From Planctomyces sp. (GTDB lineage Bacteria; Planctomycetota; Planctomycetia; Planctomycetales; Planctomycetaceae), in assembly GCA_019636235.1 (NCBI GenBank), contig JAHBXW010000001.1, positions 496,001 through 560,000 of the forward strand: DNA of 64,000 bases. Direction: 5' to 3'. The position numbers and the translations under genes are program-made. Positions 1 to 64,000 of the stretch are shown in pieces (position 1 is the stretch's first letter; every line of letters begins with the position of its first letter). The notes beneath the pieces are model-generated. The model had not been told where the DNA came from, did not search any database, and saw only the letters and a program-made list of their open reading frames with translations.

Positions 1-2566
1 GCGAATCGTCTTTCAGCTCGTCAAGCGCCGACAGCGCCTGCACGCGCACCGCGCCTCCCGAATCGTTCGACCGCACAATGTCCTGCAGCACGGGGCCGAC
101 ATCCCGGATGCCGTACGCGGCCGCCAGCCGCACTCCCGCCTCCCGCAGACGCGCCGAACCCGCCAGCAGACTCGGCAGCCCGCCGCGCACGGCCTGTTCC
201 GCCTCCTCGCGCGACCGTTCCGGAATCGGCCGGAACTCTCCCGTCACCGCGTCCAGACGGGGCGGCGAGGACCAGTCCAGCAGGCTGCGGGCGGCCAGCG
301 CGCGGAGCGCGTCGGGCAGCCCAGAGTCGGCCGCGGCCGCGGCAATGGCGCGGGCCTGCGGCTCTCCTCCCAGCCGGTTGTTCGCATTGATCACCCGGCG
401 GGCGAATTCCGCCCCGGCTGGCGTCGCGGCAAGTTGCGAGAACCCAGGCCGATGAATCTGCGCGGCGAGCGCCGGCAGCGCCTCCGCCAGCCCCAGGTCG
501 TGGATCGCACGTCCCGCCTCCTGCACGACGCGGCTGTCCCCATCGGTCAGAAACCGGGCGAGGCCGGGATGCTCCAGCCGTCGCAGCGCGATGACGATGC
601 CCAGCCGCGCTGACGCCGACGGATTGTCAGCGGCCGCGAGCAGCGCCTCCGCGTCTCCAATCCCCGCCAGTGCCGTCGCCGCAGCGTGCCGCAGAAACGG
701 ATCCTCATCGCGGTTGACGGCCAGCACCTCGAGCAGCGCCGGAATGTGATCGGCGCTGCCATGCCGTCCCAGCGCGAGCGCCGCCTGGAACCGCACCCGC
801 GGCTCCGCATCGGTCAGCGCCGACGCCAGCACGTCCGCCGACCAGCCCTCGGCGCCATCGAACGCGCCGCGAGGGAGGTCCGTCGCCACGCGCAGCGCCT
901 GCCGACGCTGCTCGGCGTCGTCCGTCTGCAGCAGTTCGTCGAACCGTCCGGCGCGGCGCCCCGTCCGCCGCGCGCTCTGACCATAGCCCCACAGCGCATG
1001 GCGCGCCTGCAGCGGCCGGTCCGATGTGCGGGCCAGCGTCGCCAGCGTCGTCAGCAGCGCCTCGTCGTTTCCGGCGATCCGCCGTTCCGTCCGCTCGGCC
1101 AGTTCAAACTGCGATTCCAATCGCACCCGGCGATCCGGATGCCCCAGCAGATCCAGCAACCGGTCGTCCGCGAAACTCTCGAATCCGGCGGCGTACAGCT
1201 CCGCCAGCGTCGGGCCTGCCGGCGCACGGCCCTCGACGTCAAATCGGTAAATCCGCCCCTTGCCCTCCCCCGTCCAGCCATCGACCCAGTCGAGCGCGTA
1301 CAGGGCGCCATCGGGGCCGAAGTCGAAATCGGTCGCCAGCATCGAGCGCAGGAACCAGTCGGAATCGGTGAGCTCGAAACCCGCCCCCTGCTGACGAACC
1401 CGGAACGATCGAACGCCGCTGTTCCCTGGCGAACCGCGGAAGTCCACCAGGAAGAACCGGCCGCGGTGCTCTTCGGGCAGGCCGACGCCCGGGTCAAACG
1501 TCAGCCCGGACGGGCCATCGGCGATGTTCAGAATCGGCGGAACGATGTACGCCGGCTGCACGGCCGCGACTTCGTCGTTCTCGCGGTAGGGCGACCACAT
1601 CTTCTCGCGGTTCCAGGGGCCGCGGTCCTGCGGGTACTGGTAGTACATCCGCCAGCCGGAATCCCCCCCGGGGGCGACGTACACCCAGCGGGCGCGGTCG
1701 CCGCCGTCGGAGTTGTTGTCCCCGGTGAACAGGTCCCCTTCGTCATTGAACGCCAGCTCCTGCGGATTCCGCAGACCATAGGCGTAGACTTCCAGGTTCG
1801 AGCCATCGGGCTCGCAGCGAAACACCGCGCCGGTGTCAGGGCGGGCCAGCCGCGTCCCCTCGCGTGTCTCCACGTTGTAGCCGCGGTCGCCAATGCTGTA
1901 GTACAGCCGCCCGTCCGGGCCCCAGATCAGCCCGTGCATGTCATGGCCGCGAAACGCGACACGGACCCCATAGCCGTGATGCAGCGGCTCGCGGACGTTC
2001 GCGACGCCGTCGCCGGTCTCATCGCGGAGCTTCCACAACTTGGGAATGCACGTGTAATACACGTCGCCCCGGCGGGCCAGCACGCCTGATCCCGTTCCAT
2101 CCAGCAGATCATTGAAGCCGGTCGCGAACACCGTCGCGGTTTCGTACCGGCCATCGCCGTTTTCATCGGACAGCCGGCGGATGCGATCCGGATAGCGCGA
2201 CCACCCGTCGACTTCGGGGCCGAGATAGCGGCGGAACATCTCCCCCCGCTGTTCGACGGTTTCCAGCGACAGGTCGTCTTCGAGCCAGTTCATGTGGCCC
2301 CGGTTGTCCGTGACGCCGCGGTCCTGGCGGAAAGTCTCGGCGACGTAGATGCGCCCCTGCTCGTCGAAGCAGAACGCCACCGGGTTGGCGAGTTCCGGTT
2401 CAGCGGCGACCAGAGCGCCCGACACGCCCGGGGCCAGCCGGAAGCCCTTCAGCGCCAGCTCCGCCGCGTCCGAGGGGCCGGCGATGCCGAGATGCTCGTC
2501 TTCAGCCTGCGCCACGGCGGCGAAGACCAGAATCAGAACTCCGAGCGCCGCGACCGCCCGTGACAT
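1..2566 (-). CDS. PVC-type membrane-bound dehydrogenase domain / HEAT-repeat protein, 3' end cut by window edge
   Basis: The reverse strand is open for 855 codons from an ATG at 2566 to the left edge, with no stop. It begins with a Sec signal (MSRAVAALGVLILVFAAVAQA). Next comes a six-bladed propeller resembling glucose/sorbosone dehydrogenases, with motifs such as FDEQGRIYVAETF, GYGVRVAFRGHDMHGL and GLRNPQELAFNDEGDLFTGDN. About 350 residues of HEAT repeats follow, for example RVRFQAALALGRHG and AVRVQALSALDEL at the edge. This order matches the Pirellula/Verrucomicrobium-type putative membrane-bound dehydrogenase family (TIGR02604), whose members usually end in a c-type cytochrome domain. That part would lie outside the window. 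The substrate is unknown; by family it is an exported enzyme, probably for sugar or polysaccharide oxidation. Family is confident, function is not. Confidence 0.88.
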   Translation of the reverse strand, partial: MSRAVAALGVLILVFAAVAQAEDEHLGIAGPSDAAELALKGFRLAPGVSGALVAAEPELANPVAFCFDEQGRIYVAETFRQDRGVTDNRGHMNWLEDDLSLETVEQRGEMFRRYLGPEVDGWSRYPDRIRRLSDENGDGRYETATVFATGFNDLLDGTGSGVLARRGDVYYTCIPKLWKLRDETGDGVANVREPLHHGYGVRVAFRGHDMHGLIWGPDGRLYYSIGDRGYNVETREGTRLARPDTGAVFRCEPDGSNLEVYAYGLRNPQELAFNDEGDLFTGDNNSDGGDRARWVYVAPGGDSGWRMYYQYPQDRGPWNREKMWSPYRENDEVAAVQPAYIVPPILNIADGPSGLTFDPGVGLPEEHRGRFFLVDFRGSPGNSGVRSFRVRQQGAGFELTDSDWFLRSMLATDFDFGPDGALYALDWVDGWTGEGKGRIYRFDVEGRAPAGPTLAELYAAGFESFADDRLLDLLGHPDRRVRLESQFELAERTERRIAGNDEALLTTLATLARTSDRPLQARHALWGYGQSARRTGRRAGRFDELLQTDDAEQRRQALRVATDLPRGAFDGAEGWSADVLASALTDAEPRVRFQAALALGRHGSADHIPALLEVLAVNRDEDPFLRHAAATALAGIGDAEALLAAADNPSASARLGIVIALRRLEHPGLARFLTDGDSRVVQEAGRAIHDLGLAEALPALAAQIHRPGFSQLAATPAGAEFARRVINANNRLGGEPQARAIAAAAADSGLPDALRALAARSLLDWSSPPRLDAVTGEFRPIPERSREEAEQAVRGGLPSLLAGSARLREAGVRLAAAYGIRDVGPVLQDIVRSNDSGGAVRVQALSALDELKDDS

Positions 2567-2798
2567 GCTGCGATGAACCGAGACGTCCACGACTGCCTTT
2601 CCGAACCAGATGCTTCGACGAACGGATGCCGACCTGGGTCGGCCGCGAATCATTGAGTTTGGGCGGGACGGGGGCGGCAGGCAAGCCCCGGCTTCGCAGG
2701 GCTGTTCCGGTCGTGACGAACATCTCAGGGAGGCGACGAACCGTTATCCTGAAGACGCCGCGCGCGGGACGCGGTCGCACCACCTTCCAGGCGCTCGC

Positions 2799-3947
2799 AT
2801 GTCGCCCGATCGACGCAGGCTGCTGATCACGCTCGCGGGGAGCCTGCTCCTGCCGATCAGCCTCGGGGGCTGGATGTCGGGCGCGGCGCTGCTGGCGTCG
2901 GAACCGACCCCCATCAGGCGGGATGAGGACATCGAGTTCTTCTCAACCTCCGCGCGACTGACGGATGACGGCCGGATCTGGGTGGCCGAAGTTCGTGGCT
3001 GGATCTACGAGCCGGAGTCCGGCGACCTGCTGCGGGGCGCGATGCTGCGTCAGTTGCAGTCGGGCATCGGCCGCCTGAGTCCGCAGACCGATCGGGCCGT
3101 GCTGGATGCGCGGCTGCGGCGGTTTCTGTTCGACAACGAGCGCGGGAAACGCGTGGCGATCGACGTTCTGGGGCGAACGGTCGTGCTGCCGGAGTCGGCC
3201 GTGGACGGCCATTTCTCGGACACGCTGCACATTCCGGCGGCCGACGTCGTGGGCGTGCCCGAGGGGGAGCCGATTCGATATCACGCTCTCCTCGGCGAAC
3301 GGGACGGGCGGCGAATCGAGGGCCGGATCTGGCGGGTTTCGAGGGAGGGCGTGACGGTCATCAGCGACATTGACGATACTGTCAAACACACCGACGTCCG
3401 CAACCGCACCGAACTGCTGCAGAACACGTTCGCGCGGCCATTCGCGCCCGTTCCGGGCATGTCCGAGCTGTACCGGCGGTGGGCGGCGGAGGGTGCGTGG
3501 TTCGAATACGTGTCGGGCAGCCCCTGGCAGTTGCATGCTCCGCTGACGGAGTTTCTGGCGGCGGAGGAGTTTCCCGATGGCCCGCTGCACCTGCGGCGCG
3601 TGCGGTTGAAGGACGCTTCGATTCTGGAGCTGGCCGCCGATCCTCTGGAGTCCAAACTGGAGCGGATCGAACGGATCTTCGCACGCTGGCCGGGTCGGCG
3701 GTATGTGCTCGTGGGCGACAGCGGAGAGCGCGATCCGGAAGTCTACGGGGAACTGCTGCGGCGCTTTCCGGATCGGATTCTGTTCGCCGCGGTGCGGGAC
3801 GTCACCAGTGAGGCGCGCACGAGCGAGCGTTACGCATCCGCGTTCCGCGACGTCCCGGAGGAGCGCTGGCGGCTGTTCGTCGACCCGGCCGAACTCCCGG
3901 CGCTGAAGACCCTGTCTCTGCCGCAGGCGGCGGGTGTGATTCCCTGA
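2799..3947 (+). CDS. Exported App1-family (DUF2183) phosphatidate phosphatase-like protein
   Basis: The product is 382 aa. It is read from the ATG at 2799, because this puts an export signal at the N-terminus: MSPDRRRLLITLAGSLLLP, with a twin-arginine-like R-R-x-L-L. The frame is open further upstream but that part has no gene-like character. The catalytic HAD-type motif D190-I-D-D-T194 follows VISD, as in the App1 catalytic domain. Downstream, FEYVSGSPW and RYVLVGDSGERDPEVY are the conserved App1 motifs II-IV. Fungal App1 dephosphorylates phosphatidate, and bacterial homologues are mostly uncharacterised. An exported bacterial copy could act on periplasmic or outer-leaflet phospholipid. The gene stands alone, divergent from the gene on its left and convergent with prfA. 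Substrate is inferred from family only. Confidence 0.85.
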   Translation: MSPDRRRLLITLAGSLLLPISLGGWMSGAALLASEPTPIRRDEDIEFFSTSARLTDDGRIWVAEVRGWIYEPESGDLLRGAMLRQLQSGIGRLSPQTDRAVLDARLRRFLFDNERGKRVAIDVLGRTVVLPESAVDGHFSDTLHIPAADVVGVPEGEPIRYHALLGERDGRRIEGRIWRVSREGVTVISDIDDTVKHTDVRNRTELLQNTFARPFAPVPGMSELYRRWAAEGAWFEYVSGSPWQLHAPLTEFLAAEEFPDGPLHLRRVRLKDASILELAADPLESKLERIERIFARWPGRRYVLVGDSGERDPEVYGELLRRFPDRILFAAVRDVTSEARTSERYASAFRDVPEERWRLFVDPAELPALKTLSLPQAAGVIP

Positions 3948-4043
3948 CGGGTTTCGCGCGGGAGACGTCTGGCACGTTTCGCGGCGCCGACGCCGGGCAC
4001 GGCTGCATGCAGGGCCTTTCGGCGGCGTTGGCCGCCGGCCAGC

Positions 4044-5117
4044 TCAGTGGGCCTCAAGATGCTTGAGCCGTTCCTGGCGATCGAATTCGACGAGGGCGCC
4101 GATCAGCTCGTCGAGATCGCCCCGCATCACCTGATCGAGGCGGTACAGCGTCAATCCGATCCGGTGGTCCGTCACCCGGCCCTGGGGAAAATTGTAGGTC
4201 CGAATCCGTTCGCTGCGGTCGCCCGAGCCGATCAACGTCCTACGGTGCGTGGCCCGCGCCTCGGCCGCCTCGCGCTCCCGCAGTTCGAGCAGCCGGCTGC
4301 GGAGGACGCGCATGGCCTTGGCCTTGTTCTTGTGCTGGCTCTTTTCGTCCTGGCATTTGACGACGATGCCGGAGGGGACGTGCGTGATGCGGACGGCGCT
4401 TTCGGTTTTGTTGACCTTCTGGCCGCCCGGGCCGCCGGCGCGCATGGTGTCGATGTCCAGGTCCTCATCCCGAATGTCGATCTCGACATCCGTGGCTTCG
4501 GGCAGAACGGCGACCGTCGCGGCGCTGGTGTGAATGCGGCCCTGCGCCTCGGTTTCCGGGACGCGCTGCACGCGATGCCCTCCGCTTTCGAACTGCAACT
4601 GGTGGAAGGCCCCCTCCCCCGTCACCGAGAACGTGATTTCCTTGAAGCCCCCCATGTCCGACGCGGCCGAGTCGATCAGCTCCAGCTTCCAGCCGCGGGA
4701 CTGGATGAAGTGCGAGTACATGTGGAACAGATCGGCGGCGAACAGCGCGGCCTCTTCCCCTCCCGTCCCCGCCCGGATCTCCATGATCAGACTGCCGCGA
4801 GTCGCGGAATCGCCCGCCGTCGCGAGGTCTTCCAGTTCGGTTCGCAGGGCGGCCAGTCGCCGCTCCAAGTCATCGATTTCCGACTGCAGATACCGGCGCG
4901 AGTCCGCGTCCGACTCCGACTCCGCCATCTCCCGCGCGCCGGCGAGGTCCGACTCCAGCCGATGGAACTCGCGGACGGCCTCGGCCACTTTGCGCAGCCC
5001 GCCGTACTCCCGCTGCACGTCGACCAGGAGCGCCTGGTTTGAAAGCACCTCCGGGTCCTGAAGCCGGTGCTCCAGCTCCTCGAACCGTCGTCGCTTGATC
5101 TCCAGACTGGGAAACAT
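4044..5117 (-). CDS. prfA: Peptide chain release factor 1
   Basis: The product is 357 aa, the normal RF1 length. RF1 recognises UAA/UAG stop codons and triggers peptidyl-tRNA hydrolysis in the ribosomal A site. Motifs are clear: GGPGGQ with the catalytic GGQ, the flanking [12 protein letters not shown] and [10 protein letters not shown], and the stop-codon-reading tripeptide region [14 protein letters not shown]. The tripeptide reads P-E-T where E. coli has PAT and Thermus PVT, which keeps RF1 (PxT) rather than RF2 (SPF) identity. A strong Shine-Dalgarno (GGGGAGGGGGCGGGG) sits just before the ATG. It lies 206 bp downstream of rpmE on the same strand, the common rpmE-prfA order, and probably shares its promoter. 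The GGQ glutamine would be methylated by PrmC, which is also encoded in this window (60337-61224). Confidence 0.97.
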
Positions 5118-5323
5118 CCCCGCCCCCCTCCCCGATCGACACGCCCAGGCCCGCCGCCTTGCCGGATGAATCCACGAATGGGAGTCCGGCTACGGAAAGG
5201 GACAGCGCGGGACGAGCGGGGCGGACGTCATGGCATGCGGAACGGGCACGGCTCCCCGCTGCGCACCGATGGCGCAGCGGAACCCGGCTGGGGGAATCGA
5301 CGTTCGACGCAGAGTCCGCGGAA

Positions 5324-5596
5324 TCAGGACGGCGTTTCGGCCGCCTTGTCCTTGTTCCACTTGTACTTCCGCTGAAACTTTTCGACCCGGCCGGCGGCGT
5401 CGACGAACTTCATCTTGCCGGTGAAGAACGGATGGCTGGCCGAGCTGATGTCGACCGTGATCAGCGGGTAGGTGTTCCCGTCCTCCCACTGGATCGTCTC
5501 CTTCGACTTCATCGTCGAGCGGGAGAGAAACTTGTAGTCCGCGCCGATGTCGTGGAACACGACCGGGTGGTAATCGGGATGGATGCCGTCTTGCAT
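5324..5596 (-). CDS. rpmE: Large ribosomal subunit protein bL31, type B
   Basis: The product is 90 aa from the ATG at 5596, chosen over a codon six residues upstream because bL31 proteins start at the M-x-x-x-I-H-P motif (here [16 protein letters not shown]). The conserved [20 protein letters not shown] and KFQRKY are present. The zinc-binding CxxC pairs of type A bL31 are absent, so this is the zinc-independent type B form (rpmE2/ykgM-like). It sits at the 50S central protuberance, bridging to 30S. A consensus-like promoter lies 43 bp upstream, and prfA follows on the same strand. In many bacteria the type B copy replaces type A during zinc limitation. Whether this genome also has a type A copy cannot be seen here. 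Confidence 0.95.
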
Positions 5597-5638
5597 GGAA
5601 TCTCGTTGCCGCAAATGGCCGTAACTTGAGAAGCCGAC

Positions 5639-5667
5639 AGGATAAGCGGAGCCCCGAAGATTGACAA
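5639..5667 (-). promoter_or_regulatory. Predicted sigma70-type promoter of rpmE-prfA
   Basis: On the minus strand TTGTCA (5667-5662) is followed after exactly 17 bp by TATCCT (5644-5639). The predicted start near 5632 gives a leader of about 36 nt before the rpmE ATG at 5596. Match and spacing are good for a housekeeping promoter. It is not experimentally supported. Confidence 0.6.
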
Positions 5668-5752
5668 GCCCGCGACGGTTTTCGCGCGCGGGCGGAGGAG
5701 GGTTTTCACCCGGTTTCGACTTCGCCTCGCGGTTCTTCCCAGGGCCGGAACG

Positions 5753-5790
5753 AGAAAAAGGCAGCCCTGCGCCGGGCAGGACTGCCTTTG
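5753..5790 (-). terminator. Rho-independent terminator of the secreted Cys/Trp/Pro-rich protein gene
   Basis: AAAGGCAG (5757-5764) and CCTGC (5766-5770) pair with CTGCCTTT (5782-5789) and GCAGG (5776-5780), with one mismatch and a 5-nt loop. On the minus strand the stem is followed by TTTTT. It lies about 60 bp past the stop codon of the gene at 5853-6473 and insulates it from the rpmE promoter. Confidence 0.85.
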
Positions 5791-5852
5791 TTGACGTGGG
5801 ATGGAATCACGCAGATTCGCCTCCGGATGGGGACTCGGTCGGGGGTCTCCGC

Positions 5853-6473
5853 TCAGTTCAGGCGAACGCCGTTTCCGAACGTGTTTTCCGCATCCGTGGG
5901 GAAGCCGCCGCGGGTCCGGCCGCCCTGCGCGGGCAGCGGCGAGGCCGACCACGGCGACGGCTGGTTCCACTGCACCGGCGCCTGCCACGGGGCGGACTGA
6001 TTCCAGTCATACCCCGGCTGCGGGTGCATCGGCTGCTGCTGCAGGGGCAGCGTCTGCGGCTGCCAGTTGACCGGCTGCGACCACGGAACCTGGTCGAGGT
6101 TCAGCGTGGGGATGCCGCCGGCCGGGACGTTCTGCAGGGGCCGGTTCACGGGGGCCTGCGGATAGCTTCCCGGATACGGGTTCGACTGCGGCGGGCAGAC
6201 GGTCTGGCAGCCGTTCGGGCCGCAGATCGTCTGGCATTGCCCGTTCGTGTAACCGTACCCGGCGGGCAGGTTGTACGACCCCATCGACGGCATCGGGCAG
6301 ACGCCGTTGGCGCAGGGAATCGTAGACGGGTACGCGGCGGGGCGGACGGCCGGCGCGTAGGCGGGGGTACCGAACGCGGGGTAGGAGTATCCCACCTGCG
6401 CGTGGCTGGTGCTGGTCACGCCGAGGCCGAGTGCGACTGCGGCCACCATCGAACTGATCTTCATGACGTTCAT
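5853..6473 (-). CDS. Secreted Cys-, Pro-, Gln- and Trp-rich hypothetical protein
   Basis: The product is 206 aa with a clear signal peptide (MKISSMVAAVALGLGVTSTSHA). The start at 6473 has AAGGAC about 8 nt upstream; a second in-frame ATG three codons later is possible. After the signal the chain is low in charge and rich in Y, P, A and G. It then has two cysteine clusters, CANGVC and a repeated C-Q-T-[IV]-C in GQCQTICGPNGCQTVCPP. The C-terminal half carries degenerate W-N/Q-Q-P units (VPWSQPVNWQP, YDWNQSAPWQAPVQWNQPSPW). I do not recognise the family. Composition fits a cell-surface or periplasmic structural protein, possibly disulfide-linked or metal-binding. It is a single-gene unit with its own terminator. 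Confidence 0.8.
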   Translation of the reverse strand: MNVMKISSMVAAVALGLGVTSTSHAQVGYSYPAFGTPAYAPAVRPAAYPSTIPCANGVCPMPSMGSYNLPAGYGYTNGQCQTICGPNGCQTVCPPQSNPYPGSYPQAPVNRPLQNVPAGGIPTLNLDQVPWSQPVNWQPQTLPLQQQPMHPQPGYDWNQSAPWQAPVQWNQPSPWSASPLPAQGGRTRGGFPTDAENTFGNGVRLN

Positions 6474-6780
6474 CGCTATGTCCTTTGGAGCGGCTGCTCC
6501 CGTGAGAGGCGGCCGGTGCTGTATCGAGTTGCCCGGCTGACGGGAGGGACATTGGCAGAGGGCGTGCCGAAGTCGCGAAGGCGGAATTCGGGCATCGACG
6601 GGACAGTCTGGGCAAGCGCTGCGGGGGTGCGGCGCGACGACCGCGAGTCAGCCTGATCGCAAGCGCCGTCACAGCGATGATCGGCAACGCCCAGAGCGCG
6701 GAAGAAACTACAACGCCGGCTGTAAGAAGGGCCCCGGGCGACCGGGCGGCCGGCGTTCAAAGTCCCGTCAGGACCGGCAA
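6474..6780. other. Gene-free spacer between thrC and the secreted protein gene
   Basis: These 307 bp lie downstream of thrC and upstream of the secreted protein gene, both on the minus strand. The only clear element is an inverted repeat at 6712-6757 near the thrC stop. A ribosome-binding AAGGAC for the next gene lies at the left end. I see no convincing small gene, tRNA or consensus promoter, although the promoter of the downstream gene must lie here. Confidence 0.6.
6712..6757. repeat. Inverted repeat downstream of thrC, possible transcript-end structure
   Basis: AACGCCGGC (6712-6720) is perfectly complementary to GCCGGCGTT (6749-6757). Inside the loop a smaller CCCGG-GCGA-CCGGG hairpin can form. 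It sits 24-69 bp past the thrC stop (minus strand). No proper U-tract follows, so it is either a weak terminator or an RNA-stabilising end. Confidence 0.45.
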
Positions 6781-8190
6781 TTACTGCTTCTGCAGCCGCT
6801 TGATCGCGTCCAGGATCGCAGTGAGGTCATTCTCGACGACGGTGGGCGCGTTCTGATACAGCCGCCGGTTGATGCCCCGCTGGGCGAGCTTCGGGTCGAG
6901 CGGTTCCGCGTGGTAGCCGACGGTGGCATCGGGGTCCTTGAGCTGATGCCCCGTGAGAATGCAGACGACCCGATCACTGGCGGCGATGACCCCTTCCCTG
7001 CGGAGCGCCCGGACCCCGGCGACGCTCGCAGCGCTGGCCGGTTCGCAGCCGAAGCCGCCGGCGCCGACCATCGCCTTGGCGTCCAGAATCTCCTCATCCG
7101 TGCATTCCCGGACGACGCCGCGACAGGCGTCCAGGGCCCGCAGACACTTCTTCAGGTTCACCGGACGATTGATCTCGATGGCGCTCGCCAGCGTGTTCGC
7201 CCGGCGGTTTCGCGCATCCATGTCCTTGTAGAACGCGTCGACCAGCGCCTGTTCGGGACGGCCCCCGTTCCAGCGCAGTCCCCGCTGCTCGTACAGTTCG
7301 TACAGCGTGTTCGCGCCCGCGGCGTTGATGACGGCCAGCCGCGGCATCTCCGCGATCAGTCCCAGCTGCTTGAGTTCGAGGAGCGCTTTGCCGAACGCGC
7401 TCGAATTGCCGAGGTTGCCGCCGGGCACGACGATCCAATCGGGGACCTCCCAGTTCAGCCCTTCGAGGATGCGATAGATGATCGTCTTCTGCCCCTCGAG
7501 ACGGAAGGGGTTGACGCTGTTGCACAGGTAAATCCCGGCCTCGCGGCAGACATCCTGCACCTGCCGCAGGGCGTCGTCGAAATCGCCCAGGATCTGCAGA
7601 GTCAGCGCGCCGTAGTCCAGCGCCTGCGAGAGCTTGCCGTACGCGATTTTGCCGCTGCCGACAAATACGACGACCTGAAACAAACCCGAGACGCCGGCGT
7701 AGATCGCCAGCGAGGCGCTGGTGTTGCCCGTCGATGCGCAGGCCGCCAGCTTCGCCCCCACCATGTGGGCATGCGTGGCGGCGGCCGTCATCCCGTTGTC
7801 CTTGAAGCTTCCCGAGGGGTTCAGCCCCTCGTACTGCAGGGACAACTGGCCGGGTTTGAGCCCCGCGTAGCGGGCGACGTAGTCCGAGCGCTGCAGGATC
7901 GTCTGTCCTTCGCCGATGGTGACGATCCGGTCCTCCGGAGCGAACGGCAGCAGTTCCCGGAACCGCCATACGCCGCTGAAATCGAGCGGGTTCCGACGAT
8001 TGGACCAGCGGCGCTCGAACTCCCGCATCGAGGCGGGGACCGGGACGCGGTCCCAGTCGTAATTGATGTCCAGCAGCTCGTTGGTCTGCGGGCAGGACGT
8101 CAGCACCTGGCCGATGTCGTACGTTTCTCCGCCATCAGGCGAAATGCTCGTCTGAAAGGCGATGTCGGTCAGGTCGGAAGCGGCGCTCAT
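6781..8190 (-). CDS. thrC: Threonine synthase
   Basis: The product is 469 aa. It is a PLP enzyme converting O-phosphohomoserine to threonine, the last step of threonine synthesis. The PLP-binding lysine is K130 in [11 protein letters not shown]. The phosphate-binding region [14 protein letters not shown] and the substrate-loop motif [14 protein letters not shown] are intact. Before the catalytic core is an N-terminal segment with a CPxT-like stretch ([11 protein letters not shown]), typical of the longer bacterial/plant-like form. It is the second gene after the rhomboid protease on the same strand, with a 117-bp gap, so co-transcription is possible. It is complete and has no anomalies. Confidence 0.95.
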
Positions 8191-8307
8191 GGGGGAACGA
8201 TCAGGCAGTGGTCCGGAAGGCCCGTCAGGGGGCGCCTGCCATGGTAGTGGATCAGCGGCCCTCGGCGCAGGCCGATTCGACGACGCGGGCTTCGCGCGGC
8301 GCAGCGC

Positions 8308-9177
8308 TCAGAGCTGTTTCACCAACCCGTAGGCGATGCCCACGCACAGACCGACGGAATGTGCGACGTTCGCCACCGAGACGTTCGCCACCGCGTCCAG
8401 AATGTCCGTGAAGCACAGCAGAAACAGGCCCCAGAACAGCCAGAACAGGATGCCCGGAATGATCAGACCCGTCCGGGGATAGAAGCGGTACTTCATCCAG
8501 ACGTAACCGAACATCGCGTACCCGACGCCTGACAGCCCGCCAAACATGGGCCCGGAATACATGTACTGCGCGACGTTCGACGCAACGGCGCTCACGAGCA
8601 CCAGGCCGGCCAGACGCGCGCTGCCCCGCACGCGTTCAATGGCCTCGCCAAAGACATAAATCCACTGCAGATTGAACACCAGGTGCAGGATGTGAAAATG
8701 CAGGAGCGCCGGCGTGAACAGCCGCCAGAACTGGCCGTCCCGCACCAGCTGCCAGGGGGACGCCTGCGGGTCGGCATAGGTCAGGCTGCCGAACACTTTG
8801 GGGGGCGTGATGGCCAGCAGGCTGCCGAAGGGTTCGAACTTGTCGCCAAATCCAATGACCAGCGACGCGGCGGTGGCGGCCAGAATCAGCGTCATTGTGA
8901 CGGGTGCGTAGATGATGCCGCGCCACAATCGGAACGGATTCGGGGGCCGCCGCATCCGGCGACGCCTGGGAGGCGCCCCGTTATTCGTCGCCGGCGGCGG
9001 CAGGCGCAGCTGACCGCGCTCCATTTCCACGAGTTTGCGGCGCGCCGCATCCAGGTCGTCCTCATCGAGGACCCAGACGACGCGTCCGTCCGACTGGCTT
9101 TCGAGGCGCTGGGCGGTTAGATGGGCGGCGAACCTCCGGGCCTGTTCCGAATTCTGCAGTTCGCCGACGCGTCGCAT
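8308..9177 (-). CDS. Rhomboid family intramembrane serine protease
   Basis: The product is 289 aa from the ATG at 9177. The frame is open to 9315, but residues before MRRVGELQNS look non-coding. Residues 1-50 resemble the cytosolic N-domain of GlpG (RRVGELQNSEQARRFAAHL, WVLDEDDLDAA). An Arg/Pro-rich linker and at least six membrane segments follow. Catalytic S216 lies in GGLSGVGYAMFG and catalytic H273 in ANVAHSVGL; the HFHILHLVFNLQW loop before TM2 is also conserved. The enzyme cuts transmembrane helices within the bilayer. Its substrate is unknown. It precedes thrC on the same strand. No strong ribosome-binding site is visible, so the exact start is uncertain. Confidence 0.92.
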   Translation of the reverse strand: MRRVGELQNSEQARRFAAHLTAQRLESQSDGRVVWVLDEDDLDAARRKLVEMERGQLRLPPPATNNGAPPRRRRMRRPPNPFRLWRGIIYAPVTMTLILAATAASLVIGFGDKFEPFGSLLAITPPKVFGSLTYADPQASPWQLVRDGQFWRLFTPALLHFHILHLVFNLQWIYVFGEAIERVRGSARLAGLVLVSAVASNVAQYMYSGPMFGGLSGVGYAMFGYVWMKYRFYPRTGLIIPGILFWLFWGLFLLCFTDILDAVANVSVANVAHSVGLCVGIAYGLVKQL

Positions 9178-9212
9178 TGAGGGAGCCGTCTGGGGACGTC
9201 CTGACCCATGCT

Positions 9213-9230
9213 GTTCGCACACATGCGAAC
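9213..9230. promoter_or_regulatory. Operator-like palindrome between the rhomboid and M28 peptidase genes
   Basis: A perfect 7-bp inverted repeat, GTTCGCA-CACA-TGCGAAC, is followed by a further half-site ATGCGAAG at 9232-9239. It lies in the 211-bp divergent intergenic region, which is where a transcription factor would be expected to bind. The regulator is unknown. Confidence 0.45.
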
Positions 9231-9388
9231 GATGCGAAGGTTTCAGGGCGGAAAGGACGTCGCAGGATACTCGACGACCACGATGTGCCATAGAATCCTG
9301 CATTCCAATCGACATTGCCGCGCGCAGCGCCGATCCGCAAGCCCGGCCGCCGTCGCCCGACGCCTGCCCGACTCATCAGAACTTCGCC

Positions 9389-11428
9389 ATGCCGATGCTT
9401 CCACGAACGGTCGCCGCTGCCCCCAGTTACCGCAATCCGCGCCTGCTCCTGCTGTTGCCGCTGCTGGCGCTCGCCCTGTCGACGCCGCTCTCCGGCGAGG
9501 AGCGGGGCGGATCGACAGCTGCCCGGCTGCAATTGGACCTGGGCATTCTCGCGTCCGACGACTTTGAGGGGCGCGGGATCGGCACGCAGGGGCTGGACCT
9601 TGCGGCGGAGTTCATCGCGGAGCACTTCGCCAAGAGCGGCTTGCAACCAGCGGGCACAGGGGGCGATGCGTTCCAGCCTTTTCAGGCGCTCGACCGCACC
9701 GAACTGGCCGAACCGAATCGGCTGGCGCTGATCGGTCCGGAAGCCGGGCTGAGAATCGATGTCGCCCACGGGAGCAGCTTTCAGACGTGCTCGTTCGGCG
9801 GCAGCGGGAGCATTGTCGCGCCGATAGTTTTTGTCGGATACGGCATTGATTCCCAGACGCCCGCGTTTGACGAATTCGCCGACGTGGATGTTCAGGGCAA
9901 AGTCGTCCTGATCCTGCGGCGCGTGCCGCAACAGGACAGGCAGGACGGTCTGTTCTCCGATCCGCACACCGGCGGCGGACGAGCCGCTGAACTGCGCACC
10001 AAGATCAGCAACGCCTCCCGGCGGGGCGCGGCCGCTGTGCTGCTCGTCAACGACGGATACACCGGCCAGTCATCGTCCGAGCAGCTCAAGGCGCAGTTGC
10101 AGAAGGCGGAGCAAGACGTGCTGGAGGCCGCACGGGCCCTGCCGGCCGTCGGCGAGACGCCCCCCGGGGACGTGCTTCAATTGCTGGCGGAAAAGTCCGC
10201 GCATCTCCGGCGGATTCAGGCGCTGATTGCCGCCGACGATCCCGATCCGCTGATCGAATTCGGTTACGGCGGACCGACGCGCGAAGACGCGATTCCGGTG
10301 ATTCACATCCGGCGGTCGGTGGCCGACCTGCTGTTGAAGGCCGCGACGGGCGAATCGCTGGCGAGCCTCGAACGGACGATCGATGAAACGGGCAAGCCCG
10401 CCAGTCGCCTGCTGGATGGTTGGACGGCGGACGTGGAAACAGCAGTCCACGCGAAGATGGTCGACATCCGCAATGTGCTGGGAGTGATCGAGGGGTCAGG
10501 TCCGCTGGCGGACGAGACGGTCGTGATTGGCGCGCACTACGACCACTTGGGGTTCGGCGGCGATGGCTCTCTGGCCGCGGGCGTGCACGAAGTTCACAAC
10601 GGCGCAGACGACAACGCCTCCGGCACGACGGCCCTGCTCGAACTGGCCCGCCGGTTCGGCGGCCGCAATGGCGAAAGCCGACGACGGCTGCTGTTCATCG
10701 CGTTCACCGGAGAGGAACGCGGCCTCCTGGGCTCCGCCGCATACGTGAACTCGCCCCAGCTTCCGCTGGAGTCGACTGTGGCAATGATCAATCTGGACAT
10801 GGTGGGCCGACTGACCGACGACGCGCTGACCGTGTTCGGCGCGGAAACGGCCCCGCAGTGGAACGACTGGCTCGACGAACCCGCGGCGAAACAGAGCCTC
10901 AAGCTCGTCAAGAAGCCGGAAGGCTTCGGCCCCAGCGACCATTCCTCGTTCTACGCCAAGCGGATTCCGGTGCTGCACCTGTTCACTGGCGTGCACAGCG
11001 ATTACCACCGCCCCACGGACACTGCGGAAAAGATCAACTACGAGGGACTGGAGCGGATCATCGCGTTCACGGAGGAGATCATCGAGCGGACGGCCACGTC
11101 GCCGGACCGGCCGACGTATGCGGAGGTCGCGGGCCGCGCCGAACTGGCTCGGAGCGGCAGCCGGCCCTACTTCGGAAGCATTCCCGACTACAGTTCCACG
11201 AAGAAGGGCTACGTCCTGCAGGGGGTCTCGCCGGGCGGACCGGCGGAACAGGCCGGCATCCAGGCGGGGGATGTGCTCATCAAGCTGGGCGATCAGGCGA
11301 TCGCGGACGTCAACGATTTCGATCTCGCGCTGCGGCGCTTCTCGGCCGGCCAGGAAGTGGACGTCGTCGTCCTGCGCGGCGAGGAGGAAGTGGCGTTGAA
11401 GGTAACGCTCGGCAGGCCACGCGGGTGA
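9389..11428 (+). CDS. Secreted M28-family zinc aminopeptidase with PA and PDZ domains
   Basis: The product is 679 aa from the ATG at 9389; the frame is open upstream, but a signal peptide (PRLLLLLPLLALALSTPLSG) begins only here. Domains in order: N-terminal part of the peptidase fold, a PA insert (about residues 130-215), and the M28 catalytic core. The core carries di-zinc ligands in GAHYDHLGFGG (H383), NGADDNASGT, GEERGLLGS, INLDMVGR and HSDYHRPTD. A C-terminal PDZ domain follows (GVSPGGPAEQAGIQAGDVLIKLG). It should cleave N-terminal residues from peptides outside the cytoplasm. The PDZ domain may bind C-termini or regulate. It stands alone, divergent from the rhomboid gene. Confidence 0.93.
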   Translation: MPMLPRTVAAAPSYRNPRLLLLLPLLALALSTPLSGEERGGSTAARLQLDLGILASDDFEGRGIGTQGLDLAAEFIAEHFAKSGLQPAGTGGDAFQPFQALDRTELAEPNRLALIGPEAGLRIDVAHGSSFQTCSFGGSGSIVAPIVFVGYGIDSQTPAFDEFADVDVQGKVVLILRRVPQQDRQDGLFSDPHTGGGRAAELRTKISNASRRGAAAVLLVNDGYTGQSSSEQLKAQLQKAEQDVLEAARALPAVGETPPGDVLQLLAEKSAHLRRIQALIAADDPDPLIEFGYGGPTREDAIPVIHIRRSVADLLLKAATGESLASLERTIDETGKPASRLLDGWTADVETAVHAKMVDIRNVLGVIEGSGPLADETVVIGAHYDHLGFGGDGSLAAGVHEVHNGADDNASGTTALLELARRFGGRNGESRRRLLFIAFTGEERGLLGSAAYVNSPQLPLESTVAMINLDMVGRLTDDALTVFGAETAPQWNDWLDEPAAKQSLKLVKKPEGFGPSDHSSFYAKRIPVLHLFTGVHSDYHRPTDTAEKINYEGLERIIAFTEEIIERTATSPDRPTYAEVAGRAELARSGSRPYFGSIPDYSSTKKGYVLQGVSPGGPAEQAGIQAGDVLIKLGDQAIADVNDFDLALRRFSAGQEVDVVVLRGEEEVALKVTLGRPRG

Positions 11429-11503
11429 TGGAACGTTGAGGCGACATGCGGCGCGCTGGCTGCGGATCGTCTGAAGAGACCTACTGACCCGGAAAGTGTC
11501 GCG

Positions 11504-12454
11504 ATGTCGCGGAGGTTGTTGCTGACGGATTGCCCCTGGGGAGACGCAGAGATCGAGCGGGGCGTCCTCGAGCCAAAAGGAGTGGAGATCATCGTCGCCC
11601 CCGCGAAGGATGAGTCGACGCTGATTGAACTGGCCCGGGACGCGGACGCGATCGCGACCTGCTGGGCGAAGGTGACGGCGCCCGTCATTGAGGCCGCCGC
11701 CCGCTGCCGGTTGATCGCCCGGATGGGGATCGGACTGGACAACATCGATCTGCAGGCCGCGGAACGTCGGAAGATCGTCGTCACGAATGTGCCGGACTAC
11801 TGCGTCACGGAGGTCGCGGACCATGCGCTGGCCCTGCTGCTGGCCAGTGCGCGGAACGTCGCATTTCATCACTGGAATACGAAACAGGGCGTGTATGACC
11901 TGCAGGCCGGCCCGAAAATGAACCGCCTCGGCGGGATGCGGCTGGGGCTGCTCGGTTTCGGTCGCATCGCCCGCGAAGTGCATCAGCGGGCGCGTGCATT
12001 CGGCCTCGACGTGCAGGCCTCGACGCCCAGCGGCGACGATTACGGCACGGGCTGTCGGATGGTTTCGCTGAAGGAGCTGCTGTCGACGAGCGACTTTCTG
12101 TCGCTGCACGCGCCCCTGACCGCCGAGACGCGGCAGGTGCTCAACAGGGAATCGCTGCGGATGTTGAAGCCGACGGCCGTCGTCATCAACACATCCCGGG
12201 GGGGGCTGATCGACCACGAGGCGCTGTGGGAAGCGCTGCGGAATGGTCGGCTGGGAGGCGCGGCGCTCGATGTGTTCGATCCCGAGCCCCCCGATCTCGG
12301 CCATCCGCTGTTCGCCGACGAGCGCGTCATCGCCACGCCGCATGCGGCGTTCGTCTCCGAGGAATCGCTGGCCGACTTGCGGACGACCGTCGCCGGGCAG
12401 GTGCTGGACGTATTCGCCGGGCGGACGCCGAAGAACGTCGTCAACGGCGGCTGA
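11504..12454 (+). CDS. D-isomer-specific 2-hydroxyacid dehydrogenase (phosphoglycerate dehydrogenase/CtBP-like)
   Basis: The product is 316 aa, the usual length for the short form without an ACT domain. NAD-binding G-x-G-x-x-G is seen as LGLLGFGRIA. The catalytic triad positions are the Arg in INTSRGGLID, the Glu in DVFDPEPPD and the His in ATPHAAF. GIGLDNIDLQAAERRKI is the family substrate-domain motif. It oxidises or reduces a 2-hydroxy/2-keto acid with NAD(P)H. Similarity to C-terminal-binding-protein-like and SerA-like members does not fix the substrate. No serine-pathway gene is adjacent. It is followed after 32 bp by a convergent histidine kinase gene. Confidence 0.9.
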   Translation: MSRRLLLTDCPWGDAEIERGVLEPKGVEIIVAPAKDESTLIELARDADAIATCWAKVTAPVIEAAARCRLIARMGIGLDNIDLQAAERRKIVVTNVPDYCVTEVADHALALLLASARNVAFHHWNTKQGVYDLQAGPKMNRLGGMRLGLLGFGRIAREVHQRARAFGLDVQASTPSGDDYGTGCRMVSLKELLSTSDFLSLHAPLTAETRQVLNRESLRMLKPTAVVINTSRGGLIDHEALWEALRNGRLGGAALDVFDPEPPDLGHPLFADERVIATPHAAFVSEESLADLRTTVAGQVLDVFAGRTPKNVVNGG

Positions 12455-12486
12455 TCGGCCGGCGGACCGAACGGCCGTCGTCGACC

Positions 12487-13788
12487 TCAAACCGTCGGCA
12501 ACTGCACGCGGAACACCGTCCGCCCCGGGGCGGATTCCACCAGCCGGATGTTGCCTCTGGCCTGCTGCATCAGACTGCGGCAGACGAACAGTCCCAGCCC
12601 GGTGCCGGTGACTTTGGTCGTGAAGTACGCTTCGAACAACTGCGACTGTTTATCGGCCGGGACGCCCGATCCGTCGTCGATGATGTCGATCTGGAGCACC
12701 TCGCCCTCGCATCGGGTTTCCAGGGTCAGGGTCCCCCCCTCCTCCGTCGCGTCGAGGGCGTTCAGGATCAGATTTAAAAACACCTGCTGCAACTGGTCGC
12801 GGACGACATGCGCCAGCGGACGGAATTCGCTGAATCGCGTCTCGATCGCCTTGCCCTTCATGCGCTTGTAGTACTTGGCGACGTCCAGGGCCGACTGAAT
12901 CACGTCATGCACGTCGCAGGTCGTCGCCTCCTTGACGGCGGGGCGGGAGAAATCCACGAGTTCACGAAGCGTCCGCTGGATCCGCCGCAACTGTTCGTCG
13001 ATCAAACCCAGGCGATCATGCATTTCCGGTTCGAGCGGCTTGCGATTCATCAGCTGCACGACCGAACTGATCGCCGCCAGCGGATTGCCGACCTCGTGGG
13101 CGATGCCGGCGGCCAGCAGCCCGAAAGCCGCCTGCTTCTCCTGCTGGACGAGCAGCGCCTGCGACTGCTGCAGTTCACGGGTCCGTTCGTCGATCCGCCG
13201 CTCCAGCAGCAACTGGTTGTCCTGCAGTTCGCGGTTCAGGATCGAGAGCTGCATGCCCGCCGCCTTCAGCAGCGCGCTGAGCGCCGTGCTGGCCCAGGTC
13301 ACCCACCCCATGAACACCAGCATCAGGAAGTAGGACAGCAGGTCCTGCTGATCCCCCACTCCCCGCTGCACGGCCAGCACCGAGTAGCTCACCGAGTGAA
13401 ACGCGAACGTGGAATAGGTCACGACCGGCGAATAGCGGATGGCGCAGACGAGCAGCGACAGGAAGTAATAGAACCGGAACGGGCTGTCGAGTCCCTGATC
13501 GAACCAGCACAACAGCCCGATGAACACCGCTTCCATCAGCGAGATGAACAGCGGCGCTTCGCGCAGAAACACCTTGCCGCGCACGCCCCAGAGCGTGTCC
13601 AGCAGCGCGTACACGGCGCCCAGCGTCAGAATCGCGTTCAACTGGGGCTGATTCGCCGACGGCGCCAGCAGGTTGACGTAGACGTAACCCACGCACAGGC
13701 CGAACCACCGGATGCGGACCGTGATGCCCTCCGCCGGGAGCTGCCAGGCGATCTCCGAGCGATGGATTTCAATGGGGGTTGCCGGCAT
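12487..13788 (-). CDS. Membrane sensor histidine kinase, NtrB-like catalytic core
   Basis: The product is 433 aa. About six membrane segments between residues 30 and 175 (for example FISLMEAVFIGLLCWF, YFLMLVFMGWVTWAST) are followed by a coiled coil (LNRELQDNQLLLERRIDERTRELQQ). The HisKA H-box has H231 in AAGIAHEVGNPLAAI. The ATPase domain has N-box LNLILNALDAT, G1 DDGSGVP and G2 GTGLGLFV. There is no large periplasmic loop, so it probably senses a membrane or cytoplasmic signal. No response regulator is adjacent, making it an orphan kinase. The HEVGNPL H-box resembles NtrB/ZraS-type kinases that pair with sigma54 activators, but the partner cannot be named from this window. Confidence 0.92.
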   Translation of the reverse strand: MPATPIEIHRSEIAWQLPAEGITVRIRWFGLCVGYVYVNLLAPSANQPQLNAILTLGAVYALLDTLWGVRGKVFLREAPLFISLMEAVFIGLLCWFDQGLDSPFRFYYFLSLLVCAIRYSPVVTYSTFAFHSVSYSVLAVQRGVGDQQDLLSYFLMLVFMGWVTWASTALSALLKAAGMQLSILNRELQDNQLLLERRIDERTRELQQSQALLVQQEKQAAFGLLAAGIAHEVGNPLAAISSVVQLMNRKPLEPEMHDRLGLIDEQLRRIQRTLRELVDFSRPAVKEATTCDVHDVIQSALDVAKYYKRMKGKAIETRFSEFRPLAHVVRDQLQQVFLNLILNALDATEEGGTLTLETRCEGEVLQIDIIDDGSGVPADKQSQLFEAYFTTKVTGTGLGLFVCRSLMQQARGNIRLVESAPGRTVFRVQLPTV

Positions 13789-14024
13789 ATGCGGGAAAGC
13801 CGCCTGTGAAGGATTTCAGGAAGTCGTGATTGATCGCGGCGAAATCCCGCGGGCATCCCGGGCGGGATCGTTCGACTTGAATCGATTGGACCGCCTGCGA
13901 GGGACGCCCCCATCCTGAGGGCCGCCCGACGATGCGCGAAGGGACCGAAGGTTCGGCGGCCCGACGGCCGATAGGTAGTCGGTCCCTGCGAACGGAGTCC
14001 TCGGAAGGAGCCCCTGCGCCTGCC

Positions 14025-14321
14025 ATGACGGAGACCAGCCAGACCCTCGAGTCGGTCGAGGCCCTGCGGGCCTATGTGCACCGGACCCTCTGCGAGAAGG
14101 AAAACCTCGTCGCCGAGCAGTTCTCCATGCGGGAACAGCCGCTGGTGATGTACGGAACTCCTTGCGGGCTGCAGTTTACGATCAAGGGCCCGCGCTCCGT
14201 GCGGCTGTCGGCGGTCTGGGCGTCCGACTCCAACGTCGTCTATTTCTACGACGCCTGCGGCGAGCGCTTTCTCAAAGCGCGCCTCGACCGGCGGTTCGAC
14301 TGGGGCGCCGTCGCGGCCTGA
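14025..14321 (+). CDS. Conserved small hypothetical protein
   Basis: The product is 98 aa from the ATG at 14025. GGAAGGAG lies about 14 nt upstream, slightly far for a ribosome-binding site. An ATG at 13932 would add 31 residues of low-quality sequence. The sequence is soluble and mixed alpha/beta (ESVEALRAYVHRTLCEKENL, GLQFTIKGPRSVRLSAVWA, NVVYFYDACGERFLKARL). It has no signal peptide or membrane segment. I do not recognise the family with certainty, but its coding character is good (high GC3, no frame breaks) and planctomycetes carry short proteins of this look. It may be co-directional with nuoN, which starts 191 bp downstream. Function unknown. Confidence 0.65.
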   Translation: MTETSQTLESVEALRAYVHRTLCEKENLVAEQFSMREQPLVMYGTPCGLQFTIKGPRSVRLSAVWASDSNVVYFYDACGERFLKARLDRRFDWGAVAA

Positions 14322-14512
14322 TTTGCGACCTGCCGGATATGCCGCAGACGCAACCGCCGTATCAGCTTCGGGAACACGCCTGAATCGGGCCGAGGTCGCT
14401 TTCCAGCCCGCGCCGGCTGCGTTAGCCTTCGCGCACCGTCGCCGGTCCGCCTCGGATGGGCTACCGGGACGGACTCCGTCGGTCCGCGCGGACCGGCCCA
14501 GGAAGGCGCGAA

Positions 14513-16012
14513 ATGTCCCACGAGAGTATTCGGACGGCCGTCCAGCTGATCCTGCCTGAGTGCATCCTGATCGGCACGGTCTGCGTAATGTTCCTGACCG
14601 GCCCGTTCCTGCTCGGACGGAACGGTCAGGCGTCGCCCGGGTTGCGCCATCGTTGGGGTGCGCTGGCCCTGCTGGCGATCGGCGCGGCCGCCTGGCAGTG
14701 GTGGCATACGACGCCCGTCGCCGCGATCGACGGCCCGTTCCTCAGCGACGGCCTGTCGTTCACGATCCGCGGCATCGTCCTGGCGCTGGGCGCCGTGCTG
14801 GTGCTGGCCGCCTGGAATCAGCTGGACGACCGGACGTCCGCGGAATGCAACGCCTGTCTGCTGGCGCTTCTGGCCGGCGTGAACCTGACGGCCGCGGCGA
14901 ACGACATCATCACGCTGTTTCTGGGTCTCGAACTTGTCAGCATACCGACGTACCTGCTGCTGTACCTGCCGACGCGGTCGCGTCCGGCACAAGAGGCGAC
15001 GATCAAGTACTTCCTGTTGAGCCTGTTTTCCTCGGCGATGCTGGTCTACGGGCTGGCGCTGCTTTACGGGGCGACCGGCACGACGATGCTGCCGGAAATT
15101 GTGGAGCTGCTGAAGGCGACCTCGCTGACGGAGTCGCCGCTGCTGCTGATCGCGGCGCCTCTGATTGCGGCCGGCCTGGGATTCCGGATCACGGCCGTGC
15201 CGTTCCACTTCTACGCGCCGGACGTATTTCAGGGAGTGCCGGCGTTCATGGCGGCGCTCCTGTCGTTCATTCCCAAAGTGGTGGGCTTCACCGCGCTGTG
15301 GCGGCTGACGGCGCTGACGTCCCGGGCCGCCGCGGAGAGCGCGGATGCGGTCAGCACCTATATGGCTTCGGTGCTGGCGGTGCTGGCCGTTCTGACGATG
15401 TTCATCGGAAACCTGATGGCCCTGCGGCAGTCAAACCTGCATCGTCTGCTGGCGTATTCCAGCGTCGCCCACGGAGGATACATGCTGGTGGGACTGTTGG
15501 CGGGGGGCGGATCGTCCGGCGTTCCGGGGGGCGCGGCGCTGTTGTTCTACCTGGCCGCGTATGGATTTATGACGATCGGCGCGTTTTGCATTCTGCTCGC
15601 GGCCCGTCGCTCGGGAGATTCCATTCGCACGATCGACGAACTGGCCGGGCTGGGAAGCAGCCAGCCGCTGGCGGCGCTCGTGCTGTCGGTGTTCCTGTTC
15701 AGCCTCGCGGGACTGCCGCCGACAGCCGGGTTTCTGGGCAAATTCAACCTGTTCCTGGCCGCCTGGTCGAGCGGCGTTTCGGGGACCCGCTGGCTGGCCG
15801 TCATCCTGGCGATGAACGCGGCGATTTCCGCGTGGTATTACCTGCGGTTGATCGGCGTGATGTACCTGCAGTCGCCGCAACCCTCGACGGCGGACGCGCC
15901 GACCCGCAATCTGCCGGCGTGGATCGCAACGGCGGTCTGCGTGGCGGGGACGCTGGGCCTGTTCCTGGTGCCGCAGGCGGTGTGGGACGCGGCCCTGCTG
16001 GCGACGCAGTGA
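14513..16012 (+). CDS. nuoN: NADH-quinone oxidoreductase subunit N
   Basis: The product is 499 aa from the ATG at 14513, preceded by AGGAAGG. It is a proton-channel subunit of respiratory complex I, with about 14 membrane helices. Canonical antiporter-like motifs are intact: FLGLELVSIPTYLLLY (channel Glu), ATIKYFLLSLFSSAMLVYG, the lysine-poor AVPFHFYAPDVFQGVPAFMAALLSFIPKV, NLHRLLAYSSVAHGGYMLVG, and LAGLPPTAGFLGKFNLF. It is isolated. No nuoM or nuoL of complex I is beside it; the NuoL/NuoM-like genes at 25-28 kb belong to the DAB module. nuoE and nuoF lie 42 kb away, so complex I genes are dispersed. Confidence 0.93.
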   Translation: MSHESIRTAVQLILPECILIGTVCVMFLTGPFLLGRNGQASPGLRHRWGALALLAIGAAAWQWWHTTPVAAIDGPFLSDGLSFTIRGIVLALGAVLVLAAWNQLDDRTSAECNACLLALLAGVNLTAAANDIITLFLGLELVSIPTYLLLYLPTRSRPAQEATIKYFLLSLFSSAMLVYGLALLYGATGTTMLPEIVELLKATSLTESPLLLIAAPLIAAGLGFRITAVPFHFYAPDVFQGVPAFMAALLSFIPKVVGFTALWRLTALTSRAAAESADAVSTYMASVLAVLAVLTMFIGNLMALRQSNLHRLLAYSSVAHGGYMLVGLLAGGGSSGVPGGAALLFYLAAYGFMTIGAFCILLAARRSGDSIRTIDELAGLGSSQPLAALVLSVFLFSLAGLPPTAGFLGKFNLFLAAWSSGVSGTRWLAVILAMNAAISAWYYLRLIGVMYLQSPQPSTADAPTRNLPAWIATAVCVAGTLGLFLVPQAVWDAALLATQ

Positions 16013-16159
16013 GGCGTTCGGCCGCAGTCGGTTTCCTGGCGGCTTCGGCGTTGGCGTCATCTGTGCCCGCGCCGCCGTGCGAACGGGACGCAGTTGACGC
16101 AGCCTCATGGCCCCGTTAGCTTTTCACGATTCCCAATCCTTTCCGGAGAGATTGCTGTC

Positions 16160-16318
16160 ATGGGGCGTGTTGAACGCAGCCGCGAGCTGGCCCGTCGTCG
16201 GGCGCGTCGGGCGAAGCTGAAGAAGTTGCGCACAAAGTTTGCCTCGGCCAAGGGCGAGACGGAGAAGAAGACGTTGCTGGAGAAGGCCCGGCGGGTCAGC
16301 CCGTTCGTGGAATTCTGA
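16160..16318 (+). CDS. DUF6800 family small basic protein
   Basis: The product is 52 aa from the ATG at 16160, with GGAG 12 nt upstream. [20 protein letters not shown] is followed by a Lys/Arg-rich helix and the ending [11 protein letters not shown] recognise this as the DUF6800-type mini-protein common in planctomycetes. About a third of the residues are Arg or Lys, which suggests binding to nucleic acid or the ribosome; that function is an inference. It is a single-gene transcription unit closed by a strong terminator 35 bp downstream. Confidence 0.8.
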
Positions 16319-16352
16319 CGACCGGCAGCGCCGTTGACGGACTGGAAACACA

Positions 16353-16385
16353 CAAGCCCGAGGGCGGTTGGCCCCCGGGCTTTTC
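16353..16385 (+). terminator. Rho-independent terminator after the DUF6800 gene
   Basis: AAGCCCG (16354-16360) pairs with CGGGCTT (16376-16382), with an inner GGG/CCC extension and a loop of about 9 nt, followed by TTTTC. It ends the plus-strand transcript of the small basic protein. The opposite strand has no T-run, so it is directional. Confidence 0.8.
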
Positions 16386-16424
16386 TCGTTGCAGCGTGCA
16401 TTCTGACCAGCTGCGATTCGTCGC

Positions 16425-17396
16425 TCAGCGCTGCGCGGCCCGCGCCCGCGCGTCCGCCAGCGCCTGTTCCAGCACCCGCATGTTGGCCAGGCCATTCTCC
16501 GCAGGGGGCAGCAAGCGACCCGCGGCGATCGAATCGCAGAAGTCGTTCACCTGCTCCGCGTACTGGTTCGATTCGGGCAGCGTCTGCGTTTCCAGATTCT
16601 CCGAGCTGAGGCGTTGAATCTTCAGCACGGGCGGACGCGTGGGCTGGAACGCCTCATCGAGCACGATCCGACCCTTCTCGCCGACCAGCTCCAACTGGCA
16701 GCGGTAGGGAGCTTCGAAGCTGCAGTCGATGTTCGCCAGCACGTCATTCGGGAACCGCAGCGCGATCTGCATCGTCATGTCGACGCCGGTCGGCCACCAG
16801 TGCGCCGCGGCGCAGATGTCCAGCGGCTCGGAACCGGCGAACAGCCGCGCCGCATTGACGCCGTAGCAGCCGACATCCCACATCGCGCCGCCTCCCTGGC
16901 CGGGGTTCAGCCGCCAGTCGCTGCGATCGATGTCGAAGGAAAAGTTGGCGACGATCAGGCGCAGCGGGCCGAGTTCTCCATCTTCCACAAGCTTTCGGGC
17001 GAGCTTTGTGCGGGGATGGTGCCGCCACATGAAGGCTTCCTGCAGGATCACGCCCTGCTCGCCGCACACACGGATCATGTCTTCGCTTTGCTCGACGTTC
17101 AGCGCCAGGGGCTTTTCGCAGAGGACGTGCTTGCCGGCGCGCGCGGCGGCCAGCGTCAGGGCATGATGCTGTTCTCCGGTCGCGGGGATGTACACGGCGT
17201 CGACCTTGGGATCGGCCAGCACGGCATCGTAGCTGTCGTAGGACGTCGTCGCCCCATGCTCTGCGGCCCACTCGGCGGCGACTCCGGGCCGCAGGCTGGC
17301 GAGGGCATACAGTTCGGCCTTCGAGGAGCCCTTGATGCCGGGGATCAGACCGCGGGCCGTGATGCGGCCGCATCCGAGAATTCCGAAACGAATCAT
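16425..17396 (-). CDS. Gfo/Idh/MocA family oxidoreductase
   Basis: The product is 323 aa from the ATG at 17396 (MIRFGILGCGRIT). The longer open frame has no support upstream. The N-terminal Rossmann motif is G-I-L-G-C-G-R-I. The family signature C-E-K-P-L-A-L-N carries the catalytic lysine. The C-terminal beta-sheet domain has GGGAMWDVGCYGVN and the INAARLF-like region. NAD(P)-dependent members act on sugars, inositols and related hydroxy compounds. There is no signal peptide, so it is cytoplasmic, unlike the many Tat-exported planctomycete paralogues. It is divergent from the Ser/Thr kinase gene with 119 bp between starts. Substrate unknown. Confidence 0.9.
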   Translation of the reverse strand: MIRFGILGCGRITARGLIPGIKGSSKAELYALASLRPGVAAEWAAEHGATTSYDSYDAVLADPKVDAVYIPATGEQHHALTLAAARAGKHVLCEKPLALNVEQSEDMIRVCGEQGVILQEAFMWRHHPRTKLARKLVEDGELGPLRLIVANFSFDIDRSDWRLNPGQGGGAMWDVGCYGVNAARLFAGSEPLDICAAAHWWPTGVDMTMQIALRFPNDVLANIDCSFEAPYRCQLELVGEKGRIVLDEAFQPTRPPVLKIQRLSSENLETQTLPESNQYAEQVNDFCDSIAAGRLLPPAENGLANMRVLEQALADARARAAQR

Positions 17397-17515
17397 GCGA
17401 GCTGATGTCTCCAGGCTGGATCGACAGAGGGCCGGCCGGGGAATCGGGAGTGGGAGGCCGGCGGTCAGCCGCGTACTATAGCAGTCTCCAGGAATCCGTA
17501 CCCGATCGCCCGCGC

Positions 17516-19573
17516 ATGCCGGAGTCAGACCGCCCACTTTCCGACCCGCCGATGACGGCCTCGAACGCCGAGGACACGTTGCGGCAGGACGTCTCCGACC
17601 AGGCGCGTTCCAGCCGCCTGAGCCGCCTGCCCGAGGCGCTGCCGGGGAAGACGCCCGGCTACGAAGTGCAGCGCTGCCTGGGCGAAGGCTCGTTCGGCTC
17701 GGTGTGGCTGGCGACCGAGACGCGGACCGGCAGACAGGTGGCGATCAAGTTCTACACGCACCGCAAAGGACTGGACTGGTCGCTTTTGAGCCGCGAGGTC
17801 GAGAAGCTCGCGGTGCTGTATACGTCGCGGAACATCGTCGGGCTGCTGGATGTGGGCTGGGATCACGAACCGCCGTATTTCGTGATGGAATACCTTGAGC
17901 AGGGGGCGCTGTCGGCCCGGTTGTCGGACGGCGCGTTGCCTGTCGACGACGCAGTCCGGATCGCACGCGAAATCCTGCACGCGCTGATCCATGCCCACAA
18001 CAGCGGCATCCTGCACTGCGACGTCAAACCCGCGAACGTGCTGATTGATTCCGGCGGCTCGTCCCGCCTGGGAGATTTCGGTCAGTCGCGGCTGACCACC
18101 GAACAAAGCCCCGCGCTGGGCACGCTGTACTACATGGGGCCCGAGCAGGCCGTGCTCGACGGCACGCCGGACGCGCGCTGGGACGTCTACGCGCTGGGCG
18201 CGCTGCTGTATCATATGCTGACCGGCAGCCCCCCCTACCGGACGGCCGGGAACGAAGCCAGGTTGCGTGCCGCCGGCGCCCTGGAGGAACGACTGGAGGC
18301 GTACCGCGGCATTCTCGCGGCCAGTCCCCGGCCCGACGCGCATCGCCGGCGGCATGGCGTCGATCCGGCCCTCGCGCAAATCGTCGACGGCTGTCTCGAA
18401 CGCGATCCCCAGCTGCGGATTCCGAACGCTCAGGTGGTCCTCGATCTGCTGGACGAACGGGACAAGTCGCTGGCCAAGCGGCCGCTGATGATCCTGGGCG
18501 TCGTCGGACCGATCCTGTTTCTGCTGACGCTGTTGACCGTCGCGGCGATCGCCGTCCCCAAGGCGGTGGCGACGGCCGAACGGAACCTGACAGACCGGGC
18601 GCTCGCGACGGACGTCGTCGCGGCGAAGATTCTGGCCGCCAGCGTGCAGCAGGAATTCGACGTCCGGCAGAAGGAACTCGAGGACGTCGCCGATTCTCTG
18701 GTTCCCGGCGACGAAGCGGATTCGGGCGAACTTCGCCCCGACCTGCAGGCGTTTCTCGATGGCTGGCACGCCACGGCCGCACAGCGGCTGGAGGAACAGA
18801 ACCGCACGGCTGACGAGAGCATCTTCGTCGCGAATGCGGTCGGCTTTCAGGTGTATCGCCAGCCCCGGGACGCGACGATTGGCGGCGACTTCGCCTGGCG
18901 CGATTACTTCCACGGCCAGGGTCGCGAACTGCCTCGCGGCACTCGAGCCCAGCCCCGCACGGCGCCCGGCATTTCCCGGGCGTATCGCAGCAGTTCGTCC
19001 CGGCAATACAAGGTCGCCGTTTCGGTCCCGATCTGGAATCGAGACCGGACACGGGTCGTCGGCGTTCTGGCGCGAACGATCAACCTCAACGATCTGCTCA
19101 ATCAATGGGAGGCCCGGATTCGGGCGCGGGACGACGCCGGCCCCGCCCTGCCCTCCGACGCCGTTCGCGACCGGTTTCTCGCGCTGGCCGATCTTCGCGA
19201 CACGCCCGCGCACCTGCTGGACCATCCCTGGATGTCCGAGCAGGACTCCGAGGAACTGGAGGATGAGCAACTCAAGAACCGGCTGCAGCTGACCGACGAG
19301 CAAACGCACTTGCTGCGGACGCGCGATCGGGATGCGCACTACGTCGACCCGCTGGCCGACCAGGATCCGCGGTTTCGCGGTCCCTGGCTGGCGGCGTTTT
19401 CGCCGGTCGGGACTTCCGGCTGGGTGGCGATCGTCCAGGAGCTGAGGGCGGTGGCAGTCGAGCCGGTCAACGAGTTGCGCAACGTGTTCTTGCGGTACGG
19501 CGTATTGGCGCTGCTGGCGTTCATCGCCGTGTTCGCGCTGTTATGGATGCTGATCCGTCGGGCGGCGCGTTAG
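17516..19573 (+). CDS. Transmembrane Ser/Thr protein kinase with extracytoplasmic Cache-like sensor
   Basis: The product is 685 aa from the ATG at 17516; an ATG at 17552 is also possible. The N-terminal PknB-type kinase (about residues 48-310) has the glycine loop LGEGSFGSVW, K78, E94, catalytic loop H167-C-D-V-K-P-A-N174, and D187-F-G. The usual Arg of HRD is Cys here, so it is a non-RD kinase. Activation-loop end YYMGPEQ is intact. TM1 is at about 323-347 and TM2 at about 656-680. Between them about 300 residues resemble a double-Cache ligand-binding domain (RDYFHGQGRELP-like, ISRAYRSSSSRQYKVAVSVP, RTRVVGVLARTINL). It should pass an external signal to cytoplasmic phosphorylation. Its stop overlaps the convergent histidine kinase by 4 bp. 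Confidence 0.92.
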   Translation: MPESDRPLSDPPMTASNAEDTLRQDVSDQARSSRLSRLPEALPGKTPGYEVQRCLGEGSFGSVWLATETRTGRQVAIKFYTHRKGLDWSLLSREVEKLAVLYTSRNIVGLLDVGWDHEPPYFVMEYLEQGALSARLSDGALPVDDAVRIAREILHALIHAHNSGILHCDVKPANVLIDSGGSSRLGDFGQSRLTTEQSPALGTLYYMGPEQAVLDGTPDARWDVYALGALLYHMLTGSPPYRTAGNEARLRAAGALEERLEAYRGILAASPRPDAHRRRHGVDPALAQIVDGCLERDPQLRIPNAQVVLDLLDERDKSLAKRPLMILGVVGPILFLLTLLTVAAIAVPKAVATAERNLTDRALATDVVAAKILAASVQQEFDVRQKELEDVADSLVPGDEADSGELRPDLQAFLDGWHATAAQRLEEQNRTADESIFVANAVGFQVYRQPRDATIGGDFAWRDYFHGQGRELPRGTRAQPRTAPGISRAYRSSSSRQYKVAVSVPIWNRDRTRVVGVLARTINLNDLLNQWEARIRARDDAGPALPSDAVRDRFLALADLRDTPAHLLDHPWMSEQDSEELEDEQLKNRLQLTDEQTHLLRTRDRDAHYVDPLADQDPRFRGPWLAAFSPVGTSGWVAIVQELRAVAVEPVNELRNVFLRYGVLALLAFIAVFALLWMLIRRAAR

Positions 19574-20985
19574 GCGCCCGCGGCGGCAATGAGTCCGGAT
19601 TCCGAATGGGCGGCGACGAGCGGCAGCCGCACGATCATCCTTGTCCCGTGTCCCGGCTGGCTTTCACAGCGGATGTCCCCGCCGTGCGCGGCGACGACCG
19701 ACTGGCAGATGCTCAGCCCCAGCCCGCTGCCGACAGCGGCGCCGCGGGTTCGAGCGCGATCCGCGCGAAAGAACCGGTCGAAGACATGCGGGAGATCGAC
19801 GGAAGCGATGCCCACGCCCGTGTCCTCGACGATGAGTTCCGCCTGTCCAGCGGCTTTGTCGGACGTCAGGACGATGCGGATCCGCCCGCCTTCGGGCGTG
19901 TACTTGATCGCGTTGTCGAGGAGATTGTTGACCACCTGCCAGAGGTGCTCCCGCTGGCCGGCGACTGTCGCCGGAGCGGTCCCCTCGACGTCCAGCGACA
20001 CGCCCCGGGATTCCGCAACCCCCTGAAACATGGCCGCGGACTTCACCACCAGCGCGGCGAAGTCCACCGGCTCGACCTGCGTCTTGAGCCGCTCGTTTTC
20101 CGTTTCGGAAATCAGCAGCAACTGGTTCAACAGGATCTGCAACGAGCCGCACTGGTCGATGACGTCGTCCAGCAGCTCGCGGTATTCCGCCGCGGAGCGG
20201 TCGCTGTTGAGCGCCACTTCGACGCAGCTGCGAATCGCCGCCAGCGGCGTGCGAAGCTCATGGGCTGCGTTGGCCAGGACGTCTCGACGATGGTCCAGGA
20301 CGACGGCGATGCGGTCGAGCAGGCCGTTGATCGTGGACGCCAGCCGATCGAGTTCGTCTCCCGTCCCTCGCACCGGCAGCCGTTCATCGAGATGGTCGGG
20401 CCTTAGCCGCCGGGCGGTGCGGGTGATGTCGCCGATCGCTGTCGTCGCCCGACCGGCCAGAAGCCATGCCCCCAGCGGAGCTCCCAGCAGCATCAATCCG
20501 CCGGTCAACAGCGCGAGACGGTCGATCCGGGCGACCTCGGACCGCAGCAGCCGCAGCTCTTCGCCGACGAGCACGCTGGCAACTCCGTGCGGATTCGCGG
20601 CGATCTCCCGCACGACGCTGCGGTCATCCCCCGGTTCAGCGGCCGACGTGGCTCGAGACGCCCACAGAATCCGCCCCGCACTGTCTCGGAGCTCGACGAA
20701 CCAGCCATGGTGCTGATGTCCGGCGGCCTTCCGCTCCAGCTCTCCCAGGACAGAGTCGAACTCGCCGCGGGGCGTGTCCCGCAGCGCCAACTCAATCTCA
20801 GAGATGTCCTCAGCCAGCACTTTGTCCGCCTCATGGAGCAGCGCCCACATGACGCCCTGCCGGAGGACGGCAAGCGTGACCAGCGCCGTCGCGGCCACCG
20901 CCAGCGCGTTCCATGCCGCCAGCCGCAGGCGCAGCGATCCCAAGCGGCGCGCCCGCCCGGTGCTCGAACCCGAAGTCGGCATCAT
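19570..20985 (-). CDS. Sensor histidine kinase (HAMP-HisKA-HATPase), partner of the adjacent OmpR-type regulator
   Basis: The product is 471 aa. TM1 is at about 21-45, with a periplasmic sensor of about 110 residues, TM2 at about 156-178 and HAMP at about 180-232. HisKA has H242 in NAAHELRTPLAAI. The ATPase has NLLDNAIKYTPEGG, DTGVGIA, FDRFFRADRA and GSGLGLSI. The start codons ATGATG overlap the regulator's stop (ATGA), so the kinase is translationally coupled to the response regulator. Layout and H-box match the heavy-metal/CusS-QseC class, but the periplasmic domain gives no ligand. The pair is divergent from the dabA operon. A regulatory link to that operon is possible, not shown. Confidence 0.94.
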   Translation of the reverse strand: MMPTSGSSTGRARRLGSLRLRLAAWNALAVAATALVTLAVLRQGVMWALLHEADKVLAEDISEIELALRDTPRGEFDSVLGELERKAAGHQHHGWFVELRDSAGRILWASRATSAAEPGDDRSVVREIAANPHGVASVLVGEELRLLRSEVARIDRLALLTGGLMLLGAPLGAWLLAGRATTAIGDITRTARRLRPDHLDERLPVRGTGDELDRLASTINGLLDRIAVVLDHRRDVLANAAHELRTPLAAIRSCVEVALNSDRSAAEYRELLDDVIDQCGSLQILLNQLLLISETENERLKTQVEPVDFAALVVKSAAMFQGVAESRGVSLDVEGTAPATVAGQREHLWQVVNNLLDNAIKYTPEGGRIRIVLTSDKAAGQAELIVEDTGVGIASVDLPHVFDRFFRADRARTRGAAVGSGLGLSICQSVVAAHGGDIRCESQPGHGTRMIVRLPLVAAHSESGLIAAAGA

Positions 20986-21701
20986 ATTGCCTCAGGGGAA
21001 GGCGGACTGTCGTCCGGCGGACGCCCCTCCTCCGGAGCCCGCAGGACATATCCCCGGCCGCGCACGGTGTGCAGCATCGGTTCCGGAAAGTCGCGGTCCA
21101 TTTTTGCGCGGAGCCGCGTGATGTGCACCTCGATCACATTCGTGACTCCCTCCCAGTCGGACTCCCAGAGATGCTCGCAAAGCATCTTTCGACTGACGAC
21201 CTGCCCGGCATTCCGCATCAGAAACTCGAGCAGGCTGAACTCGGTCGGCGTCAGGTCGATGTCGCGGCCCTCGCGGAGCACCCGCCGCAGCGACAGGTCC
21301 AGAGTCAGCGGGCCGACCGACATCTGCTGCGACTGCCGATGAATGGCGCGCCGCGTCACCGCCACCAGCCGAGCCAGTAATTCCGGAAAGGCGAACGGCT
21401 TGACGAGGTAGTCGTCGGCCCCCGCGTCGAGCCCCGCCACGCGATTCTCCACAGAGCCCAGCGCGCTCAGCACCACAACCGGCGTCTGGACGCCCCGGGC
21501 GCGGATCCGCCTCAAGATCTCCAGCCCCGGCAGATCCGGAAGGTTCAGGTCCAGGACAATGACGTCGCAGCGCTGCGCTGACGCCGCCTCCAGCCCCTCC
21601 AGGCCGTTCTGGACCCAGTGGCAGCCGTGGCGGTGCTCGTGCAGCCCCCGCTGCAAAGCCTTGCCCAGCACGAGATCGTCTTCAATCACCAGGATGTCCA
21701 C
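20982..21701 (-). CDS. OmpR/PhoB-family response regulator
   Basis: The product is 239 aa from GTG at 21701 (reading VDILVIEDD), chosen because GGAGGAGAAGG sits directly upstream. A TTG eight codons earlier would cut into that ribosome-binding site. The receiver domain has acidic D8/D9, phosphoacceptor D51 in VLDLNLPD, and K101 in DDYLVKPF. The winged-helix domain has LTPTEFSLLEFLMRNAGQVVS, TNVIEVHITRLRAKMD and HTVRGRGYVL. It is the first gene of a two-gene operon with its kinase, overlapping by 4 bp. It is divergent from dabA across 296 bp that contain two TTGTAAYCCG repeats, a possible self- or cross-regulatory site. Confidence 0.95.
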   Translation of the reverse strand: MDILVIEDDLVLGKALQRGLHEHRHGCHWVQNGLEGLEAASAQRCDVIVLDLNLPDLPGLEILRRIRARGVQTPVVVLSALGSVENRVAGLDAGADDYLVKPFAFPELLARLVAVTRRAIHRQSQQMSVGPLTLDLSLRRVLREGRDIDLTPTEFSLLEFLMRNAGQVVSRKMLCEHLWESDWEGVTNVIEVHITRLRAKMDRDFPEPMLHTVRGRGYVLRAPEEGRPPDDSPPSPEAI

Positions 21702-21824
21702 CGCGCCGCCTTCTCCTCCACGCAAGCGTCAGGGGCGCGGTGCATCGCGCCGAAACCTCATTCTATGCCGGCCACCTGCCAGGAAATCCCGCCGCGGGCG
21801 GCCCCCGGGCGAATTCTGACAGGT

Positions 21825-21884
21825 TTGTAACCCGTCGGCGGCGACAGACGGCCGACCCGCCGCGCCTTGCAGAGTTGTAATCCG
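21825..21884. promoter_or_regulatory. Direct repeat TTGTAAYCCG in the response-regulator/dabA divergent promoter region
   Basis: TTGTAACCCG (21825-21834) and TTGTAATCCG (21875-21884) are the only AT-richer islands in the 296-bp divergent spacer. They are spaced by exactly 50 bp, about five helical turns. OmpR-type regulators often bind direct repeats. Binding by the adjacent regulator is an inference. Confidence 0.35.
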
Positions 21885-21997
21885 ATTCGTCGTCCGCATC
21901 GACGGGCGCGGCCCTACAAGTTGGACCAGCCGACCCGGCGCCCCGCCTGACGCGGATCGCGGACACGGGCCGGACATGCGTCTCCAGGCCCGCCGTC

Positions 21998-24900
21998 ATG
22001 ACGACTGTGCTGGATGTCGAACAACCGTCGACAGAGTCCGATCCGCTGACCGATCGGCTTGAAGCGCTCCGGGCGATCATCGAACACGCCGCGCACCTGC
22101 TTCCCGCGCAGGGGCCGATCACGGCGTTCGTCCATCACAACACGCTGCACGCGTTCGAGCACCTGCCATTTGAAACGGCTGTCGTTCAGGCGGCGAAGGT
22201 CTTCGGCTGCCACCCGTTTCTGTCCGAGGAGCATTACCGGCGGGAACTGGAGCGGGACCGCATTCGGGAATCGGATCTGGAGGCGGTGCTGCGGGAGGAC
22301 CTCGGACCGGCGGCGGACGATCCGCTGCTGGGAGTGACGCGTCTCGATCTGCGGATGACGATGCTGCGCTGTCCGGTGCGGACGGCCCCGGCGGCGGAAC
22401 TCCGGTGGCTGGTCGCGGAGGCGGATGCGCTGCGTCGGTTTCGCAGCGCAGCGACGCCGCAGATGCGGTCCCGCATGATCCAGGACACGCGGCGATGGGT
22501 GATGCGCGAAGTGCGTTCCAAGTCCGCTCCCCGACCCGGCGACGCCTGCCGTCCCGTCTGGCTGCCGGACCTGTTCAGGGAATTCGGCGGCGCCGCGGAG
22601 GATCGCTGGTCGGACGAGGCCTGGGAATCGTTCACGCTCAGCACATTGTGGCGGCTGTGCGTCGAGGGGGTTCGCGACGTGCGGAGCTTCGCCGAGCCGC
22701 ACATCGAGCCGGTTCGGCATCGGGACGTCCTGCTGGAGGCCGCGGGCGTCGACGCGGACCTGGAAGTGCACGAGACGCTGATCCGGTTCTGCGCCGCGTT
22801 CGTCGACCAGGGGTTCGCGCCGTGGCCGCTGCCGGGGCGGGAGTTCGGACTGCTCGACGCGTTCGTGGAACTGCACAGCGGCGGCCCATCCGTCTCTTTC
22901 AACTGGATGGCGGACGTCCGCCGCGACCTGCAGGACATCCGTCGGCAGGGCCGCAGCCCGTTGGAATCGATCGACGATTCTCTGCGCCGGCTGGGCGTGA
23001 GGGACGACGAACGCCCGGATTTCATCCGCGCGACGCTGCTCGCGCTCCGCGGCTGGGCCGGCATGATTCAGCAGTTGGAGACCCGGTCGGATCGCGCCGC
23101 GCGGCCGCTGCCCCGCGGAAGCCTCGTCGGCTTTCTGGCGATCCGTCTGCTGCTCGACCTGCACGCTGCGCGGCATCTCGCGCGATCGCATTTGGGCCGG
23201 GACGTCGATTTGCGGACGTTGCGTTCGGAACTGCGTCTGAGTCTCGCGACCGCGTCCGGCCCCGCCGCCGAATCGCGGGCCTTTCAGATGTTTCAGGTGG
23301 CTCAGTTCGTGGGCTGGAAGCCGGCCGAGCTGGCGGGTTTGACCAAGTCGGACTGGTCTCTTTTGCTGCAGGAGGTTGAGAGCTTCTCCAGCCTGGCCCG
23401 CCGGCGGGTGATGCATCTTGCGTTCGAGCGCCGATATCGACTGCGGGCGCTGGATGCGATCTCGCTTCGCGCCGCACAGAAGCCGGCCGAGCGGGTGACG
23501 CCGCAGTTTCAGGCGGTGTTCTGCATCGACGAGCGCGAAGAATCTCTGAGACGTTCGCTGGAGGAGCTGTGTCCTTCGGTGGAGACCTTCTCGGTCGCCG
23601 GGTTCTTCGGCGTCGCGATGTATTACCGCGGCGCCGGCGACGCGCACGACATCCCGCTGTGCCCGGTGATCATCCGCCCCCAGCACTGGGTCCGGGAGGA
23701 AGTCGTCGAGAGCCTCGAGGACGAGCACCGCCGCCGCGCTCAGCAGCGGCGACTTCTTGGCCAAGCGTCTCATCACCTGCACGTCGGCAGTCGCACGTTC
23801 ACGGTCGGCGCGCTGTTGACGACGCTGTTCGGCCCGCTCGCGTCGGTGCCGCTGATCGCCCGCGTCCTGGCGCCCCGGCTGACGGGCCAGTTGCGTCGCC
23901 GGGCCGCGCAGGTCGTGCAGCCCCCTCCCCGGACGCGGCTGCGGCTGGAGCGCCGCGCGGAGCAACCGGGACCGACCGGCGACCACGTCGGCTATTCGGT
24001 CGAGGAGATGGCGACGATCGGCGAACGCGTGCTCCGCGACATGGGCCTGACGCGGCACTTTGCCCGCCTGATCTTTCTGATCGGGCATGGCTCCAACAGT
24101 CTGAACAATCCTCACAAAGCGGCCTACGACTGCGGCGCGTGCGCGGGCTCCGCAGGCGGCCCCAACGCCCGCGCCCTCGCGAAACTGCTCAACGATCCGG
24201 GGGTTCGCAAGCGGCTCGCGGAACGGGACGTGCCGATCCCCGCGGAAACGCTGTTCGTTGGCGGCTGGCACAACACGTGCGACGACGCGCTGCAGTTCTT
24301 CGACACGGAATCAATCGCTCCGGCCCGCCGAAGCGAGCTGCTGGACGCGCTCAGCGTTCTCGAGAGCGCCTGCGATCAGAACGCGCACGAGCGCTGCCGG
24401 CGCTTTCTGTCGGCGCCGCTCGACTTGACGTTCGAGGAGGCGCGGCGGCACGTGCAGGAGCGCGCCGAGGACCTCGCGCAGACCCGTCCCGAGTGCGGAC
24501 ATGCGACGAACGCGCTGTGCATCGTCGCCCGGCGGTCGCGGACGCGCGGGCTGTTTCTCGACCGCCGCGCCTTCCTGCAGTCGTACGATCCGACTCGCGA
24601 CAGCCCCGATGCGCCGATCCTGACTCGCATTCTGCAGGCCGTGATCCCCGTCTGCGCCGGAATCAATCTCGAGTACTACTTCTCGTTCGTCGATCCGATC
24701 GGATACGGCTGCGGCACCAAGCTGCCGCACAACGTGGCGTCGCTGCTGGGCGTCATGGACGGACCGTCCAGCGATCTGCGGACCGGACTGCCGTGGCAGA
24801 TGGTCGAGATTCACGAACCGGTCCGCCTGTCGTTCGTGATCGAGACGACTCCCGAGACGCTGCTGCGCGTGCTGGACGCCAATCCCGCCCTCAAGCAGTT

Positions 24901-25135
24901 ATGCGTGCACCGCTGGGCGTATGTGTCGACGCTCGACCCGTCGAGCGGCCGGATCCATGACTACCGCGACGGCCGGTTCGAACCTTACGTCCCGCAGTCG
25001 CAGGAGCTGCCCGCGGCCGACACGTCCGCGGAGTGGTACCGGGGCTGGCGCGATCACCTGGGCTTCGCCCTGATCCGCGACGCGCTGCATCCCGTGCGGC
25101 CCGCGGACATCGAAACCGATCGGCGGGGAGCGTGA
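21998..25135 (+). CDS. dabA: DabA-type inorganic carbon uptake protein (DUF2309/UPF0753)
   Basis: The product is 1045 aa. It is the cytoplasmic, zinc-dependent, carbonic-anhydrase-like subunit of a DAB pump, thought to hydrate CO2 vectorially with energy from the DabB proton subunit. The family start [22 protein letters not shown] is typical when read in parts: PITAFVHHN and [10 protein letters not shown]. All four zinc-site residues known from Halothiobacillus DabA (C351, D353, H524, C539) have counterparts: C509 and D511 in [10 protein letters not shown]697 in [10 protein letters not shown], and C712 in YDCGACAG. The H-to-C spacing is identical at 15. It is the first gene of a four-gene operon; the next ATG lies 2 bp past its stop. 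It is divergent from the two-component genes. Active-site conservation suggests a working enzyme. Confidence 0.93.
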
Positions 25136-25137
25136 CC

Positions 25138-26529
25138 ATGGAGGGCTGGACGATTCCCTGGATCGCGTGTTCGCTGGTGATCGGCGCGCCGGTGCTGCTG
25201 CTGGCGACGCTCGGCCTGGCGTTGCTGCTGGAGACCGGCATCAGCGAACGGATGATCAGCCGGCTGGTGCAGTTCTCCGTGCTGACGGGGCTGACGGGCG
25301 CGGTCGCCATGCTCGTCTGGATGCTGGCCACGGGAGAACGGGACGTGCCGTTCGAACTGGGGAACTGGGTGTCGATTCCCCAGCAGCACTTTCATTTCCG
25401 GCTGAAGTTCCTGTTCGACCGGCTGTCGATTCCATTCGCCATCATGACCTACCTGCTGGTGGGAACGATCGGCGCGTTTGCCGACAAGTACCTGCATCGC
25501 GAGCCGGGATTTCGGCGGTTCTTCATGTGCTACAGCCTGTTTCTGCTGGGCATGATTCTGTCGACGCTGGCGGGGACGATTGAGACGCTGTTCGCCGGCT
25601 GGGAACTGGTGGGGCTGTCGTCGGCGCTGCTGGTGGCGTTCTTTCAGGAGCGTCCCGCGCCGGTCCGCAACGGGCTGCGGGTGTGGACGGTGTACCGGAT
25701 CGCGGATGCGGCCTTCATTGTGGCGGCGGTGAGCCTCCATCACCTGACGGGCGAAGGGGATTTCGACGCCTTGACGGGTTACGGGGCCTGGCCGACGGGA
25801 CAGACGACGATGTCCGCAGGGCAGGCGCTGTTCGTGGGCAGCCTGCTGCTGGTGGCCGCCGCGGGCAAATCGGGACTGGTTCCGTTCTCCGGCTGGCTGC
25901 CCCGCGCGATGGAAGGCCCCACGCCGTCGAGCGCCGTGTTTTATGGCGCGCTGTCGGTGCATCTGGGGGCGTTTCTGCTGCTGCGCGTCAGCCCCATTCT
26001 CGAACGGTCCCCGCTGTTGTGCGGGCTGGTCGTCGGGTTCGGGCTGGCGACGGCGGCGGTCGGCGCGCTGTCAGCCCGCACGCAGACGGACATCAAGTCC
26101 GCGCTGGCGTTCGCGTGCGTCACGCAGGTGGGCATCATCACAGCGGAGATCGGCCTCGGGTTTCGGTATCTGGCGCTTTGCCACATCATTGGTCACGCTT
26201 CCCTGCGAACTCTGCAGATGCTGCGGGCGCCGTCAATTCTCCGCGACTACCACACGCTGGAGAACGCGATCGGCGGCCGGCTGGCGCCGTCGTCCCGGAT
26301 CTGGCAGCGGATGGCGTGCAGCCGCATCGGAACCTCCCTGTATCGGCTGGGATTCGAACGGGGCGGGCTGGATGCGAGCCTTGATCGCTGGATCGTGCGG
26401 CCATTTTTGAAGTTGCTGACGGCCTGCGACGGCTGGGAGCGCCGCTGGACCGACTTTCTGTCGGGCGGCGGCTCGCGCGAATCGGACCAGGTGCGTCCCG
26501 CGCCGCAGCCGCTGGAGGAACTCCTGTGA
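25138..26529 (+). CDS. dabB: DabB-like proton-conducting membrane subunit (NuoL/ND5 family)
   Basis: The product is 463 aa from the ATG at 25138, with GGGGAG at the end of dabA as ribosome-binding site. It is a polytopic Proton_antipo_M protein. Proton-path residues of NuoL-type channels are kept: E156 in [12 protein letters not shown]244 in [20 protein letters not shown]320 in [18 protein letters not shown]. In DAB systems this subunit couples the proton gradient to CO2 hydration by DabA. The protein lacks the long C-terminal lateral helix of complex I NuoL, as expected for DabB. Its last codons overlap the start of the next gene (GTGA), so the two are translationally coupled. The position directly after dabA makes the assignment firm. 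Confidence 0.9.
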
Positions 26530-28028
26530 GCGAACTTCACTTTCCGTGGCTGGAAGCGGGCGTGCTGTTGCCGCTGATCGGACTCTTGAGCCTGATCGGC
26601 TGCCGCGACTCCGAACAGGTGCGCCGCCGGACCATCCTGACGCTGTCGATCACGCTGCTGACGACGCTGGGGGCGGCCATCGATTTCTTCCAGAACGGCT
26701 CGCGCGCCGCGCATGACCATTGGGACGCGCTGCGGCAGCTGGCGGGGCGGGATGTGCTCATGATTGACGCCTTGAGCGCCCCGCTGCTGCCGCTGACGGC
26801 GATGCTCTCGCTGGTGACGGCCCTGTCGACCCCCAGCACGAAGCGGCGGCGGTTTCCGTTCGGCTGGAACCTGGTGAGCACGTCGCTGCTGCTGGCGACG
26901 TTCTCCAGCCGGGCCCCGGGGGACGTCGTCCTGCTGACGACGCTGGGCATGCTGCCGCCGCTGATGGAACTCGTGGGCCGCAAGCGGCCCGTGCGGGTGT
27001 TTTGCCTGCACATGGGGTTGTGCGCGGCGCTGCTCGTGTCGGGCTGGTGGTTGTCGCAGTCAGTCTCGCCGACGGCGGCCGTGTGGGGAGCTGGGTTGCT
27101 GCTCGCCGGGGTGCTGGTCCGCAGCGGCGTCGTGCCGGTGCACTGCTGGCTGACCGATCTGTTCGAGCACGCGACCTTCGGCTCGGCGCTGTTGTTTGCG
27201 ACGCCGATGGTGGGCGCGTATGCCGCGGTCCGGCTGGTGCTGCCGATCGCCCCGGACTGGATGATTCGCAGCCTGGCGCTGGCGTCGCTGGCGACATCGG
27301 TGTACGCGGCGGCGATGGCGCTCGTGCAGACGGAGGCGCGGCGGTTCTTCTGCTACGTGTTCCTCAGCCACTCCGCGCTGGTGCTTGTCGGCCTGGAGAC
27401 CGCGACGCCGATCAGTCTGACGGGTTCGCTGGCGGTGTGGCTGTCCTCGGCGCTTGCGCTGACGGGGTTCGGCCTGACGCTGCGCTCGATGGAGGCGCGG
27501 ATCGGGCGGATCTCGCTGGCGAACTATCACGGGATGTACGAACACACGCCGACATTGGCGATCTTCTTTCTGCTGACCGGCCTGGCGAGCGTGGGCTTCC
27601 CCGGAGCGTTCGGATTCATCGGCGCCGAGCTGCTGGTCGAAGGCGCGGTCGCGGCGTATCCCGGCGTCGGGACGGCGGTCGTGCTGGCCGCCGCGCTGAA
27701 CGGGATTGCGGTGCTGCAGGCCTATTTCCGCGTGTTCACCGGGGTCCGCCATGCGAGTGCGATTCCGCTGCGGATCGGCGCCCCCGAGCGGGCGTCGGCG
27801 CTGGTGCTGACGGCCCTCATCGCCATCGGCGGGCTGATTCCACAGCCGTACATTTCGTCCCGGTATCAGGCGGCGCTGGAGATCCATGAATCGCGCGCGC
27901 TGCGAGGCGCTGCGTCGCCCCCCGTCGTCCGAAGAGCTCAGACGGCGTCGCCGTCCCCCTCCTTGACTGAAGTCCCGCCCCGCGCGGCCCGTTCCCAGGA
28001 TGCCCTGCATGTTCGCACCGACCACTGA
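26526..28028 (+). CDS. Second antiporter-like membrane subunit (NuoM/ND4-like) of the DAB operon, with altered proton-path residues
   Basis: The product is 500 aa from a GTG overlapping the dabB stop (GTGA). About 13-14 hydrophobic helices show ND4-family patterns such as [19 protein letters not shown] and [20 protein letters not shown]. By my hand alignment, the residues that carry protons in NuoM are changed: G141 for the TM5 Glu, R199 for the TM7 Lys, M228 for the TM8 Lys, and an Arg-Arg in [14 protein letters not shown] for the next Lys. It could therefore be a structural rather than a pumping partner. Typical DAB systems have only DabA and DabB. Its C-terminal 50 residues are a polar tail ([15 protein letters not shown]) overlapping the next gene. 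Confidence 0.85.
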
Positions 28029-30048
28029 GATTCCCCGAGGCAATGCCGCCGGCTTCCGGACGTATTTCCGGCGCGACATCACTTCCGGCTTTCTGGTGTT
28101 CCTGATCGCCCTGCCCCTCTGCCTGGGCATTTCGCTGGCCAGCGGATACCCCTCGCTGGCGGGCGTCTTCACGGCCATCATCGGCGCGGCGCTGGCGACG
28201 GCGCTGAGCAACTCGGAACTGACGATCAAGGGCCCCGCGGCCGGACTGATCGTCATCGTGCTGGGCGCGGTCGAAGAGTTTGGCGGTCGGGGGTTCATGG
28301 CGGCCGGAGGGCCAACCGCGGCCGACTGGCAGGCCTACAAAATGGCGCTCGCCGTGACGGTCGTGGCCGGCGTCCTGCAGATCCTGTTCGGACTGTTCCG
28401 GGCCGGCATCCTGGGCGAGTTCTTCCCGACCTCCACCGTGCATGGCATGCTGGCCGCCATCGGCGTGATCATCATGGCCAAGCAGTTCCCGGTCGCGCTG
28501 GGCGAATCGAACAAGGGCGAACCGCTGGAGCTGCTGCTGAAGTTTCCGCAGTTCGTCCTGGAGGCGAACCCGGCCATCGCCCTGATTGGCATGACCAGCC
28601 TGGCGATCATGTTTCTGTGGCCCTCCCTCCGACGCCGGCTGGGTCCGATCGGCGCAATCCCATCGCAGCTTGTCGTGCTGCTCGTCTCCGTCCCGATGGC
28701 CAGCGCGTTCGACCTGCTGCATCAGCACTCGTACACATTCTGGGGCAGCACGTTCGAACTCAGCGACCAGTTCCTGGTAAAGATGCCAGAGCGGATGTTC
28801 GGCATGTTCGCGGAGCTCACGGCGCCCGATTTCGGGGCGCTGGCGCTGCCCGCGGCCTGGAAGTGGGTGATGCTGTTCTTTCTGATCGGCAGTCTGGAGT
28901 CGATGCTGAGCGCCAAGGCCGTCGATCTGCTGGATCCCTGGAAGCGCAAAACGAACCTGAACCGGGACCTTGTCGCGGTGGGGATCGCGAACACGACGTG
29001 CGGACTGGTGGGCGGCCTGCCGATGATCTCAGAGATCGTGCGCAGCCGGGCGAACATCGACAACGGCGCGCGGACGCGGTTCGCCAACATGTGGCACGGC
29101 GTGTTTCTGCTGATCTGCGTGGCGCTGATTCCGACGTGGCTGCACCGCGTGCCGCTGGCGGCGCTGGCGGCGATGCTGGTCTATACCGGCACCCGGCTGG
29201 CGCATCCGACAGAGTTCATCAACCTGTACCGGATCGGCCGCGAACAACTGGTGATCTTCTGCGCGACGATCGTCGGCGTGCTGGCGACGGATCTGCTGAT
29301 CGGCGTGGGCATCGGCATCGCCGTCAAACTGTTCATCCACACGATCAACGGCGTGCCGCTGAAGTCGCTGTTCAAGCCGTTCCTGGAAGTCGAGCCGCAG
29401 GATGAGTCGACCTGCGTGATCCGCGCCTATCGCTCGGCGGTCTTCACCAACTGGATTCCGTTCCGCCGGCAGATCGAGGACCTGGGGCTCGTGCAGCGGC
29501 AGAACATCATTCTGGACCTGGCGCAGACGCGCTATGTCGACCACAGCACGATGGAGAAGCTCCACGAGCTGCAGGAAGACTTCGAGCACGAGGGGCTGCG
29601 GCTGGACATCATCGGCCTGGACGATCACCGGCCGATGACGGAGCACGCGGCATCGGCCCGGAAGCGGGTGCTGCCGCGAATGCGCCGCATCACGATCGTC
29701 GCCGAAGCACGGCACGAGGACCTGATCCGCGAGCGTTCGCTGGAGCTGGGGACATCGAACCTGACAATCATCCCCTGCTATGGGACCTCGCGGCCGCTGC
29801 AGGACGACGGATTGGGCGACGCGGAGCGGCTGGTGCGCGTTGAACTGGTGGTTCCATCGCGGTCGGCGGAATCGGCGCTGATGTCGCTGCGCCGCGACCT
29901 GACGCCGGCCTGCCGGGCGCTGGTGTGCGCTGAAATGGTGGAAGTCGTGAACGCGGAGCTGTTTGAACAGCCGATGCTGCGTCCCGCGGCGGGCGTGATA
30001 CGGCCGGCAGCCGCCACAGCGGAAGCACTGGAAACAGCGGCCGTCTGA
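28009..30048 (+). CDS. SulP-family anion (bicarbonate?) transporter with STAS and C-terminal PII-like domain
   Basis: The product is 679 aa from the ATG at 28009 (AGGA 8 nt upstream; an ATG three codons earlier is possible), overlapping the previous gene by 20 bp. Residues 10-440 are a SulP/SLC26 membrane domain ([46 protein letters not shown]). A STAS domain follows (about 460-550; [22 protein letters not shown]). Residues about 558-652 then look like a PII/SbtB-like fold: RRITIVAEA at the start, [20 protein letters not shown] in the middle and [14 protein letters not shown] at the end. These parallel SbtB strand positions by eye. The operon context points to bicarbonate as substrate; sulfate is the alternative. 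The PII-like tail is an inference needing a profile search. Confidence 0.88.
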
Positions 30049-30137
30049 ACCGAATCCTGTCCCCAAGAGCATTGCGGAGCCGTCGCCGGTTCGGCCCGAT
30101 TCAAGGTCGCTCCGCGTGCGGTCTCGAACTACAATCC

Positions 30138-30153
30138 ATCAACATGGGTTGAT
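30138..30153. promoter_or_regulatory. Palindrome ATCAAC-ATGG-GTTGAT upstream of the cytochrome/DUF1549 gene
   Basis: A perfect 6-bp inverted repeat with a 4-bp spacer lies 21 bp before the ATG at 30175. A -10-like TACAAT (30130-30135) precedes it. It could be an operator or a leader hairpin covering the ribosome-binding region. Evidence is sequence symmetry only. Confidence 0.35.
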
Positions 30154-30174
30154 TTGTCCGAGAGGCCGACCTGC

Positions 30175-32802
30175 ATGACGCTCCGACTGCTGACCGCCAT
30201 CGCGACCTGCGTGGGATTCGCCTCCCCCGCAACGTCCAATGACGATTCGCTGCTGTTTGAACGGGACATCCGCCCGATCCTCAAGCAGCACTGCTTTCAC
30301 TGTCACGGCGAAGAACCTGAGAAGCACGGCGGCCTGGATGTCCGGACTGTGAAGAGCATGCTTCGCGGCGGCGAATCGGGCCCTGTTCTGGTCGCCGGGT
30401 CGGCCGACGGCAGCCATCTCTGGCAGCGGGTGTTCAGCGATGAAATGCCGGAGGGTACGAAGAAGGTTCCTGCCGATCAGAAGCAGAAGCTGCAGGCCTG
30501 GATTGAACAGGGCGCGCGAACGGCCCGGGATGAACCGGACGACCCCGAGTTGGCGCGGTTCACCGAGGAGGAACTGTCGCACTGGGCGTTCCAGCCCGTC
30601 CGCCGGCCCGATCTCCCATCGCTGCCCGAGCGCACGCGCACGGCGGCCGATCATCCGATCGACGCCTTCATTCTGTCGCGGTTGAGCGCCGCCGGAATCA
30701 CGCAATTGTCGCCCGAGGCCGACCGCCGCACGCTGATCCGGCGGGCCACGTTCGACCTGCTGGGGCGTCCGCCGACCCCCTCAGAAGTGGAGGAGTTTCT
30801 CGCCGACGATACGACAGATGCGTTCGCCGCGCTGGTCGATCGACTGCTCGCGTCCCCTCAGTACGGAGAGCGCTGGGCCCGGCATTGGCTGGATGTCGCC
30901 GGTTATGCGGAGACGGACGGCGGCGTCGGCCCCGAGACCGAACGGCCTCACGCCTGGCGGTATCGCGACTACGTCGTCAACAGCCTGAACGCCGACAAGC
31001 CCTACAACGAGTTTCTCGTCGAGCAACTCGCCGGCGATGAACTGGCCGTGAAGCCCTACGACATTTCCGATCCGCGAACGCTCGAACTGCTCACCGCCAC
31101 GGGCTTCCTGCGAATGCCGCCGGACGTCACCCAGACGTCCAACACGCTGATGGACCGGAACCAGGCGGTCGCGGACGTCGTCAAGGTCGTCGGCTCGGCC
31201 GTGCTGGGACTGACGGTCGGGTGCGCCCAGTGCCATGATCACAAGTACGATCCGATCGCGGCGGAGGACTACTACCGGGTGCGGGCCGTGTTCGATCCGG
31301 CGTTCAACATCCACGCGTGGCAGCAGCCCGGCAACCGCCTGATCGACATCACCCCCGCCGATGTGATTGCCGCGGCGGACGCTATCGAAGTCCAGGCCGC
31401 CGAACGCGACAAGTCGTTGCACGAAGAAATGACTGAGGCGGCGCGGCAGGTCTTTGAACGCGAGCTGGCGCGTGTCCCGGAGGACCAGCAGACCGCCGTC
31501 CGGACGGCCATCGAAACCGCCGAGGGCGATCGCACCGACGAACAAAAGGCGTTGCTGCTGGAGCATCCGAACGTCAAGACCATCGACTTCATCCGCGGGT
31601 TCTTCGTTGAGTACGACCGCGAGCTGCACGCGCGGTTCAACAAGGCCCGGGAGGAGATCGCCGCGATCCGTGCGACGCGTCCGCCGCGACAGTACATTGC
31701 CGCCGCGTTTGAGCCCGCAGGCCCGGCGCCGGAAAGCCGATTGATGTTCCGCGGCGATCCCGAGCAGCCGAAGCAGACCGTCGCGCCGGGGGAATTGACC
31801 GTGCTCGATCGCGGCCAGGAGTTTCGCTGCGCCTCCCCGGAGGGAGAGCCGTCAACCAGCGGCCGGCGCCTGGCGTATGCCCGCTGGCTGACGCGCGACG
31901 ACCATCCGCTGGTAGCCCGCGTGATGGTCAACCGCGTGTGGCTGCACCACTTTGGGCGCGGGCTCGTCGGCACGCCGGGCGATTTCGGTTTGAACGGCGA
32001 AACGCCGACGCACCCGGACCTGCTTGACTGGCTGGCATCGGAGTTTGTCGCCGAGGGCTGGAGCCTCAAGACAATGCACCGCCTGCTGATGACGTCGGCC
32101 ACGTACCGCCAGCGGTCGCTCCGGACGCCGGAACTCGACGTGGCCGATCCGGACAACCATCTGCTGGGCCGCACGAATCTCCGCCGGCTGGAGGCCGAGG
32201 CTGTCCGCGACGCGCTGTTGGCGGTCAGCGGCCAACTGAGCGACGAGGTCGGCGGCATGTCGACGCCGATCACCGAGGACGGCGAAGGACAGGCCGTGTT
32301 CGGACGGCGGCAGACAGCCGAGGGCCTGTTCTCCGGAGTCGCCGGGATCGGGCGGGACGAGTTCCGCCGCAGCCTGTATCTGCAGTCAAGGCGGGCGTTG
32401 CCGCTGTCGATGCTCGAAGTTCTCGACCTGCCGGCGATGACGCCGAATTGCGATCAGCGGCGGAATTCCACCGTCGCCACCCAGTCGCTGCTGTTCATGA
32501 ACAACGAACAGGTCTGGAAGCTGGCGGAGTTGACGGCGGAGCGCATCGCCGCGGAACGACCCGCGGAGACGGAACGGCAGATTCAGCTCGCGTATCTCCT
32601 GCTGTTCGGGTCGGAACCCGCGCCGGACGAGTTGGCCGCCTGCCGCGAGTTCGTGGCCGAACAGACGACGGCGTTCCGGGACTGGGCGGACGACGCCTGG
32701 AAGACGCGGATCGAGCAGAATCCCTCGGCCGCCGAACAGCGGGCGCTGGCCGCGCTCTGCCAGACGTTGATTTGCAGCAACCGGTTCTTGTACCTCGACT
32801 GA
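30175..32802 (+). CDS. Planctomycete cytochrome c (PSCyt1) - DUF1549 - DUF1553 protein
   Basis: The product is 875 aa from the ATG at 30175 with AGAGG upstream; the TTG seven codons earlier is unlikely. A signal peptide ([18 protein letters not shown]) precedes a planctomycete cytochrome C domain with a CxxCH heme site ([18 protein letters not shown]). DUF1549 follows (about 170-375; [39 protein letters not shown], a second CxxCH). DUF1553 is at the C-terminus ([26 protein letters not shown]-type motif, split here as [12 protein letters not shown] and [15 protein letters not shown]). It is exported and heme-binding, and such proteins are expanded in planctomycetes, where a role in polysaccharide breakdown is suspected but unproved. 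The DUF1501 gene 80 bp downstream is its usual operon partner. Confidence 0.92.
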
Positions 32803-32882
32803 GAAGTTTCAACGCAACCGTTCGCACGGTTGCCCACGCCCTGGCCCCGCTGACCGCGACACTCGACCGCCGAAATCCACCG

Positions 32883-34340
32883 ATGAATCGACCCGGCCTT
32901 TGCTCGCGACGCCATTTCCTGTTCTCCAGCGCCTTCGGGCTGGGCACGCTGGGCGCGCTCGACCTGTTGCAGCGCGACGGTTTGCTGGCCGCCAGCGGCC
33001 CGCCGTCCAAGCCGGAAGACCCGCAGACATTCGACCTGCTTCCGAAGGCGCCGCACTTCGAACCGCGCGCCCGGGCGATGATCTCGATCTTCCTGATCGG
33101 CGGTCCCAGCCAGATCGACCTGTTTGACTACAAGCCGCGCCTCAAGGAGCTCGACGGCCAGGACTTCCCCGGGCAGGTGCAGTATGACAATCCCGCGCAG
33201 GCCAGCCGCAAGGTCCTCGGCCCCCCCTGGCCCTATCGCCGCTACGGCGAGTGCGGCATGGAGATGGCCGAACTGCTGCCGCACATTGGCGGAGTCGCGG
33301 ACGACATCTGCCTGATCCGCTCGATGCATAGCGCGGTGAACAATCACCTCCCCGGCATGTACGCTCTCAACACCGGCAAAGGCGTGGGCGGCCGGGCGAC
33401 GCTGGGGAGTTGGCTGACGTATGGTCTGGGCAGTGAAACGCAGGACCTGCCGGCCTTCGTGGCGATGACCGACCCGCGGGGTCTGCCGCTGATCGGCGGC
33501 GAGAACTGGACGAACGGTCCGCTGCCGTCGACCTTCCAGGGAACCGTCGCCCGCCCGCGGAACCCCCGCATCCTGAACCTCGACGCTCAGGAATTCCTCC
33601 GCGGACGACCGCAGGCCGCGCAGCTCGACCTGTTGCGCACTTTGAACGCGAACCATCTCGAACAGCACCCGGGCGAATCCGATCTGGCCGCCCGCATCGC
33701 CAGCTACGAGCTCGCCGCGCGGATGCAGCTGGCCGCCAAGGAGGCCTTCGACATTTCGCAGGAAACCGAAGAGACCCAGCGGCTGTACGGCATCGACGAT
33801 CCGACAACGAACGACTACGGCACGCGCTGCCTCATCGCCCGGCGGCTCATCGAGCGCGGCGTCCGTTACGTGCAGCTCTGGAACCAGGGGCAGAGCTGGG
33901 ACCATCACTCGAGCATCGGCTCGGAACTGCCGAATCGCTGCCGCGAGGTCGATCAGCCGTCGGCCGCGCTGGTTTCGGACCTCAAGCGTCGGGGCCTGCT
34001 CGACTCGACGGTCGTCCACTGGGGAGGCGAGATGGGGCGTCTGCCGACGATCCAGGTCGTGCCGGGCTCGGCCAGCGATCGGGTTGGCCGCGATCACAAC
34101 ACGCACGGCTTCGCGATGTGGGTCGCGGGCGGCGGGTTCCAGAAGGGACTGACTTACGGCGAAACAGATGAGTTTTCCCATCACGCCGTCGAAAACGTCG
34201 TGCATCACACCGACTGGCTGGCGACGCTGCTGAATCAGTTCGGCCTGGACCACTCGCAGCTCAGTTACGTGCGCAACAACCAGTTGATCACGCTGCTGGA
34301 CGGGCAGGACGCGCGGGTCGTCCGGGAGATTCTCGCCTGA
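32883..34340 (+). CDS. DUF1501 domain protein with twin-arginine signal
   Basis: The product is 485 aa from the ATG at 32883; the frame stays open into the previous gene but that part is shadow. The N-terminus has a Tat motif (C-S-R-R-H-F-L-F-S-S). DUF1501 features are AMISIFLIGGPSQIDLFDYK, the KVLGPPWPYRRYG region, SMHSAVNNHLPGMYALNTG, GVRYVQLWNQGQSWDHHSS, VVHWGGEMGR and GRDHNTHGFAMWVAGGG. It is related to the alkaline phosphatase/sulfatase superfamily, with His/Asp clusters suggesting a metal site. It is exported folded. It is the standard partner of the upstream cytochrome-DUF1549-DUF1553 protein. Enzymatic activity unproved. Confidence 0.93.
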   Translation: MNRPGLCSRRHFLFSSAFGLGTLGALDLLQRDGLLAASGPPSKPEDPQTFDLLPKAPHFEPRARAMISIFLIGGPSQIDLFDYKPRLKELDGQDFPGQVQYDNPAQASRKVLGPPWPYRRYGECGMEMAELLPHIGGVADDICLIRSMHSAVNNHLPGMYALNTGKGVGGRATLGSWLTYGLGSETQDLPAFVAMTDPRGLPLIGGENWTNGPLPSTFQGTVARPRNPRILNLDAQEFLRGRPQAAQLDLLRTLNANHLEQHPGESDLAARIASYELAARMQLAAKEAFDISQETEETQRLYGIDDPTTNDYGTRCLIARRLIERGVRYVQLWNQGQSWDHHSSIGSELPNRCREVDQPSAALVSDLKRRGLLDSTVVHWGGEMGRLPTIQVVPGSASDRVGRDHNTHGFAMWVAGGGFQKGLTYGETDEFSHHAVENVVHHTDWLATLLNQFGLDHSQLSYVRNNQLITLLDGQDARVVREILA

Positions 34341-34361
34341 CAGGAACCTGGTCAGGGAGGC

Positions 34362-34931
34362 TTAGCCGTTCCACCATTCCGGCGTCGCGAACAACTCGGC
34401 GACGGGCAGCGAAAAGCCGGCCAGCGGCGGCTCGCCGATCAGCGTTTCCACGTCGTCGGTGCGCGTCGCCGCCGCGCCCCGATGGCAGACATGCACGCAG
34501 CGGTTGTGGGGATCGACGACCCACACGTGCGGCACGCCGAACTCCTGGTACTCCAGAATCCGGCTGGCCATTCCCTTGCGGCGGTCATTGGTCGACGCCA
34601 GTTCGACGATCAGCACGGGCGGCGTGTCAGTGAACGGCCGGTCCGATTCGGCGAACCTCGGGCCGCTCAGAAAGTACGACACCGCCGGAAACCGCACAGT
34701 GTCCGGGCGGCGCAGGACCGCCAGCCCGAGATCAAAGCACGCGTAGCCCGCGTGATTCTCCTGAGTGTACTGGGCCAGCGCCTTCGACAGGTTCAGGACC
34801 ACGTTGCCGTGCTCCAGCCCCGGAGGCTGCAGAAACGTCGGCACGCCTTCCACCAGTTCGGCCCACTGCCCCGCGTCCGGCAGGTCGTAGCGCTGCTCGA
34901 TGAACTGTTCCGCCGTCAACAGCGCCAGCAT
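34362..34931 (-). CDS. Uma2-family (DUF820) restriction-endonuclease-like protein, probably inactive
   Basis: The product is 189 aa. The fold matches the Uma2 PD-(D/E)XK-like family common in cyanobacteria and planctomycetes: TAEQFIEQRYDLPDAGQWAELVEG at the start (read in parts), then LEHGNVVLNLSKALAQY, LIVELASTNDRRKGM and VPHVWVVDP. The usual active site is P-D-V, E-V-x-S and a downstream K-x-x-x-Y. Here the Asp is A83 (RFPAVSYF), the Glu is kept (E110), and the Lys is R124 (SRILEYQ). Catalysis is therefore doubtful. It is convergent with the DUF1501 gene, 21 bp apart, and has no obvious partner. The biological role of the family is unknown. Confidence 0.85.
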   Translation of the reverse strand: MLALLTAEQFIEQRYDLPDAGQWAELVEGVPTFLQPPGLEHGNVVLNLSKALAQYTQENHAGYACFDLGLAVLRRPDTVRFPAVSYFLSGPRFAESDRPFTDTPPVLIVELASTNDRRKGMASRILEYQEFGVPHVWVVDPHNRCVHVCHRGAAATRTDDVETLIGEPPLAGFSLPVAELFATPEWWNG

Positions 34932-35089
34932 GAACGTGCCTCGGGCCCGGTCAGGGATCGCCGCGTCCGCGGCCGGCTGGATTCAGGCGGCCCGCGACGT
35001 TGCACTGACTCGAATTGTTCCTGTCCGGACGGCCCGGTCAACTCTGCGGCCCCCCGAGCCGGCTTCGTCGTGAACGATTCGCGTGCGAT

Positions 35090-35482
35090 TCAGCGGTAGC
35101 CGACGATCTCGCGCAGCAGATTTCGCTTGCGACGGCGGACCCGGTTCGCGTGCAGCCACGCCTCCTGCTGCTGCAACGTCGGCATCAGCGATCCGGCCAA
35201 CATCCGATAGAACGCTAGCAGCAGAAACGCACCGCCCGTCGCGGCCGCAAAGCCTTCCAGGCTCACCGGCGTGATTCGCTGGTTCGGCAGAAAGAACAGC
35301 AGCGACCCGCAGCCGATGACCGTTCCGGCGACGCCTGTCAGCAGCGTGGCCACGGCGCCTCCTGGATCGCGGCCCGGCATGATGGCCTTCGCAGTCAGCC
35401 CCACCACCGTTCCAAAGCCGATCCACACGAGCACTTCATTCGCGCTCTGCCGGACAACCTCCACCCATTGGGGCTCGGCCAT
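35090..35482 (-). CDS. GlsB/YeaQ/YmgE-like (transglycosylase-associated) small membrane protein
   Basis: The product is 130 aa from the ATG at 35482; the frame is open further but MAEPQWVEVVRQSANEVLVW is the natural start. Three hydrophobic helices carry the family pattern: W-I-G-F-G-T-V-V-G-L-T-A-K, then MPGRDPGGAVATLLTGVAGT and VIGCGSLLFF. The family pattern is G-x-x-A-G-x-x-A-x-x-I-x-P-G-R-D-P-G-G. A basic C-terminal tail (NRVRRRKRNLLREIVGYR) would face the cytoplasm. The tail of about 50 residues is longer than in typical family members. Often stress-induced; molecular function unknown. Confidence 0.8.
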   Translation of the reverse strand: MAEPQWVEVVRQSANEVLVWIGFGTVVGLTAKAIMPGRDPGGAVATLLTGVAGTVIGCGSLLFFLPNQRITPVSLEGFAAATGGAFLLLAFYRMLAGSLMPTLQQQEAWLHANRVRRRKRNLLREIVGYR

Positions 35483-35685
35483 CGACGCTCCTCCCTGGAT
35501 GCCGGCGGACGGCCAGCGCGCATTCCGCCGGCTCCTGCCGACGCATTGGGCAGACATCGACATCGCCCGCCCCCCGCCTTGTCCGAGGCTCCGGCAGGCG
35601 TCAGACTCTCGCCGACCGGCAGACTCGGGCGCGTTTGATCGGCGGCGCCTGCCTGTTCCCGTCTGCCGCCTGTCGAAGTGATGGA

Positions 35686-36861
35686 ATGACGTTGGAAACT
35701 CTCCCCAGCCCGCGCCCCGCCTCATCCTGGCCATCGGTGTGCCTGGGGCTCGCGGGACTGGCGATCGTCGCGCTGGCGCCGGCCGCGAAGCTCGCGGCGC
35801 TGGGCGTCGGAATCGCCGTCGCCGCTCAGTTGTGGGCGGCGCACGCAGCCCGCGTTCCCGGCGCGCGGTCGCTGACGTGGCATGCGGCTGCGGCCGTCGC
35901 GCTGGTGATTCTGGGGCTGGCCGCGCTGGGATCGCCCGTCCCGCCCGGTCTCGCGAGCGTGCAGGCAGTCGTGTCGTTTCGCGAGACGCCTTTGCCCTCG
36001 ATTGACGCGCCGACGGCAGCGACGTCGCTCGCGCTGCGGACGGCGGGGATCGCCTGCGTTCTGGCGGGATTGGGAGCGCTTGCGGGCTGGGCCCCCTTCA
36101 CCTGGGCGGCCCCGGACCTGGAATCCGAATCTTCCGCGACGGCTTACAGAGCCCGATTGATGGCCGCCGCCGCAGCGCTGCTACTGGCCTGTCGGATGAC
36201 GGCGGGGGGCGCGTTCGAACTGGAGCGCGGACCGGCGATCGCGATCCTGACGATGGCCGCCGTCCTCACGCTGGCCGTGCACATTTCCCGCTACTGTCTG
36301 CGGGGAGATGTCCGGTCGATCACCGGATTCGCCTCCGCATTGGCCGCCGCAGCGCTGGCCGCCGACTTGGCGCCGGCGACGCTGACAGTCGCCCGGCCCT
36401 CCGGGGCCGCTGCCGCCTGGTGGGTCTGGTTGCATGCCGTCGCCTGCCTGGTCGTATGGGAGGCCGTCCGGACCGGGCGCACGCCGTCGCGTGAGCTGGT
36501 CGAGCCGGCCGTCGGACATGCGTTCCGCCGAGACGCCCAGGCTCGCGGCGACTGGCTGCGACGCGTGCTGAAGGCCGAGCTGGCGGGCCTTCCGCCCGGC
36601 CCGGGGTTCTGGCTGCGCGGCGCCCTGCTGCTGTCGCTGGTCAGTCGCAGCGCGTCCTCAAATCTGTCGGGCGAGTTCGAGCCGGCGCAGGGACTGTACC
36701 TGCTGGCGTTCGGCGCGACCGCCGCCTGGGGCGCCGTCATGGCCCGCACATTCCGGGACAGCGACGCGGACGTCGAAACGATCGAAGCCGCGCAGGAACC
36801 GGACCTGCCCCCCGGCATGCGGGACTGGGTGTCAGTCGTTCGCCAGTGGCGCAGCCGCTGA
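35686..36861 (+). CDS. Hypothetical polytopic membrane protein
   Basis: The product is 391 aa from the ATG at 35686. About eight to nine hydrophobic segments rich in Ala, Leu and Val (for example LGLAGLAIVALAPAAKLAAL, AAAVALVILGLAALG, GIACVLAGLGALAGW, AIAILTMAAVLTLAVHISRY) alternate with short polar loops. A C-terminal cytoplasmic-looking tail reads FRDSDADVETIEAAQEPDL. I recognise no known family. Ala/Gly bias is high even for this genome. It overlaps the convergent MFS gene by 30 bp at the 3' ends and is divergent from the small membrane protein on its left. Transporter, sensor or structural roles are all open. Confidence 0.7.
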   Translation: MTLETLPSPRPASSWPSVCLGLAGLAIVALAPAAKLAALGVGIAVAAQLWAAHAARVPGARSLTWHAAAAVALVILGLAALGSPVPPGLASVQAVVSFRETPLPSIDAPTAATSLALRTAGIACVLAGLGALAGWAPFTWAAPDLESESSATAYRARLMAAAAALLLACRMTAGGAFELERGPAIAILTMAAVLTLAVHISRYCLRGDVRSITGFASALAAAALAADLAPATLTVARPSGAAAAWWVWLHAVACLVVWEAVRTGRTPSRELVEPAVGHAFRRDAQARGDWLRRVLKAELAGLPPGPGFWLRGALLLSLVSRSASSNLSGEFEPAQGLYLLAFGATAAWGAVMARTFRDSDADVETIEAAQEPDLPPGMRDWVSVVRQWRSR

Positions 36862-38070
36862 GCCGCCTGCGCCCCGCCCCAGCGACAACCGACTGTCCAG
36901 CCATTCCTGAAACGCCAACAGCAGCAGCGTCGCGACGAACACCGCGGCCGCGATCGCTTCCAACCCCAACCGTTGTCCCAGGCTCCCCACAATTGTCGGC
37001 ATCAGGGCGATGCCCACCGCCGCGGCGGACACCTGCATGCCGATCGCGTGCGGCGCAATCGCCGACCCCAGACGCTCGGGCGTAACGGAAATCAGCGTCG
37101 GAAACACCGGCGCCAGCGCGAAGCCCAGCAGCACGTTGCCGGCGACGCTCGCCGCTGGACTGGGGTTCCACCACACCAGGCCAGCCGCGACAGGAGCCAG
37201 CAGAGTTCCGGTTCGCAGCACGGCGCGCGACGACATCCGCGTCGTCAATTGTCCGAACACGATCCGCCCGAACGTGAACGCGCCCCAGAAGCACGACGCC
37301 ACCGTCCCCGCCGTCACCACGCTCATTCCCCGGCCTTCCGTGTTCAGCGTGAACAGCAACTGGCCGGCCGTCGACTCAATCCCGCAATACAGAACGAACA
37401 GCCCCGCGTGGTGCCAGACGGCCGGCATTCGCAGCGCGTCTCCAAACGGGGCGACGGACGGCGATTCCCCGCTGGACGTCGGCAGCCGCCAGCGTCGAGC
37501 CGTCAGCAGAAACACCACGCTGAGCCCGGCCAGAAGCCCCGCCAGCACGCCATAGCCGATCCGCCAGCTCCACTCCCGGGCCAGGATCAGCGTCATCAGC
37601 GCCGGACCGCTCGTCGCGCCGATGCCAAACGACGCATGCAGCCAGTTCACAATGCGGGGACTGAACCGCGCGGCCGCGAAGGCGTTGATGCCGGCGTCGA
37701 TCGCGCCGCCGCCCAGGCCCCCAATTGCCGCGCAGGGAATCAACCACTCGAACCGCGGCGCCAGCGCATAACCCGCCAGTGCCAGCGTCACCAAACCCCC
37801 GCTCGCCGCCAGCAGCCCCCCCACGCCCAGCCGCGCCACGACCTGACCCGAGAAGAAACTCGACGCCAGGTAGCCCGCCATCCCGCAAATCAGCAGCACG
37901 CCCAGCCGGTCCAGCGGCCGCTCCAACGTCTGACGCATCGAAGGCCACGCGACGCCCAGCACGCCGTCCGGCAACCCCAGGCTGATGAACGCCACGAACG
38001 CCAGTGCGATCAGGTAGCGAGGCGCAGCGGATCGTCGCGGCAGAGTTTCAGCTTCCAATGATTCCGGCAT
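36832..38070 (-). CDS. Major facilitator superfamily transporter (FucP/FPN-like fold)
   Basis: The product is 412 aa from the ATG at 38070. Twelve hydrophobic helices carry MFS marks: the D-x-x-x-G-V-x-W motif in LGLPDGVLGVAWPSMRQTL, the loop motif SGQVVARLGVGGLLAASG after TM2, GLGGGAIDAGINAF, and HASFGIGATSGPALM. The IDAGINAF and LLHASFGIG-type motifs are seen in sugar/small-molecule MFS proteins of the FucP or YfkF-like groups. Substrate unknown. The ATG lies 4 bp past the MATE gene's stop, so the two transporters are in one operon. The 3' end overlaps the convergent membrane protein gene by 30 bp. Confidence 0.9.
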   Translation of the reverse strand: MPESLEAETLPRRSAAPRYLIALAFVAFISLGLPDGVLGVAWPSMRQTLERPLDRLGVLLICGMAGYLASSFFSGQVVARLGVGGLLAASGGLVTLALAGYALAPRFEWLIPCAAIGGLGGGAIDAGINAFAAARFSPRIVNWLHASFGIGATSGPALMTLILAREWSWRIGYGVLAGLLAGLSVVFLLTARRWRLPTSSGESPSVAPFGDALRMPAVWHHAGLFVLYCGIESTAGQLLFTLNTEGRGMSVVTAGTVASCFWGAFTFGRIVFGQLTTRMSSRAVLRTGTLLAPVAAGLVWWNPSPAASVAGNVLLGFALAPVFPTLISVTPERLGSAIAPHAIGMQVSAAAVGIALMPTIVGSLGQRLGLEAIAAAVFVATLLLLAFQEWLDSRLSLGRGAGGSAAAPLAND

Positions 38071-38074
38071 GACG

Positions 38075-39499
38075 TCAGGCAATCGTCCCCGCTCCTTCTT
38101 CCGCGGCCAGTTCATCCCGCACGACCGCCCCGCGATCAACGTCCGTCAGCAACCGGCGCGATTTCCAAGTCCCGCGCCGCAGCCACCCCATCGCAATGAC
38201 CGCCGAAACCACATTCGCCGACGCCAGCGCCCACCAGATCCCCGTCGCGCCCAGCGGCGAATGCCGCGACAGCGCATAAGCCAGCGGGAACTGCAGGCCC
38301 CACAGCGCAATCATCGCCAACAGCATCGCCGCGAACGTGTCCCCCGCGCCCCGCAGCGTCCCGGCCGCCACCTGCTGAATGCCGATGAACCCGAATGACA
38401 GCGACAGGATCCGGATCATCGTGGCGCTCTGCGGGATCGCTTCGCCCCCGCGCGGCAGCACGAAGGCCGCGACCGTCGCCGCGAACAGGAACAGCACCGC
38501 GCCCGCGGCGGACAGGCTGGCGAAAGCGATCGCCCCGGCGGCGCGGCTCGTCGCGGCCGCCCGATCCACGCGTCCGGCGCCGATATTCTGGGCCACCAGA
38601 GTCGATGTCGCCAGCGAAATCCCCAGCGCCGGCACGATGACCACCGCCAGCACCCGCATTCCCAGGCCATACGCTGCGATCGCCACCGTTCCGAAACCGG
38701 ACACGAGCAATGTCATCACGCCCATCCCGATCGCCCGCGTCGACTGTTCCAGCGAGGCCGGCAGACCGACGCGCAGCATCGTCCGCATCAATGCCGGATC
38801 CGGCCGCAGATTCCGCCAGCGCACCCGGACGCCAAACCGTCCGCTCGCCAACAGGCCGATGCCGACGGCCGCCGCGAGCGCCTGCGTGCACAACGTCGCC
38901 AGCGCCGCCCCGGCAACCCCCATCGCCGGAATCGGCCCCCCGCCGAAAATCAGCAGCGGGTCGAGCACGAAGTTCAACAGCACGGTCGCCAGAACGATCA
39001 ACATTGGCGCGACTACCACGCCCAGGCCGCGCATCAGCGTCTGAAACGCAAAGAACGCAAACACGAACACAAACGCCAGAAACGTCATTTCCAGGAATCG
39101 CGTCGCTCCCGGAAGCACCTCGGGCGATGCGCCCATGAACCGCATCAACGATTCGCTGAACCGAAATCCGACGCTCGCCAGCGTCGCCGCAACGATCAGC
39201 GTCAACAGGCACGTCTGGCCGGCGATGTGGCGCATGGACCTCAGATCGCCCCGACCGCGCGCCTGCGCGATCAATACGCTCCCGGCGATCGGCAGTCCGC
39301 CCCCCAGCGCGATCATCAGAAAATTGATCGGAAACACCAGCGACACGGACGCCACCGCCGCCGCATCCAGCCGCCCAACCCAGAACAGGTCGGTCAACTG
39401 ATACATGATCTGCAGCAGATTGGACGCGACGATCGGCAACGCCAATCGGGCGATCGCACGCGGTATCGAGCCGTCAGTCAGCGGAGGGGGAGCGGGCAT
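38075..39499 (-). CDS. MATE family efflux transporter
   Basis: The product is 474 aa from the ATG at 39499; the in-frame extension upstream is not needed. It has a twelve-helix MatE protein with two repeats: LALPIVASNLLQIMYQLTDLF with the conserved P-x-x-x-x-x-x-x-Q-x-x-x-D, VSLVFPINFLMIALGGGL, MRGLGVVVAPM, and in the second half VGLPASLEQSTRAIGMGVMT and GAGRVDRAAATSRA. Such proteins export drugs or organic cations using Na+ or H+. It belongs to the NorM/DinF-like clade. It sits between the exosortase gene (63 bp upstream) and the MFS gene (4 bp downstream) on one strand. The reason for that grouping is unknown. Confidence 0.92.
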   Translation of the reverse strand: MPAPPPLTDGSIPRAIARLALPIVASNLLQIMYQLTDLFWVGRLDAAAVASVSLVFPINFLMIALGGGLPIAGSVLIAQARGRGDLRSMRHIAGQTCLLTLIVAATLASVGFRFSESLMRFMGASPEVLPGATRFLEMTFLAFVFVFAFFAFQTLMRGLGVVVAPMLIVLATVLLNFVLDPLLIFGGGPIPAMGVAGAALATLCTQALAAAVGIGLLASGRFGVRVRWRNLRPDPALMRTMLRVGLPASLEQSTRAIGMGVMTLLVSGFGTVAIAAYGLGMRVLAVVIVPALGISLATSTLVAQNIGAGRVDRAAATSRAAGAIAFASLSAAGAVLFLFAATVAAFVLPRGGEAIPQSATMIRILSLSFGFIGIQQVAAGTLRGAGDTFAAMLLAMIALWGLQFPLAYALSRHSPLGATGIWWALASANVVSAVIAMGWLRRGTWKSRRLLTDVDRGAVVRDELAAEEGAGTIA

Positions 39500-39562
39500 G
39501 AATGCGGGCAATCTGGCGATTGCCGCGCCTCTGTGCAACCCGCACTCCGAACCCGTCGGACG

Positions 39563-41230
39563 TTATGGCGACGGCGCGGCGCCGTCGTTCAGCGCCTCTT
39601 GAATCAGCCGCAGAAACGACTCCAGGTGCTGCTCGACGTCGTCCCGTTCCGCCGGATTCAGCGGCCCCGCGGACTGGATCAGCACCTGCAGCTGGAACGT
39701 CTCGCCGCTGCCCGGCAGCGGATCGTCCACGAGTTTCCGCAGGCGGTCGGTGAATCTCCGGACGTCCCCTTCGAGCTTCGGCGCCGCGGCCGCCTCGCCG
39801 GACGAATTCCGCGCGGCGAAGCTCAGGTAGCCGTGCATGTCCGGCTTCTGCAGAAACACGCGCATTCGTTCGCTGTCATCGGTGGTCCCTTCATACTTCT
39901 CGGAACTCCGGACCTGCCAGCCGATGTTCGCGTAACAGACGCGGAGGTCGTGCCACTGCGGAAAGGGATAATCGAGCGAACAGGCCGCCTGGCCGAACGG
40001 CGTCCGGTACGTCCAGGTCAGCGAATGTTCTCCGAACTGGCTGCGCCGCGGACGCGAGACGCGTTCAAAGTCGGTCCGCTCCCAGGCTCCAAACGTCTCC
40101 GGCATCGCCGATTCATGGAGCGAGTTCAGCCGTTCGGTGAGCACGCTGGACGCCGGCGCCCGCACGGCGGCGACCGTCGTCGCGGCCCGCGATCCCTTCG
40201 CTCCGACCGCCAGCCAGATCGCTGCCGCGCCCAACAGCGCCGCGGCGCCTCCCGCGCCCGCGAGTCCCAATCGGGACAGCCAGGTGCTGCCGCCCGCCAT
40301 CGGCCGCGGCGATTCGGACCGCACTCCGGCGATCCATCGGTTCCAGCCGCGGATCAGCAGGTTCGACGACTCGTAGTCGCCGCGATGGACAGTCACTTCC
40401 CCGATCAGAAATCGCGCCAACTGGTCAAACGACATCAGCCAGGCCAGCGAACCGATGAAAATCGCAACCCCCAGCACCGTATGCCCCGGTTCGGCGAGCA
40501 GGTCGACGTCCCAGCGGTCGAGCGCGTACACGATCGACACCGTGCGCACGACATTCATGGCCGCCGCCCCGACCGCCGCCGCCGCCACCAGCAGACAGGC
40601 CCACACCAGCGAACGCCGATGCCACACGGCCAGCAACACGGCCATCGTGATCAGCGAAAACAGCGACTGCACTCCGCTGCACGCCTCTTCAACGAACAGC
40701 ATCTTCTTGGGAATCTCGATCAGCACGCCGGCCCGCACGTGATCGACGCCCAGCCAATCCAAGAGCTGGCTGCTGCTGCTGGCCGTCGCGCGCTGCAGCC
40801 GGGTGATCAGCACTTCGTCCAGCTTCATCGGCGGCCGCAGCGCCAACAGCAGCGTCAGCCACGGCATCCGGACGTCCCGCCAGCCTGGCCCGGACAGCAG
40901 GCACAGCACGCCCGCCCCGGCGACGATGAACGCGACATATCCCAGCCACGGTGAAAACAGCGCCAGGGCCCCCGCCTCGATGGCCAGTCCAGTCCAGACC
41001 AGCGCCAGGGCGACCGTCGGAATCGCATCCGTCGGCGCGTTCGGATGCTCGCCCCGCCGCGGCCAGCGCTGAAACAGCATCACGGCCACAACGAGCAGCA
41101 GCATCGGAAAGAACTGGTAATGCGGCCAGTCCCACAATTGCAGCAGATACAGCGCCGCCAGCGGCAACGTCGCCAGTGCAACGACGATCGCCAGCAGCAG
41201 GCCCCGCCGGTTTGTCGCGGATTGGTTCAT
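39563..41230 (-). CDS. xrtU: Exosortase (XrtU-type) fused to an EpsI-like domain
   Basis: The product is 555 aa from the ATG at 41230. The N-terminal half is an eight-helix exosortase with the cysteine-protease-like triad: C184 in FVEEACSGVQSLFSLI, R229 in AMNVVRTVSIVY, and H250 in LAEPGHTVLG. Exosortases cut and attach proteins bearing PEP-CTERM-like tails to the envelope, usually alongside exopolysaccharide. After a TM at about residue 340, the C-terminal half has EpsI-like (DUF3485) features: SLDYPFPQWHDLRVCYANIGWQV, read in parts as LDYPFPQWHDLR and CYANIGW. The fused layout matches the planctomycete exosortase U type. No substrate with a sorting tail is seen in this window. MATE and MFS genes follow. 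Confidence 0.88.
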   Translation of the reverse strand: MNQSATNRRGLLLAIVVALATLPLAALYLLQLWDWPHYQFFPMLLLVVAVMLFQRWPRRGEHPNAPTDAIPTVALALVWTGLAIEAGALALFSPWLGYVAFIVAGAGVLCLLSGPGWRDVRMPWLTLLLALRPPMKLDEVLITRLQRATASSSSQLLDWLGVDHVRAGVLIEIPKKMLFVEEACSGVQSLFSLITMAVLLAVWHRRSLVWACLLVAAAAVGAAAMNVVRTVSIVYALDRWDVDLLAEPGHTVLGVAIFIGSLAWLMSFDQLARFLIGEVTVHRGDYESSNLLIRGWNRWIAGVRSESPRPMAGGSTWLSRLGLAGAGGAAALLGAAAIWLAVGAKGSRAATTVAAVRAPASSVLTERLNSLHESAMPETFGAWERTDFERVSRPRRSQFGEHSLTWTYRTPFGQAACSLDYPFPQWHDLRVCYANIGWQVRSSEKYEGTTDDSERMRVFLQKPDMHGYLSFAARNSSGEAAAAPKLEGDVRRFTDRLRKLVDDPLPGSGETFQLQVLIQSAGPLNPAERDDVEQHLESFLRLIQEALNDGAAPSP

Positions 41231-41497
41231 CGCACCCATCTTGCAGTGAGCGTCGGGCATCCCTGCAGCCGCGCCCGCGGAGGTCCAAGCCCGATCGGGT
41301 GATCCTTCCATACACTCTGACCCGCGCCAAGGCGTTTCGCGGCTTCGATCAGACCGTTTTGCCCGACCCCGCGGAAAAACCGGAACAGCCGGTTCAGGGT
41401 TGCCGCCGACAACGGTTGCATGGCACGATGATGGTTTGCCGGGCGGGGGCGTTGGAGGCCCATTCCGGCCTGCTCAATGGCTTTCCAGGGGGCATTC

Positions 41498-43501
41498 ATG
41501 CCGCTGCGTACGCTGCTGGTGATCGGTTGTCTCACGGCGGTCGTCCAGGGGGACGATTCGGCGCCGGAGGAGCCGGAGATCTCGGCGGACGAGCGAGCGC
41601 ATTGGGCATACCTTCCGCTGGCCGGCAACTCAGCCCCCGCGGTCGCCAATCCCGCCTGGTGTCGGTCGCCAATCGACCGGTTCCTTCTTGCGGACCTCGA
41701 ACGGCGGGGTTTGTCGCCCGCCGGCGAAGCGGAAGCGGCTACGCTCCTCCGCCGCGCGACGTTCGACCTGACCGGCCTGCCGCCGACTCCCGATGAACTG
41801 GCCGCATATCTCAATGATCCTGCGGCTGATCGGTACGAGCGCGCCGTCGACCGGCTGCTGGCCAGTCCCGCTTACGCCGAACGCTGGGCGCAACACTGGC
41901 TGGACGTCGCCCGGTATGCGGACACCGACGGATTCGAGTTCGACGCTCCGCGGCCGAACGCCTGGCGGTATCGCGACTGGGTCGTCGGCGCGGTCGGCGC
42001 CGACATGCCCTACGCCGAGTTCGTGCGGCTGCAGATTGCGGGAGACCTGATCGCTCCCGACGATCCGGCCGCGTTGATCGCCACCGGCTTTCTGCTCTGC
42101 GGCCCGGACATGCCCGACATCAACCTGGCGGAAGAGCGACGGCACACGTTCCTCAACGACCTGACGTCAACGGTCGGACAGGCCTTCATTGGACTGCAGA
42201 TGGGTTGCGCCGCCTGCCACGACCACAAGTTCGATCCGATCAGCCAGCACGACTTTTATCGACTCCGCGCATACTTCGAACCCTGCGAACTGTTCCGGGA
42301 ACAGCCCGCCCCGTCTCTCACGGAACAGGCCGCCGTCGCGGAATTCGAACAGCGCCGCGCCGACCGCTGGAAGGAGATTGAACGCGAGAAATCACGGCTG
42401 ACCGCCGACGACGCCGAAGCGCATGCGGACGCCATCGCAGCGCTCGCGCAGGAACTCGACGCCCTCAAGAAGTCGCCGGCGCCGGCCATCACGATGGCCC
42501 GCAGCGTCCGTCAGCAGCCACGCACGGAGCCAGCGCGGTTCTATACGCGCGGCGACTTCCGCAGGCCCGGTCCCGAAGTCCCCCCCGCTCCTCCCCGCAT
42601 CGCCGTTCCCCCCAGCCCGGACCTCGAGACCCTGCCGCCGGCCGATCGCGTCGAACTCGCCGACTGGTTCGCCGATCCGGAGAATCGACTCGCCTCGCGC
42701 GTCATCGCCAATCGACTCTGGCAGCATCATTTCGGCCGCGGGTTGAATGACACAGAGAATGACTTCGGCTTCATGGGTGGCTCCCCCGCGCAGCCGGAAC
42801 TGCTGGACTGGCTCGCCAGAGAACTGCATCGACAAGGCGGCAGCTGGAAGGCGCTGCACCGGTTGATCATGACGTCCAGCGCCTACCGCCTGTCCAGCCG
42901 GCCTGACGGGGCCGACGACGACGGCTGGCGGCGGCTCGTCGAGAACGATCCGGACAACCGCCGGCTCGGACGACGCGGGCTGCGGCGTCTCGACGCCGAA
43001 TCGCTGCGAGATGCGATGCTGGCCGTCGCCGGCCGGTTGAACGATGAGCGCGGAGGGCCGGGCGTCCGCCCGCCGCTGCCGACTGAAGTCGCCGGCACAT
43101 TGTTGCGAGATCAATGGGAGGTGACTCCGGGCGCGGGTCAGCACGACCGGCGAAGCCTCTACCTGTTCGTCCGGCGCAACCTCCGGTTCCCGCTGTTCGA
43201 GGCGTTCGACCGCCCCGACACGAATTTCAGTTGCCCGCGGCGGTACGAAAGCATCACCGCCCCGCAGGCCCTGGCGCTGCTGAATTCGGAGTTCACGTGG
43301 GAATGCGCGGCGGGCGCCGCCCAACGCATCCGCCGAGAGTCGCTCGGAGCACAGTCGCGGGATCACATCGACTTCGCCTGCCGCCTGATCCTTGGTCGTC
43401 CCGCGAACGACGACGACGTCGCCACGCTGGCCGGCGAACCCGATCTGACGGTCGTCTGCGCAGCACTTTTGAACTCGAGCGAGTTTCTGTACGTCGACTG
43501 A
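41498..43501 (+). CDS. DUF1549-DUF1553 protein lacking the PSCyt1 cytochrome domain
   Basis: The product is 667 aa from the ATG at 41498 with AGGGGG 6 nt upstream. A short signal peptide (PLRTLLVIGCLTAVVQG) leads straight to DUF1549 (RRATFDLTGLPPTPDELAAY; GCAACHDHKFDPISQHDFY with CxxCH). DUF1553 follows (SRVIANRLWQHHFGRGLNDT; FSCPRRYESITAPQALALLNS). It parallels the gene at 30175-32802 but lacks the N-terminal CxxCH cytochrome, and no DUF1501 partner follows. Instead the convergent EF-hand gene ends 7 bp away. Probably exported. A Glu/Arg-rich helix (RADRWKEIEREKSRL) lies in the middle linker. Function unknown. Confidence 0.9.
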   Translation: MPLRTLLVIGCLTAVVQGDDSAPEEPEISADERAHWAYLPLAGNSAPAVANPAWCRSPIDRFLLADLERRGLSPAGEAEAATLLRRATFDLTGLPPTPDELAAYLNDPAADRYERAVDRLLASPAYAERWAQHWLDVARYADTDGFEFDAPRPNAWRYRDWVVGAVGADMPYAEFVRLQIAGDLIAPDDPAALIATGFLLCGPDMPDINLAEERRHTFLNDLTSTVGQAFIGLQMGCAACHDHKFDPISQHDFYRLRAYFEPCELFREQPAPSLTEQAAVAEFEQRRADRWKEIEREKSRLTADDAEAHADAIAALAQELDALKKSPAPAITMARSVRQQPRTEPARFYTRGDFRRPGPEVPPAPPRIAVPPSPDLETLPPADRVELADWFADPENRLASRVIANRLWQHHFGRGLNDTENDFGFMGGSPAQPELLDWLARELHRQGGSWKALHRLIMTSSAYRLSSRPDGADDDGWRRLVENDPDNRRLGRRGLRRLDAESLRDAMLAVAGRLNDERGGPGVRPPLPTEVAGTLLRDQWEVTPGAGQHDRRSLYLFVRRNLRFPLFEAFDRPDTNFSCPRRYESITAPQALALLNSEFTWECAAGAAQRIRRESLGAQSRDHIDFACRLILGRPANDDDVATLAGEPDLTVVCAALLNSSEFLYVD

Positions 43502-43508
43502 GCAGCCG

Positions 43509-44243
43509 TCAGGCCTTCGGTCCGGCGTCCGCATTCGACGCAGACGTCCGCGGCGTTCGCTTGCGAGGCGGCGCGATCATCGGAGGTTTGCCCGCCCGGC
43601 GCCGGATCCAGTTGATCGAACTCAGAATTCGCGGTCGGCCGACGATCGCCTCGATCAACCTCATCTTCCCGGGAAAGTCCATCAGCGCGACGCCCAGCAG
43701 GATCGTCAGCAGCCCCTGCCCCGGCAGCACCAGCATCGCCAGCCCACCCAGGATCAGCATCGCGCCCAGGCCATTTTTGAGCACCAGCCACTCGATCCGA
43801 GTCCGGCCCGCCGACATCCAGTCTGCCGGACGGTGCTTGTGCGCGAAGTAGTCCGCCGGCAGACGCACCAGCACCATCGGGACAGCGATCAGCGACCCCA
43901 CGAACGTCACCACGGACAACCCCGCCAGCCACCAGCCCCAGTTCGGCACGCCCCGAAGATAGCCCTCGAACTCCTGCCGGGTCACCTTCCCATCGCGATT
44001 CAGATCGGCTGCCTGAAACGCCTGGTGCGAACGGTCCGCCTGCCGGTCGGTGCGGCTGGGCCGGCTGGCCGTGAACTCTTCCAGCGACAATAGCCCGTCG
44101 CCGTCGGTGTCGATCGTCTCGAACGACGCCGCGATCTCGATTTCCGATTCGCCCATGACGTGAAGCGGACGCGCGCCCATGATCGCCAGCGACAATAGCA
44201 GCGCACGCGCCACGCAGCGACGGTATGGCCGCCCGCCCGTCAT
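43509..44243 (-). CDS. EF-hand calcium-binding membrane protein with PGPGW-type C-terminus
   Basis: The product is 244 aa from the ATG at 44243, 5 bp after the SDR stop, with CAGGTAA upstream. A signal sequence is followed by two EF-hand loops, D-T-D-G-D-G-L-L-S-L-E-E and D-L-N-R-D-G-K-V-T-R-Q-E, both with good ligand spacing. Two membrane segments follow (WWLAGLSVVTFVGSLIAVPM; GAMLILGGLAMLVLPGQGLLT). The VLPGQGLLTILLGVALMDFPGK region matches the putative PGPGW transmembrane family. The EF-hands should face the periplasm, suggesting calcium-responsive behaviour of the membrane part. The fusion looks unusual to me. Cotranscription with the SDR is likely. Confidence 0.8.
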   Translation of the reverse strand: MTGGRPYRRCVARALLLSLAIMGARPLHVMGESEIEIAASFETIDTDGDGLLSLEEFTASRPSRTDRQADRSHQAFQAADLNRDGKVTRQEFEGYLRGVPNWGWWLAGLSVVTFVGSLIAVPMVLVRLPADYFAHKHRPADWMSAGRTRIEWLVLKNGLGAMLILGGLAMLVLPGQGLLTILLGVALMDFPGKMRLIEAIVGRPRILSSINWIRRRAGKPPMIAPPRKRTPRTSASNADAGPKA

Positions 44244-44248
44244 GACTG

Positions 44249-45022
44249 TTACCTGGCCGTCCATCCGCCGTCGACCGTGACCAGACTGCCGGTGACGTAA
44301 CTGGAAGCGTCGCTGGCGAGGAAGATGGCCGCTCCCTGAATCTCCTCCATCCGGCCCCAGCGATTCAACGCAACCGCGCCGACGATGAACTTCTTCGCCT
44401 CTTCCGTGTCGGCGATCGGCACGTTCATCTGCGTCAGGAAGGGCCCCGGGCAGATGGCGTTCACTGTGATGTTGAACGGCGCCAGCTCGAGCGCCAGCGC
44501 CCGGGTGAACTGCACCACCGCGCCCTTGCTCGTCGCGTACGGCGTGCGGTTCGCCAAACCCACGACCCCCAGCGTGCTCGCCACATTGATGATCCGCCCG
44601 GACTGCTGCTCCTTCATCAGGGGGGTCACCGCGCGGGCGCACAGCCAGGGCCCGAACACGTTGATTTCCTGCACCTGCCGAAACTCGTCGAACGTCAGTT
44701 CATCGATCGGACCGCGGATGTTGATGCCCGCGTTGTTGACCAGGATGTCGACGCGCCCGAACTGGGAGACGGCCCGGTCCACCATCCGCTTCACGGAATC
44801 GTTCTGCGTCACATCGCATTCGACGCCGATCGCCGGTCGGCCATGCGCCGCGGCCACCCTTTCCGCCGCCGCGGCCGCCTGTTCGCCATTCCGGCTGACG
44901 AGCACGACGCTGGCGCCGGCGGAGGCCAGCCCGGCGGCCATCGACTCGCCCAGGCCCTTCGACCCGCCGGTGATCACCGCGACACGGCCATCCATCTGAA
45001 ACAGACTGATTCCCGATCGCAT
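44249..45022 (-). CDS. Short-chain dehydrogenase/reductase (SDR), gluconate 5-dehydrogenase/FabG-like
   Basis: The product is 257 aa, the classical SDR length. Cofactor motif T-G-G-S-K-G-L-G (VITGGSKGLGESMA), structural NNAG (VNNAGINIRGP), catalytic Ser in NVASTLGVVGL, and Y-x-x-x-K in TPYATSKGAVV are all present. NAVCPG-like INAICPGPF and the ending YVTGSLVTVDGGW are typical of FabG, gluconate 5-dehydrogenase and glucose dehydrogenase members. The basic residue in VLVSRNGEQA favours NADP(H), but this is weak. Substrate unknown. It is followed after 5 bp by the EF-hand membrane protein. A terminator for the gene upstream lies just before its start. Confidence 0.9.
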   Translation of the reverse strand: MRSGISLFQMDGRVAVITGGSKGLGESMAAGLASAGASVVLVSRNGEQAAAAAERVAAAHGRPAIGVECDVTQNDSVKRMVDRAVSQFGRVDILVNNAGINIRGPIDELTFDEFRQVQEINVFGPWLCARAVTPLMKEQQSGRIINVASTLGVVGLANRTPYATSKGAVVQFTRALALELAPFNITVNAICPGPFLTQMNVPIADTEEAKKFIVGAVALNRWGRMEEIQGAAIFLASDASSYVTGSLVTVDGGWTAR

Positions 45023-45055
45023 CGGCGCAATGTCCCCGAAAACTCGACGTGTGAA

Positions 45056-45095
45056 ACAGAAATGCGCCGGCGCGGCCCGATCAGCCGCCCGGCGC
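45056..45095 (-). terminator. Intrinsic terminator after the small anchored protein gene
   Basis: GCGCCGG plus GCGGC (45064-45070, 45072-45076, one bulged C) pairs with GCCGC plus CCGGCGC (45084-45095) across a 7-nt loop. On the minus strand the stem is followed by ATTTCTGTTTC. It lies 24 bp past the stop of the gene at 45119-45610 and upstream of the SDR start. Confidence 0.65.
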
Positions 45096-45118
45096 GTGTG
45101 CCTGCCGCCGGCTCGAAT

Positions 45119-45610
45119 TCAGTTCGACGCCGCCCGCCACGGGAACGTCCCCAGCACGCTCAGTTCCTGAGGCACCCGGGTTCCCTGCGTAATGTTGATG
45201 AAGCCGTACAGGACGACCTGGCCGGTCGTCAGTTCGGCGACGTACACCCCGCCGGATGCCGGCTGGCCGCCGCGGCTGCGAGCCCCGACGAAGCCTGTCA
45301 CCATCACATAGTCGCCGCGTTCGGTGAGACCGAAGTCGGCCGCGATGTTGCGGACCATCGGCTGCGAAAACGCGTTCACCTTGTTGTTGAACACGGCGCC
45401 CTGCAGGCGGCCCGTCGCAAAGTCCAGAATGAAGATGGCATCCGCATCGCCGGCCCCGGTCTGCACCGTGCACATGGCGAATTCATCCCCGCTGACGGCC
45501 GTCTGCCCGTAGGCCAACGGCTCATGCGGCCAATACGTCGCCAGGGCCAGGCCCAGCCCCATCCCGGCGATCAACCAGACAACTTTCCGATCCGACCAGT
45601 TCCGCGACAC
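45119..45610 (-). CDS. Signal-anchored hypothetical protein
   Basis: The product is 163 aa from GTG at 45610, chosen for AGGAG 8 nt upstream; an ATG 15 codons in would delete half the membrane anchor. VSRNWSDRKVVWLIAGMGLGLALATYW is the N-terminal anchor, readable as WLIAGMGLGLALATYW. The rest is a predicted extracytoplasmic beta-rich domain (AIFILDFATGRLQGAVFN, GDYVMVTGFVGA, SGGVYVAELTTGQVVLYGF). The repeated [IV]-x-x-L-D/E-x-x-T-G-x-[LV] units look like propeller-blade fragments. I do not recognise a named family. It has its own terminator. Function unknown. Confidence 0.7.
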   Translation of the reverse strand: MSRNWSDRKVVWLIAGMGLGLALATYWPHEPLAYGQTAVSGDEFAMCTVQTGAGDADAIFILDFATGRLQGAVFNNKVNAFSQPMVRNIAADFGLTERGDYVMVTGFVGARSRGGQPASGGVYVAELTTGQVVLYGFINITQGTRVPQELSVLGTFPWRAASN

Positions 45611-45768
45611 GGCGAGTGCTCCTGCGAGTCCCTGTGACAACAGCCCGTTCGATGATACCTCGAAACTCCGCGACGGGGAATCCGCCCTGCGCGATTGCTG
45701 ACAGCGCTGCGCAAGGCGAACCCGCCGGCTGAACAACGGCCGTTCCCCCGCCTGGCGGGGTCCGACCA

Positions 45769-46863
<1,095 letters not shown>

Positions 46864-46988
46864 CGTGGTGGTCTCTCCAAGGGTGATGCGCAAACCGGCC
46901 GTCGGCGTCGGACGGCTTCCGAAGACGATACCAGAATGCCTCGCACAGCGCGATCCACGCACGGCCCCGGCGGCCCCTCAGCGTGCCA

Positions 46989-48662
46989 TCACCGGGCCAG
47001 CGGCTTGAACCGGATGCGGTGCGGCTGATCCGCCTCCGCCCCCAGACGTTCCCGACGCATCTGCTCGTACATCTTGTAGTTGCCTTCGAAGAACGTGACC
47101 TGGCTGTCCCCTTCAAACGCCAGAATGTGCGTCGCGACCCGGTCCAGAAACCAGCGGTCGTGCGACGACACCATCGCGCAGCCGCCGAAGCTCGCCAGCC
47201 CCTCCTCCAGCGCCCGCAAAGTGTCCACGTCCAGATCGTTCGTCGGTTCGTCGAGCAGCAGCAGGTTCCCGCCCGAGCGCAGCACCTTCGCCAGGTGCAC
47301 GCGGTTCCGCTCGCCGCCGGACAGGTCTCCCACGAACTTCTGCTGGTCCGACCCCTTGAACATGAACCGGTTGCAATAGGCCCGCGCATGGATCCGGGCC
47401 TTGCCGACCTCCAGCACGTCCTCTCCTCCGGAGATCTCCTCGTACACCGTCTTCGTCGGGTCGAGCGTGTCCCGCGACTGATCGACGTAGGCGAGGTCGA
47501 CCGTGTCCCCGATCCGCAGCGTCCCGGACGTGGGCTGCTCCTGGCCGATGACCATCCTGAACAGCGTGGTCTTCCCCGCTCCGTTGGGACCGATCACGCC
47601 CACGATTCCGCCGCGCGGCAGGTCGAATGACAGATCCTCGAACAGCACCCGGTCGCCGAACGCCTTGGTGATGTTTTCGGCCCGGACGACGAGGTCGCCG
47701 AGAGGGCGCGTGATGGGAATCTGAATGTCGGCCGCATCATCCCGCGCGTCGTACTCCTGCGACGACAGTTCCTCGTACCGCGCGAGACGGGCCTTGTTCT
47801 TCGTCGACCGGGCCTTCGGCGACATCCTGACCCATTCCAGTTCCCGCTTCAGAGTCTTCTGCCGCTTGTCCTCTTTCTTCTGCTCGACGGCCAGACGCGC
47901 CTGCTTCTGCTCCAGCCAGGCCGTGTAGTTCCCCTCGTAGGGAAAGCCCCGTCCCCGATCGAGTTCCAGGATCCAGCCCGCGGCGTTGTCCAGGAAGTAG
48001 CGGTCGTGCGTCACCGCCACGACCGTCCCCGGGAACCGCTGCAGGAACTGCTCCAGCCAGGCCACCGATTCCGCGTCGAGATGGTTGGTCGGTTCGTCGA
48101 GCAGCAGCATGTCGGGGTTCTGCAGCAGCAGCTGGCAGAGCGCGACGCGGCGCTTTTCGCCGCCGGACAGGTGCTTGACGAGCGCGTCCCCGGGGGGCAG
48201 CCGCATCGCGTCGCTCGCGACTTCCACCGTCCGGTCCAGCTCCCACAGGTTCAGGTGGTCGATCTTGTCCTGGACGGCCGCCTGCTCCTCCAGCAGCTTC
48301 TCCATCGCGTCCGGTTCGAGCGGCTCGCAGAGCTGCATGTTGATTTCGTTGTAGCGGTCGAGAATCGCCCGGGATTCCTTGACCCCTTCGTTGACGCACT
48401 CATCGACGGTCCGGTCGGGGTCGAACCGCGGTTCCTGCGCAAAGTAGGCGACCTTGATCCCCTTCGCGGGGCGGGCCGAGCCCATGAAGTCCTTGTCCTC
48501 GCCAGCCATGATCCGCAGCAGCGTCGACTTGCCCGAGCCGTTGTTGCCCAGCACGCCGATTTTGGCCCCCGGAAAGAACGCCAGCCAGATGTTCTCCAGC
48601 ACCGCCTTCTCGTCGTAGATGCGAGTGACGGCTTCCATACTGAAAATGTACTGCTGCGACAT
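46989..48662 (-). CDS. ettA: Energy-dependent translational throttle protein EttA (ABC-F)
   Basis: The product is 557 aa from the ATG at 48662 ([19 protein letters not shown]). Two ABC ATPase domains have Walker [10 protein letters not shown] and GPNGAGKTT, signatures LSGGEKRR and LSGGERNR, and Walker B LLLDEPTN twice. The ABC-F linker ([19 protein letters not shown]) and the EttA-specific arm within the first domain ([15 protein letters not shown]) identify EttA over other ABC-F proteins. It binds the ribosomal E site and gates the first elongation step according to ADP/ATP ratio. It is cytoplasmic with no membrane segments. A TATAAT lies 100 bp upstream of the ATG. It is a single-gene unit. 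Confidence 0.96.
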
Positions 48663-48761
48663 GGACGCTTCGTGAACTGGACCCTGCTGGAACCGGCCGG
48701 CGTCGACCGATGGCCCTCCAACCCGGCAGGCAGCGGCGGCGGGGGCGCGAGAAGATCGGGA

Positions 48762-48767
48762 ATTATA
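48762..48767 (-). promoter_or_regulatory. -10 element (TATAAT) upstream of ettA
   Basis: A perfect TATAAT on the minus strand, unusual in this high-GC sequence, lies about 95-100 bp upstream of the ettA start and past the end of the phosphatase gene. No good -35 is seen at 17 bp, so only the -10 is called. Confidence 0.4.
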
Positions 48768-48922
48768 GGAGGTTCGCCGCGGAATTCTTCCGTGAATCCG
48801 AAACCCTGCGAGATCGTCGCAACCCCACTCCGGGGACACGGATCAGAAAATCCAGGGCGGGCGCTTTCCTGCGGGGACGGCCGCTCCGCCCGGCCGGGAG
48901 CGCGCCGTCGTATTGCCGGAAT

Positions 48923-49486
48923 TCAGCGAGCCTGGGCTCGTGCCGCCCGCACCCGCGCCACGTAGTCCCGGGCCGCCTGCTCAAGTTCCGGCGACTTCAG
49001 CCCCACCGCCTTCGCTTCCTTAAGCGCCGCCTCGTCGTCGAGGCCGCCATCCAGAATCCGGTGCGCCAGCCACACCGCGCCCACGCGGTTCGCCACCGCA
49101 CAGTGCAGCACAACGGGGCGTTCGCTGGCCTGAAGCAGCAGCTCACGAAGTCGATCGAACGTCTCGTCTGTCAGCTTGTTGAGCGAGCCGATCGGCACAT
49201 GCTCATAGTCCAGTTTCAGCCGTTCGACGGCCGCCCGCTCATCCCAGTCGATCTCCTCGTCCTCGCGGAGATTGATCACGGTTCGGACCCCTTCGCGCTT
49301 CAGGAGTTTGAAGTCCTCTTCACGCGGCTGGCTCGCCAGGAAGATGTCGCCGAACCGGTGCAGCCGGTCGATTTCGCCGCATTTCGCTGGCTCGAGTTTC
49401 GCGGGAGGATCGGCCGGCTTCTCCGCGGCGACGCCTGCAGCGAGAGTCAACGACAGCAGCCCGGCCAATGCGATTCGACAGAGCAT
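48923..49486 (-). CDS. Exported DUF442-like (beta-lactamase hydrolase-like) phosphatase
   Basis: The product is 187 aa from the ATG at 49486, with AGGAGAAAGG upstream. A signal peptide is present (MLCRIALAGLLSLTLAAGVAA). The dual-specificity-phosphatase-like fold has the substrate loop GDIFLASQPREEDF, VRTVINLREDEEID, and the P-loop H-C-A-V-A-N-R-V-G. The C-x4-R spacing is that of the DUF442/BLH family rather than the C-x5-R of classical tyrosine phosphatases. The catalytic Cys and Arg are both present. It would act in the periplasm; substrate unknown. In other bacteria this domain is fused to sulfur-metabolism enzymes; here it is free-standing. Confidence 0.85.
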   Translation of the reverse strand: MLCRIALAGLLSLTLAAGVAAEKPADPPAKLEPAKCGEIDRLHRFGDIFLASQPREEDFKLLKREGVRTVINLREDEEIDWDERAAVERLKLDYEHVPIGSLNKLTDETFDRLRELLLQASERPVVLHCAVANRVGAVWLAHRILDGGLDDEAALKEAKAVGLKSPELEQAARDYVARVRAARAQAR

Positions 49487-49626
49487 CAGTGAAACGCCTT
49501 TCTCCTGAGGCTGTCCCGGCAGGCGAGGCACGCGCGCCTCGCCGACTCCTGTGACGATCGGCCGGCGACACGCCAATTGAACGATCATTCGGCCCCATCC
49601 GAGTGTACGCGCAGCGGGACCGGAGG

Positions 49627-50523
49627 TCACGGCGCGAATTCGGGCCGCAGGCGTACCGGGAGGTCCGCCAATCGCGCCTCGCAGAACGCGGCGACCTCGG
49701 CCAGTTCAAGGCATCTCCAGCGCATCGCCACGAACAGCGAGGCGCACACGAGATCCGCCGTGGCTCCCGGATTTCGTCGATGTCCGTCGGCACGCAACCA
49801 CTCGTCGAGCGCCGCCAGTTCCGGTTGGGCCGCCGGCCCCGGCCAGCCAGCGTCCAGCACGCGCTGCGCCCGTCGCGCGCTGTCCCGCGCCAGTTCGCGT
49901 CCGCACTTCCGCGCGATGAGCGTGTCCGGCAGCGCGGCCATCAGCCGCAGGTGCGCCACAATGACGCGCTCCTCCAGGCCGCCGTGGTGGGAGGCCAGGG
50001 ACGGAACTCCAAGTTCCCACACGTCGCGAAACCCGTGCGCGTACTGATCGGCGATCGCGTCCCGCCCTGCCGCGAGGCGCATCGCATCGAGCAACGTCAC
50101 CGTCGGCTCAAGGGCGACGTCCTGTTCCGCCGACTGGCCAAGTCCCCCGGGCGCCGCGATGCGAATCGCGCGATACGCGCCGCAGGCGTCGGCGACCGTC
50201 AGGCCGTCCAGCGTGGCGGCGATGGCTTCCGGGAAGGGACGTGCGGCATCGGCGGCCGCGCATGGCGCCAGGAGCAGGCAGATGCCAAGGTTCGTGTTAG
50301 TCCCGACGATCGCACGGGTGGCCGCGACCGCCTGTTCGACCGCCTCGCCGATCCCGCGCTTGCCCGCCATCCCCAGCCAGGGGCTGGCCGCCTCTGCGGA
50401 CTGCAGGAAATCCCCGACGGTCAGGTCGCCAAATGAAGCCCCGGGATGCACGTTCCCCGGCTTCCGGCACAGCGCCTCAGCGACGCACGCCAGTCGCAGC
50501 AGTTCGTCCAGGCCGGCGATCAC
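49627..50523 (-). CDS. CitG-like triphosphoribosyl-dephospho-CoA synthase
   Basis: The product is 298 aa from GTG at 50523, which overlaps the stop of the upstream gene (GTGA), so it is translationally coupled. Family motifs: ALCRKPGNVHPGASFGD (KPG-x-V-x-x), GTNTNLGICLLLAPCA (nucleotide-binding), and RRNPGATADLVCASLF. CitG/MdcB enzymes make the prosthetic-group precursor of citrate lyase or malonate decarboxylase from dephospho-CoA and ATP. No citrate lyase gene is nearby. Planctomycetes and methylotrophs with tetrahydromethanopterin C1 genes carry a related CitG-like gene linked to that cofactor. That role is the likelier one here, by inference. Confidence 0.85.
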   Translation of the reverse strand: MIAGLDELLRLACVAEALCRKPGNVHPGASFGDLTVGDFLQSAEAASPWLGMAGKRGIGEAVEQAVAATRAIVGTNTNLGICLLLAPCAAADAARPFPEAIAATLDGLTVADACGAYRAIRIAAPGGLGQSAEQDVALEPTVTLLDAMRLAAGRDAIADQYAHGFRDVWELGVPSLASHHGGLEERVIVAHLRLMAALPDTLIARKCGRELARDSARRAQRVLDAGWPGPAAQPELAALDEWLRADGHRRNPGATADLVCASLFVAMRWRCLELAEVAAFCEARLADLPVRLRPEFAP

Positions 50524-52430
50524 TGCTTCACGAGGTTCGGCACCAGCTTCTTGAGATCGTCGATCGAAGCGCTGTTGGAAATCACCTTGCCGTCCTTGCC
50601 GACCAGAAACATCGTGCCGGGGGCGATCAGACCGTAGCGGATCGACAGCTCGCCGGAGTCCATGCCGCCGGCCTCCTGGATTTGCGGCCACGTCGCCCGC
50701 TGCTGACGCAGGAAATCGGCGACCGGCACCTCGGCCGGATCGAGGTTCACGCCCACGATCTCGAAGCCCTGCGGCTGATGCGTGCGATACAGCTCCGCGA
50801 GCTGCGGCGTTTCGTCGATGCTGGGCCGGAACCAGGTCGCCCAGAACACGACAGCGACGACTTTGCCGCGCAGTTTTGCGACGTCGACCGTGCCGTTCCC
50901 GCCCAGCGCCGGTCCGCTCAGGTTCAGGTCCTTGCCTTTGAGCCCCAGGCGGGTGATCGCGCCAGTCGCCCGTTTGCCCGCCGGGCTATTCGGATACTCC
51001 TTGGCCAGCGCCGCATACCACTTCTCGGCGTCGGCGAGGTTTCCATTGAATTCAATGATCGTCGACACCTGCCACATCGCCTCCGGCGCATCTTCCGACT
51101 TCGGATTCCGCTGCACGAAGTCCCGCAGGTTCTGCAGATGCTGCTCCTGAATCTTCTGATGTTCCGCGCTCGTCGAGTTCTGCATCTTGTCTGCGAATTC
51201 GGCGAGCAGCATCCGGAACTGCAGGAACGGCACCAGCGACGTCATCCGCGCGTCCTGCAGCTCCTTTTCGTACTCGCGGAGGCGATCGATGCCGTTGGGG
51301 AACGCGCCGCGCTGCGTCTCCCCCATCACGCCTTCGATCAACTGCTTCCACCACAGATCCTTGTCGCTTTCGGACTGCACGGTCCGCGCGATCTTCAAGA
51401 CGAGATCCGCCCGCTGCAGGTTGTAGGTTTCCACCGCCTTCAGGTCGGCGTCCGGACCGGGCGCCCGATCGTCCAGCTGCTTGAGTTGTTCGACCAGCCG
51501 CTGCCCTTCAGGCGACAGTCCCTCCGCGGGGGCCAGCGAGCCCGAATCCAGCGACTCCTGCATCAGGATGCCCCCCTCCAGCTGCAGGTCGGTGCCCTCC
51601 ATCGGCTGCGGAATGCGCGTCAGCTTCCAGACGTCTCCCACGCGCACCAGTTCGCCGATCTGGACAAAGCCCGGCGTATCGCCGTTCATCACCATCGCCA
51701 TGACGTTTTCATAGACGAACACGTCCTGGTCCCATTTTCCGGGCGAGACGGCCAACAGCGTCGGCAACCGCATCGAGCAGTCGAACCGCTCCCACACCGT
51801 GCTCGACTGAATCGTCTTCGAGTTGGCCAGCGCCGTCCGCATGCTTCCGGCGGGATCCTGAACGTTCGCCAGCAGGCGTTCCCCGATCCGCTCCGAAACG
51901 CCCAGCTTGCGCACGTCGTCCTTCGTCAGCAGCACCGTCTGCAGGGCCACGGGATCATTCGCCGCCATCGCCCGCACGGCCTCCAGTGTGGCCTCCTCCG
52001 CGGACAGCACTGCCCAACTGTCAATCCGGCCGTCCTCATTCGAGTCCACGCCGACGCGCGTGCCCGCGGTCCCCAGATACCGGTACTGATCCGCCTTCTT
52101 ATTCCCGTTGGTGTCGACCTCCCGATACACCTCGATGCCGAGGTTGAAGTACCGGTATTCGTTGACCTCGCCGTCGCCGTTCGTGTCCAGAAACCGACGC
52201 AGGACCTGCCCCTGCGGGCCGAACAGCACCCAGCCCGAGGCCTTGCCGCGGTTCTCAGATTCGACCCGGCACTGCTTGAGGTCCGCCTCTTTGGGCGTTT
52301 CGATCTGCACCCCCGCCCGCCTGGGCTTGAATGCCAGAATCTGCGCGGGCGTCACCTCGGCGGGCGCCGCCTGCGACGTCGCGGCAGCAATCAGAACCAG
52401 CGACGTAAGACCGGCGATCGATCCAGACAT
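50520..52430 (-). CDS. Exported TlpA/thioredoxin-like protein lacking the redox cysteines
   Basis: The product is 636 aa with a signal peptide (SGSIAGLTSLVLIAAATSQA). Residues about 85-140 contain three Asp/Asn-rich calcium-type loops (DTNGDGEVNEY, DTNGNKKADQY, DSNEDGRIDSW). A helical middle with TPR-like features follows (AEKWYAALAKEYPNSPAGKRA). The C-terminal AhpC/TSA-redoxin domain has GKVVAVVFWATW and GFEIVGVNLDPAE. The usual W-C-x-x-C is W-F534-R-P-S537, so both cysteines are gone and thiol exchange is impossible. It may bind or chaperone rather than reduce. A promoter with 17-bp spacing lies upstream. It is translationally coupled to the CitG-like gene, an unexplained pairing. Confidence 0.88.
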   Translation of the reverse strand: MSGSIAGLTSLVLIAAATSQAAPAEVTPAQILAFKPRRAGVQIETPKEADLKQCRVESENRGKASGWVLFGPQGQVLRRFLDTNGDGEVNEYRYFNLGIEVYREVDTNGNKKADQYRYLGTAGTRVGVDSNEDGRIDSWAVLSAEEATLEAVRAMAANDPVALQTVLLTKDDVRKLGVSERIGERLLANVQDPAGSMRTALANSKTIQSSTVWERFDCSMRLPTLLAVSPGKWDQDVFVYENVMAMVMNGDTPGFVQIGELVRVGDVWKLTRIPQPMEGTDLQLEGGILMQESLDSGSLAPAEGLSPEGQRLVEQLKQLDDRAPGPDADLKAVETYNLQRADLVLKIARTVQSESDKDLWWKQLIEGVMGETQRGAFPNGIDRLREYEKELQDARMTSLVPFLQFRMLLAEFADKMQNSTSAEHQKIQEQHLQNLRDFVQRNPKSEDAPEAMWQVSTIIEFNGNLADAEKWYAALAKEYPNSPAGKRATGAITRLGLKGKDLNLSGPALGGNGTVDVAKLRGKVVAVVFWATWFRPSIDETPQLAELYRTHQPQGFEIVGVNLDPAEVPVADFLRQQRATWPQIQEAGGMDSGELSIRYGLIAPGTMFLVGKDGKVISNSASIDDLKKLVPNLVKQ

Positions 52431-52499
52431 CGAATCCCACTCCGTTTCAAGGCCCGTGACCGAGAATGCCCGACGCCCCTGTCGAGCCCCTGTGCCAGA

Positions 52500-52528
52500 A
52501 GTGTACGGATTTTCCCAATGCGCGTCAC
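52500..52528 (-). promoter_or_regulatory. Predicted promoter of the TlpA-like/CitG-like operon
   Basis: On the minus strand GTGACG (52528-52523) and TACACT (52505-52500) are separated by 17 bp. They lie just past the cdsA stop and about 70 bp before the ATG at 52430. The match is moderate (4/6 at each hexamer). Confidence 0.4.
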
Positions 52529-52535
52529 GACGATT

Positions 52536-53432
52536 TCACGACGCGCTGATCGGCGGCCATATCAACCACCACAGCCACGCCACCGGCCCCGCATAAATCA
52601 CGCTGTCCAACAGATCCAGAAGCCCGCCGAATCCCGGAAACAGAGCCGCGGCGTCCTTCCGGCCCACGTCTCGTTTGATCAGCGATTCGCACAGGTCGCC
52701 GACCAGGCCGATCAACCCGAACGTCAGTCCCCAGGCGATCGCCCGACCGTGCGCCACGGCCCATTCCGGACCTGCCAGCCACGGCGTCGCGAACCGCAGC
52801 CACAGCCATCCTCCCAGCGCCGCGCCCAGCAGCGCGCCGACGAATCCGGCCCACGTCTTCCCCGGGCTCAGATGCGGCGCCATCTTCCGCCGGCCGAACA
52901 ACCGCCCCAGCGTGTAACCCCCGATGTCGCCCGACTTCACGGTAATCACCAGCGCCCCCAGCGCCAGGTATCCCCAGGCCCCTCCCTGCAGCCAACGCGA
53001 CTGAGCCGTCATCGCCAGCAGCACGCCGCAGTAAACCACCGCCAGCAACTCGCTGGCAGAAGTCTCCATCTCCGAGCCCGGCGCCCGGAAACGCACCGCC
53101 TGGCTCGCCAGCGACCCGAGCAGCCACAGCACGCACGCCGAGAGAATCAGTCCCGCCGGCCCGGTCTCCCGCAGAGCGGGCGCCTCGCCGAACCAGGGAA
53201 TCAGCCACGCCGCCACCACGACCAGCGATGATCCGACCGCCGCGCAGGCGAATCGAGGCCGCAGGTTGCGAACCGTGACGAGATCGCAGAATTCCCAGGT
53301 GCTGCGGATCGCCAGGACCTGACAGAGCAGGAACAGGACCGGCGCCGCGGGGCCGCTGCGGTGATCCAGCCAGAACAGACCGGCGAATGCGGGAACCAGG
53401 ATCGCGGAGATCAGCAGCCGCCAGCCAAGCAT
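52536..53432 (-). CDS. cdsA: Phosphatidate cytidylyltransferase
   Basis: The product is 298 aa. The membrane enzyme makes CDP-diacylglycerol from phosphatidate and CTP, the branch point of phospholipid synthesis. About eight helices and a C-terminal signature region are present: GDLCESLIKRDVGRKDAAALFPGFGGLLDLLDS (read as ESLIKRDVGRKD and FPGFGGLLDLLDS), plus KTWAGFVGALLGA. In the usual CdsA signature the second part reads P-G-H-G-G-x-x-D-R-x-D. Here the His is Phe and the Arg is Leu, although the K-R-x-x-x-R-K-D core is intact. This may be a planctomycete variant. It follows uppS by 66 bp on the same strand, the common uppS-cdsA order. Confidence 0.92.
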   Translation of the reverse strand: MLGWRLLISAILVPAFAGLFWLDHRSGPAAPVLFLLCQVLAIRSTWEFCDLVTVRNLRPRFACAAVGSSLVVVAAWLIPWFGEAPALRETGPAGLILSACVLWLLGSLASQAVRFRAPGSEMETSASELLAVVYCGVLLAMTAQSRWLQGGAWGYLALGALVITVKSGDIGGYTLGRLFGRRKMAPHLSPGKTWAGFVGALLGAALGGWLWLRFATPWLAGPEWAVAHGRAIAWGLTFGLIGLVGDLCESLIKRDVGRKDAAALFPGFGGLLDLLDSVIYAGPVAWLWWLIWPPISAS

Positions 53433-53498
53433 TTCAGCGTCCCGCGCCGCGGTGTCGCGAGCCTCCCGGGCGGCGCTCCGGAACGCCCCGCCGGCCCA

Positions 53499-54281
53499 TC
53501 AGCCCGAATTCGCTCCGGACGCGGACTCTCCCTTCAGCCCGCCGAAGCGGCGGTCCCGCGCGGCGAAGTCATGCAGCGCCTCGCGAAACTGCTCGGCGCC
53601 GAAATCGGGCCAGTACGTCTGGCTGACCCACAGCTCGGAGTAGCTCATCTGCCACAGCAGAAAATTGCTGACCCGCATCTCGCCGGCCGTGCGGATCATC
53701 AGGTCCGGATCGGACCGGCCGGCCGTGTCCAAGTGGTCGGAGATCATCTGCTCCGTCAGGTCGGCCGGGGCCAGCATGCCCGTTTGAGCGGCGCCCAGCA
53801 GCACCCGCACGGCGCGGACGATCTCGTCCCGGGCGCCGTAATCGAGCGCCAGGCACAGTCGCAGGCCGCGATTCCCCGCCGTCATCCGACAGGTTTCCTC
53901 GAGGGCCGCATGCACCGACTTTGGCAGCCGGTCGACCCGCCCGATCGAACAGAACCGCACGTCCTGGTCCATCAGCAGTTCGCGCTCGGACACCACATAC
54001 CGGTGCAGCAGATGCATCAGCAGTTCGAGCTCCAGCGCCGGACGCTTCCAGTTTTCGCTGGACAGGCAGTACAGCGTGAGTTGCTCGAGTCGGCAGCGGG
54101 CCGCCTCCTCGACGACGGCACGGACGCTCTGCACGCCGCGGCGGTGCCCTTCGATCCGCGGCAGGCCTCGGGCCCGCGCCCAGCGGCCGTTGCCGTCCAT
54201 GATGATGGCCACATGCCGGGGGAGCCGATCGGCTCGCAACCCCAGCTCAGCCAGTTCATCATCCGTATACGGCGCTTCCAC
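53499..54281 (-). CDS. uppS: Isoprenyl transferase (undecaprenyl diphosphate synthase)
   Basis: The product is 260 aa from GTG at 54281; a TTG seven codons upstream is the alternative and neither has a strong ribosome-binding site. Cis-prenyltransferase motifs are complete: HVAIIMDGNGRWA with catalytic Asp, GHRRG, LYCLSSENWKRP, DLMIRTAGEMRVSNFLLWQ and ELWVSQTYWPDF. It makes the C55 lipid carrier for cell-wall and glycan precursors. It lies between the csrA-like gene (stop 40 bp upstream) and cdsA. All three appear to be one transcription unit. In planctomycetes, whose peptidoglycan was long debated, an intact uppS-cdsA pair supports a lipid-carrier cycle. Confidence 0.95.
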   Translation of the reverse strand: MEAPYTDDELAELGLRADRLPRHVAIIMDGNGRWARARGLPRIEGHRRGVQSVRAVVEEAARCRLEQLTLYCLSSENWKRPALELELLMHLLHRYVVSERELLMDQDVRFCSIGRVDRLPKSVHAALEETCRMTAGNRGLRLCLALDYGARDEIVRAVRVLLGAAQTGMLAPADLTEQMISDHLDTAGRSDPDLMIRTAGEMRVSNFLLWQMSYSELWVSQTYWPDFGAEQFREALHDFAARDRRFGGLKGESASGANSG

Positions 54282-54320
54282 GTTCGACCGGCGACTTCCC
54301 AACAGATCCGCGGTCGAGGC

Positions 54321-54527
54321 TCAACAGTTCACAGCGACCGCGGCATCCGCAGGCCGCTCCACGCCGTCTGTTCCGTCGATCCGCAGGACGATTTCCTGAT
54401 AGCGGGGACGTCCGTTCGGCGACGACACCGCAAGTCTCACTTCATTGGAACTGTTGATCTCCAACACCCGTACGATCACGTCACCAACGACCATTGCCTC
54501 GTCGATTCCGCGTTCCACGACGTGCAT
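54321..54527 (-). CDS. CsrA-like RNA-binding regulator, diverged
   Basis: The product is 68 aa from the ATG at 54527, preceded by AAAGGTCAAGG. The central part matches CsrA/RsmA: M-V-V-G-D-V-I-V-R-V-L-E-I for the I-V-I-G-D-x-I-x-V-x-V-L-x-I core, then EVRLAVSSP for VRLGIxAP, and EIVLRI for EIYxxI. The start MHVVERG replaces MLVLxRK. The RNA-contact Arg44 position (V-H-R-E-E-I in E. coli) reads R-Y-Q-E-I here, so the key Arg is shifted or lost. It may be a diverged CsrA regulating mRNAs by binding GGA motifs, or an inactive paralogue. It has a promoter and a leader hairpin and heads the uppS-cdsA unit. Confidence 0.68.
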   Translation of the reverse strand: MHVVERGIDEAMVVGDVIVRVLEINSSNEVRLAVSSPNGRPRYQEIVLRIDGTDGVERPADAAVAVNC

Positions 54528-54560
54528 GCCTTGACCTTTGCGACGGACCTGAGATCGCGC

Positions 54561-54581
54561 GGCGGACTGGAATCGTCCGCC
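54561..54581 (-). repeat. Leader hairpin of the csrA-like gene
   Basis: GGCGGAC (54561-54567) and GTCCGCC (54575-54581) form a perfect 7-bp stem with a 7-nt loop, in the predicted 5' leader between the promoter (54594-54622) and the ATG at 54527. GGA triplets in the stem could be CsrA-type contact sites; that is a guess. Confidence 0.45.
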
Positions 54582-54593
54582 TGAGACGGAGGG

Positions 54594-54622
54594 ATTCTGA
54601 CCGAGCCGCCACGCGGCGGCAA
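54594..54622 (-). promoter_or_regulatory. Predicted promoter of csrA-like-uppS-cdsA
   Basis: On the minus strand TTGCCG (54622-54617) and CAGAAT (54599-54594) are separated by exactly 17 bp. The predicted transcript starts near 54587, leaving a leader of about 60 nt that contains the hairpin at 54561-54581. Confidence 0.5.
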
Positions 54623-54739
54623 CATCGCGCGGCGTCGAAAATGAAGGCTCCGCAAATTCGACCGACCGACCGCCGTTCCGCCCGCGCGCCGGTCTTGACA
54701 ACGCGACAACGACGCGCCGCTCGCGACGCGCGCCGCGCG

Positions 54740-55111
54740 TCACAGTCGTCCCATCACCGCCGCTTCACGGTCCCGGTAGTTCGGCAGCCGATCCGTCAGG
54801 CGCAGAGTCTTCAAGACATCCGCGTTCGTTCCGCTCAACCCGCTCAGCCGGAACGTCCCCTGATCGATCAACAAGCGCTTGTGCAGGGCCACCAGCTGAC
54901 CCACAAGATAGCTGTACAGCATGACCTGGTCGTCGACCTCCAGAACGATCCTCCGCAGGCCGTGCTCGTACGCCGTCCGGACGATCGTCTCCGCCAGCGG
55001 CGGCTCGCCGCTGTCGCCGGGATAGGCCTTCACCAGCCGGAAGAACGCCCACTCGGGGCTGGCTTCGAACTGCAGCTGCCAGCCTCCCGGCATTTCGATC
55101 GTCTGCGACAT
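54740..55111 (-). CDS. STAS-domain (anti-sigma-factor antagonist-like) protein
   Basis: The product is 123 aa. The predicted alpha/beta STAS fold shows strand LRRIVLEVDDQVMLYSYLVGQLVALHKRL (read as RIVLEVDDQVML and YLVGQLVALHKRL), then TFRLSGLSGTNADVLKTLRLTDRL, which mirrors the L-x-G-x-x-x-x-x-x-L-x-x-x-x-L end of SpoIIAA-like proteins. The usual D-S-[ST]-G phosphorylation motif is replaced by MLYSYLV, with a Ser at about the right place. It may work in a partner-switching pathway or as a stand-alone scaffold. No anti-sigma kinase is adjacent. It lies 22 bp downstream of gatB on the same strand and may be read through from it. Confidence 0.78.
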   Translation of the reverse strand: MSQTIEMPGGWQLQFEASPEWAFFRLVKAYPGDSGEPPLAETIVRTAYEHGLRRIVLEVDDQVMLYSYLVGQLVALHKRLLIDQGTFRLSGLSGTNADVLKTLRLTDRLPNYRDREAAVMGRL

Positions 55112-55133
55112 CCCCGGGTCCGCCCTTCTGCGT

Positions 55134-56669
55134 TCAGGCCAGTTTCTTCAACAGTAGCTCACGAACCCGCTTCGGATCGGCGCCTTTCACCTGCTTCATG
55201 ACCTTGCCGATGATGGCCCCCGCCGCCTGTTGTTTGCCAGCCCGGAAGTCCTCGACGGCCCTGGGGCTGTCGGCGATCGCCGCGGCCAACGCCGCCTCGA
55301 GCGCCCCCTCGTCGTTCACGATCGCCAGGCCCCGTTCCGCGATAATCCGCTCGATCGCCGCTTCGCCGGGCAACTCGCCGACATCGACGTCCGCCCCGTC
55401 CTCCGCCGCCTCGGCCCGCGCGCTCCACGCCGCCAGCAGCTCCCCGAAAATCTCCCGCGCGCTCTTCACCGTGATCCCGCCCTGCGCCACCCGCGCCAGC
55501 AGTCCGCCCAGCACATCCGACGTCAGCGGAAACTCCCGAATTCCCAGCCCGCGGGCGTTGAGTTCCCGCAAGACGTCCTGCGTCACGAAATTGGCCGCCT
55601 GTTTGGCGTCCCCGCAGGCTCTCGCGACCGCTTCGAAGTAGTCGGCGAATTGCCGGCCCTGTGAAACGATGACGCGCGCATCGTACTCCGACAACTGGTG
55701 CTCGCCGGCGAACCGCCGCCGCCGCGCGCCGGGCGGTTCGCAGAGACGTTCCTGAATCCGGGCGACCTCCTCCGCCGCGACCGTCACTGGCGCGAGATCG
55801 GGGTCGGGAAAATACCGGTAATCGGACGCCTCCTCCTTGCCCCGCTGGGCGAACGTCTCATTGCGCTCGGCGCTCCAGCCGCGCGTCTCCTTTTCCGCGC
55901 CGGGGTCCCCGAACCGCCGCCCCGTGCGTTGGAACTCGGCGATCTGCCGCGCCAGTTCATGTTCGATCGCCGCCTCGACTCCACTGAACGTGTTCAGGTT
56001 CTTGATTTCGACGATCGGCGTCGTTGCGGTTCCTCCGTCATCCAGCGCCAGCCGGACGTTGACGTTCGCGTCGCAGCGCAGACTGCCTTCCTGCATGTTG
56101 CAGTCCGAAACCTCCAGGTCCGTCAGCAGCAGCCGCAGGTCCTCGAGGAACGCGCGCGCGTCGGCGGCCGAACCGAGGTCCGGCTCGGTGACGATCTCCA
56201 GCAGCGGCGTGCCGGCGCGGTTCAGGTCGACGCGGCTGTCCCCGCCGCGCCCCGATTCATCGTGCAGATTCTTGCCGGCGTCCTCCTCCAGATGCGCCCG
56301 CCGGATGCGCAAGCGCCGCGGAACGTCCCCTTCCGTCTCGCCGCCGATTTCGACGACGCCGTCGTGGCTGAACGGCAGATCATACTGGCTGATCTGATAG
56401 CCCTTGGGGAGATCCGGGTAGTAGTACTGCTTGCGGTCCCACTTGGTGAACGGCGCGATCCGGCAGCCGAGGGCCAGCGCCGTCCGCAGCGACAGACGAA
56501 ACGCCTCCTCGTTCAAGACGGGCAGCGCCCCCGGCAGGCCCAGGCAGACGGGGCAGGTCTGCGTGTTGGGCTGATCCGGATTGAACCGGTTGGGGCAGCC
56601 GCAGAAGATCTTGGTCCGCGTGAGGAGTTGAACGTGGACTTCGAGGCCGATGATGGGTGTGGCGTTCAC
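55134..56669 (-). CDS. gatB: Aspartyl/glutamyl-tRNA amidotransferase subunit B
   Basis: The product is 511 aa from GTG at 56669 (reading [14 protein letters not shown]). It transfers ammonia to activated Glu-tRNA(Gln) or Asp-tRNA(Asn) as part of GatCAB. The GatB core has [11 protein letters not shown], the zinc-type cysteines CGCPNRF and [40 protein letters not shown], and [18 protein letters not shown]. The C-terminal YqeY-like tail domain has [19 protein letters not shown]. Its presence implies indirect Gln/Asn-tRNA aminoacylation in this organism. gatC and gatA are not in the window. A consensus-like promoter lies 30-58 bp upstream. Confidence 0.97.
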
Positions 56670-56698
56670 GGGACCGATCCGGGCGGGGAAAGAATCGG

Positions 56699-56727
56699 AG
56701 TGTGGGCCGATTGCTGACGCTCGTCAA
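56699..56727 (-). promoter_or_regulatory. Predicted promoter of gatB
   Basis: On the minus strand TTGACG (56727-56722) and CACACT (56704-56699) are separated by 17 bp. The start would be near 56692, about 23 nt before the GTG at 56669. The -35 matches 5 of 6. Confidence 0.55.
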
Positions 56728-56779
56728 TTTCGTGATGTGCCAGCCGCACCGAACGGATCCAGGCGTTCGGCCCGTCGAT

Positions 56780-56795
56780 GCGAACGTTCGCGAAC
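56780..56795. repeat. Overlapping palindromes upstream of the gatB promoter
   Basis: GCGAACGTTCGC (56780-56791) is a perfect 12-bp palindrome, and GTTCGCGAAC (56786-56795) a perfect 10-bp one sharing half of it. They sit about 55 bp upstream of the gatB -35 and 34 bp past the nuoF stop. They could be a dimer-binding operator. No regulator is identified. Confidence 0.4.
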
Positions 56796-56828
56796 AAAGT
56801 CCAGCATCCGCAGGATTTCTATGTCCGC

Positions 56829-58154
56829 TCAGTGCGCGTAGGCCACCGGATCCCGGCTCGTCCGGCCCGTCCGAATGTACTCCTCGAACTCGGGCCGGAA
56901 CTTGTGGATCGCGTTCTTCACCGGCCACGCCGCCCCGTCCGACAGTCCGCAGATCGTCGTCCCGGGTATGATGCCCATCGAGCCCGCGACTTCCAGCAGC
57001 AGATCCAGGTCCTCCAGCCGGCCATGCCCGGTCCGGATCCGCTCCAGGATCTTCGTCATCCACAGCGTCCCCTCCCGACAGGGAGTGCACTGCCCGCACG
57101 ACTCGTGCGAGAAGAACCGGCAGCAGTTGTACAGCACATCCACCATCGACGTCTGATCGTCCACGACGACCACTGCGGCCGTCCCCAGCCCCAGGCAGCC
57201 GCGCTTGCCCGGCCCGTTGAAATCCAGCGGCGTGTCGAGTTCGTCGGCGGACAGGAAGCCCATGCTGATGCCGCCCGGCACGACCGCTTTGGCTTTCCGC
57301 CCCTTCCAGACCCCCTTCGCGTGCACGTCGATCAGCTCGCGGGCCGTCACGCCCATCGGCAACTCGAAGCAGCCCGGCTCGTTGACATGTCCGGCGACGG
57401 TGTACAGCTTAGGCCCATAGCTGCCGGCGTCGCGGGGGTTCTGCGGATCGGGTGCGATGCCCACCGATTTGAACCACTCCGCGCCGCGGGCGACGATGTG
57501 CGTCACGCAGCACAGGGTCTCGACGTTGTTGACGATCGTCGGCTTGCGGAACAGCCCTTCGATGGCCGGAAACGGCGGCTTGATGCGCGGCCAGGCCCGC
57601 TTGCCCTCGAGGCTTTCAATCAGGCCGGTCTCTTCGCCGCAGATGTAGGCCCCCGCCCCGCGGTGCAGGTGGACGTCGAGCCGCCGGCCCGTGCCCATGA
57701 AGTTCTCGCCCAGAATGCCGGCCGCGTAGCACTCCTGGATGGCCGTCTCAAGCACGCGGTAGCTGCGGCCGTATTCATAGCGCAGGTAGAGGTACGCGGT
57801 GGGGGATCGGATCGCATGGCAGGCAATGGCGATGCCCTCCAGGAGCTGATGCGGATCGAACTCCATCAGGATCCGGTTGTTGAACGTGCCGGGCTCCGAT
57901 TCGTCGGCATTGACGCACAGGTAGATCGGTCCGGGATGGTCCTTCGGAAGAAACGTCCATTTGACGCCGGTGGGGAATCCCGCGCCGCCGCGCCCGCGCA
58001 GGCCGGCCGACTTGACCAGCTCGGTGACGTCCCCCGGCGACATCGCAACCGCTTTGCGAAGCGCCTCGTAGCCGCCGTCCGCGCGGTACGTCTCGAGCGC
58101 CGCGGACTGCGGCTTGTTGATGCGGGCGAGGAGGACGGGTTCGAATTCAGGCAT
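56829..58154 (-). CDS. nuoF: NADH-quinone oxidoreductase subunit F
   Basis: The product is 441 aa. It is the NADH- and FMN-binding subunit of complex I. The motifs are GLRGRGGAGFPTGVKW (FMN), NADESEPGTF, RGAGAYICGEETGLIESLEG (NADH/FMN loop, here 20 residues) and the 4Fe-4S cluster N3 motif ESCGQCTPCREGT with a later Cys in GTTICGLSDGAAWP. All four cluster cysteines are present. It follows nuoE by 135 bp on the same strand and is likely co-transcribed. nuoG is not next to it, so the NADH-oxidising module is incomplete here and its remaining genes must lie elsewhere. Confidence 0.97.
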   Translation of the reverse strand: MPEFEPVLLARINKPQSAALETYRADGGYEALRKAVAMSPGDVTELVKSAGLRGRGGAGFPTGVKWTFLPKDHPGPIYLCVNADESEPGTFNNRILMEFDPHQLLEGIAIACHAIRSPTAYLYLRYEYGRSYRVLETAIQECYAAGILGENFMGTGRRLDVHLHRGAGAYICGEETGLIESLEGKRAWPRIKPPFPAIEGLFRKPTIVNNVETLCCVTHIVARGAEWFKSVGIAPDPQNPRDAGSYGPKLYTVAGHVNEPGCFELPMGVTARELIDVHAKGVWKGRKAKAVVPGGISMGFLSADELDTPLDFNGPGKRGCLGLGTAAVVVVDDQTSMVDVLYNCCRFFSHESCGQCTPCREGTLWMTKILERIRTGHGRLEDLDLLLEVAGSMGIIPGTTICGLSDGAAWPVKNAIHKFRPEFEEYIRTGRTSRDPVAYAH

Positions 58155-58289
58155 GGCGGAAAGTCATCAATTCTGCGAGGTGTCGCGATGAGATCGTGCG
58201 GCGAACGGGTTTCGAAGTCTGGCGGAGTTCAGCGGGCATGATCTTCCGGGACCTGTCCGCGGCGTCGGAGACGGAGGCATCTCCCCGAC

Positions 58290-58763
58290 TCACAGCTTCC
58301 GGGCCAGTTCGTCGAATCCCTCGTGCGAGATGTTCATGTGGCACTCGTCGTTCACGAGCACGCAGGGCGCGCCCTCGCAGGCCCCCAGGCACTCCGCGAA
58401 CTCCAGCGTCACCCGGCCATCGCGCGTCGTTTCGCCCGGGTGCACGCCCAGCTTGTCGCAGGCGTGAGCCAGCAGTTCCTCGCCCCCGCGCAGCGCGCAG
58501 GCGATGCTCCGGCAGACCCACACCCGATGCTTCCCCAGCGGATGCTTCTCGTCCTTGAAAAAGTTGTAAAACGACATCGTGTCATGGACTTCCGCCGGGT
58601 GCAGATCCAGCAGATCGGCGATCTCGCGGATCGCCTCGGTCGACACCTGACGCAGCTCGTCGTGCACGATGTGCAGGGCCGGAAGCGTCACGGCGCGTTT
58701 GTTCGGATACTTCGGAAACAGCGCCCGAATTCGCTCGCGGACGCCTTCGCTCAGCACGCTCAT
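58290..58763 (-). CDS. nuoE: NADH-quinone oxidoreductase subunit E
   Basis: The product is 157 aa. It is the thioredoxin-like 2Fe-2S (N1a) subunit of complex I, working with NuoF. The cluster ligands are Cys in VCRSIACALRGGEEL (C-x4-C) and Cys in ECLGACEGAPCVLVND (C-x3-C). The N-terminal helical part (ALHIVHDELRQVSTEAIREIADLL, in parts ALHIVHDELRQ and AIREIADLL) and AEVHDTMSFYNFF are standard. A promoter-like pair and a 15-bp palindrome lie upstream. It is divergent from a PQQ-propeller gene. Confidence 0.97.
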   Translation of the reverse strand: MSVLSEGVRERIRALFPKYPNKRAVTLPALHIVHDELRQVSTEAIREIADLLDLHPAEVHDTMSFYNFFKDEKHPLGKHRVWVCRSIACALRGGEELLAHACDKLGVHPGETTRDGRVTLEFAECLGACEGAPCVLVNDECHMNISHEGFDELARKL

Positions 58764-58801
58764 GAGTTGTCGCCGGACCAGAAAGTTCCAAGTTCGGCGG
58801 G

Positions 58802-58847
58802 ATCGTAGGCCATCGCCGCAATCGGCTTCAAGCCGCCGATTCGGCGG
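58802..58847 (-). promoter_or_regulatory. Predicted nuoEF promoter with adjacent palindrome
   Basis: On the minus strand TTGAAG (58831-58826) and TACGAT (58807-58802) are separated by 18 bp. Directly upstream of the -35 is CCGCCGA-T-TCGGCGG (58833-58847), a 7-bp perfect palindrome around one base, well placed for an activator or repressor. The promoter match is moderate. Confidence 0.4.
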
Positions 58848-58988
58848 TTTCCTTTCCCTTGCCCGGGAATTCGCCGAAACTGGAAGCCGGCAAGGCCATT
58901 CACGCGCTGACGCCCCAGCCGCGGCGATTCCTGTCCCCGGCGGGGAACGCCAGCGCGGCCCGGACCGCTGACCATTCGGAGAGCACGC

Positions 58989-60284
58989 ATGTCATTCTGG
59001 CGAATCGTCGCGGGCGTCCTGGCAATTGGCGCCGCCGCGACCCCGCTCCGGGCCGGCGATTGGACTGGCTTCCGCGGATCCGACGGGACGGCCCGCTCCG
59101 ACGGCGCGCCCCCCGCCCGCTGGTCAGCTACGGAAAACATCCGCTGGACCTGCGCGTTGCCCGGGCCGGGCTCCTCGAGCCCGATCGTGCTCGGCAATCG
59201 TGTGTACATCACCTGTTACTCGGGATACGGCGTCCCCGACGCTCCGGGTGGTTCCCTGTCGGAGCTCAAGCGACACCTCGTCGCCGTCGACCGCGGAACC
59301 GGCACGATCGTTTGGAACACCGCCATCGCCGCGGAGACTCCCGAGGATCCCTACGATGGCTTCCTCACCGAGCACGGATACGCCAGCAGCACCCCGGTGA
59401 CTGACGGCGAACGCATCTACGTGTTCTTCGGCAAGACGGGCGTGCTGGCGTTTGACCTCAACGGCGCGGAAGTCTGGCGCCGGAACGTCGGCCGGGAATC
59501 GAGCGCCATGCGCTGGGGCTCTGGTTCGAGTCCGGTGCTGGTCGGCGACCTGGTCATCGTGAACGCTGCGGAGGAGAGCCTTTCGCTGCGCGGTCTCGAT
59601 CGGAAAGGGGGCGCTGAAGTCTGGAAGGCGGATGGCTCGATTCTGGAAGCCTGTTACGGCACGCCGGCCGTGGCTTCGCTGCCGGACGGTCAGCAGGAAG
59701 TCATCGTTTCCGGTGCGGGGGAAGTCTGGGGCGTGAATCCCGCGACCGGGAAGCTGCGCTGGTTCGCGGAGACGAACCTGCAGGGGGCCATCTCGCCCAG
59801 CGTCGTCGTTCAGGACGGAATCGGGTTCTTGTTCGGCGGCCGGGGAACGCCGGCGACCGCAATTCGGGTCGGCGGCAAGGGAGACCTGTCAGAAGTCCCT
59901 CCCGTGTGGCGCGGTCAGTCGAATTCGAATGTGCCGACGCCCGTGCTCGTCGACGGACGCCTGTACTGGATCGGCGACGGCGGCGTCGCCGTTTGCCTGG
60001 ATGCCGCGACAGGGGAGAAGGTGTTCGAGAAGCGGCTGGGCATCGATCTGAAGGGGGGGCCGGCGTATGCCAGCCCCGTCGCCGCGGGGGGGCGGGTTTA
60101 TCAGGTCACGAGCCGCGGCGGGACGGTCGTGTTCGCGGCCGCGCCGGAGTTCCAACTCATCGCCCACAATGAAATCGACGGCGATTTCACGGACTTCAAC
60201 GGCACGCCCGCGATCTCCGGCGACGAACTGTTCCTTCGATCGAACAACGCCCTATATTGCATCGCTGAGCCGCGGGCGAATTAG
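58989..60284 (+). CDS. Exported PQQ-like beta-propeller protein (BamB-like)
   Basis: The product is 431 aa with a signal peptide (SFWRIVAGVLAIGAAATPLRA). After it comes GDWTGFRGSDGTA, the start typical of planctomycete PQQ-repeat proteins. Blades show the A-x-D-x-x-T-G-x-x-x-W pattern: AVDRGTGTIVW, AFDLNGAEVW, GVNPATGKLRWF, CLDAATGEKVF. The catalytic residues of true quinoprotein dehydrogenases are not apparent, so it is probably a binding or assembly protein. A paralogue with the same start (GDWTEFRGPAGQG) lies at 61268-62527 on the other strand, with prmC between them. Periplasmic; function unknown. Confidence 0.88.
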   Translation: MSFWRIVAGVLAIGAAATPLRAGDWTGFRGSDGTARSDGAPPARWSATENIRWTCALPGPGSSSPIVLGNRVYITCYSGYGVPDAPGGSLSELKRHLVAVDRGTGTIVWNTAIAAETPEDPYDGFLTEHGYASSTPVTDGERIYVFFGKTGVLAFDLNGAEVWRRNVGRESSAMRWGSGSSPVLVGDLVIVNAAEESLSLRGLDRKGGAEVWKADGSILEACYGTPAVASLPDGQQEVIVSGAGEVWGVNPATGKLRWFAETNLQGAISPSVVVQDGIGFLFGGRGTPATAIRVGGKGDLSEVPPVWRGQSNSNVPTPVLVDGRLYWIGDGGVAVCLDAATGEKVFEKRLGIDLKGGPAYASPVAAGGRVYQVTSRGGTVVFAAAPEFQLIAHNEIDGDFTDFNGTPAISGDELFLRSNNALYCIAEPRAN

Positions 60285-60336
60285 CGTCGTCCGGTGCGGA
60301 CTCCGACGACCTGCTTTTCTCCCGGGGCATTCTCTG

Positions 60337-61224
60337 TTGGCTTCCGAGTCTGATGAATGGACCGTCCGCCGCATCCTGGAATGGACGACCGGCTACCTGC
60401 GGCAGCACGGCAGCGAATCGCCGCGGCTCGAAGCGGAACTCCTCCTGTCGAACGCCTGCGGCTGGCCGCGGATTCAGCTCTACACGCATTACGATGACCA
60501 GCTGCAGGACGACGTTCGCACAAAAATGCGGGACCTCGTCCGGCGGCGGGCCGCTTCCGAGCCGGTGGCCTACCTGATCGGGTACCGGGAGTTTTTCAGC
60601 CTGAAGTTTGCCGTCGGCCCGGCGGTGTTCATTCCCCGGCCCGAAACGGAGACGCTGGTCCTCGAGGCGCTCGCCGTCCTGAAGGACGCGGGGGAGCATC
60701 CCGCGGAACGCACATTCCTCGATTTGTGCACCGGGTCGGGGTGCGTGGCCGTCGCGATCGCCGTCAACGCGCCGGGCGCCCGCGGCGCCGCTGTCGAGCA
60801 GAGCGAGGAAACGCTGGCCTTCGCGCGCCGCAATTTCGAAACCCACGGCGTCGCGCAGCGCGTCGAGCTGCTGCAGGGAGACCTCGACGCCCCGCTCGCT
60901 GCGGATCGCAGGTTCCACGTGCTCGTCAGCAATCCGCCGTATGTGACGACGGCGGAGATGCAATCGCTGCCGGCGGATGTCCGGCGGTTCGAGCCCTCAG
61001 CGGCGCTGGAGGGGGGCGCGGACGGCCTGGATGTCGTCCGCCGCATCGCCCGGCTGGCCTCCCGGCGGCTCGTCCCGGGGGGCTGGGTGATGATGGAGCT
61101 CAGCCCGCCGCAGGCGGAGGCTGGTGTGGAAATCCTGACTGCGGCCGGCCTGGAATCGGCGACGGCGGTGAAGGACCTCTCCGGAGCGCCGCGCGTCATC
61201 AAGGCGCGGCTTCCCGTCGGATAA
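60337..61224 (+). CDS. prmC: Peptide chain release factor N5-glutamine methyltransferase
   Basis: The product is 295 aa read from TTG at 60337; no in-frame ATG lies ahead of the conserved N-terminal helix domain, and a GGGG stretch about 11 nt upstream may serve ribosome binding. The helical N-domain (SPRLEAELLLSNACGWPRI) precedes the catalytic domain: AYLIGYREFFSLKF, FIPRPETETLVLEAL, SAM-binding LDLCTGSGCVAVAIA, and the N-P-P-Y motif (VSNPPYVTTAEM) that grips the target Gln. It methylates the GGQ glutamine of RF1 and RF2; prfA in this window encodes one target. In most bacteria prmC follows prfA; here they are 55 kb apart. The TTG start suggests low expression. Confidence 0.94.
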   Translation: MASESDEWTVRRILEWTTGYLRQHGSESPRLEAELLLSNACGWPRIQLYTHYDDQLQDDVRTKMRDLVRRRAASEPVAYLIGYREFFSLKFAVGPAVFIPRPETETLVLEALAVLKDAGEHPAERTFLDLCTGSGCVAVAIAVNAPGARGAAVEQSEETLAFARRNFETHGVAQRVELLQGDLDAPLAADRRFHVLVSNPPYVTTAEMQSLPADVRRFEPSAALEGGADGLDVVRRIARLASRRLVPGGWVMMELSPPQAEAGVEILTAAGLESATAVKDLSGAPRVIKARLPVG

Positions 61225-61267
61225 ACGTCGGCCTTCGCGCGGGCCAACTGCACAATGGCCGAGGCGC

Positions 61268-62527
61268 TCAGCGACCGCTCTCGATCCGATACAGATGGGA
61301 CTCGCTGCGGATGAACAGCGCCCCATCGATGGCGGCGTAGGACGCATACGTCCGTCCGCCATCGGCGAACTGATTCTCCGCCAGCCGCTCGAATTTCGGG
61401 CCGGGCGCGAACACGTGTGCCGTCCCCTGCTCGTCCTGCGCATAGATCCGTCCGTCGGCGGCCAAAAGCGACGCGGAGAACGCCCCGCCCAACCGTTGCA
61501 CCCAACGGACCCGGCCGGTCTCAACCGCCGCGCACGTCAGCACGCCGTTGTCCGAGACGAAGTAGACGTCGTCCTCCACGACCACCGGCGAGGGGTTCGT
61601 CGGCGCGCCGCGTTCCAGGGTCCACCGGACATGCGAATCGGTCACATCTCCCCGACCGCCCGGATCGATCGCATACGCCTTCGGGCTGTCGTACCCCGAC
61701 GAGACGATCACCAGCCCATGCGAATAGACGGGCCGCGGCACCACCGAATACCCCTCGTACCGCGCCTGCCAGATCGGTTCGCCGGTGCGCGGATCGTACG
61801 CCATGACCGCGTCCGACCCGGGGCAGATCGCCTGCGGCTTTCCATTCACTTCAATGACCAGCGGGGTCCCGAATGAGAACCCCTTGGCCGGCGACAGCCC
61901 GCGATCGCGTTTCCACAACACGTCGCCGGTCGCCGCATCGAGGGCCGCGACGTACTGCACATCGTGGCCATCGCAGCAGATGATCAACCGGTCCTCAAAC
62001 AGAGCCGGCGAGCCCCCGACGCCATGCAGCGGCGCGTAACGAAGTTCATTCGTCTTCCACAGGATGTCGCCGTCGAGCGACAGCGCCGCCGTGCCGTGCG
62101 GTCCGAAGTGCACGTACACGCGGCCGTCGGCGACGATCGGCGAGGCGCTGGCGTGGCTGTTCTTCTTGTGGATCTCGACGCGGCCGCGCTGCGAGAAGAC
62201 CTCGCGGGCCCACAGCACTTCGCCGGAATCCGCCGCCAGACAGAGCGCCTGCAGCGACTGGTCCTCTCCCTCACCCGGCACGGCGGTCGTCAGAAAGATC
62301 CGTCCCTCGACGATCGCTGGAGAGGACCAGCCCAGGCCGGGAAGCGGCGTCTTCCACGCCACGTTCTCCGATTCGCTCCACGTCGCCGGCAGATCCCGGG
62401 CCGCGCTGATTCCCTGACCGGCCGGGCCTCGGAACTCCGTCCAGTCGCCGGCGACCACGAGTTCTCCCAGGCAGCACAGGACCGCCGCGATTGACAGACG
62501 CCGCATTTCGCAGCGAGACCACGCCAT
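61268..62527 (-). CDS. Exported PQQ-like beta-propeller protein
   Basis: The product is 419 aa from the ATG at 62527, with AAAGGACG 9 nt upstream; an in-frame ATG further up is less likely. A signal peptide is present (MRRLSIAAVLCCLGELVVA), followed by GDWTEFRGPAGQGISAA. The blades show ALDAATGDVLWK, AYDPRTGEPIWQ and CAAVETGRVRWVQ. HKKNSHASASPIVADGRVYVH, read in parts, resembles the substrate-entry loop of the planctomycete family. It is a paralogue of 58989-60284. It follows the esterase gene by 53 bp on the same strand and is probably part of an operon with it and the isomerase at the edge. Confidence 0.88.
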   Translation of the reverse strand: MAWSRCEMRRLSIAAVLCCLGELVVAGDWTEFRGPAGQGISAARDLPATWSESENVAWKTPLPGLGWSSPAIVEGRIFLTTAVPGEGEDQSLQALCLAADSGEVLWAREVFSQRGRVEIHKKNSHASASPIVADGRVYVHFGPHGTAALSLDGDILWKTNELRYAPLHGVGGSPALFEDRLIICCDGHDVQYVAALDAATGDVLWKRDRGLSPAKGFSFGTPLVIEVNGKPQAICPGSDAVMAYDPRTGEPIWQARYEGYSVVPRPVYSHGLVIVSSGYDSPKAYAIDPGGRGDVTDSHVRWTLERGAPTNPSPVVVEDDVYFVSDNGVLTCAAVETGRVRWVQRLGGAFSASLLAADGRIYAQDEQGTAHVFAPGPKFERLAENQFADGGRTYASYAAIDGALFIRSESHLYRIESGR

Positions 62528-62580
62528 GGCAGTTTCGTCCTTTCGCTCGTTCATCACTCCGCGCTGAGCCGCGCGGGGCG

Positions 62581-63528
62581 TCACTGATCCTTCGAGTCCG
62601 CGGGAATCCATCCATTGCCGGCCATCCAGTCCCGGGCGCGATCCGGCCAGGTCGTCGCCGGCTGACTGGTGCGCCGCAGTCCGTAGCCGTGCCCCCCCTT
62701 CGGATACACGTGCACTTCCACCGGCACGCTGGCCCGGTGCAGCGCCAGCGACCAGGCCAGCACATTCTCCACGCCGACGCCATCATCCTGAGCCATCGTC
62801 AGGAATGACGGAGGATGGTCCTTGGTCACCGGGAGGTCAGACGAAACCGCGCCCCCCGCCGACTTGTCGACGAGATACCCCGGATAGACGAGCACGGAAA
62901 AGTCCGGACGGCAGCTCTGCGAGTCGGCCTCATCGACGATGTCGTAGGTCCGCTGTTCGAAATTGGCCCCCAGCGACGCCGCGAGATGCCCTCCCGCGGA
63001 GAACCCCAACACGCCGATCCGCTGCGGGTCGATGCCGAGTTCGCCGGCGTGCAGCCGCAACAGCCCCATCGCCCGCTGGGCGTCCTGCAGCGGCGCCGCT
63101 GGACGCGATTCACCCGGCTTGCGCGGCACGCGGTATTTCAGCAGGACGCCCGTCACGCCAATCGAGTTCAGCCATTCGCAGACCTCCCAGCCCTCGAGGT
63201 CGTACGCCAGGATGTGATAGCCGCCGCCGGGGCAGACCAGCACGGCGGCGCCGGTGTTGTTGTCCGCCGGCGCGGGGAAGATCGTCATCGTCGGGCGGTG
63301 CACGTTCCCGAGACGCACCACGGGCTTGCCGGCGACTTCGCCTTCATCGGGCTTGGACAGGTTGCCTTCGGGGGCGGCAGGCTCGGCCGGTTCGCCCGGC
63401 GCGACGTCCGGCCACAGCGAGATCTGCCGGAAGGGCCCCGCAGCCCAGGCCGATTGGCCCTGCCCTGTCAACAGGACCGTCGCCGTCAGCAGTCCCAGCC
63501 CCCAGCGCCACGTCGTCCCCGGCAGCAT
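62581..63528 (-). CDS. Exported alpha/beta hydrolase (BD-FAE/acetyl-xylan-esterase-like)
   Basis: The product is 315 aa from the ATG at 63528, with GGGAGAG upstream. A signal peptide is present (WRWGLGLLTATVLLTGQGQSAWA). The fold signature is the oxyanion CPGGGYHILAYDLEG, nucleophile Ser in IGVLGFSAGGHLAA (G-x-S-x-G), the Asp in AQDDGVGVENVLAW, and catalytic His in GGHGYGLR. HRPTMTIFPAPA and SLWPDVAPG near the start are typical of planctomycete carbohydrate-esterase-like hydrolases. It probably removes ester groups from plant or algal polysaccharide outside the cell. Substrate not determined. It lies 79 bp after the isomerase and 53 bp before the PQQ protein. Confidence 0.9.
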   Translation of the reverse strand: MLPGTTWRWGLGLLTATVLLTGQGQSAWAAGPFRQISLWPDVAPGEPAEPAAPEGNLSKPDEGEVAGKPVVRLGNVHRPTMTIFPAPADNNTGAAVLVCPGGGYHILAYDLEGWEVCEWLNSIGVTGVLLKYRVPRKPGESRPAAPLQDAQRAMGLLRLHAGELGIDPQRIGVLGFSAGGHLAASLGANFEQRTYDIVDEADSQSCRPDFSVLVYPGYLVDKSAGGAVSSDLPVTKDHPPSFLTMAQDDGVGVENVLAWSLALHRASVPVEVHVYPKGGHGYGLRRTSQPATTWPDRARDWMAGNGWIPADSKDQ

Positions 63529-63607
63529 CTCGTCTCTCCCACTCAGAGCCGATTGAAACGCCACGCCGCGCGTCGCGGCGACGAAGTCCGCCTGTCCGCC
63601 GTCGAAT

Positions 63608-64000
63608 TCAATCCAGCCTTTTGACCGCCTCCCGCACCGACGCCAGGCACAGCTCGATGTCCGACAGCGGATTCTGTTCGCTTTCCTCGTACTCCAGCGC
63701 CACGACGCTGTCGTAGTTCAGCTTGCGCAGTTCGCGGAGCGTCCCCACGACGTCCAGCTCCCCCTCGCCGAGGATCGTGAAGATCTTGCCTTCCCGCTTG
63801 AGCATGTTGACCCGATGCTCGGGCAATTCCCGCGACAGCCGGGCGATGTCCTGTTCCGAGCGGATCGACCGGACGTCCTTGAGGTGCACGCCGAACACCC
63901 GGGGGCCGAACTTCTGAATCACTTCGACGGGATCTTCATCGCTGCGGAGATAATGCCCGGTGTCGACGCAGGCGCCGATCTTCGGATGCCGGTCCCGCAC
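63608..64000 (-). CDS. Sugar phosphate isomerase/epimerase (xylose-isomerase-like TIM barrel), 5' end cut by window edge
   Basis: Only the C-terminal 130 residues are present; the frame runs off the right edge without a true start. HPKIGACVDTGHYLRSDEDP and FGVHLKDVRSI carry the metal-binding His/Asp of the AP endonuclease 2-like TIM barrel. The ILGEGELDVVGTLRELRKLNYDSVVALEYEE stretch (in parts GEGELDVVGTLREL and VVALEYE) gives the last conserved Glu. Members isomerise or epimerise sugars such as inosose, hydroxypyruvate or tagatose derivatives. It is the upstream gene of a run with the esterase and PQQ protein. Exact reaction cannot be assigned. Confidence 0.85.
   Translation of the reverse strand: MRDRHPKIGACVDTGHYLRSDEDPVEVIQKFGPRVFGVHLKDVRSIRSEQDIARLSRELPEHRVNMLKREGKIFTILGEGELDVVGTLRELRKLNYDSVVALEYEESEQNPLSDIELCLASVREAVKRLD

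Follow-up and report, generated by a model that had tools for sequence, protein, structure and literature searches.

A planctomycete DabA operon with an intact zinc site, altered coupling residues and a third, ND4-like subunit

Introduction

The window analysed here, 64,000 nucleotides of DNA from Planctomyces sp., contains an operon in which dabA and dabB are followed by genes for an ND4-like protein and a SulP transporter. The question that it raises is whether this is a DAB2-type pump with extra genes attached, or a system with a separate way of linking CO2 capture to the membrane. Other three-subunit members of the DAC family are reportedly the subject of papers by Schmid (2021) and Desmarais (2019).

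DAB2 of Halothiobacillus neapolitanus (DabA2-DabB2; PDB 9rd0, 9rd8, 9rd9) serves as the reference. Its coupling model, given in a 2026 structure paper, centres on a single glutamate of the finger and on a wire of histidines and lysines within DabB; the finger Glu is essential, and mutation of H260 or K347 impairs DAB2 (PMC13144422). The window operon does not encode a standard DAB2-type pump plus extras; its DabA falls in a deep lineage, here termed L-type and compared below with M-type, S-type and two-gene systems.

Results

Gene order and conservation

The four open reading frames all lie on the + strand where a preliminary description had placed them, dabA at 21998-25135, dabB at 25138-26529, the ND4-like gene at 26526-28028 and sulP at 28009-30048, and the three junctions that it gave were found again. 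Two base pairs separate the dabA stop (25135) from the dabB ATG (25138), dabB and the ND4-like gene share a GTGA overlap (26526-26529), and at the third junction the ND4-like gene, with its stop at 28028, overlaps sulP by 20 bp if the latter starts at the ATG at 28009, or by 29 bp if it starts at the alternative ATG at 28000. The operon is real, with matches to PF10070, PF00361 and PF00916, and the preliminary picture of a DAC-family operon whose zinc site is intact and which adds an ND4-like subunit and a SulP is borne out. A sigma-70-like promoter scan of 21600-30300, uninformative in this phylum, gave no site. Divergently upstream, on the - strand, lie an OmpR-type response regulator (20982..21725; PF00072/PF00486), a candidate regulator of the operon, and its probable partner sensor histidine kinase (19570..20985; PF02518/PF00512/PF00672); close relatives of this pair stand divergently upstream at 12 other loci among the 115 DabA entries scanned.

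Conservation of the four-gene order had been proposed as a check. The three-gene core proved widely kept, but the four-gene order occurs only in a subset. Of the 91 L-type dabA entries that have 3.3 kb or more of sequence beyond the gene on its downstream side, 82 show dabA, dabB and the ND4-like gene again on one strand and in this order, so the gene set is not a chance association; the triad is absent from the other nine. This count excludes L033, which is S-type though L-like in score, and includes six entries whose apparent lack of DabB is an overlap artefact. The genome scan, in which relatives were ordered by how closely they resemble the window, took the best 80 of 558 and covers Planctomycetota and Verrucomicrobiota. 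The triad is also present, as read from the table, in all five deeper L-type loci from other families (L187-L191), with dabB in two frames in L188 and the ND4-like gene cut at a contig end in L189. The trait is nonetheless patchy, since the one same-genus genome compared (G001) has no DabA match at all. None of 123 plasmid records with a DabA match covers 80% of the window DabA, so no close L-type was found among them.

DabA

The dabA product (21998..25135, + strand; 1045 aa) is an L-type, beta-carbonic-anhydrase-like, predicted cytoplasmic subunit. It matches PF10070 at 804 bits over profile positions 1-746 of 747, and DabA2 of 9rd0 at 259 bits. Its C509, D511, H697 and C712 align with C351, D353, H524 and C539 of Halothiobacillus DabA2, and R513 aligns with R355, so that both the full-length profile match and the C-C-H zinc ligands with the Asp-Arg dyad that mark the DAC/DAB family are present. 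The motif C509-x-D511-x-R513 is encoded at 23522..23536 and the stretch from H697 to C712 at 24086..24133 (both + strand). The preliminary description was right about all four zinc-site residues and about the 15-residue H-to-C spacing. Among 112 L-type DabA rows (109 distinct, with three duplicate pairs; named rows under 700 aa left out) the zinc ligands, including the H524/C539 equivalents, are intact in 112, the motif C and D in 112, and the R in 111.

The membrane finger region (residues 601-630; 23798..23887, + strand) has no counterpart of E444, the acidic residue at the finger tip that is essential in DAB2, a point that the preliminary description had overlooked. By alignment column counts, Glu at the E444 position occurs in none of the 112 L-type DabAs, as against 19 of 20 two-gene DabAs, and the finger core is free of D/E in 109 of the 112. 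In a second set the finger Glu was absent from six of six L and 12 of 12 M rows and present in four of five S rows. The DabA tree splits S from L+M (SH-aLRT 100), and because the residue counts given here rest on this one deep split they do not represent independent events. A conserved in-frame TAG in the DabA of a small-genome planctomycete family was rejected as a candidate feature, as on inspection it is the natural stop codon.

DabB

The dabB product (25138..26529, + strand; 463 aa) is a short, NuoL-like form that matches PF00361 (125 bits) and PF00662 and scores 188 bits to the NuoL model, as against 96.5 to that of NdhF3. In a quick tree the L, M and S DabBs form one clade relative to NuoL (SH-aLRT 95), which places the window DabB in one lineage with the two-gene DabBs. 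Neither the sequence nor an AlphaFold2 model (pLDDT 82) has a hydrophobic TM segment after TM11, and TM12-15, which embrace the finger in DAB2, are thus missing. The model aligns with 8e9g_L (VIA-align; Z 48.0, rmsd 3.7, 411 residues aligned, model 5-444 on chain 5-585). The C-terminal helices (residues 395-442; 26320..26463, + strand) resemble the NuoL lateral-helix region by a motif match, by the model and by a weak hhalign match (probability 18.9%, E 0.0012). The Halothiobacillus DabA2-DabB2 structure is absent among the 50 DabB fold matches listed, which says nothing of a different fold.

The claim that DabB keeps the channel residues holds only in part. In the cytoplasmic half K229, K305, H334 and H338 are conserved in L-type DabB, but all 92 L-type DabBs have Tyr at H254 (DAB2 H260) and Arg at K342 (DAB2 K347). 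The TM5 Glu of complex I is kept in 92/92 of these, against 0/19 two-gene DabBs, and the ion-pair residues E144, R175, D178 and K229 are likewise conserved in 92/92. For these counts S_L040, a non-DabB antiporter, was dropped, and named DabBs under 300 bits or outside 400-560 aa were omitted.

The ND4-like subunit and M-type DabB tails

The third gene (26526..28028, + strand; GTG start, 500 aa) was described beforehand as an added antiporter-like subunit. The gene is there, but its product is degenerate and not a second pump. It matches PF00361 at 81 bits, from residue 183 only, and its model (pLDDT 90) has the NuoM fold (8e9h_M, Z 45.2), with NdhD3 (6tjv_D) also among the best fold matches. 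The protein groups with NuoM on a long branch (SH-aLRT 97, quick tree), and an origin as a split-off part of DabB is not supported. Where NuoM has the TM5 Glu, TM7 Lys, TM8 Lys and TM12 Glu, the window protein has Thr139, Arg199, Met228 and Ala367. Across 83 ND4-like sequences the positions E144, K265, H348 and E407 never hold E, K, H and E, that of K234 is Arg in 78, and R272 is kept in all. We therefore rejected the idea that this subunit is an extra proton pump, as the NuoM pump residues are gone. One acid persists: E368 in TM12 (27627..27629, + strand), a putative ion-path residue, is acidic in 82 of the 83 (E 79, D 3, G 1). This set leaves out L040, L056 and L065, which are overlong or truncated, as well as named rows under 200 bits or outside 420-620 aa.

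Four M-type DabBs have a C-terminal extension that matches TM10/11-13 of the ND4-like protein at 43-49 bits, against 9-11 bits for NuoL over this stretch, and carries an acidic pair at the TM12 position. In the other eight the extension resembles NuoL at least as closely as ND4-like (5-18 bits). All 12 M-type tails have an acidic residue at or beside the E368 position. Over a different but partly overlapping stretch, the S-type DabB of L033 reaches 32 bits against the ND4-like profile. By this sequence resemblance, the tail in the four related operons appears to be a natural link between DabB and the C-terminal half of the ND4-like protein.

SulP and genome context

The sulP product (28009..30048, + strand) matches PF00916 at 191 bits and has STAS-like and PII-like C-terminal regions, at 15.8 and 21.3 bits, both below cut-off. 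For the PII-like domain (29680..29904, + strand; PF00543, cut-off 25) three orthologues score higher (L048 38.1, L060 38.0 and L061 33.3 bits), a fourth, L046, scores 16.1, and L183 gives no match. Against BicA (NF050096) the window protein reaches 118.7 bits, under the equivalog cut-off of 880, and so does not qualify as BicA. Bicarbonate transporters of the SulP family that are linked to carbonic anhydrases include Acidithiobacillus can2-sulP and the Rv3273 clade. The operon SulP is like these in that its nearest SulP in the same genome follows a beta-CA gene (173 bits; the other paralogue 41, E. coli DauA 112), and unlike them in its STAS-like and PII-like regions and its place in a DAC operon.

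A SulP had been counted into the unit, and one is present here, but the conserved unit consists of three genes with SulP as an optional fourth, found on either side of 27 of 65 triads with room. It lies downstream in only 20 of the 65, for which reason we rejected it as a defining part; three of these 20 are distant (242-283 bits) and one pair comes from a duplicate genome.

The absence of a RuBisCO gene, claimed for the window alone, was borne out for the large subunit, which has no match across the entire 5.6-Mb assembly. Matches to PEP carboxylase and pyruvate carboxylase are present in the same assembly, and anaplerosis, the role suggested earlier, may therefore be a sink for HCO3-. The genome also has two beta-CA genes elsewhere, which, if their products are cytoplasmic and active, would collapse a HCO3- gradient.

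Discussion

Comparison with known systems

With DAB2 the window operon shares a DabA of family PF10070 in which Zn ligands and D-R dyad are identical, a NuoL-derived DabB and a partly conserved cytoplasmic half-channel. It differs in having dabA first, a DabB without TM12-15 and a third, ND4-like subunit, in the replacement of the Glu444, H260 and K347 equivalents and in keeping the TM5 Glu (Ile151 in DAB2).

DAB1 of H. neapolitanus (hneap_0907-0909) is a three-subunit DAC that likewise has three genes with DabA and a PF00361 subunit, its third gene encoding a small hypothetical membrane protein (PMC13144422); by that description it is unlike the window operon, where no small membrane-protein gene lies between dabA and dabB and the third gene, after dabB, encodes a 500-aa ND4-like protein. 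Cyanobacterial NDH-1MS (CupA-NdhF3-NdhD3; PDB 6tjv) has a CO2-hydrating Zn subunit on an ND5-like one, next to an ND4-like one (PMC6981117), and thus like parts; yet CupA has a helical fold, in contrast to the beta-CA-like DabA, and NDH-1MS is redox-driven within complex I. MpsAB of Staphylococcus aureus is a DAC homologue that also comes from a non-autotroph (PMC13144422), but it is a proposed Na+/HCO3- cotransporter with two functional genes, the neighbouring mpsC encoding a hypothetical protein said to be no functional part of it (PMC8552792).

Proposed mechanism and alternatives

Our main reading, to which we give a probability of roughly 0.5, is that the operon encodes a vectorial carbonic anhydrase in the DAC family, made of three subunits and with an ion path common to DabB and the ND4-like subunit. 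It rests on gene order, residue patterns, predicted folds and the fusion-like DabB of relatives, from which we infer complex formation, ion coupling and its path and direction, and the physiology. DabA would hydrate CO2 at the cytoplasmic face. NuoL-type ion pairs, along with a portion of the half-channel on the cytoplasmic side, would come from DabB. The exit half-channel, which in DAB2 is made up of DabB TM12-13 and DabA Glu444, would be replaced by TM9-13 of the ND4-like protein, its C-terminal half, which includes the TM12 acid E368. HCO3- would accumulate because the ion gradient makes hydration one-way, SulP, where present, would contribute regulated HCO3- import, and PEP carboxylase and pyruvate carboxylase would be among the carboxylases that the HCO3- supplies.

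The DAB2-like proton path may, however, be broken rather than re-routed, because H254Y and K342R are changes at sites where mutation impairs DAB2. Alternatively, the L-type could have lost its coupling to ions and be a membrane-anchored carbonic anhydrase, freely reversible or gated, that works with SulP to keep CO2/HCO3- or pH in balance. Both the recurrence of SulP neighbours and the loss of several titratable wire residues from DabB and the ND4-like protein, where Arg, Tyr or aliphatic residues take their place, agree with this. We consider it rather unlikely, since a loss of coupling would not maintain the invariant DabB ion-pair residues and the TM12 acid of the ND4-like protein.

The conserved zinc site, D-R dyad and DabB K229, K305, H334 and H338, with the loss of NuoM pump residues from the ND4-like protein, could instead mean that the DAB2 mechanism is unchanged, the proton path lying in DabB and the DabA finger, the ND4-like protein being a passive scaffold and SulP an unrelated passenger. 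The essential finger Glu and the H260 and K347 equivalents are, however, replaced throughout the L-type rows, the helices that hold the finger in DAB2 are missing, and the ND4-like gene is retained in most entries, all of which makes this improbable. Coupling to Na+ or bicarbonate symport and not to protons, as proposed for staphylococcal MpsAB, which is argued to use Na+ (reported in PMC13144422), would fit Lys-to-Arg changes, which should affect a proton wire more strongly than a path for cations, but seems very unlikely here.

Beyond the three-subunit reading of this operon, we suggest only tentatively that the L/M lineage represents a second, mechanistically distinct class of carbonic anhydrase driven by a gradient. 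Its CO2 hydration would be coupled by an ion path divided between two subunits of complex-I origin, each having lost about the half that the other provides, and not by a finger Glu; it could be a stand-alone counterpart of the NdhF3-NdhD3-CupA tip of complex I in cyanobacteria.

Significance

In the sequences examined, the L-type keeps its active site without the DAB2 coupling residues and has an extra complex-I subunit, and so amounts to a natural test case for the way in which one-way hydration of CO2 is powered by membrane energy, with parts that resemble those of the cyanobacterial NDH-1MS CO2 pump. As no RuBisCO was found in the host, its demand for HCO3- must come from a process other than the Calvin cycle. 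The lack of a residue essential in DAB2, together with the addition of a second complex-I-like membrane subunit, points to the L-type having its own way of coupling CO2 capture to the membrane.

Operon and family assignment

Four closely packed ORFs lie on one strand at window 21998–30048 (+): dabA (21998–25135), dabB (25138–26529), a gene for an ND4-like protein (26526–28028) and sulP (28009–30048). Family searches matched DabA to PF10070 (804 bits), DabB to PF00361 and PF00662, the ND4-like protein to PF00361 from residue 183 only, and SulP to PF00916. NuoL models are nearest to DabB and NuoM models to the ND4-like protein, all scoring well under the model cut-offs. Judged from sequence, family and active site make the operon a member of the DabA/DabB family (DAC), and one that is not of the type of DAB2, the Halothiobacillus neapolitanus DabA2-DabB2 reference.

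The genome holds one DabA copy, two beta-CA matches and matches to PEP carboxylase and pyruvate carboxylase; the RuBisCO large subunit had no match in it. Directly 3′ of the operon are genes for two further proteins (30154–34340, +), one of PSCyt1/PSCyt2/PSD1 type and one with DUF1501. A divergent histidine kinase/response regulator pair stands upstream, and close relatives of it (RR >250 bits, HK >300 bits) are divergently upstream in at least 12 other loci among 115 DabA entries scanned, many of these entries ending too close to dabA to show such a pair; at L093 and L131 SulP lies between the pair and the DabA locus. Elsewhere in the window nuoN stands alone (14456–16012, +). The nuo cluster on contig C23 of this genome has NuoL and NuoM matches but lacks another PF00361 match in its vicinity; the lone nuoN may supply its missing subunit.

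Distribution and gene plans

PF10070 is present in 38 of the 59 genomes searched, a set made up of 58 relatives and the genome of the window itself, and was not found in G001, the sole same-genus genome among them. We compared 40 DabA regions from this set together with named loci, the best 80 of 558 relatives. Two plans were cleanly distinct among these loci: S-type, with dabB (mostly ∼530 aa) followed by dabA (∼740–930 aa), and L-type, with dabA (∼1045 aa), dabB (∼463 aa) and the ND4-like gene (∼490 aa) in that order. Record titles of the L-type loci among the best 80 of 558 relatives are Planctomycetota or Verrucomicrobiota.

Excluding the window there are 111 L-type DabA entries (named loci again being the best 80 of 558), 91 of them with at least 3.3 kb downstream; same-strand DabB and ND4-like genes follow in 82 of the 91, and the triad is absent in nine (L137 twice, L066, L069, L084, L088, L098, L109 and L110). 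These loci other than L069, along with L064, whose contig ends close by, have an L-type DabA without adjoining DabB and ND4-like genes; some of the assemblies also contain another copy, and L137 has two convergent DabAs with DabB beside one. At L121 (Verrucomicrobiaceae) an S-type pair lies within 23 kb of sequence that also holds two L-type triads, and SulP genes flank one of these triads on both sides. S-type DabAs of ∼1080–1105 aa occur at L181, L182 and L185; at L181 and L182 DabB is ∼850–890 aa long, a long extension included, whereas the L185 record stops too early to reveal any. Nine of ten plasmid controls, from Actinomycetota, Pseudomonadota and Halobacteria, have the order dabB-dabA; in the tenth, L157, dabA is close to the record start and partnerless within the stretch. 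In Leptospirillum, the ‘och’ operon that PMC9080137 reports in connection with chromate tolerance starts with a NuoL-like gene, the next gene encoding a DUF2309 protein; to us it looks like a two-gene DAC.

A sample of 294 genomes from the phylum contained DabA in 39 (E 1e-20), 19 of which, own genome counted, have an L-like DabA (≥700 bits). This sample yielded a third plan, M-type, in which dabA (open frames of 844–922 aa; 1078 in L183) precedes a DabB of 623–669 aa, and no separate ND4-like gene was found at these loci. Planctomycete genomes of 3.6–4.2 Mb in family f48 (L173, L174, L177) carry paired divergent M-type dabA-dabB operons, one with an ND4-like-tailed DabB and the other with a different long DabB.

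In quick trees, made without bootstrap, S-type DabAs (20 rows) stand apart from L and M together (33 rows; SH-aLRT 100), M forming a single clade (99) among L lineages at a weakly supported position. DabBs of all three types form one clade against NuoL (95) in their own tree, with M in two groups; a hydrogenase-type protein from locus L176, labelled S, is placed outside that clade, and ND4-like proteins join NuoM (97) on a long branch.

Conserved and replaced residues

DAB2 numbering and mutant effects are from PMC13144422. DabA C351, D353, H524 and C539 are kept in 112 of 112 L-type rows including the window, and R355 in 111; these and all residue counts below track one deep split and do not represent independent events. 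One L-type DabA, at L070 (2707–5661), is degenerate: its dyad arginine is gone, as is much of the motif around it. E444, in the membrane finger of DabA, is essential in DAB2 (PMC13144422); its position is Glu in 0/112 L-type rows versus 19/20 S-type rows. Because the finger aligns poorly, acids in its core were also counted regardless of column: none in 109/112 L-type rows (two exceptions have an acid at the core ends, the third is L070), and present in 20/20 S-type rows. In a second set the finger Glu is absent in 6/6 L and 12/12 M rows and present in 4/5 S rows.

In L-type DabB (NuoL numbering) E144 is found in 92/92 versus 0/19 S-type sequences, and R175, D178 and K229 in 92/92. H254 is Tyr and K342 is Arg in all 92, these being His and Lys in 19/19 S-type sequences; with this His and Lys replaced, an uncoupled or differently coupled enzyme is a serious rival to the mechanism proposed below. 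K399/D400 and the remainder of TM12–15 are absent. The 12 M-type DabBs have E144, Y254 and R342 in common. Among 83 ND4-like sequences (NuoM numbering) E144 and E407 are never Glu, K265 never Lys and H348 never His; the K234 position is Arg in 78 and K312 in all 83, and at E368, the TM12 glutamate neighbouring the E407 position, 79 sequences have Glu and 3 have Asp.

Predicted structures and the DabB tail

The ND4-like model (pLDDT 90, pTM 0.88) has the full NuoM fold (8e9h_M: Z 45.2, rmsd 2.2, 452 aligned). Only slightly lower is the score of NdhD3 from NDH-1MS, the complex for CO2 uptake in cyanobacteria (Z 44.1). The DabB model (pLDDT 82) consists of NuoL TM1–11 and a long C-terminal helix, residues 5–444 covering 5–585 of 8e9g_L (Z 48.0, rmsd 3.7, 411 aligned), and fits a predicted skipping of TM12–15 with the NuoL lateral helix retained; tail similarity to NuoL in sequence is weak (hhalign 18.9%). 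In complex I, NuoL contacts NuoM through its TM5 Glu side and lateral helix. Since the TM5 Glu is kept and the model has the helix, L-type DabB appears to retain just these two contact features.

The C-terminal extensions of four M-type DabBs (L183, L173+, L174-, L177+) match TM10/11–13 of the ND4-like profile at 43–49 bits, versus 9–11 bits there for two NuoLs; a third NuoL scores 20 bits on another stretch, and L033, an S-type control with an unusually long DabB, 32 bits on an earlier, partly overlapping one. The other eight M-type DabBs score 5–18 bits, not distinguishable from NuoL. Profile–profile comparison of the 12 M-type tails gave 95% with ND4-like versus 53% with NuoL. By these four tail matches, at least one group has a DabB physically joined to the ND4-like half bearing the TM12 acid, while the half with the lost pump residues is absent; the joined form may derive from a fusion, or equally the separate genes from a fission.

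SulP

Among 65 triads with 6.6 kb or more of sequence, 20 have SulP downstream (three of the 20 distant, and L039/L144 duplicates) and 27 have it on either side; it is also 3′ of the M-type operon L183. The C-terminus of the operon SulP has STAS-like and PII-like regions, PF00543 scoring 21.3 bits (under cut-off), with 38.1, 38.0, 33.3 and 16.1 bits in SulPs of L048, L060, L061 and L046; several operon SulPs terminate after STAS. The nearest paralogue in the genome (173 bits) starts ∼120 bp after a same-strand beta-CA domain match, and CA-linked SulPs of Acidithiobacillus are argued, in the accessible part of PMC6458275, to be bicarbonate transporters; these links support, and do not show, HCO3- transport by the operon SulP.

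Relation to known DACs

A literature search on DUF2309 in ‘Planctomycet’ found no paper, most subscription journals being outside its scope, and the accessible text of the DAC literature searched, including PMC10880623, PMC12628692, PMC9080137 and PMC8552792, does not describe an ND4-like subunit. Three-subunit DACs are already published: the third gene of DAB1, the three-gene DAC of H. neapolitanus, encodes a small membrane protein (PMC13144422), whereas that of the window operon is ND4-like. We therefore regard the operon as a variant among DACs and not as a separate kind of system. In the mechanism we propose, the three subunits would form a vectorial carbonic anhydrase whose ion path DabB shares with the C-terminal half of the ND4-like protein.
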